Part shown: one piece after another, positions 1-21,883 of the stretch | How positions within the stretch are numbered: position 1 is the stretch's first letter | Layout of the letters: the number at the start of each line of letters is the position of its first letter | NCBI GenBank assembly: GCA_016840965.1 | Contig: JAEORI010000120.1 | Span: 1-21,883, forward strand | Length of the DNA stretch: 21,883 nt | Source: Candidatus Thorarchaeota archaeon | GTDB lineage: Archaea; Asgardarchaeota; Thorarchaeia; Thorarchaeales; Thorarchaeaceae | Direction of reading: 5' to 3' | Made by a program: the position numbers and the translations under genes | Notes under the pieces: generated by a model | Seen by the model: the letters and a program-made list of their open reading frames with translations, nothing else | Database searches by the model: none | What the model was told of the DNA's origin: nothing

Positions 1-393
1 ATCAATGAGAACAGACAGGAAAATCGCTACACCATAGAGTGGGAATAACTTCAATGAAACCTTGGCATCAATAAAACCTCCCTCAACAAAGCTACTTCCG
101 CCTGTGAACATGGTGAACATGAGATACAAAACGCCGAAGATTATCAGAAGCATCCAATCGTCAAATGAAAAGTCTGAAATCCAAACCTGAAAGACAAAAA
201 GTATTATTACAAGTGGGACGGTCACTTGTGCCATCGCCTTGCCGGTTGCTGGTTCTAGAGTAATCACCAAAAGAGTGAGAAGCACTCCTAATATCATCAA
301 ACCATAGAATGGGTTGATGAGCAGGAGTGGCATGACCATACTCAATGCTGAGAACATGATCATGACCACGACGATTTTTATCCAAGCATCCAT
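1..393 (-). CDS. Multi-pass membrane protein, partial (C-terminus beyond window)
   Basis: The reading frame is open from an ATG at 393 to the left edge, giving 131 residues with no stop. The ATG follows a good ribosome-binding site (AGGAGGAAG, about 5 nt away). The product is very hydrophobic: about five membrane segments are visible at residues 5-26, 28-46, 56-71, 80-98 and 115-131, joined by short loops (for example EPATGK near 47-52 and FVEGGFIDAK near 105-114). It starts 31 nt after the slipin stop on the same strand, so the two are probably cotranscribed. Slipins are usually paired with NfeD-type membrane proteins. I see no NfeD signature in the visible part, so the family is not recognised and NfeD remains only a possibility. 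An overlapping frame starting at 412 is a shadow of this gene. Confidence 0.72.
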   Translation of the reverse strand, partial: MDAWIKIVVVMIMFSALSMVMPLLLINPFYGLMILGVLLTLLVITLEPATGKAMAQVTVPLVIILFVFQVWISDFSFDDWMLLIIFGVLYLMFTMFTGGSSFVEGGFIDAKVSLKLFPLYGVAIFLSVLID

Positions 394-424
394 CTTTCTT
401 CCTCCTACTCATAGGTCAAAGTAA

Positions 425-1282
425 CTACTCTTCAGTTCCTTTGTCCTTCGGTAGTCTTAGTCCTCCAGTCCCCGCTGATAATGCTACAGATGTTCCAGCT
501 GCCATTCCGACTTCAGGGAGGTTTGTGGGGACCATAATAATCAGGTTGGCGTTCTTTGAGATTTCCTGCATGATGTTCCATTGACGAAGCATGAAACCTA
601 CACTCGACTCTTCATAGATTCTAGCTGCTTTCAGCATATTCTCTGACGCCTCAAGCTCGGCTGTGGCTAGAGTAATTCGAGCTCTCCGCTCTCTCTCTGC
701 CTGAGCTTCTCGACTCATTGCATCCTGAAGTGCTGATGGAATCACTACGTCTCGAATTTCAACACTGGTAACTTTTACACCCCAATGTTCTGTTTTCTCA
801 TCAATGAGCTCCTGGAGATGTCCTGCAATCTGATCTCTCTCAGATAGTAACTGGTCAAGAGTCACCTTTCCTGTTGTTTCTCTAAGAGTTGTTTGAGCCG
901 CTAGCTCAACAGCAACTGTATATCTCTCAACACTGAGAATTGCCTTTTCAACCTCTATGACACGGAAGTACATTACAGCATCAACGACGACTGGCACGTT
1001 ATCTTTCGTGAGAGACCTTTCTGTCTTGAACGCATATGTAAGGAGCCTGAGTGAGACTTTCATAGCTACTTTATCTAGAATGGGTGTAACCCAGATCACT
1101 CCTGGTCCTCGAATATGTTTGAACTTTCCAAGTCTGAGGATAGCAACACGCTCCCACTCTTTCATCACCTTAATTCCACTTGCGACGAACATTAGGATGA
1201 AGAACGCGAGCACGATTACTAGCATCATCATCAAATATGAATCCCATATGAACTGCAATTTTTGTTTGCTCCTTCCTTCCAC
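425..1282 (-). CDS. Slipin / stomatin-like SPFH (Band 7) membrane protein
   Basis: This is a 285-residue SPFH-family protein. One N-terminal membrane helix (about residues 17-37) anchors it. The SPFH/Band 7 domain follows (about 38-190), with the characteristic stretches ERVAILRLGKF (44-54), RGPGVIWVTP (58-67) and TTLRETTGKVTLDQLLSERD (131-150). A charged helical region rich in Glu, Arg and Ala (about 190-225, EAQAERERRARI) is typical of slipin oligomers. The C-terminus is a hydrophobic patch and a Gly/Ser-rich tail. Slipins form large membrane rings or scaffolds, and many are coupled to NfeD proteins or membrane proteases. The start is uncertain: the longest frame begins with GTG at 1282, but GGAAGGAG lies 10 nt upstream of an in-frame TTG at 1258, and ATG codons occur at 1231-1225. 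All of these keep the membrane helix essentially intact. It is the first gene of the operon that runs off the left edge. Confidence 0.9.
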   Translation of the reverse strand: MEGRSKQKLQFIWDSYLMMMLVIVLAFFILMFVASGIKVMKEWERVAILRLGKFKHIRGPGVIWVTPILDKVAMKVSLRLLTYAFKTERSLTKDNVPVVVDAVMYFRVIEVEKAILSVERYTVAVELAAQTTLRETTGKVTLDQLLSERDQIAGHLQELIDEKTEHWGVKVTSVEIRDVVIPSALQDAMSREAQAERERRARITLATAELEASENMLKAARIYEESSVGFMLRQWNIMQEISKNANLIIMVPTNLPEVGMAAGTSVALSAGTGGLRLPKDKGTEE

Positions 1283-1376
1283 CTACATGAGTGTAGACGA
1301 ATGGTCGAAAAGAGTCCGAAGACCCTGTTCCTGTTAGACATTTTGCTTGAACTCTTAAGAAGCTTCGTCTCGGTGT

Positions 1377-1421
1377 ATTAAAAATGGAAGGTGTCGGAGG
1401 AATTCCCGTTTTTCCTCCGAC
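1377..1421 (-). terminator. Perfect hairpin with downstream T-run, 3' of the ECF-like gene
   Basis: GTCGGAGGAA (1393-1402) and TTCCTCCGAC (1412-1421) form a perfect 10-bp stem with a 9-nt loop. Reading on the minus strand, a pyrimidine-rich stretch ending in five Ts follows at about 1379-1391. It lies 38 nt past the stop of the minus-strand membrane transporter gene and before the slipin gene, which fits a transcription terminator. Folding energy was not computed. Confidence 0.5.
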
Positions 1422-1459
1422 TGATTGAGTTCTAAACGCCTCCAATTCTTTCGTGCGAG

Positions 1460-2257
1460 CTAGATTTCATCCTCACTCAATTCAAGCAATTCATACTTTC
1501 CGATTCGTGATAATGGTAGTCCAAAATCTACTCTTGAGAGTCCTTCAACCAAAGCATAAATTATGAATGCGATAATTATCGATCCGATAATTCGCTCAAA
1601 TGCATAAAGTAGAATTGCTACTTCAAAGAATCCTACAATTAGTTCTAACCCATAAAGAGGGGGAAGGTACCATCCTCCAATTGCAGATCCTACAGCTTGA
1701 TCTAATGTTACAGCAACGAGACAGAATATCCAGATGCTTGCAAACATTTTCCATCTATGTGTATCAACTCTAAGGTTTAATGGGCTGATCAACATCGTAG
1801 ATATTTCTGGGACTACGAACAATAGCGATAATATAAATGCAATAATATGGAACCAGATGAAAGCTGGGACTGCCACACCTACTGGGCTAATTAGGTATAT
1901 ACCCATGGATAGAATGAAGAATATTGGTACGCTGATTCTAATTTTTGTTCTCATTGCACCTGCCGCAAATGCTCCTGCAGCTGTAGCTAATACAGTCAAC
2001 GGCCCTACAACTGCAATGCTGGAATTGATAAGCATCGCAATTAGTGAACCAATTAATACTGCAATCACTCCAAAAAATGGTCCTAAGAGAAACCCGACAA
2101 TAGGTGCAGAAACAAGACCAAAGGATATCTCTCCTCCTCCCCCAACACTAAGATTGAATGGAATCAACGTTATTACTAGATGCATGGCTCCAAATATTCC
2201 TGTAAGAGCCCAAGGGTAAGCAATAGAACGCGTGAACTCTGTCATTCTCACCACCAT
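1460..2257 (-). CDS. ECF-type transporter S-component-like membrane protein
   Basis: This is a 265-residue integral membrane protein with about seven to eight hydrophobic segments and short loops. The N-terminal part carries the arrangement typical of substrate-binding S components of energy-coupling-factor vitamin transporters. It has a first helix with an Ala/His-containing face (GAMHLVITLIPF, 23-34), a glycine-rich loop (SVGGGGEISFG, 37-47) and a G-x-L-L-G-P-x-x-G turn (55-63) followed by another helix. It ends in an acidic cytoplasmic tail (ELLELSEDEI). Such proteins bind a vitamin or other small ligand and need EcfT and EcfA partners encoded elsewhere; none is in this window. The substrate cannot be told from sequence. 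The gene diverges from the winged-helix/PfkB regulator with a 19-bp palindrome 5 nt upstream of its ATG, suggesting direct repression. An internal ATG at 2245 is a possible alternative start. Confidence 0.62.
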   Translation of the reverse strand: MVVRMTEFTRSIAYPWALTGIFGAMHLVITLIPFNLSVGGGGEISFGLVSAPIVGFLLGPFFGVIAVLIGSLIAMLINSSIAVVGPLTVLATAAGAFAAGAMRTKIRISVPIFFILSMGIYLISPVGVAVPAFIWFHIIAFILSLLFVVPEISTMLISPLNLRVDTHRWKMFASIWIFCLVAVTLDQAVGSAIGGWYLPPLYGLELIVGFFEVAILLYAFERIIGSIIIAFIIYALVEGLSRVDFGLPLSRIGKYELLELSEDEI

Positions 2258-2261
2258 TTAG

Positions 2262-2280
2262 TGTAGTTTAGTAAACTACA
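2262..2280. promoter_or_regulatory. 19-bp perfect palindrome, probable operator
   Basis: TGTAGTTTAGTAAACTACA has two perfect 9-bp arms around one central G. It sits in the 70-nt divergent gap between the S-component-like gene and the winged-helix/PfkB gene. A TATA-like A/T run lies at 2305-2316 and could serve either direction. Transcription to the left from that element would start in or next to the palindrome. A dimeric winged-helix protein is the natural candidate to bind it. Confidence 0.6.
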
Positions 2281-2327
2281 TAGGTAGGATTGTACACTCA
2301 TTTGGCATAAAAAACCACTATTTGAAG

Positions 2328-3668
2328 ATGTTGGGAATGATTAACACTGGTGAGTCTGAACCGTTATGGCCATATCTACTCTTTCTACCTGTAGAAAATG
2401 AGATGCGTGACGAATTTATTCGATCTGTGCTTGCATCTCGATTAGCCCGAAGCGTGTTATCCAGTTTTGATGAAACAGGTCGGGTGCTACAGCGAAACTT
2501 GATAGAGAATCTTCCTCATTCGAACAAAAGTATCTTGGCGTACTTGAAAACTCTTGGGCACTTTGGCTTAATAACAACAGGAACAACAGTTCACCATGGA
2601 AAGCGTGTTGTTTACCATGAATTAACAAAGAATGGGTGGGGCTTGGCAAGATTCTATTTTGAAGGATTACCATCAGATGTCGAGCAGCTGACATCTTTCT
2701 TACTCGAGGATTACCTAATTAGATTGACAACAATCTATCGTGAGGAAGGTATATCAGAATCGGCCCTTTTTGATATTTTTGCACGCACTAGAGCAAAGGC
2801 GATTCTTGATGGGTCTAAAAAATACTCCAATCCTGATTTTGTTCTCTTTGGCGCTTCAGCATTCTACACATTGATTGATTGTGAAACAATGCCGGGAGTG
2901 GGAGGAATATCAAGTTGCAGTTATCCGGTTAGACATTCCGGAGGTCCAACAGTTGAATTAGCTCTTTCGCTGGCAAATGAGGGTTTTAAAACTGTGCTCG
3001 TTTCATCAGTCGGAAATGATATTGATGGTTGGAACATTATCACTAATCTGATTCAAGGAAATGTAGATGTCCATCATATCATTGTTGATGATCAGAAGCA
3101 AACCAACCAAACTCTTGTAGTTAATATTCCGGAAGGCTCTCGTGAGTTTGTTGGTGTGAGTCCACTAACTTCTCTTTCTATTACATCACCTCAGCAGGTG
3201 CCTTGGCGGATTATTGAAAAAACGAAATCCGTGTATATTGGCGAAGTGTTCGTTGAAGTCGCCTCATCAATAGCTGCGAATGCAAAAGCGCAAAATATTC
3301 CTGTCTTCTATATGTGCTCAGTTCCATTTTGGGAGCTCGGTTTCAAACGACTAAAACCTGTTCTAACTCAGGTTGATATTTTACTAATATCTAACCAAGC
3401 TTGGAGATATCTTAGGAAATCACACAAACCCGATCCCATCAAGAAGATACAGAATCTTACAGATGCAAAAATTATCATCAGAGAAACTTCTGACAAATAT
3501 TGCATTATTGAAAACGAACAAGTTCAACAGATAGAGAGCAATAAAAATACTAATGAGATTTCTGAATGGTTCATCAGCGGTCTTATGCAGGAGATATCTA
3601 AAGGGTCGAACCTTTTCCAGGCAGTACAACATGCTCTCAAATTCGAGAATAAAAGATTAGCTACTTGA
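2328..3668 (+). CDS. Winged-helix protein fused to a degenerate PfkB/ribokinase-fold domain; probable transcriptional regulator
   Basis: The product is 446 residues from the ATG at 2328 (an in-frame TTG at 2322 and ATG at 2337 are alternatives; none has a clear ribosome-binding site). Residues about 27-108 look like an archaeal winged helix: helices around RSVLASRLARSVLSSF and NKSILAYLKTLGHFGLI, then a beta-wing (GTTVHHGKRVVYHELT). A helical linker (about 113-160) leads to a PfkB/ribokinase-like fold (about 168-440). That domain keeps the glycine pair of family motif 1 (HSGGPTVELALSLANEG, 203-219) and the VGNDIDGW turn. The second family motif, normally DTTGAGDAF with its catalytic Asp and anion hole, reads NTNEISEWF (407-415), so kinase activity is unlikely. 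I infer a sugar-, nucleoside- or vitamin-responsive repressor that controls the divergent transporter gene through the adjacent palindrome. It converges with the DUF92 gene, overlapping by 12 nt at the 3' ends. Confidence 0.78.
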   Translation: MLGMINTGESEPLWPYLLFLPVENEMRDEFIRSVLASRLARSVLSSFDETGRVLQRNLIENLPHSNKSILAYLKTLGHFGLITTGTTVHHGKRVVYHELTKNGWGLARFYFEGLPSDVEQLTSFLLEDYLIRLTTIYREEGISESALFDIFARTRAKAILDGSKKYSNPDFVLFGASAFYTLIDCETMPGVGGISSCSYPVRHSGGPTVELALSLANEGFKTVLVSSVGNDIDGWNIITNLIQGNVDVHHIIVDDQKQTNQTLVVNIPEGSREFVGVSPLTSLSITSPQQVPWRIIEKTKSVYIGEVFVEVASSIAANAKAQNIPVFYMCSVPFWELGFKRLKPVLTQVDILLISNQAWRYLRKSHKPDPIKKIQNLTDAKIIIRETSDKYCIIENEQVQQIESNKNTNEISEWFISGLMQEISKGSNLFQAVQHALKFENKRLAT

Positions 3669-4583
3669 TGAAGCCGCAATCCAGAAAAAGAGTCCGCCTA
3701 GAATCCAGACAAATAGACCTGCACCTAAAACTATACCAAGTGTTGCTCCCATGCCTGATGAACCAAGATTCACATGCATGTTCGTGAAGCTCTTGAAGCC
3801 TCCAACGTATTTCGTTTCATAGTTGCAGTGAAACTCTTTGTCAGTTACAGCTCCACAGATTTCACAAACGAATCTGTTCTGGAGGACAGCTCCAAAGAGG
3901 CTGTCAAGATTGCAGCCAATAAATGCTGTTAAGACTGAGAGTGGAACAAGTACTATCAGTTGTTCAATGGTTGTTACAGTTGGAACAAGACCTGGTGCTA
4001 GTATGGCAAATATGAGTACTAGAACGCCAATGAAGAGTCCCGCAAATAATGCGACTCCTTCTCCAAGAAGTGAAATCGCCCCAATTGTTCCACGAGGTAC
4101 TTTCCTTCTTAGGTTTGTTATAAGACGAGGCTTACTTTTACTGAACACACCAATTTCGCTTGCTAATGTATCTGCACTAGTGGTAGCTACAGCTCCAATA
4201 TAGGCACCAAACATTAGGAATGGCCATCCTGCTGCAGCAAGCTCTGGAAACAAACCAGTAACATACATCCCCACTGAAAACATCATAGGAATAATGCCAC
4301 TTCCAAAGACATTTTTCCATGATCTCTTTCCTTTACCCTCTTGCGCGAGATTTTGTTTTGCTTTCTCCTTATACTTCACTTTTGTAGCTAAACCTGCACT
4401 CATGAAGAAAAATAGGATAATAATGAAAGACACAACACCTCCAGTGTACCAGATAGTGAACCCAACAACAAATGCACTAATCAAGCCTGATATATCTACA
4501 AAATGAAGCTTGTAGGCTAGGGCTCCAAAAAATGTCATAACCAATAATCCGGAAACAGCCGGATGAGTGAGCATATCAAGCAT
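3657..4583 (-). CDS. DUF92 / TMEM19-family integral membrane protein
   Basis: This 308-residue protein has about seven to eight membrane helices and the conserved DUF92 blocks. TTSADTLASEIG (134-145) lies in a loop after a hydrophobic segment, then ITNLRRKVPRGTIGAISLLGE (155-175), GCNLDSLFGA (223-232) and NMHVNLGSSGMGA (268-280). A CxxC pair (240-243) with a third Cys at 253 forms a possible metal-binding knuckle between two of these blocks. The plant family member VTE6 is a phytyl-phosphate kinase and other members are uncharacterised, so a polyprenyl-phosphate kinase role in archaeal lipid metabolism is possible but unproven here. The ATG is preceded by GTGATGTGA, a weak ribosome-binding site. 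Its 3' end overlaps the convergent winged-helix/PfkB gene. Confidence 0.85.
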   Translation of the reverse strand: MLDMLTHPAVSGLLVMTFFGALAYKLHFVDISGLISAFVVGFTIWYTGGVVSFIIILFFFMSAGLATKVKYKEKAKQNLAQEGKGKRSWKNVFGSGIIPMMFSVGMYVTGLFPELAAAGWPFLMFGAYIGAVATTSADTLASEIGVFSKSKPRLITNLRRKVPRGTIGAISLLGEGVALFAGLFIGVLVLIFAILAPGLVPTVTTIEQLIVLVPLSVLTAFIGCNLDSLFGAVLQNRFVCEICGAVTDKEFHCNYETKYVGGFKSFTNMHVNLGSSGMGATLGIVLGAGLFVWILGGLFFWIAASSSS

Positions 4584-4691
4584 TCACATCACATCCAATG
4601 AGTATCATGTATTTCAAATATTAGCCATATCAGTTGAGATCGCTGTTGAATGTTCTATGAGTATATATCATATCCTAGTATTCGGGTCTAA

Positions 4692-4871
4692 TTACCAATC
4701 TGCGGCACAAACTTTGCATTTATAGCTTTGCCTTGTGGATTTGCATTTTCCTCCACTTTTTAGGCAATATAATGTTTTTCCTATAAATATCGGCATTTGT
4801 CGAATCATATTTACACGAATTATTAATCGGCAAAGGTCGTAATTCCTGAATGTATCAAAATCAGCACTCAT
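4692..4871 (-). CDS. Small Cys-containing ORF (59 aa), possible zinc-binding protein
   Basis: This frame lies in the 348-nt gap 4584-4931, which otherwise shows nothing recognisable. It starts with ATG at 4871 behind AAGGA (6 nt spacing), with a TATA-like ATTATATG about 47 nt upstream, and ends with TAA at 4692. The C-terminal third has four cysteines in the pattern C-x6-C-x8-C-x2-C (residues 36, 43, 52 and 55). The segment STRQSYKCKVC resembles the second half of small zinc ribbons such as those in IS1-type InsA proteins, but the first CxxC half is missing. It could be a genuine small zinc-binding protein, a decayed remnant, or chance. The surrounding signals raise it above chance. No function can be assigned. 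Confidence 0.42.
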   Translation of the reverse strand: MSADFDTFRNYDLCRLIIRVNMIRQMPIFIGKTLYCLKSGGKCKSTRQSYKCKVCAADW

Positions 4872-4913
4872 AGATTTTCCTTGCTTTGTTAAAGAGATAA
4901 GAGTATTTTACAG

Positions 4914-4925
4914 CCATATAATAAT
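4914..4925 (-). promoter_or_regulatory. TATA-like element upstream of the small Cys ORF
   Basis: On the minus strand this reads ATTATTATATGG. Transcription would start near 4890, giving a 5' leader of about 20 nt that includes the AAGGA ribosome-binding site of the ORF at 4871. It lies just past the stop of the large ligase-like gene. Confidence 0.35.
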
Positions 4926-4931
4926 TGACAC

Positions 4932-7900
4932 TCAGTAAACTGTAAACTGTTTTTTGATTAATTCCACAGCTCTCGCCGGGAGAGGTCGTCCTGATTGCAA
5001 GATTACTGCATCGACATAATACCCTGTAACAACATCAATTGGTGGTGTTACCCAATTGACTTTAACCACATTTGTCTTTGAATCTGAATCTGGTAATGGA
5101 ATCTCGAACTCTTTGATAATATCCCTCTTTGACATGATTCTAATAATCAAAGCAAGATTTTCTATCTTCTTTCTCATGCTTTCAATATTGGCAATTATCT
5201 CAACAGAAGATAATCTGGCAACGAGACCTGGAATCTCATCTCCGGTTTCATTCCTTATGGAAAATTCAATCTTGAATAATGAACTCTCAATTGCTTTGAT
5301 TTTGAATCTCTGTTTCTTCTCATATGACTTAGTTCCACATCTGATTGTTGCTCGCATATGCGCAGTACTCATCTCAGCACTTAATGGAATTCTAACTGGA
5401 AGTGGGAACAGTCTTTCCTTTCCTGATTCAAGATCTAGCTCTTGATTCAGGAGTTCTCTATTACCACCAATTGATTCAAACTCAACGGTGAGAAGGCACT
5501 TCAACTTCTTCTCTATACTACTAAGTATTTTGAGTGTAGGTTGAATCAATTCATCAGGTTCTGTATAATTGGGGAGACCTATGAACTCAATTTGAGCGAT
5601 GTCCTTATGTGGCCCTCCCATTAAATCAATCACTGTTGACCTCTTATCAACTTCAATACCTGCAAAATTCAATGTAGCTATCAAGGTGACGGAACGATGA
5701 TCTGCATTCATACGAGGCGCGGGGATAGTTACTGGACCAAATGCTAGTGAGAGGTTCTTGCTCTGTTTAACTGATTGGGTTAAAACATGATGTTCGTCAC
5801 CATCTGGAAAAATGAGCGTGATATTGAGGACTGCTGGTTCTCCTAATTCTGTATTCCTTCTAATTCTCAACCAACCTGTGACCTTACCACCGATATGTGA
5901 TCGTTGAGGAACTCTAAGTGAATCTATATTGACTCTCGTGGTTATTTGTTCTATCCGAAATCTATCAGATTCAGCTAATGCAATGATATTTCCTTTCTCT
6001 TTTAGCGATGCTTTGATTATTCCTGATCTATCAGCTGGACTCTCAAAAACCATAACTGGTATTTTCCATAGAAAACCTAAAGCTCCCGTCTTGTACTCTT
6101 CGTCGAGAAACTCTTCAATTAGATACGTTCGTCCAGAATCACTACTGAATTCTAATAATAGTCGAGTATTTACTCCTGTTTTGCGCTCAAGATTAGTAAC
6201 TAGGATGTCTCCGGAAATGGTTTCCCCAACAGCATATTCGCCTTTCAGATCAGTGTTCATGATAATTTGTGGTCCCCTTTTTACGAAACCGACATAGAAT
6301 GGTTTTGAAACAGATTCTGCAATCTCAGTTCCCTTTTCGTTAAATAGACTGATTTGCAATATGCATCTCTCAACACCATCAGAAGCGCCTGATGGAATTA
6401 GAATAGGCAGGAATTTAGTGTTGTCGAATCTGGTGATATCTCCGCTCTCTACTTGCAGCATGTCCTGAGATGTGATAAGGACTTTCTCCATGTTCGGTGC
6501 GATGACACTTATATGGCATTGAACCCTTGTTTGCGAAGGATAGTTCGTTTCTATCTGCCCATCAAAAATTACAGGTGTTTTGCCATCTGCAAACTGTGTT
6601 GTTGTCCTTGGTTTGATTGATGTTCTCATCCAATACATAGTGATTGTAGTTGTAAGATTCACGAGTCTGCCAACAAAACCAACTTCTGCTATGATGTTAT
6701 ATGCGGCGATATTTTTCTTGGTCTTGAATAATACATCGGAAACATGGATTTCTCCGTTATCTATAGTTGGTATTGTTAACACATTTCTCTCAATGACATT
6801 TCTTTCGGAATCCTCAATTGAGTATGAGATTGAAATATCTTCAAGTTGCCTGCCCGTTGTGTTTTTTACTAGGAAGCTGAACTGAACGTCCTGACCTGCA
6901 AAGACTCTATCAGCATTGATAATAATTTCAGGCTCGAGTCCTTTCCACCAACATAACCAAGTTGGAAGGTGAGGTGTTCCCTCGAATGGATCATATAACC
7001 AATTTGTACTACATTCTCTAGTTACTTCTGATAGTTGTTTCAAAAGAACTACCATATTATTGTCGGATTTTGCATAGACCTCTAGTTGGAAGTCGGCACT
7101 TGTGGTTCGAGGTTCGATATATTCGCTTCCAAAAACAGAAACTAGAAGTGCTTGGATAAAGGGATTTTCAACAACATGTAGCTCTTCAAGTTCATCCTTA
7201 ATTAGATACAGCATGGATACTACTGCATCACCCAGGAACCTGTTTCTCTTTCTTTCATCAATTTGTCCATCATCTGTAATTTGTTGATTGTATATCTTGG
7301 TGTAAAATGACCCCTTGACTTCTTCTCCTGGTCGAAACGGGCCCCAGAGTCCTGCTGACAACGCAGCCTCTCTATTGGCCGCTAGAGTCTTAGGTCCTAC
7401 ATCTGGTATTGATTCTCCTTTTTCGACCATCTTCTTAGCCTTGAGAGCCAATGCTTGAAGAAGTAAAGCTAAACCTATACGTCGTGGGATTGACAATTGA
7501 GTGTCGAAAACTCGGATCTCGATAGTCCCAAAATCGGTGAACGGATACATATCGACCATGCGAGCATAGCTTCGGTTTACATGGCGAGCAAATGATTCTC
7601 TATCAGTCCCACGAAGATATGGGATTAATTCAAACTCGTTGGTTGGTCCCATTTGCGTTGTATTTCTAAACAATCTGATAGACCTTTTACAGCGTGGCGC
7701 CCTCACTCGTCCATCTTCAGATATTGATATCTCATCACTTGGTTTCTTATTCTCAAATGGCGAGTTGACTGATAGTGCGATGAGATGAGGAAGGAAATTC
7801 CTTATCATGTTGTAGACTGCTATCTTTGTCTTCTCATCTGTCTTGGAACCAAGGATATGATGATGTTCTCCAAATGAAAGATTTCTCAAGTATTCCTGAG

Positions 7901-8369
7901 TAGGGTTTAGTCCTGTAGAAATTAGGATAGCTTTCGCATCGCTGGGGAGCGATTCTTGTGAGATTGCAATTAGTGTCTGAATCCACCAAGCAAGTTCTTC
8001 GAGTGTAGTACAAGGTGGGGTAGCAATTTCGAGAATCCATGTCAAACTTGTAACATTGGGGTCATGACCCAAAAGTGTGTATTCTTTTATTTGCCCATTC
8101 GGATCTTCATATGAAACTACAATTCTTGATCCCCTCTCTCCCTCTTCCGTTTGAGCTGATTGTTTGTATTTTTTCTTGACTGATTCTACAGTTGAAACGC
8201 GAATCTTTTTTTCTAATAATCCCTTGGCGTTAGAGACTATTCCATCAAAGATTTGGAGGATGTCTTCTCCTCGTATCCATGTTCCATCCTTTCGTATAAC
8301 TTGGAGCTCTACTTCTATTCCATGAGGGAAGGGAATCTTCATCTCTGAGTTATCAACAATTGAGCTCAT
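4932..8369 (-). CDS. Glutamate-cysteine-ligase-like (GCS2) domain fused to about six beta-sandwich domains
   Basis: The product is 1145 residues from the ATG at 8369, chosen because AGGTGG lies 5 nt upstream; a GTG at 8378 directly after the previous stop would add three residues. Residues about 12-455 show the carboxylate-amine ligase fold of the GCS2/YbdK type: HGIEVELQVI (16-25), LEIATPP (113-119), FGEHHHI (166-172), SVNSPFE (200-206) and DFGTIEIRVFDTQ (279-291). These carry the acidic and His residues expected for Mg-ATP and substrate. From about 480 to the end there are roughly six tandem beta-sandwich segments of 100-120 residues, resembling CARDB/immunoglobulin-like modules (one begins GEYAVGETISGDILVTNLER near 710). 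There is no signal peptide or membrane helix, so I predict a cytoplasmic protein. The substrate is unknown; ligation of an amine to a carboxylate is inferred from the fold. It follows two uncharacterised genes, directly abutting the nearer one. Confidence 0.8.
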   Translation of the reverse strand: MSSIVDNSEMKIPFPHGIEVELQVIRKDGTWIRGEDILQIFDGIVSNAKGLLEKKIRVSTVESVKKKYKQSAQTEEGERGSRIVVSYEDPNGQIKEYTLLGHDPNVTSLTWILEIATPPCTTLEELAWWIQTLIAISQESLPSDAKAILISTGLNPTQEYLRNLSFGEHHHILGSKTDEKTKIAVYNMIRNFLPHLIALSVNSPFENKKPSDEISISEDGRVRAPRCKRSIRLFRNTTQMGPTNEFELIPYLRGTDRESFARHVNRSYARMVDMYPFTDFGTIEIRVFDTQLSIPRRIGLALLLQALALKAKKMVEKGESIPDVGPKTLAANREAALSAGLWGPFRPGEEVKGSFYTKIYNQQITDDGQIDERKRNRFLGDAVVSMLYLIKDELEELHVVENPFIQALLVSVFGSEYIEPRTTSADFQLEVYAKSDNNMVVLLKQLSEVTRECSTNWLYDPFEGTPHLPTWLCWWKGLEPEIIINADRVFAGQDVQFSFLVKNTTGRQLEDISISYSIEDSERNVIERNVLTIPTIDNGEIHVSDVLFKTKKNIAAYNIIAEVGFVGRLVNLTTTITMYWMRTSIKPRTTTQFADGKTPVIFDGQIETNYPSQTRVQCHISVIAPNMEKVLITSQDMLQVESGDITRFDNTKFLPILIPSGASDGVERCILQISLFNEKGTEIAESVSKPFYVGFVKRGPQIIMNTDLKGEYAVGETISGDILVTNLERKTGVNTRLLLEFSSDSGRTYLIEEFLDEEYKTGALGFLWKIPVMVFESPADRSGIIKASLKEKGNIIALAESDRFRIEQITTRVNIDSLRVPQRSHIGGKVTGWLRIRRNTELGEPAVLNITLIFPDGDEHHVLTQSVKQSKNLSLAFGPVTIPAPRMNADHRSVTLIATLNFAGIEVDKRSTVIDLMGGPHKDIAQIEFIGLPNYTEPDELIQPTLKILSSIEKKLKCLLTVEFESIGGNRELLNQELDLESGKERLFPLPVRIPLSAEMSTAHMRATIRCGTKSYEKKQRFKIKAIESSLFKIEFSIRNETGDEIPGLVARLSSVEIIANIESMRKKIENLALIIRIMSKRDIIKEFEIPLPDSDSKTNVVKVNWVTPPIDVVTGYYVDAVILQSGRPLPARAVELIKKQFTVY

Positions 8370-8378
8370 TTCATCCAC

Positions 8379-9047
8379 CTAGAAAGAAGCAAGAGTATTA
8401 AGAATCTGAATAACTAAGGAACTATTCTCAACTATCTGGCGAGTAAGTGTTAGCTCAACTACCATGAGATTACATTTTTTATCAAATGATTTCACAATTT
8501 CATATGATAACGGACCTCCACCAAATTCACCATTATCTCTGATTACTTTAAGACCAAGTTTCTCCAAATCTTTTTCCAACTTGGATAATCGAAGGTGGTT
8601 GCCTGACACATATCTACTTCCTCTAATGACTATCATCTCTTTTTCAAGCGGAGCAGGAAGTTCTGCCCATCTCAAATTGATTATATATTCGAGGCTTTGT
8701 TTTCTGTCCTCCGCAAGTAACATGTTCAATATACTTTCAACGGTTATTGGAGATTCGCTCCGGTCGCCTGATTTGATTAAAGCTGGAATACCGCGTCCTC
8801 TTCCACTTTCTGTGAGTATCTTTTCCAGAGGGTCCCCTTGTATCAGTCCCGTAGGGACACATACAATGCCTTTTGATACACCTTGAATAAACTCTCCACT
8901 TGAAGCGAAATCACTCACTTCTAATTTGTGCTCGATAGGCTGCAATGCTATGTTCAAGTTTGAAATGGTTGTGAGTAAATCTTGTAAGATGCTCTCTGTA
9001 CGCTCAAGTTCCTTGAGAAGACTCCTCTGACTTTTTGATCTACTCAT
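8379..9047 (-). CDS. Uncharacterised protein with N-terminal coiled coil
   Basis: I do not recognise this 222-residue protein. Residues about 5-45 are a heptad-like helix (KSQRSLLKELERTESILQ onward). The middle region contains GVSKGIVCVPTGLIQGD and a Gly/Arg turn (TESGRGRGIPAL). The C-terminal half (about 140-220) alternates predicted strands and helices, with a notable EFGGGPLSYEIV segment near 178-189. There are no membrane helices and no signal peptide. Its TAG stop directly precedes the start of the GCS2-like fusion gene, so the two are almost certainly cotranscribed and translationally coupled, which suggests a joint function. The ATG at 9047 lacks a strong ribosome-binding site. Confidence 0.72.
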   Translation of the reverse strand: MSRSKSQRSLLKELERTESILQDLLTTISNLNIALQPIEHKLEVSDFASSGEFIQGVSKGIVCVPTGLIQGDPLEKILTESGRGRGIPALIKSGDRSESPITVESILNMLLAEDRKQSLEYIINLRWAELPAPLEKEMIVIRGSRYVSGNHLRLSKLEKDLEKLGLKVIRDNGEFGGGPLSYEIVKSFDKKCNLMVVELTLTRQIVENSSLVIQILNTLASF

Positions 9048-9100
9048 ATGTTGGAACCACTCTTTGGAAATTCACCAATAGCAGTGAATGAGATTGAATC

Positions 9101-9116
9101 GTTATTATATTTATTA
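9101..9116 (-). promoter_or_regulatory. TATA-like element for the 222-aa gene and ligase fusion
   Basis: On the minus strand this reads TAATAAATATAATAAC, in an 82-nt gap. Initiation about 25-30 nt downstream would give a leader of roughly 30 nt before the ATG at 9047. Confidence 0.4.
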
Positions 9117-9129
9117 GTTCAACAGAATC

Positions 9130-9567
9130 TCACTGCTCCGCGATAAGCTCAAGTAATTCAGATATTTTCTCCCGAAGTTCCTTCAATCGATACCATGTAG
9201 ATTCTCGTCCTCTTTGTTCCAATAATTTCTGAATCAGAAAATTGTAATCCATCCCCGCCAGGTCTCCAAGAAGGACCATTGCTTTTTCAGACGTGAAATG
9301 CGATTCATTGACTCTGCCATCTCTGAATCTTTTGATAAGAGGTAGGAGTGCGTTTTCCGCAGAATCGACTTTAATCAATGCTTGTCTAAAGAAATTCTTT
9401 GGGTCTTTTATTGCATATCCCCCCACGATTGGTGTCATGGCAATTCCAAGTGAGCCCTTGAATAATTCATCTAAACTATCTTGTGCATCCTTGAAATGTT
9501 CATCAGCGTTGACTAAACATTTCCTGATTGCTCGGAGAATTCTTGGTCTATCTTCAGCCTCACTCAA
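9130..9567 (-). CDS. Uncharacterised small helical protein
   Basis: This 145-residue, mostly helical and charged protein matches no family I know. It opens with an amphipathic helix (ILRAIRKCLVNADEHFKDAQDSLDELF, given in parts: residues 9-22 and 23-36). It then has a Gly-rich stretch (GSLGIAMTPIVGGYAI, 38-53) and closes with a charged helix that could form a coiled coil (about 120-145). The TTG start at 9567 is supported by an almost perfect GAGGTGA ribosome-binding site 4 nt upstream. There is no membrane segment. It precedes the 222-residue gene by 82 nt on the same strand, so it may belong to the same functional group. Confidence 0.68.
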   Translation of the reverse strand: MSEAEDRPRILRAIRKCLVNADEHFKDAQDSLDELFKGSLGIAMTPIVGGYAIKDPKNFFRQALIKVDSAENALLPLIKRFRDGRVNESHFTSEKAMVLLGDLAGMDYNFLIQKLLEQRGRESTWYRLKELREKISELLELIAEQ

Positions 9568-9585
9568 GACCTCACCTCAATATTA

Positions 9586-9599
9586 CTTATAAAATATGG
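9586..9599 (-). promoter_or_regulatory. TATA-like element upstream of the 145-aa gene
   Basis: On the minus strand this reads CCATATTTTATAAG. It is only about 25 nt from the TTG start at 9567, so the transcript would be almost leaderless. That conflicts with use of the strong GAGGTGA site, unless initiation is a few bases upstream of the usual distance. Confidence 0.35.
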
Positions 9600-9644
9600 A
9601 AACGGGCCGCCTATCGCAGCTCCCATTATTCATATTCATTACAC

Positions 9645-10706
9645 TCACAATTGGGCTTCAGGTAGCTCTCCGGCAAAATGACATGCTACAAAATGATTGT
9701 TACCCATATCCCTGTCTTCAGGCACTTCTCTTACGCAAATCTCTTGTGCATATTGACATCTTGGGTGGAAGCGACATCCAGATGGTACATTTATTGGGCT
9801 AGGAGGCTCTCCCTTAAGTGACTCAACTCTTCTTTTTACTGTTGGATCGCCAGATGGAACAGCTGAAAGAAGTGCTCGAGTATAAGGATGCAATGGACTG
9901 AATGCTACATCATGAGCAGGACCTATTTCCAATATTTTTCCTAGATACATAATACCAATTCTGTCTGCGATGTATGTAGCTACTGCAAGATCGTGCGTTA
10001 TGAATAAGTATGTAAGACCAAGTTCTTCTCTTAAGGTGAGTAATAGGTTTAGAATCTCCGCACGAATTGATACATCTAGCATTGATACTGGTTCGTCAGC
10101 AACCATGAACTCTGGGTGTAGAATTAGAGCTCTGGCTACTGAAATTCTCTGTCGCTGTCCGCCTGAGAGTTCATGCGGAAACCTGTCAATATAATCTTCA
10201 GCAGGAGTTAGCGCAACACTTTCCAATGATTCGAGAACTCTCTGACGTCTTTGACTCGGAGTAAGTGGAATTTTATGAACAAGTAGTGGCTCTTCTACGA
10301 TATTGAAGATGCTTTGTTTAGGATTCAGTGATTCATATGGGTCCTGGAATGTAATCTGCATCCGTTTCCTCAGTTCTTTGATTTCGTTGCGGTCCAAGGT
10401 GGCCAGGTTTTGACCTGCATAAACGATATCACCATCTGTGGGGATTTCGAGATGAAGTACACATCTACCTGTTGTTGTTTTACCACATCCACTCTCCCCC
10501 GCAAGTACTAGGACTTCTCCCTTTATGATATCAAAGGTTACTCCATCCACAGCCTTCACAAACAACTCTTGTTTGTATAAAAGGGAGGACAGAAATCCAG
10601 TATTCACTGGAAACCATTTACGCATGTTCTTCACAGAAATCAAAGTTTCTCCGTCTTTGATGTCCACGGAACCCTGTAGAACTTTTAACTTATCAACTGT
10701 CATCAT
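9645..10706 (-). CDS. dppF: Oligopeptide/dipeptide ABC transporter ATPase, DppF/OppF type
   Basis: This 353-residue cytoplasmic ATPase has Walker A GESGCGKT (70-77), Q-loop ITFQDPYESLNP (118-129), signature LSGGQRQR (180-187), Walker B MVADEP (201-206) and switch His238 (ITHDL). The C-terminal oligo_HPY region carries four cysteines (311, 317, 324, 342; CRFHPRC and ACHF), a pattern kept in the partner ATPase too. An ATPase of this kind forms a heterodimer with DppD to power peptide import through DppB/DppC. Tandem ATGs at 10706/10703 follow GGAGTGAT, which is embedded in the end of the upstream DppD-type gene (3-nt gap), so translation is coupled. The exact substrate class (dipeptides, oligopeptides, or sugars as in some archaeal members) is not determined by the sequence. 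Confidence 0.93.
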   Translation of the reverse strand: MMTVDKLKVLQGSVDIKDGETLISVKNMRKWFPVNTGFLSSLLYKQELFVKAVDGVTFDIIKGEVLVLAGESGCGKTTTGRCVLHLEIPTDGDIVYAGQNLATLDRNEIKELRKRMQITFQDPYESLNPKQSIFNIVEEPLLVHKIPLTPSQRRQRVLESLESVALTPAEDYIDRFPHELSGGQRQRISVARALILHPEFMVADEPVSMLDVSIRAEILNLLLTLREELGLTYLFITHDLAVATYIADRIGIMYLGKILEIGPAHDVAFSPLHPYTRALLSAVPSGDPTVKRRVESLKGEPPSPINVPSGCRFHPRCQYAQEICVREVPEDRDMGNNHFVACHFAGELPEAQL

Positions 10707-10709
10707 TGA

Positions 10710-11699
10710 TCACTCCAAATCTATCTCCATCTCTCCCTTGAGTTGTTCCGCAAAATGACAGGCCACAAACCTATCCGGTTCAATCTCATCAAATGGTGGA
10801 TCTTCCTTCGAACAGATATCCTGTGCGTATGGACATCGTGGATGGAACCGGCACCCTGATGGAGGTTCAATGAGATCCGGTGGTGAACCAGGAATTGAGG
10901 TGAGTTTCTTTTTCTCTGCTTTTACCATACTCGGAATTGCTCCGACCAGACCCGTAGCATATGGATGAACAGGCTCTTTGAAAACTGATACCACATCTGC
11001 AAGTTCTGCTATCTTACCAGCATACATGATTGCTGTCTTGTCACAGGTTTCAGCAATTACACTCAAGTCATGCGTAATAAGAATGAGCGACAGACCAAGA
11101 TCTTTCTGTAACTTCTGCATGAGCTTTAGAATTTGAGCTTGAATCGTGACATCTAGTGCTGTGGTTGGTTCATCTGCAATTACGAGATCCGGATTGCATG
11201 CCAGTGCCATGGCAATCATAGCTCTCTGACGCATTCCACCTGAGAATTCATGAGGATAGTTGTGAATACGACTAGGATCAAGACCGACCATCTCAAAAAG
11301 CTTAGCACAGCGGTCAAGAGCTTCTTCCTCGGTTACGTTTTCATGCATTAGAATTGCTTCAGCAATTTGTTCTCCTATCTCAAAAACTGGATTCAATGCA
11401 TTCATTGCACCTTGGAATACGATAGCTACATTCTTCCAACGGATGTCTCGCATCTCCTTTGCGCTCTTCCGAATTAAGTCATCACCCTTAAAGAACACAT
11501 TTCCACCAAGAATGTTTGCAGCAGGTGGTAGAAGCTGCATTATCGAGTATGCAAGACTACTTTTTCCGCAACCAGATTCGCCTGCGAGTCCTATCGATTC
11601 TCCTGGTTCTAATGTGAGAGACACATCATCGACTGCTTTCACCAAGCCTTTCTGAGTCTTATAATACATTCTCAGATTCCGAATATCGAGCAGGGGCAT
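10710..11699 (-). CDS. dppD: Oligopeptide/dipeptide ABC transporter ATPase, DppD/OppD type
   Basis: The product is 329 residues from the ATG at 11699, preferred because GGAGTG lies 7 nt upstream and the protein then begins MPLLDIRNLRMYY, as in homologues. An ATG at 11714 would add five residues. It has Walker A GESGCGKS (40-47), Q-loop VFQGAMNALNP (94-104), signature FSGGMRQR (152-159), Walker B LVIADEP (172-178) and the H-loop ITHDL. The C-terminal oligo_HPY domain has Cys283, 289, 296 and 314. It is the first gene of the ATPase pair, transcribed away from the permease genes. It would pair with the DppF-type ATPase at the cytoplasmic face of the permeases. Confidence 0.93.
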   Translation of the reverse strand: MPLLDIRNLRMYYKTQKGLVKAVDDVSLTLEPGESIGLAGESGCGKSSLAYSIMQLLPPAANILGGNVFFKGDDLIRKSAKEMRDIRWKNVAIVFQGAMNALNPVFEIGEQIAEAILMHENVTEEEALDRCAKLFEMVGLDPSRIHNYPHEFSGGMRQRAMIAMALACNPDLVIADEPTTALDVTIQAQILKLMQKLQKDLGLSLILITHDLSVIAETCDKTAIMYAGKIAELADVVSVFKEPVHPYATGLVGAIPSMVKAEKKKLTSIPGSPPDLIEPPSGCRFHPRCPYAQDICSKEDPPFDEIEPDRFVACHFAEQLKGEMEIDLE

Positions 11700-11781
11700 G
11701 TTTATACACTCCATCGAGCCTTCAATGGCTCTGGGCGTGGAATCACCTCACCCTATTGGGGTATCGTTGCCAGTTGGTTGG

Positions 11782-11790
11782 CTTAAATAT
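11782..11790 (-). promoter_or_regulatory. TATA-like element for the ATPase pair
   Basis: On the minus strand this reads ATATTTAAG, preceded by a purine-containing BRE-like stretch. Initiation near 11760 would give a leader of about 60 nt. Confidence 0.4.
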
Positions 11791-11836
11791 GTTGCTTTCA
11801 AAGACATATCTCAGTGGATTGAGAACAGATGTTTAA

Positions 11837-11848
11837 TCACAATTGTGA
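11837..11848. promoter_or_regulatory. Palindrome TCACAATTGTGA in the divergent transporter gap
   Basis: This is a perfect 12-bp palindrome, AT-flanked, near the middle of the 226-nt gap between the ATPase pair and the rightward gene at 11926. It could be a regulator site shared by both directions. A 12-bp palindrome can also occur by chance in AT-rich DNA. Confidence 0.3.
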
Positions 11849-11887
11849 ATTATTCTTGATAACTAAATTCACCTGATTGGAAAAAGT

Positions 11888-11904
11888 AAAAGGCGTTATA
11901 TTTC
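11888..11904 (+). promoter_or_regulatory. BRE/TATA-like promoter, probable leaderless start
   Basis: AAAAGGC (BRE-like) is followed by GTTATATTTC. The TATA centre is 27 nt upstream of the ATG at 11926, the distance expected for a leaderless archaeal transcript. No ribosome-binding site precedes any of the candidate starts at 11914, 11917 or 11926. Confidence 0.5.
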
Positions 11905-11925
11905 AAATCTAGTTTGATGATTGCA

Positions 11926-12252
11926 ATGTCTGCTATACGATCCTTTCCAAGAACTAGAAATGAACCTCGAAAACGAATTCTACTAATTCCCATTACTCTA
12001 ATTGTGGTTGGTTATTTGATGCTGGTTCAATGGTGGATTTTTAGTTTACTACCTCTTCAGTTCTTTGGTGCTATTCTCGCTTTAACAGGTGTAATGTCTG
12101 TTTTCCTAGTTGGAATGCTCTTTGGCGATTTGTGGGCGGCACATAGACGGACCAAACAGATAATCAAATCTCGGGAGGAGCAGGGTCTACCTACTGAACG
12201 TGATGAAGATATGATTGAGGATCCATTTGAAGAAACTCTTAATGGAGACTAA
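11926..12252 (+). CDS. Small two-helix membrane protein in the peptide-transporter locus
   Basis: This 108-residue protein is of unrecognised family. A basic N-terminus (RSFPRTRNEPRKR) is followed by two membrane helices (about 17-38 and 44-67) and a charged cytoplasmic tail (RRTKQIIKSREEQG...) ending in acidic residues, so both ends are predicted inside. The start at 11926 is preferred from the TATA spacing; upstream TTG 11914 and ATG 11917 are in frame. It is the first gene on the rightward side of the ABC transporter locus, 169 nt before the DppC-type permease. It could be an accessory subunit of the transporter, but nothing in the sequence proves this. Confidence 0.7.
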   Translation: MSAIRSFPRTRNEPRKRILLIPITLIVVGYLMLVQWWIFSLLPLQFFGAILALTGVMSVFLVGMLFGDLWAAHRRTKQIIKSREEQGLPTERDEDMIEDPFEETLNGD

Positions 12253-12421
12253 ATCTCTCATTTGCATATCCGAACTATTTCTGCTACCCGAACCAATTGC
12301 TTTTTTAGGGCAACTTTGAGGTTTTCAAATATTAGACAGGATAATGGCAAATTCATTTCAATGTTTGAGAGATTGTACTTTCTTGTATTGAGTGAATTGC
12401 TCTTTCATCGGAGGATTAGAT

Positions 12422-13996
12422 TTGTCAAAATCGGATAAAGGCTGGAGAGATAGTAACTGGTATCATAGTCTATCCAATTTCTTACGAGAATACCGCAAGC
12501 ATAAGATTGGAATTATTGGACTGACAATTATGTCTGTTTTCATCGCGACAGCTGTATTTGCACCATATTTGGGGACATTGGATCCAAACCCACTGAAGAC
12601 GATTGCTCCTTCTTACTTAGCACCATCCTGGATGAGCGTTTTTGATCCGCAGGGTGTTGTTACAGATAATTATCTAGATAAATCGGATTTAAACCAAGAA
12701 CCGTATATGCATGTCAATGGAGAAAGTGGTGAGTTTAGTACAGCATATAAGCAGGCTACTGAACCTGGCGAAACTAGTCATGTTAACTTAACTTGGCAGC
12801 ACACAGCTGGCGTGCATTTGGACTACCTTGGCCCAGATCCTGGAATGTCCTACCCCGATTATAATGACTTTGTCTACTTTGATCAGTCTTTTGATTGGCA
12901 ATGGAATGGTATGCCTAGTGCTGTCAACTTATCATTTTTCATTAACACTTACCGGACAGGTGATTTTGCTGAAGGCGCTCGACCCTACAATAACAAGATG
13001 TTCCGGATTTATGTATGGATGGTTACCCCTGCAGGTGACTGGATTAGAGTATATTCGACGGATGATGACACATACTCAGAGTCCCTTCAAGTACGTCGTG
13101 TTCCTTTCACATATCTTAATGTTAGAGATACTTTTCGAGGTATGATTACTGTAAATGGGACACAACCTTTTGTAAACGACACGGTCAAAGTTCGTGTCGG
13201 ACTGGCTCCGCTCAGGAACTTTGAAAGTTATGGTGGTATAATTCCGTGGGAAGAGTATACGGGCAGTGTCACAGTTATGGCTACAGGTGTTCAACTGACT
13301 GCCTATGGAGGCTACTTTGGCGCACTTGGGACTACATTCTGGGGTGCAGATGCCTATTCACAGATAGTATATGGAAGTCGGGTTTCACTTATGATTGGAA
13401 TTCTAGCAACAGGTCTCTCAACCATTGTGGGGGTGATAGTTGGGCTTGTCGCGGGATACTACGGTGGGAAAGTTGATGAGGTTCTTATGCGCTTTGTCGA
13501 TTTTCTGTTGGTTATCCCCTCTTTACCGCTAATGATGGTATTAGCCATTTTCCTTGGAAAATCCACATTTAATATCATAGTAGTAATAGCTATACTAGGT
13601 TGGACGGGGACTGCGAGGTTGATACGATCTCAGGTTCTTGCTGAGAAGAATAAAGCATATGTTGAATCCGCAAGAGCGATTGGTGCTACTGACACGTATA
13701 TTATGTTCAGACATGTTCTACCGAATGTGACACCGATCCTCTTCGCAAATATCACACTTGGTGTGGTAGGAGCAATCTTAGCTGAGGCTGGGTTATCATT
13801 CCTTGGTCTGACTGACATTGAAGAACCCAGTTGGGGAAGAATGCTTGCGGACGCTCAAAATGGAGCAGCTTTTATCAGAGGTGCTTGGTGGGTAGTTGTG
13901 TTCCCTGGCCTTATGATAACTCTCCTCTCTCTATCCTTCACTTTCGTGGGTCACACGCTTGATCAAGTGCTAAATCCAAGATTACGAGAGAGATAG
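12422..13996 (+). CDS. dppC: ABC peptide transporter permease, DppC/OppC type, with large extracytoplasmic insertion
   Basis: The product is 524 residues, against about 280-320 for usual DppC proteins. The TTG at 12422 is chosen because GGAGGA lies 6 nt upstream; a GTG at 12392 is in frame but has no site. An N-terminal amphipathic segment (FLREYRKHKIGIIG) leads into the first membrane helix (about 29-50). Residues about 75-295 form a non-canonical extracytoplasmic domain rich in Tyr, Trp, Asp and beta-strand-like segments, with several N-glycosylation-type sequons. The normal permease resumes at LGTTFWGADAYSQIVYGSR (302-320, the degenerate form of the DppC LGTDxxGRD motif). Five more helices follow, with the EAA loop YVESARAIGATDTYIMFRHVLPN, which contacts the ATPases. 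The C-terminus, FTFVGHTLDQVLNPRLRER, is typical. It forms the channel with the DppB-type protein encoded next. Confidence 0.92.
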   Translation: MSKSDKGWRDSNWYHSLSNFLREYRKHKIGIIGLTIMSVFIATAVFAPYLGTLDPNPLKTIAPSYLAPSWMSVFDPQGVVTDNYLDKSDLNQEPYMHVNGESGEFSTAYKQATEPGETSHVNLTWQHTAGVHLDYLGPDPGMSYPDYNDFVYFDQSFDWQWNGMPSAVNLSFFINTYRTGDFAEGARPYNNKMFRIYVWMVTPAGDWIRVYSTDDDTYSESLQVRRVPFTYLNVRDTFRGMITVNGTQPFVNDTVKVRVGLAPLRNFESYGGIIPWEEYTGSVTVMATGVQLTAYGGYFGALGTTFWGADAYSQIVYGSRVSLMIGILATGLSTIVGVIVGLVAGYYGGKVDEVLMRFVDFLLVIPSLPLMMVLAIFLGKSTFNIIVVIAILGWTGTARLIRSQVLAEKNKAYVESARAIGATDTYIMFRHVLPNVTPILFANITLGVVGAILAEAGLSFLGLTDIEEPSWGRMLADAQNGAAFIRGAWWVVVFPGLMITLLSLSFTFVGHTLDQVLNPRLRER

Positions 13997-14014
13997 GTGA
14001 TCCTCATGGGAAAT

Positions 14015-14056
14015 GGGAGTGTGGCTTTTTTGCCTCCCTCCCCTTTCTCTTCTTCC
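14015..14056 (+). terminator. Hairpin and pyrimidine tract after the DppC-type gene
   Basis: GGGAG (14015-14019) can pair with CTCCC (14034-14038), with an inner short GGC/GCC pairing around six Ts. A long C/T tract (CTCCCCTTTCTCTTCTTCC) follows at about 14038-14056. It starts 18 nt after the dppC stop and precedes a new TATA element. Confidence 0.45.
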
Positions 14057-14077
14057 ACTCGTCAGCCTTGAACATTA

Positions 14078-14087
14078 CTTTTATAAG
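14078..14087 (+). promoter_or_regulatory. TATA-like element for the DppB-type gene
   Basis: CTTTTATAAG lies about 75 nt upstream of the ATG at 14157, after the pyrimidine tract that ends the dppC gene. It suggests that dppB has its own promoter, with a leader of about 50 nt. Confidence 0.42.
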
Positions 14088-14156
14088 TCATGGACTTCCT
14101 CAATGTGCATCAGTACTTAGTATCGCTATGTACTAACATTATTGGAGTATCAAGAA

Positions 14157-15218
14157 ATGGGACTTCGCGAGTATGTAATAAGACGCAGCGTCTACATGTT
14201 TCTTCTAATAGTAGCTGTAGTATGCTTCAACTTCTTCCTATTCAGACTCCCAACATTCTTCTTTGGGGCTAATCCAATCAGTCTGATGCTCAGTGATGAG
14301 CTTCGTCGTAACCTGACTCAAGACCTCTTGGAACAAATGTATGCCAACTTTGGACTAGTAATGAATCCTGACATATTTGACTGGATCTATATGTTCTGGC
14401 GTTATCTTGTTAGTATGTTCACTGGGAACTTTGGAGTTTCATTTCTGACAAAAAGGCCAGTAATGGAGTCAATTGTTGAGCGTTTGCCCAACACATTGTT
14501 GCTGATGGGCACATCCTCAATGGTTGCTATTCTTCTTGGCATCTGGACTGGTGTCAAGGTAGCATCTGACCCGGGTTCAAAGAAAGATATCGGTGCAGTC
14601 ACTGTGGCACTCTTTGTTTATGCACTGCCTGTCTTCTGGCTAGGTATGATACTTCTCTTGGTCTTTGGCTATATGCTCCCGCTATGGACTGAAGCAACGT
14701 TTGGTGTTGCTATTGGATTCCCACAGTTTGGAACTATCAGTTATGAGGTTTGGGAGGTGGCAAGAACAAGTCCATTTGGTGCCTTAATAGTAGCTGGTGA
14801 CGTGCTTCATCACTTGATCTTACCTATGCTAACTTTAGGTGTCGGTGGCTATGGTGGCTATTTCTTCTATATGCGCAACAATCTCATAGATGTTATGACT
14901 GAAGACTATATCCTAACCGCCAGAGCAAAAGGTCTTGATGAGAATCAGGTGCTTTACAAACATGGCATGAAAAACGCAATGCTGCCAATGGTGACTGTTA
15001 TCGCATTGACCTTTGGATTTCTGATAAATGGTGCAACACTAACAGAAACAGTCTTCACGTGGCGAGGGTTGGGACGGTTTATTTTCGAGAGCTTGGTAGC
15101 ACTAGATTTCCCTGTGGTTCAAGCAATCTTCATGATCATCGCAATCACTGCCATTCTAGCAAACTTTGTGGCTGATTTGCTATATGGTGTGCTTGATCCA
15201 CGAATCAAATACGGATGA
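14157..15218 (+). CDS. dppB: ABC peptide transporter permease, DppB/OppB type
   Basis: The product is 353 residues from the ATG at 14157, giving the typical MGLREYVIRRSVYM opening, with GGAG 9 nt upstream; a TTG at 14142 is in frame. There are six membrane helices in the DppB order. A long extracytoplasmic stretch follows helix 1 (about 30-85) and contains GNFGVSFLTKRPVMESIVERLPNT (in parts), the usual G-D-x-G-x-S-region equivalent. The EAA cytoplasmic loop is DYILTARAKGLDENQVLYKH, followed by GMKNAMLPMVT. The C-terminus, ADLLYGVLDPRIKYG, is the standard ending. It lies downstream of the DppC-type gene, the reverse of the common B-then-C order. It forms the transmembrane channel with that protein. 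Confidence 0.94.
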   Translation: MGLREYVIRRSVYMFLLIVAVVCFNFFLFRLPTFFFGANPISLMLSDELRRNLTQDLLEQMYANFGLVMNPDIFDWIYMFWRYLVSMFTGNFGVSFLTKRPVMESIVERLPNTLLLMGTSSMVAILLGIWTGVKVASDPGSKKDIGAVTVALFVYALPVFWLGMILLLVFGYMLPLWTEATFGVAIGFPQFGTISYEVWEVARTSPFGALIVAGDVLHHLILPMLTLGVGGYGGYFFYMRNNLIDVMTEDYILTARAKGLDENQVLYKHGMKNAMLPMVTVIALTFGFLINGATLTETVFTWRGLGRFIFESLVALDFPVVQAIFMIIAITAILANFVADLLYGVLDPRIKYG

Positions 15219-15224
15219 TTCTTT

Positions 15225-15257
15225 GAGGGAGCTCATAGCTCCCCCTCTCTTCTTTTT
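15225..15257 (+). terminator. Strong hairpin and T-tract after the DppB-type gene
   Basis: GGGAGCT (15227-15233) and AGCTCCC (15237-15243) form a perfect 7-bp stem with a 3-nt loop, extendable by GA/TC with one bulge. CCTCTCTTCTTTTT follows (about 15244-15257). It starts 7 nt after the dppB stop and resembles an intrinsic terminator. Confidence 0.62.
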
Positions 15258-15333
15258 CAGAAACATCGAATGAATAATTGAATCTTTAAGACTCTGTTTA
15301 TACAATTCAGATGTGTGCACGCACGTACACAAC

Positions 15334-15352
15334 GGTTACGAAATACGTAACC
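15334..15352. promoter_or_regulatory. Inverted repeat at the BRE position of the binding-protein promoter, probable operator
   Basis: GGTTACGAAATACGTAACC has perfect 7-bp arms around 5 nt. It directly abuts the TATA-like element at 15354-15363, so a bound protein would cover the BRE/TFB site. The preceding TGTGTGCACGCACGTACACA is also partly self-complementary. Confidence 0.5.
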
Positions 15353-15353
15353 C

Positions 15354-15363
15354 TTTTATTTAT
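15354..15363 (+). promoter_or_regulatory. TATA-like element for the solute-binding protein gene
   Basis: TTTTATTTAT lies about 60 nt upstream of the ATG at 15422. The predicted leader includes the AAGGAGAT ribosome-binding site and a small TCCGA/TCGGA hairpin (15384-15400) just before it. Confidence 0.45.
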
Positions 15364-15421
15364 CTCACGCATGTGGACTACATCCGATTTCGACTCGGAA
15401 TATAAAGGAGATAGAGAGAAT

Positions 15422-17296
15422 ATGAATACTAATAGGAGAACTCGTCTTCTAGCTATCACCTTCGTCACAGCTTTTATGTTTATGGCGCTCTCGCCAGCAC
15501 TTGGCGGTGCCCAACCCATAGTGACACTTGCTGACCTGAACATAGGTCCATTTGTTGACAAAGTTGTGTTCAAAGTGATTGCCACAGAGGACAACATGAT
15601 CCTAGCTATGCAAAGTGGGGCAGTTGACCTACATGATAGTTTTATTGAACCAACAACTATCCCCATCTTTGATGCTGATCCTAATATTGAAATTAGCGAA
15701 AACATCCTTCGTAATGGATATGGCCATATTGTAATGAACAATGCAAAATCTCCCATGAACTGGACTGAATTCCGCAGAGCTTTTGCTTTGGCTTTTGATA
15801 AGACAAGAGTCCAGACAGAGGTCTTCCAGGGCTTGAGTAAATTGCACGATTCGCTTGTTGTCTACACAAATGACCTCTTCTGCATTGAAGACGACCTTCC
15901 ATACCATTACTACCTACCTCAGGTTCCAGAAGGTAACCAGTTATTGAATGATACAGGATTTGGTTTTGATCCTGTCACGGGATATCGTACAGATCCGAAT
16001 GGTAATCCAATCTCAATCGAGATTGCTTATTCACCATCTTCACCCGCGATTGCTGGTGGTACTGCCCAAATTGGTGTTGATGCTCTCCGAGCACTACACA
16101 TTGAAGCTGTCACAAACCAAGCAGACTTCAATACATATAGCTCAAACCTAGATCAGCATGGTGACTATGACATGATTTTCTACGCCACCATCTTCTACGG
16201 CAAGACCCTAGATTATCTAGTACAGAGATATGGCTCGGAATACGCAACTGTACCCTACCAGAATCCCTCTAACTTCAGGAACGAAACTGTTGACGGAATT
16301 CTAGATGAAATTCTGGCTGCAACAACCTATGAAGAGGCTTATGATGCATGTGCAGAGTTCCAGTTGGTAATGCAGGAACAAGTGCCAATTTTGATTACCT
16401 ATGAGAACTATTATCTCCAAGGTTATAGAACCGACAAGTTCACAGGTCTCATCTCTGACAAAGGTAGATACCTTAACAGCAAATGGAACCTGCAGAGAAT
16501 ACACAAGCTCGATGGCACATATGGTGAAACCCTTTCCCTGAGAATTGGTCAAGAGCCAGACACCTTCAATATCTTCACATCGAACTCTGGATATACTTCG
16601 AATATCATAAGCACAATGTACTCTCCTCTGTATGACTTCGGTCCTGACCTGGATCCATATCCAGTACTTGCAGAGGGTTATCTCGAGGAAACCCATGATA
16701 CCAATGCAGCGGTCCCAGTCGGACACCACAGGTTCACTTTTGACATCATTCAGAACGCAACCTGGAGCGACGGAGTTAAACTCACTGCTGAGGATGTTGC
16801 ATTCACATTCAACTACCTCTTGGAAACTCTTCCATTGGGTAATCCTAGTGGTGCATCCTTTGCTGATGCTAATCTGTTTGCTGTTTATGCTCCATCAACC
16901 TACAAGGTTGTTGTAGAGTTTGCAACAGTAAGCTACTGGAACTTTGGTGTAGCTGCATACAACTATATCATTCCAAAGCACATCTTCGAACCTGGTGCTG
17001 GCATCGGCTATGAAGGATGGAACACCTGGAATCCAGCGTTCAATCCTGAAGATCCATTTGTCACCTGCGGTCCATTCAAGTTCACTGATATGGAAGCTGG
17101 AGAGTTCTACGAAGTTACAGTCGATCCACTATGGGCTTACTTGCCTGAAGATCGATTTGCTACACCAACCACAACTCCAACTGGTACTGAACCCACTACT
17201 CCACCACCCGACTTCACCTTAGCTATCGTAGCTGGTGCGGTTGGCGCTGCAGTAGTGATTCTCGTTGGTGGTTTCGTATTACTAAGACAGAAGTAG
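15422..17296 (+). CDS. Peptide-type solute-binding protein (SBP family 5) with circularly permuted domain order
   Basis: The product is 624 residues from the ATG at 15422, chosen because AAGGAGAT precedes it and the protein then starts with a signal peptide (MNTNRRTRLL plus a hydrophobic core, cut near ALGGA-QP, about 30). The longer frame from 15311 has no signal-peptide form. In normal DppA/OppA proteins lobe I comes first. Here residues 43-355 correspond to the later part: VDKVVFKVIATEDNMILAMQ (45-64), SGAVDL, EFRRAFALAFDKTRV (116-130), and the C-terminal MQEQVPILITYENYYL (317-332). Residues 366-575 correspond to the canonical N-terminus: LSLRIGQEPDTFNIF, MYSPLYDF, PVLAEGY, RFTFDIIQNATWSDGVKLTA (in parts, about 437-456), EDVAFTF and CGPFKFTDMEAGEFY. 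A Thr/Pro stalk (581-597) and one helix (599-621) anchor it outside the cell. It delivers substrate to the neighbouring permeases. The permutation call rests on motif order alone. Confidence 0.9.
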   Translation: MNTNRRTRLLAITFVTAFMFMALSPALGGAQPIVTLADLNIGPFVDKVVFKVIATEDNMILAMQSGAVDLHDSFIEPTTIPIFDADPNIEISENILRNGYGHIVMNNAKSPMNWTEFRRAFALAFDKTRVQTEVFQGLSKLHDSLVVYTNDLFCIEDDLPYHYYLPQVPEGNQLLNDTGFGFDPVTGYRTDPNGNPISIEIAYSPSSPAIAGGTAQIGVDALRALHIEAVTNQADFNTYSSNLDQHGDYDMIFYATIFYGKTLDYLVQRYGSEYATVPYQNPSNFRNETVDGILDEILAATTYEEAYDACAEFQLVMQEQVPILITYENYYLQGYRTDKFTGLISDKGRYLNSKWNLQRIHKLDGTYGETLSLRIGQEPDTFNIFTSNSGYTSNIISTMYSPLYDFGPDLDPYPVLAEGYLEETHDTNAAVPVGHHRFTFDIIQNATWSDGVKLTAEDVAFTFNYLLETLPLGNPSGASFADANLFAVYAPSTYKVVVEFATVSYWNFGVAAYNYIIPKHIFEPGAGIGYEGWNTWNPAFNPEDPFVTCGPFKFTDMEAGEFYEVTVDPLWAYLPEDRFATPTTTPTGTEPTTPPPDFTLAIVAGAVGAAVVILVGGFVLLRQK

Positions 17297-17307
17297 TTTG
17301 CAATCAA

Positions 17308-17342
17308 AGGGGACAGATTGTCCCCTCTTCTCTTATTTTTAC
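17308..17342 (+). terminator. Strong hairpin and T-tract after the binding-protein gene
   Basis: AGGGGACA (17308-17315) and TGTCCCCT (17319-17326) form a perfect 8-bp stem with a 3-nt loop, followed by CTTCTCTTATTTTT (17327-17340). It starts 12 nt past the stop and closes the transporter locus. Confidence 0.65.
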
Positions 17343-17363
17343 TTATCAACTGTTTGAATTAAA

Positions 17364-17375
17364 GTACTTTATATC
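17364..17375 (+). promoter_or_regulatory. TATA-like element for the presenilin-like gene
   Basis: GTACTTTATATC, with AAA directly upstream, is positioned to start transcription near 17398. That gives a leader of about 50 nt before the ATG at 17449. Confidence 0.42.
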
Positions 17376-17448
17376 AGAAGAGTACAAATTGCGTGAAAGA
17401 GAGTTTCTTTAATGTATTCTAATTGCTTGGCAACGAAGGGATTCATTG

Positions 17449-18321
17449 ATGAAACTTGATAGAAAAAGACTTGAAGTCATTCTAATCTCAACTGTTCCTC
17501 TTATTATTGGTGCTGGACTAGCTGTGCTTATTAGTACATCCGGAGAACTTGGAGACATTCTATCTTGGAATTCACAGGTCATTTCGATAACAGACATTGC
17601 TGTTCAGGCTATTGTATCAACGGGCTTAGGATCACTTGTTGTGGTTTCTCTCTTCTTTACAATTCAAAGGCAAGGACCTAGGACAAGAAGGACGATTATC
17701 GCGTTTATTGTATCTCCTGTTCTGACTGTATCTTTCTATATTATTGGCCAATCTTTATTCCTCATAATCATAAAAGGAGCAAATGATTCAATCTGGCCTA
17801 GTATTCTTGCCATTGCATCTCTAGGAATTCTTCTCATGTCTTTTTCCTTTATTATGATGGACTCAGTTCCTTCATATATCAGGAATTTCTTTGTTGCTTT
17901 CTATGGAAGTGTTTTTGGGACTTTCCTTGGAGTTATTTTCCTTACTGCAAGTATGTTCGTACTAGTGGTCTCAGTCGTTCTAGAAGACTATCTACTCACA
18001 AGGTTCTCTCCAATTGCTGAATCGGCTTATCTAATTGACACTCCTGGTTCCGATCCTTTTGATTTCACAAGAATTCAGTCAAAGACTGCAGCAGTGGGCG
18101 TTGGAGATTATATAGCGTTCTCCCTCATTTCCGCTCATTCCTTGATCTTCTTTCCATTTCATGTCTGGATAATGTCTATTTTACTAGCAATCTTTGGAAT
18201 AACTATCAACATGACTGTAATCGCTCGTGAAAATGAAATATTGCCTGGAATTCCTCTTCCTGCAATTCTAGCTCTATTCCCGTGGATTGTTCATTTGATA
18301 TCGTTGCCATTGTTAGTCTGA
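17449..18321 (+). CDS. Presenilin/signal-peptide-peptidase-like intramembrane aspartyl protease
   Basis: The product is 290 residues from the ATG at 17449; the TTG just before it is in frame. Nine membrane helices can be drawn, at about 9-29, 49-72, 83-108, 116-136, 145-166, 167-183, 217-237, 239-259 and 270-289. This is the presenilin topology. An Asp (residue 180, in LEDYLL) lies at the end of helix 6. GVGD (217-220) lies at the start of helix 7, matching the family's YD and GxGD catalytic aspartates. LPAIL (270-274) in the last helix is the likely equivalent of the PAL motif, as in archaeal A22 proteases (COG3389). Such enzymes cut transmembrane segments of substrate proteins. Overall similarity is weak, so the call rests on motif spacing and topology. 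It is followed after 65 nt by a single-pass protein, a possible partner or substrate. Confidence 0.7.
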   Translation: MKLDRKRLEVILISTVPLIIGAGLAVLISTSGELGDILSWNSQVISITDIAVQAIVSTGLGSLVVVSLFFTIQRQGPRTRRTIIAFIVSPVLTVSFYIIGQSLFLIIIKGANDSIWPSILAIASLGILLMSFSFIMMDSVPSYIRNFFVAFYGSVFGTFLGVIFLTASMFVLVVSVVLEDYLLTRFSPIAESAYLIDTPGSDPFDFTRIQSKTAAVGVGDYIAFSLISAHSLIFFPFHVWIMSILLAIFGITINMTVIARENEILPGIPLPAILALFPWIVHLISLPLLV

Positions 18322-18386
18322 GAGGATTGCTGCGCGAAGCAAAAGGAACATATTGCTATATTCAGCGCTTTCAATTGTGATCTGAA

Positions 18387-18941
18387 GTGATTTCGAGTGA
18401 TCGCGCTCAAAACGTCATTGTTTCATTTGTTATAATTACAGCAGTTGTAAGTTCAGTCCTTCTAGTTGGGAATGCTAATTACTACAGTGGTAGCTATGTT
18501 TTGGCTGGAAGATTGGAAGTAAGTATTGTAGACACTATTGTAAGTGATTTAGCTCCGGCCAATGATTCGATTTATCCTGTTCTAGCGTTCACCATCAATT
18601 TTCGCACTGATTCACCAATTGAAGGAAATGTTCAGCTGACTGCTATTTATGCATCTGTTTTTCTTAATGATGATCTTCTCTCTTATACTCCGTTCAGTAG
18701 AGATATTTCAAATGACGCTAAACGATTACTTCATCCAGCATACAATTCTAACTTTACTCTAGCGACTAGAATCAATTCAAACACAGATAGAACCACTATT
18801 CTTCAAGCTGATAGTAGTGAAACGTGGAATTGGTATCTAAATTTAAGGTACGAGTTCATTACATTTAATGAGCCACGATCGCTCGCGCGGATATATCTCT
18901 CATTCAATTGGACTGATTCTACGACAGTAATCTACTATTAA
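18387..18941 (+). CDS. Single-pass membrane protein with extracytoplasmic domain, unknown function
   Basis: This 184-residue protein starts with GTG at 18387, 4 nt after a GTGATC that can pair with 16S rRNA. Residues about 9-30 form one membrane helix without an obvious cleavage site. The remaining 150 residues, on the outer side, alternate hydrophobic and polar residues as in a beta-rich domain. They hold sequons such as NDS, NFT and NWT, and the protein ends SFNWTDSTTVIYY. No family is recognised. It lies 65 nt downstream of the presenilin-like protease on the same strand and with no clear promoter between them, so it is probably cotranscribed. Its single membrane helix makes it a plausible substrate or regulator of that protease, but this is inference from position only. 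Confidence 0.68.
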   Translation: MISSDRAQNVIVSFVIITAVVSSVLLVGNANYYSGSYVLAGRLEVSIVDTIVSDLAPANDSIYPVLAFTINFRTDSPIEGNVQLTAIYASVFLNDDLLSYTPFSRDISNDAKRLLHPAYNSNFTLATRINSNTDRTTILQADSSETWNWYLNLRYEFITFNEPRSLARIYLSFNWTDSTTVIYY

Positions 18942-18942
18942 T

Positions 18943-18960
18943 AATGTAAATCACTACATT
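18943..18960. terminator. Small hairpin between convergent genes
   Basis: AATGTA (18943-18948) and TACATT (18955-18960) can form a 6-bp stem with a 6-nt loop in the 42-nt gap between two convergent stops. It is AT-rich and short, so it is a weak candidate for a bidirectional terminator. Confidence 0.25.
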
Positions 18961-18983
18961 CCCTGTTGTGTTCAATTATTATG

Positions 18984-19973
18984 TTAGGCTAGATCGTTCT
19001 TGAGTCTACTAATTCGGTCGTTTGATGCAGCATCTACTTTACGAATTTGAGCTAATTCCACAGACACTAAATCGAGATATAATGTTAAAGCCAACATTTC
19101 TTCCAGTACGCTTGAACTGCTGGTGCTTAGACGAACTGAGGAGTATCCTTCTTCCCCATAGAGTGAAGTTGTGATATTCATCCTCTTCTTAATTCTTTCA
19201 TCCTCATATGCACTTCTGAGAAACACAGGAAGTATTTTGAATTCATTCTCATTAATGAAACTCTCAATCTCATTATGATTTGCTTCAGGTATTTCAGAAT
19301 AGAATGCTATAGTTTTAGCATTTTCATTCATCTGGCACTTTGCTCTATATGCTACGGGAACTAGGTGTCTTGAACCAATGAAAATTGGAATATTCCCTGA
19401 CAATTCTTGAGCAAACCCCTTGGGCGATAATGACGAATTTTCCCAGTCCATCATCTTTCTTGAAAGCGAATTTGCGATGTCCGTCAACTCTGTTGGTTTT
19501 AGACCCAAAAGACATTCAACAAGATTCAAGACAGCAGGAAATATTAGAGGAAACGCAGCTCTTGGTCGATAACCTCCAGGAACTTTCACTTTACCAAGGC
19601 TGTTACCTCTCGAGAGAAGTTCTCCTCCAGAGGCTATGACGAAACAAGGACAATTACGTTTGATTGTATGATTATATGCTGCTAAAGTTTCCTCTGTATT
19701 TCCGCTATAACTAGTTGCTAGTGCGACCCAGTTTGAGTCTACATATGCTGGAAGTTCATATTCCCGAGCTACCAATATTGGAACCGATGCGGAACTACGA
19801 GTTAGTGCTTGAACATAGAGCCCTGCAATTGCACTTCCACCCATTCCCAATAGTATGATGCCATTTATGCCTTCATCTCCTAACCGAAAACAAGTATCTT
19901 GAATTTCATAGTCTATCTTGAATTGTGTTAGAAGATTTGGGAAATTTCTTACAACACTATACATATCAGTCAT
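18984..19973 (-). CDS. Bifunctional phosphoglucose/phosphomannose isomerase
   Basis: The product is 329 residues from the ATG at 19973, supported by GAGGT about 6 nt upstream and by the usual archaeal length (about 300-330). The longer frame from 20063 would place the probable TATA element inside the gene. Two SIS sugar-isomerase domains are present. GMGGSAIAG (43-51) and TSYSGNTEET (87-96) bind the phosphate, and YRPRAAFP (135-142) is the family signature with the active-site Arg. EIPEANHNEIESF (227-239) carries the catalytic Glu and His. The C-terminus has the conserved Lys-containing helix (ISRLKNDLA). The enzyme interconverts glucose-6-P or mannose-6-P with fructose-6-P, joining glycolysis/gluconeogenesis to mannose-containing glycan and compatible-solute synthesis in the cytoplasm. 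It is divergent from the gene at 20115 and convergent with the single-pass protein gene. Confidence 0.93.
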   Translation of the reverse strand: MTDMYSVVRNFPNLLTQFKIDYEIQDTCFRLGDEGINGIILLGMGGSAIAGLYVQALTRSSASVPILVAREYELPAYVDSNWVALATSYSGNTEETLAAYNHTIKRNCPCFVIASGGELLSRGNSLGKVKVPGGYRPRAAFPLIFPAVLNLVECLLGLKPTELTDIANSLSRKMMDWENSSLSPKGFAQELSGNIPIFIGSRHLVPVAYRAKCQMNENAKTIAFYSEIPEANHNEIESFINENEFKILPVFLRSAYEDERIKKRMNITTSLYGEEGYSSVRLSTSSSSVLEEMLALTLYLDLVSVELAQIRKVDAASNDRISRLKNDLA

Positions 19974-20023
19974 ATCTACCTCAGTCAAGTTGCACACGCC
20001 TGAAGAACAAGAATATCTTTTGC

Positions 20024-20034
20024 CTATAAGGTAA
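20024..20034 (-). promoter_or_regulatory. TATA-like element for the isomerase gene
   Basis: On the minus strand this reads TTACCTTATAG. Initiation would be near 20003, leaving a leader of about 30 nt that contains the GAGGT ribosome-binding site of the ATG at 19973. This supports that start over the upstream one. Confidence 0.4.
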
Positions 20035-20114
20035 TTTCCCTGCAGTGCAAACAACAAGGACAAGACTAATCTGCATGATTTCTGGTTCTCATCGTAAACC
20101 TCAAGGATAGTAAC

Positions 20115-20627
20115 TTGAAAATGGGTATTTTGAAAACAATAGCTGTGAAAGGTGTAATTCCTGCTGGAAACAAGGTCAAGGAGCTACGAAGCAACTTATT
20201 CCGCTTGATAACTGAAATGCCTTTTGTATTGGAAAAACGATTTGGTGCAGAAGGACTTGATGCTATTTCTGAGATATTCCAACATCTTGGAGAGCAGGAT
20301 GCAATTACAATTACAAACCAACTCGGATTAGGTGATACCCTCAATGACGCAGTTGATGCATGGATTCTAATCGGCCATATCATGGGATCAAAGATGAATG
20401 TGACATGGGAGAATGATAATCGTGCTATCACTGAACATCCATATTGCCCTCAATATGAGGAATTTAAGAGAAAAGGGAAACTCTATTGTGAGTATACATG
20501 TTGGCCATATGTAGGAACAGTTGGGGCAATGATTGCTCCAGGAGTAGAAATGGAAATTCTCCGACCAGCAGACATGAACAAATCTTGCAGAAAAGCATTA
20601 GTTTACACCCTTTCTAAAGACGAGTGA
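20115..20627 (+). CDS. Small Cys-containing protein, possibly related to L-2-amino-thiazoline-4-carboxylic acid hydrolases
   Basis: The product is 170 residues from a TTG at 20115, 7 nt after AAGGA; the ATG at 20121 (13 nt away) is the alternative. The first 95 residues are helical (for example ELRSNLFRLITEMPFVLEKR, 23-42, and DTLNDAVDAWILIGHIMG, 74-91). The C-terminal part has His108 with Cys111, Cys125, Cys129 and Cys158 in the arrangement HPYC-x13-C-x3-C-x28-C. This loosely resembles V4R-like or thiazoline-carboxylate hydrolase-type small proteins, in which conserved Cys residues follow a helical N-terminal half. It could bind a metal or small ligand. The family assignment is tentative. 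Its stop lies 8 nt before the ATG of the alpha/beta hydrolase, so the two are an operon. Confidence 0.7.
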   Translation: MKMGILKTIAVKGVIPAGNKVKELRSNLFRLITEMPFVLEKRFGAEGLDAISEIFQHLGEQDAITITNQLGLGDTLNDAVDAWILIGHIMGSKMNVTWENDNRAITEHPYCPQYEEFKRKGKLYCEYTCWPYVGTVGAMIAPGVEMEILRPADMNKSCRKALVYTLSKDE

Positions 20628-20635
20628 GTTGTCTA

Positions 20636-21280
20636 ATGTCTGAACCTGTAGAATTCGTATCTGAAGGATACAAACTTCATGGAATTCTTTCACGTAATGG
20701 TTCCACAAACAAAAGTGGTGTTGTCTTTTTGCATCCACACCCTCTTTATGGAGGAGATATGGAAAACCATGTATTGACAACCTTAGAACAAGTTTTCCTT
20801 GAGCAGAAATTTGTTACACTACGCTTTAACTTTCGAGGGACTCCATCTACCCCTCAAGGATATTCAGGAATTAGTAGTGCTATAATAGACGCCTTGAATG
20901 CAATCATGTTTCTAGAATCTCATACTAATGTTATTGATATTGGACTAGTTGGGTACTCTTTTGGTGCTTCCACCGCATTGAGGTTGGCTTTGGTAAAATC
21001 CCCCTCGTTTCTTGTTTCTCTTAGTGCATCAAGATTACTTGTTTCTGAAGGTGGTTTCGATATTGGGCAACTCTCGAATATTGAATGTCCGATTCTTTTG
21101 TTTCATGGTACATCTGATCAAATGATTCCTTATAATGATTTGAAAAAGCTAGCAGAAATCATCAAAGTTGAACCTGGTAACTGCGTGTTCTTAGAACGAG
21201 AGGGTCATTTTTACCAGAGAACCATGCCTCTAGTTGCATCAACAACTTATGCTTTTATTAAGAAACTATATCACATATAA
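20636..21280 (+). CDS. Alpha/beta hydrolase of the COG2945 type
   Basis: The product is 214 residues from the ATG at 20636; a GTG at 20624 overlapping the previous stop is in frame and also possible. The canonical fold is present. HPHPLYGGDMENHVL (33-47) forms the oxyanion-hole region typical of the small dienelactone-hydrolase-like group. RFNFRG (63-68), the nucleophile elbow GYSFG (Ser108), Asp161 in GTSDQMIP and His191 in GHFY complete a Ser-Asp-His triad. There is no signal peptide, so it is cytoplasmic. The natural ester or amide substrate is unknown. It is cotranscribed with the preceding small Cys protein, and a HAD phosphatase gene follows 62 nt later. Confidence 0.88.
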   Translation: MSEPVEFVSEGYKLHGILSRNGSTNKSGVVFLHPHPLYGGDMENHVLTTLEQVFLEQKFVTLRFNFRGTPSTPQGYSGISSAIIDALNAIMFLESHTNVIDIGLVGYSFGASTALRLALVKSPSFLVSLSASRLLVSEGGFDIGQLSNIECPILLFHGTSDQMIPYNDLKKLAEIIKVEPGNCVFLEREGHFYQRTMPLVASTTYAFIKKLYHI

Positions 21281-21342
21281 TCAATGAAGATAAGGGTATC
21301 CTTAAGTAGCGGATTTTTTGCTCTCGAGTTGGTAGACTACTG

Positions 21343-21883
21343 ATGTTGAAAGCTTTGGTGTTCGATATGGATGGTACAATAACCCATCTCACCCTCCCTC
21401 TTGAGGATATGAGAAAAGACACCAAGAACTATTATATCGCAATGGGATTGCCTCCTGAGCTTATAGAACCCGCTGACGGTATATCCAGTACAACTGAGAA
21501 GGCTAGGGATTATTTTTTGAACAATGGTGTTTCACAAAAAGACTGGGAACACATGGAATCTGATGTTGATAATATTCTAAGTCAGCATGAAGGATTTGCT
21601 GCTGCAACAGCGACTCTAATTGAGGGGTCTCTAGACATTGTGAAGAATCTTCGTAAATTGGGATTGGGACTAGCAATTCTCACAAATAATGGCAGACCCG
21701 CACTTGATAAAATTATGAAACAGTTACCATTGCAGGAGAATTTCGATATAATTCAGACTCGACACGAATCCCCGCGACCAAAACCTTTCCCAGATGGTCT
21801 TTTGAAAGTAGCATCTGATCTGGGAGTATTCCCAAACGAAATTGTATATGTTGGTGATGCGTTAATCGATGCTGCAGCAGCCA
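21343..21883 (+). CDS. HAD-superfamily hydrolase (phosphoglycolate-phosphatase-like), partial at right edge
   Basis: About 180 residues are visible from the ATG at 21343 to the window end, with no stop. All HAD motifs are present. DMDGT (residues 8-12) holds the nucleophile and acid Asp. LTNN follows a hydrophobic strand (motif II). RPKPFPDG holds the motif III Lys. VGDALID holds the motif IV acidic pair near the edge. A helical cap of about 85 residues (about 15-100) sits between motifs I and II, as in subclass I phosphatases such as phosphoglycolate phosphatase. It would hydrolyse a small phosphate ester in the cytoplasm; the substrate is not determined. The ribosome-binding site is weak (GGTAG about 10 nt upstream). 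Confidence 0.88.
   Translation, partial: MLKALVFDMDGTITHLTLPLEDMRKDTKNYYIAMGLPPELIEPADGISSTTEKARDYFLNNGVSQKDWEHMESDVDNILSQHEGFAAATATLIEGSLDIVKNLRKLGLGLAILTNNGRPALDKIMKQLPLQENFDIIQTRHESPRPKPFPDGLLKVASDLGVFPNEIVYVGDALIDAAAA

What the first reader, a model, noticed from the sequence alone, without database searches (positions are those of the whole stretch)
15422..17296. Circularly permuted peptide-binding protein
Seen: motif order in this 624-residue protein is reversed relative to DppA/OppA. The section that normally follows the first lobe (VDKVVFKVIATEDNMILAMQ, SGAVDL, EFRRAFALAFDKTRV, MQEQVPILITYEN) comes first. The canonical N-terminus (IGQEPDTFNIF, PVLAEGY, WSDGVKLTAEDV, CGPFKF) comes last, just before the membrane anchor. 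The new ends fall where normal proteins run from the ...NPDYW... strand to the ...KVDRLVFR... strand, a clean lobe boundary. Established: family 5 binding proteins begin with lobe I. Inference: this arose from a tandem duplication followed by loss of the outer halves, and it puts the membrane tether on lobe I. It has a signal peptide, its own promoter and a terminator, so it looks functional. I do not recall this arrangement being described.
Basis: partly seen in the sequence, partly recalled or inferred. Interest (0 to 1): 0.85.

Follow-up and report, generated by a model that had tools for sequence, protein, structure and literature searches.

The report
Natural circularly permuted nutrient-binding proteins
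The binding protein of this archaeal nutrient importer has its two sequence parts in swapped order, and its relatives suggest that such reshuffling is common in some archaea, also occurs in sequences labelled bacterial, and happened at two or more different places in the same protein family.

Summary
ORF 15422-17296 (P0001, 624 aa) is a family-5 (cluster C, PF00496) solute-binding protein whose second part (canonical HMM positions 226-515) comes first and whose first part (37-216) comes last, each once. It is no artefact: 120 of 120 listed relatives keep this order; the gene sits beside OppB, OppC and two Opp-type ATPases, an arrangement found again in related loci, and is under purifying selection; AlphaFold2 gives a confident model (pLDDT 89, pTM 0.82). 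This 'type A' order occurs in at least 55 of 227 genomes of the Asgard phylum and in sequences labelled Bathyarchaeota, Nitrososphaerota, Bacillota and Aminivibrio. A second rotation, 'type B' (cut near position 368, in the other lobe), occurs in Baldrarchaeia, Bathyarchaeota and other Asgards. One Thorarchaeota genome (SMTZ1-45) holds all three orders. A and B as one clade are rejected (p 1e-5). Seven permutation-related searches of one open-access library found no report for this family. New variant of a known kind, unusually widespread.

The parts
15422..17296 (+). type A circularly permuted family-5 solute-binding protein, 624 aa (P0001)
15422..15511 (+). signal-peptide-like N-terminus (hydrophobic helix, residues 5-27)
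   Evidence: sequence; helix 5-27 in the model
15548..16456 (+). canonical second part placed first: residues 43-345 = canonical HMM 226-515 (model residues 37-363 lie on DppA mature 203-507)
16457..16513 (+). junction joining the canonical C-terminus to the canonical N-terminus (residues 346-364)
16514..17119 (+). canonical first part placed last: residues 365-566 = canonical HMM 37-216
17159..17212 (+). Thr/Pro-rich stalk (residues 580-597)
   Evidence: sequence; low pLDDT
17213..17284 (+). C-terminal membrane anchor helix (residues 598-621)
   Evidence: sequence; helix 599-623 in the model
14142..15218 (+). OppB/DppB-type permease, BPD_transp_1
   Evidence: found again next to the gene
12392..13996 (+). 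OppC/DppC-type permease, OppC_N plus BPD_transp_1
10710..11714 (-). Opp-type ATPase (ABC_tran plus oligo_HPY)
9645..10706 (-). Opp-type ATPase (ABC_tran plus oligo_HPY)
17308..17326 (+). terminator-like hairpin after the gene
   Evidence: pattern only
15227..15243 (+). terminator-like hairpin between OppB and the binding-protein gene
   Evidence: pattern only

Best explanation
This is a natural circular permutant of a cluster C (family 5) solute-binding protein that serves the OppBCDF-type importer encoded beside it. Shown: the order of the two sequence parts is swapped, each part occurs once, the order is kept in a large, divergent family, the gene is under purifying selection and sits in a transporter locus found again in related loci. 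Inferred from the model and known biology: the chain folds into the usual two-lobed Venus flytrap, with the old N- and C-termini joined by a short loop and the new ends opened at the strand-to-strand turn at DppA W233-P237. It is secreted, tethered to the outer face of the cell membrane by a stalk and a C-terminal helix that now leaves from a different point of the N-lobe side, closes on its ligand and hands it to OppBC as ordinary binding proteins do. Inferred: the permuted form arose by tandem duplication of the gene or its coding region, followed by new ends inside the first and second copies. The same fold was independently re-cut at another site (type B, on the C-lobe) in related archaea. 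The ligand is not settled: peptides or other oligomers.
Against: No experiment. No whole-chain superposition was possible: the aligners used run in sequence order and matched essentially residues 35-364, so the place of the last third in the fold rests on sequence matches plus the global pTM. No intact fused tandem intermediate was seen, though the length limits of the searches make them weak on this point. DppA's R383 and D436 are not found at the aligned positions. L004 has the gene and its downstream neighbours but no Opp gene match in the 10 kb upstream; L007-L009, paralogues, have none in the stretch held, and L010 only distant ATPase matches (26-30% identity).
Confidence: 0.9

Rival explanations
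1. Assembly artefact, chimera or pseudogene: two pieces of neighbouring normal genes misjoined.
For: Permuted genes do lie in tandem arrays in some genomes (L042: seven complete copies), where misassembly could in principle occur.
Against: 120 of 120 listed homologues share the order; no internal stop; purifying selection; the Opp locus recurs in L001, L002, L005 and L006.
Confidence: 0.01
2. The permutation came not by tandem duplication but by gene fission into two half-genes that were later fused in the other order.
For: Each part occurs exactly once and no fused tandem was seen. ORFs with one half only were seen, mostly cut by the end of a contig or of the stretch held.
Against: Weak: tandem arrays of these genes exist, which suits duplication. 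The protein searches could not show half-genes, because only proteins of 0.55 to 1.75 times the query's length are candidates.
Confidence: 0.25
3. The protein works in the same transporter but binds something other than peptides, for example oligosaccharides.
For: Best PDB sequence and structure matches include chitin-oligosaccharide- and mannoside-binding family-5 proteins; the residues that hold the dipeptide ends in DppA, R383 and D436 (PMC12136057, passages), align with S204 and Y259 here.
Against: The best structural match is AppA, a nonapeptide binder. Other family-5 proteins bind peptides without that exact pair of residues (recalled, not tested). Type A relatives in five genomes are fused to a subtilisin-like protease, which points to peptides in that branch. 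The alignment of the loop around D436 may be off by a few residues.
Confidence: 0.4
4. The new arrangement is selected because it moves the membrane anchor, changing how the tethered protein reaches its permease.
For: 117 of 120 type A proteins and 38 of 38 type B proteins have a C-terminal membrane-helix-like segment, which follows different points of the fold in canonical, A and B forms.
Against: 45 of 103 type A proteins, among them the named bacterial ones P0298, P0304 and P0319, have no such segment, so anchor placement cannot be the only reason.
Confidence: 0.25

Closest known systems
DppA/OppA/AppA, cluster C (family 5, PF00496) solute-binding proteins
   Same: Homologous over both sequence parts; same fold over the part that could be tested; same kind of transporter partners (OppBCDF type).
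   Different: Order of the two sequence parts swapped; signal peptide now precedes the former middle, membrane stalk now follows the former first third; DppA's R383 and D436 not found at the aligned positions of P0001.
Circular permutation among glycine-betaine-binding proteins, molybdate-binding proteins and CysB (CPSARST paper, PMC2395249, section 11 read)
   Same: Natural circular permutation in two-lobed solute-binding proteins of ABC importers.
   Different: Those are other clusters (recalled as smaller), any pair under 24% identical and related by structure; here the permutants lie inside one Pfam family, in two versions, side by side with canonical copies.
Tethered family-5 binding proteins with canonical order (P0156, P0163, P0165, P0166)
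   Same: Signal-peptide-like start, Ser/Thr/Pro-rich or linker region and C-terminal membrane helix (sequences).
   Different: The tail follows the canonical C-terminus.

Membership tests
PF00496 family-5 (cluster C) solute-binding proteins | PF00496 score above Pfam's gathering cut-off | tested here: met
   130.5 bits against 32.4, two stretches
PF00496 family-5 (cluster C) solute-binding proteins | cluster C fold of the second part | tested here: met
PF00496 family-5 (cluster C) solute-binding proteins | fold of the first part (Domain I) packed in the usual place | tested here: inconclusive
   sequence match E 2.8e-15 and global pTM 0.82; sequential aligners did not reach residues 365-566
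PF00496 family-5 (cluster C) solute-binding proteins | encoded with an Opp/Dpp-type importer | tested here: met
   recurs in L001, L002, L005, L006 of ten loci
DppA-type dipeptide-binding protein | Arg and Asp that hold the dipeptide ends (R383, D436 of DppA) | tested here: not met
   S204 and Y259 in P0001 by HMM alignment; in the 68-row alignment A1 mostly S/A/G/P and Y/L/G; a small shift in the D436 loop cannot be excluded
DppA-type dipeptide-binding protein | canonical order, N-lobe part first | tested here: not met
natural circular permutant | all parts of the reference present once, in rotated order, in one open frame | tested here: met
   226-515 then 37-216 of a 534-position model; the ends of the two matches vary a little between relatives
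natural circular permutant | old termini joined, new termini adjacent in the unpermuted relatives | tested here: met
   type A starts most often at HMM 226 or 225 and ends mostly at 219-230; junction 21-27 residues in 28 of 45 permuted rows, range 20-49
natural circular permutant | same three-dimensional fold by order-independent superposition | not testable with these tools
   no order-independent aligner and no coordinates in the script box

The most novel reading that the evidence does not exclude
Within one family of ABC-importer binding proteins, evolution has cut and rejoined the ring of the fold repeatedly at two preferred places, possibly also back to the canonical order, so that three cyclic orders coexist even in one genome; the choice of order sets which lobe carries the membrane tether (type A and canonical: N-lobe side; type B: C-lobe) and thereby how a tethered flytrap docks on its permease.
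Probability: 0.3. Interest if true: 0.85.

Novelty: new variant of a known kind. Interest (0 to 1): 0.74.

Why it matters
Family-5 binding proteins are very common importer parts in prokaryotes (recalled) and are annotated by a profile that does not report the order of its pieces, so a large permuted family passes as ordinary. It indicates that a two-lobed flytrap can be opened at different points and still be kept by selection, gives at least two natural experiments on folding, tethering and docking, and supplies ready permuted scaffolds for biosensors. The presence of all three orders in one genome makes the cost or gain of permutation directly testable.

Tried and rejected
Own genome of the window: none held. 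Whole-chain structural superposition: Foldseek and VIA-align 2 matched essentially residues 35-364; the lack of matches for the rest says nothing, as they align in sequence order. The long open frames reported for G005:C173 (1291-1294 aa) looked like fused tandem genes, the missing intermediate; parsing the DNA gave separate ORFs of 623-634 aa, so rejected. Very long relatives (1260-2587 aa) also looked like tandems; each has one permuted binding protein and other domains after it. My first automatic label 'B' (336 A, 123 canonical, 48 B, duplicates included) wrongly took in type A proteins cut off at an end; corrected by also asking where the chain ends. In one search, of 16 ORFs labelled B nine are true (L022, L099, L125, L126, L128-L132), six (L021, L025, L052, L088, L091, L116) are cut-off type A, and L049 stays unclear. 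G001:C35 was first read as canonical and is type B. Single origin of type A: not rejected with 90 rows (p 0.57) but rejected with 39 rows (p 0.016), where the canonical Asgard proteins P0126/P0127 fall inside; left open. One clade of type B: rejected with 39 rows (p 0.0077), the canonical L012 falling inside; the 90-row test did not finish. The N-part tree alone (FastTree) is poorly supported and does not hold type A together; told here as it does not help the single-origin reading. Before the 90-row set was chosen, ten named type A rows (P0332 among them), rows with under 330 filled columns and permuted rows in more than three pieces were left out, and the rest thinned by identity; the 39-row set was picked by hand from the 90.

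Literature: ten searches of one open-access library. Seven asked for circular permutation with binding-protein terms, three for other matters. I saw listings and starts of abstracts; passages of PMC12136057, PMC7312458 and PMC9732360; passages and one section of PMC2395249. None of what I saw reports permutants of family 5. In one search none of the five listed papers held the permutation term. Subscription papers and preprints are not covered.

Full report
WHAT IS THERE. The window's gene at 15422-17296 (+) codes for 624 residues: a signal-peptide-like start, a binding-protein body, a Thr/Pro stalk and a C-terminal membrane helix. Pfam finds only PF00496, in two stretches in the wrong order; each half tested alone matches its own end of the profile (E 3.8e-22 for 148-354, E 2.8e-15 for 3-135). 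A profile built here from 77 canonical family-5 proteins (534 positions) gives 43-345 = 226-515 followed by 365-566 = 37-216. Each part of the canonical protein is present once. Across type A relatives the first match starts most often at position 226 or 225 and the last one ends mostly between 219 and 230, so the cut lies between neighbouring positions of the canonical chain. An ATG in frame at 15311 exists, but the start at 15422 has a purine-rich AAGGAGA stretch before it.

SURROUNDINGS. Upstream lie an OppB-type and an OppC-type permease on the same strand and two Opp-type ATPases on the other. Ten loci with relatives were examined. L002 and L006 show ATPases, OppC, OppB, SBP and the two following genes in the same arrangement; L001 shows OppC, OppB, SBP and the following genes; L005 shows a cut OppB piece, OppB, SBP and the following genes. 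L003 and L004 keep the following genes, with hardly any upstream sequence in L003 and no Opp match upstream in L004. L007-L010 are more distant paralogues without this locus; L010 has only distant ATPase matches. Nei-Gojobori dN/dS is about 0.12 (L001), 0.17 (L002) and 0.20 (L003, dS near saturation), and low in both halves.

HOW WIDE. Homologue search with P0001: 538 proteins, 120 listed, 120 of 120 type A. In five Thorarchaeota genomes (those of L001, L002, L004, L006, L007) PF00496 gives 78 matches. By my count they make 31 genes that begin with the second part, 28 of them with the first part downstream in the same ORF and three cut short or without the second match; 14 canonical genes; one type B; and three fragments (with ORFs and corrections). 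One genome has seven complete type A genes head to tail plus a cut one (L042). In the phylum of SMTZ1-45 (the Asgard archaea), 62 of 227 genomes match the type A alignment at E 1e-20 or better. In 55 of them the match runs across the junction or the ORF parses as type A (42 from the rows, 13); two are broken (G189, G215); five have other orders at their best match (G008 type B; G009, G172, G174, G177 canonical). At most five candidates a genome were scored, so counts per genome are lower bounds.

OTHER LINEAGES. A search with two deep type A relatives (A3) lists 120 of 739: 103 type A, 16 canonical, 1 type B. Names given by sources include Nitrososphaerota (P0258), Bathyarchaeota (P0279, P0280, P0315), the Asgard group Freyarchaeota (P0290), and among bacteria Limnochordales (P0298), Bacillota (P0304) and Aminivibrio (P0319). 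These three bacterial ones end right after the cut, without stalk or anchor. Nearly all of these names are marked as from MAGs, so the taxa rest on other people's binning.

HOW OFTEN. After putting the parts in canonical order, a 39-row careful tree rejects A plus B as one clade (p 1.25e-5): the two rotations are best read as separate events. Whether A itself is single is open (p 0.57 with 90 rows; p 0.016 with 39 rows). Type B as one clade is rejected (p 0.0077, 39 rows). Canonical proteins fall inside both groups (P0126/P0127 in A, L012 in B). This could mean repeated events or return to the canonical order, or simply poor resolution between long branches. Several canonical Asgard relatives have extra residues exactly at the type A cut (28 in P0126, 23 in P0127, 14 in L097), as expected of a permissive surface loop.

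HOW IT MAY WORK. The most likely reading is an ordinary flytrap with new ends: capture outside the membrane, closure, delivery to OppBC. The stalk and anchor now leave from the Domain I/II border in type A and from the C-lobe in type B. By a simple hydropathy measure 117 of 120 type A proteins, 58 of 103 type A, 38 of 38 type B and 12 of 82 canonical proteins have an anchor-like C-terminal segment; since many type A proteins lack one, anchor placement alone does not explain permutation. Ligand: DppA's R383 and D436, which bind the dipeptide ends (passages), align with S204 and Y259, and the nearest solved relatives include sugar binders. On the other side, the best structural match is the nonapeptide binder AppA, and type A relatives in five Asgard genomes (L110-L113, L116) are fused to a subtilisin-like protease, which suggests peptides for that branch.

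ORIGIN. Duplication followed by loss of the outer halves fits the tandem arrays and the exact cuts, but no fused tandem was seen among the listed homologues (searches limited to 1.75 times the query's length) or among the 125 distinct ORFs of at least 350 aa with a match in the loci. Half-genes shorter than 0.55 of the query could not have been listed. The mechanism stays an inference.

KNOWN OR NEW. Natural circular permutation between other kinds of binding proteins is on record (PMC2395249, section 11 read). Seven permutation-related searches of the library showed nothing for family 5. I therefore file it as a new variant of a known kind: established fold family, established evolutionary process, and a combination that I found unreported and unexpectedly frequent.

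Noticed in passing
L110:798-8558 (-), L111:1184-8113 (-), L112:376-7935 (-), L113:1-6720 (-), L116:1-6207 (-): In five Asgard genomes a type A binding protein (in L116 the first part of the chain is cut off) and a subtilisin-like protease (Peptidase_S8) lie in one chain of over 2000 residues, in L110 with Ig-like domains behind: a secreted protease that carries its own binding protein.
   Followed up: partly
L042 (G005:C173) 1444-15222: Seven complete type A binding-protein genes head to tail plus one cut off at the contig end; no match to the window's Opp genes in the stretch.
   Followed up: partly
window 12392-13996: The OppC-type permease is 534 residues, with some 280 residues between the OppC_N match (29-66) and BPD_transp_1 (347-532); a large extra region that may face the binding protein.
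   Followed up: no
window 17446-18321 and 18387-18941: Two genes without Pfam match follow the binding-protein gene in the same order in L001-L006 (in L002 the second is cut by the end).
   Followed up: partly
window 15334-15352: Inverted repeat GGTTACGAAATACGTAACC about 70 bases before the start codon; terminator-like by pattern but could be an operator.
   Followed up: no
L049:1-2202 (-): 734-residue ORF with two small family-5 pieces in odd order around a MAM-like domain, cut by the contig; order unclear.
   Followed up: partly
L095:1018-3168 (-), L096:1021-3021 (-), L098:17-2020 (-): Canonical-order Asgard proteins (P0126 from L095, P0127 from L096); the first two fall among type A in the tree, and all three have an insert of 23-28 residues exactly at the type A cut site.
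   Followed up: partly
window 4932-8378 (-): 1148-residue protein with only a weak GCS2 (glutamate-cysteine ligase family 2) match, found again beside the Opp genes in L002 and L006.
   Followed up: no
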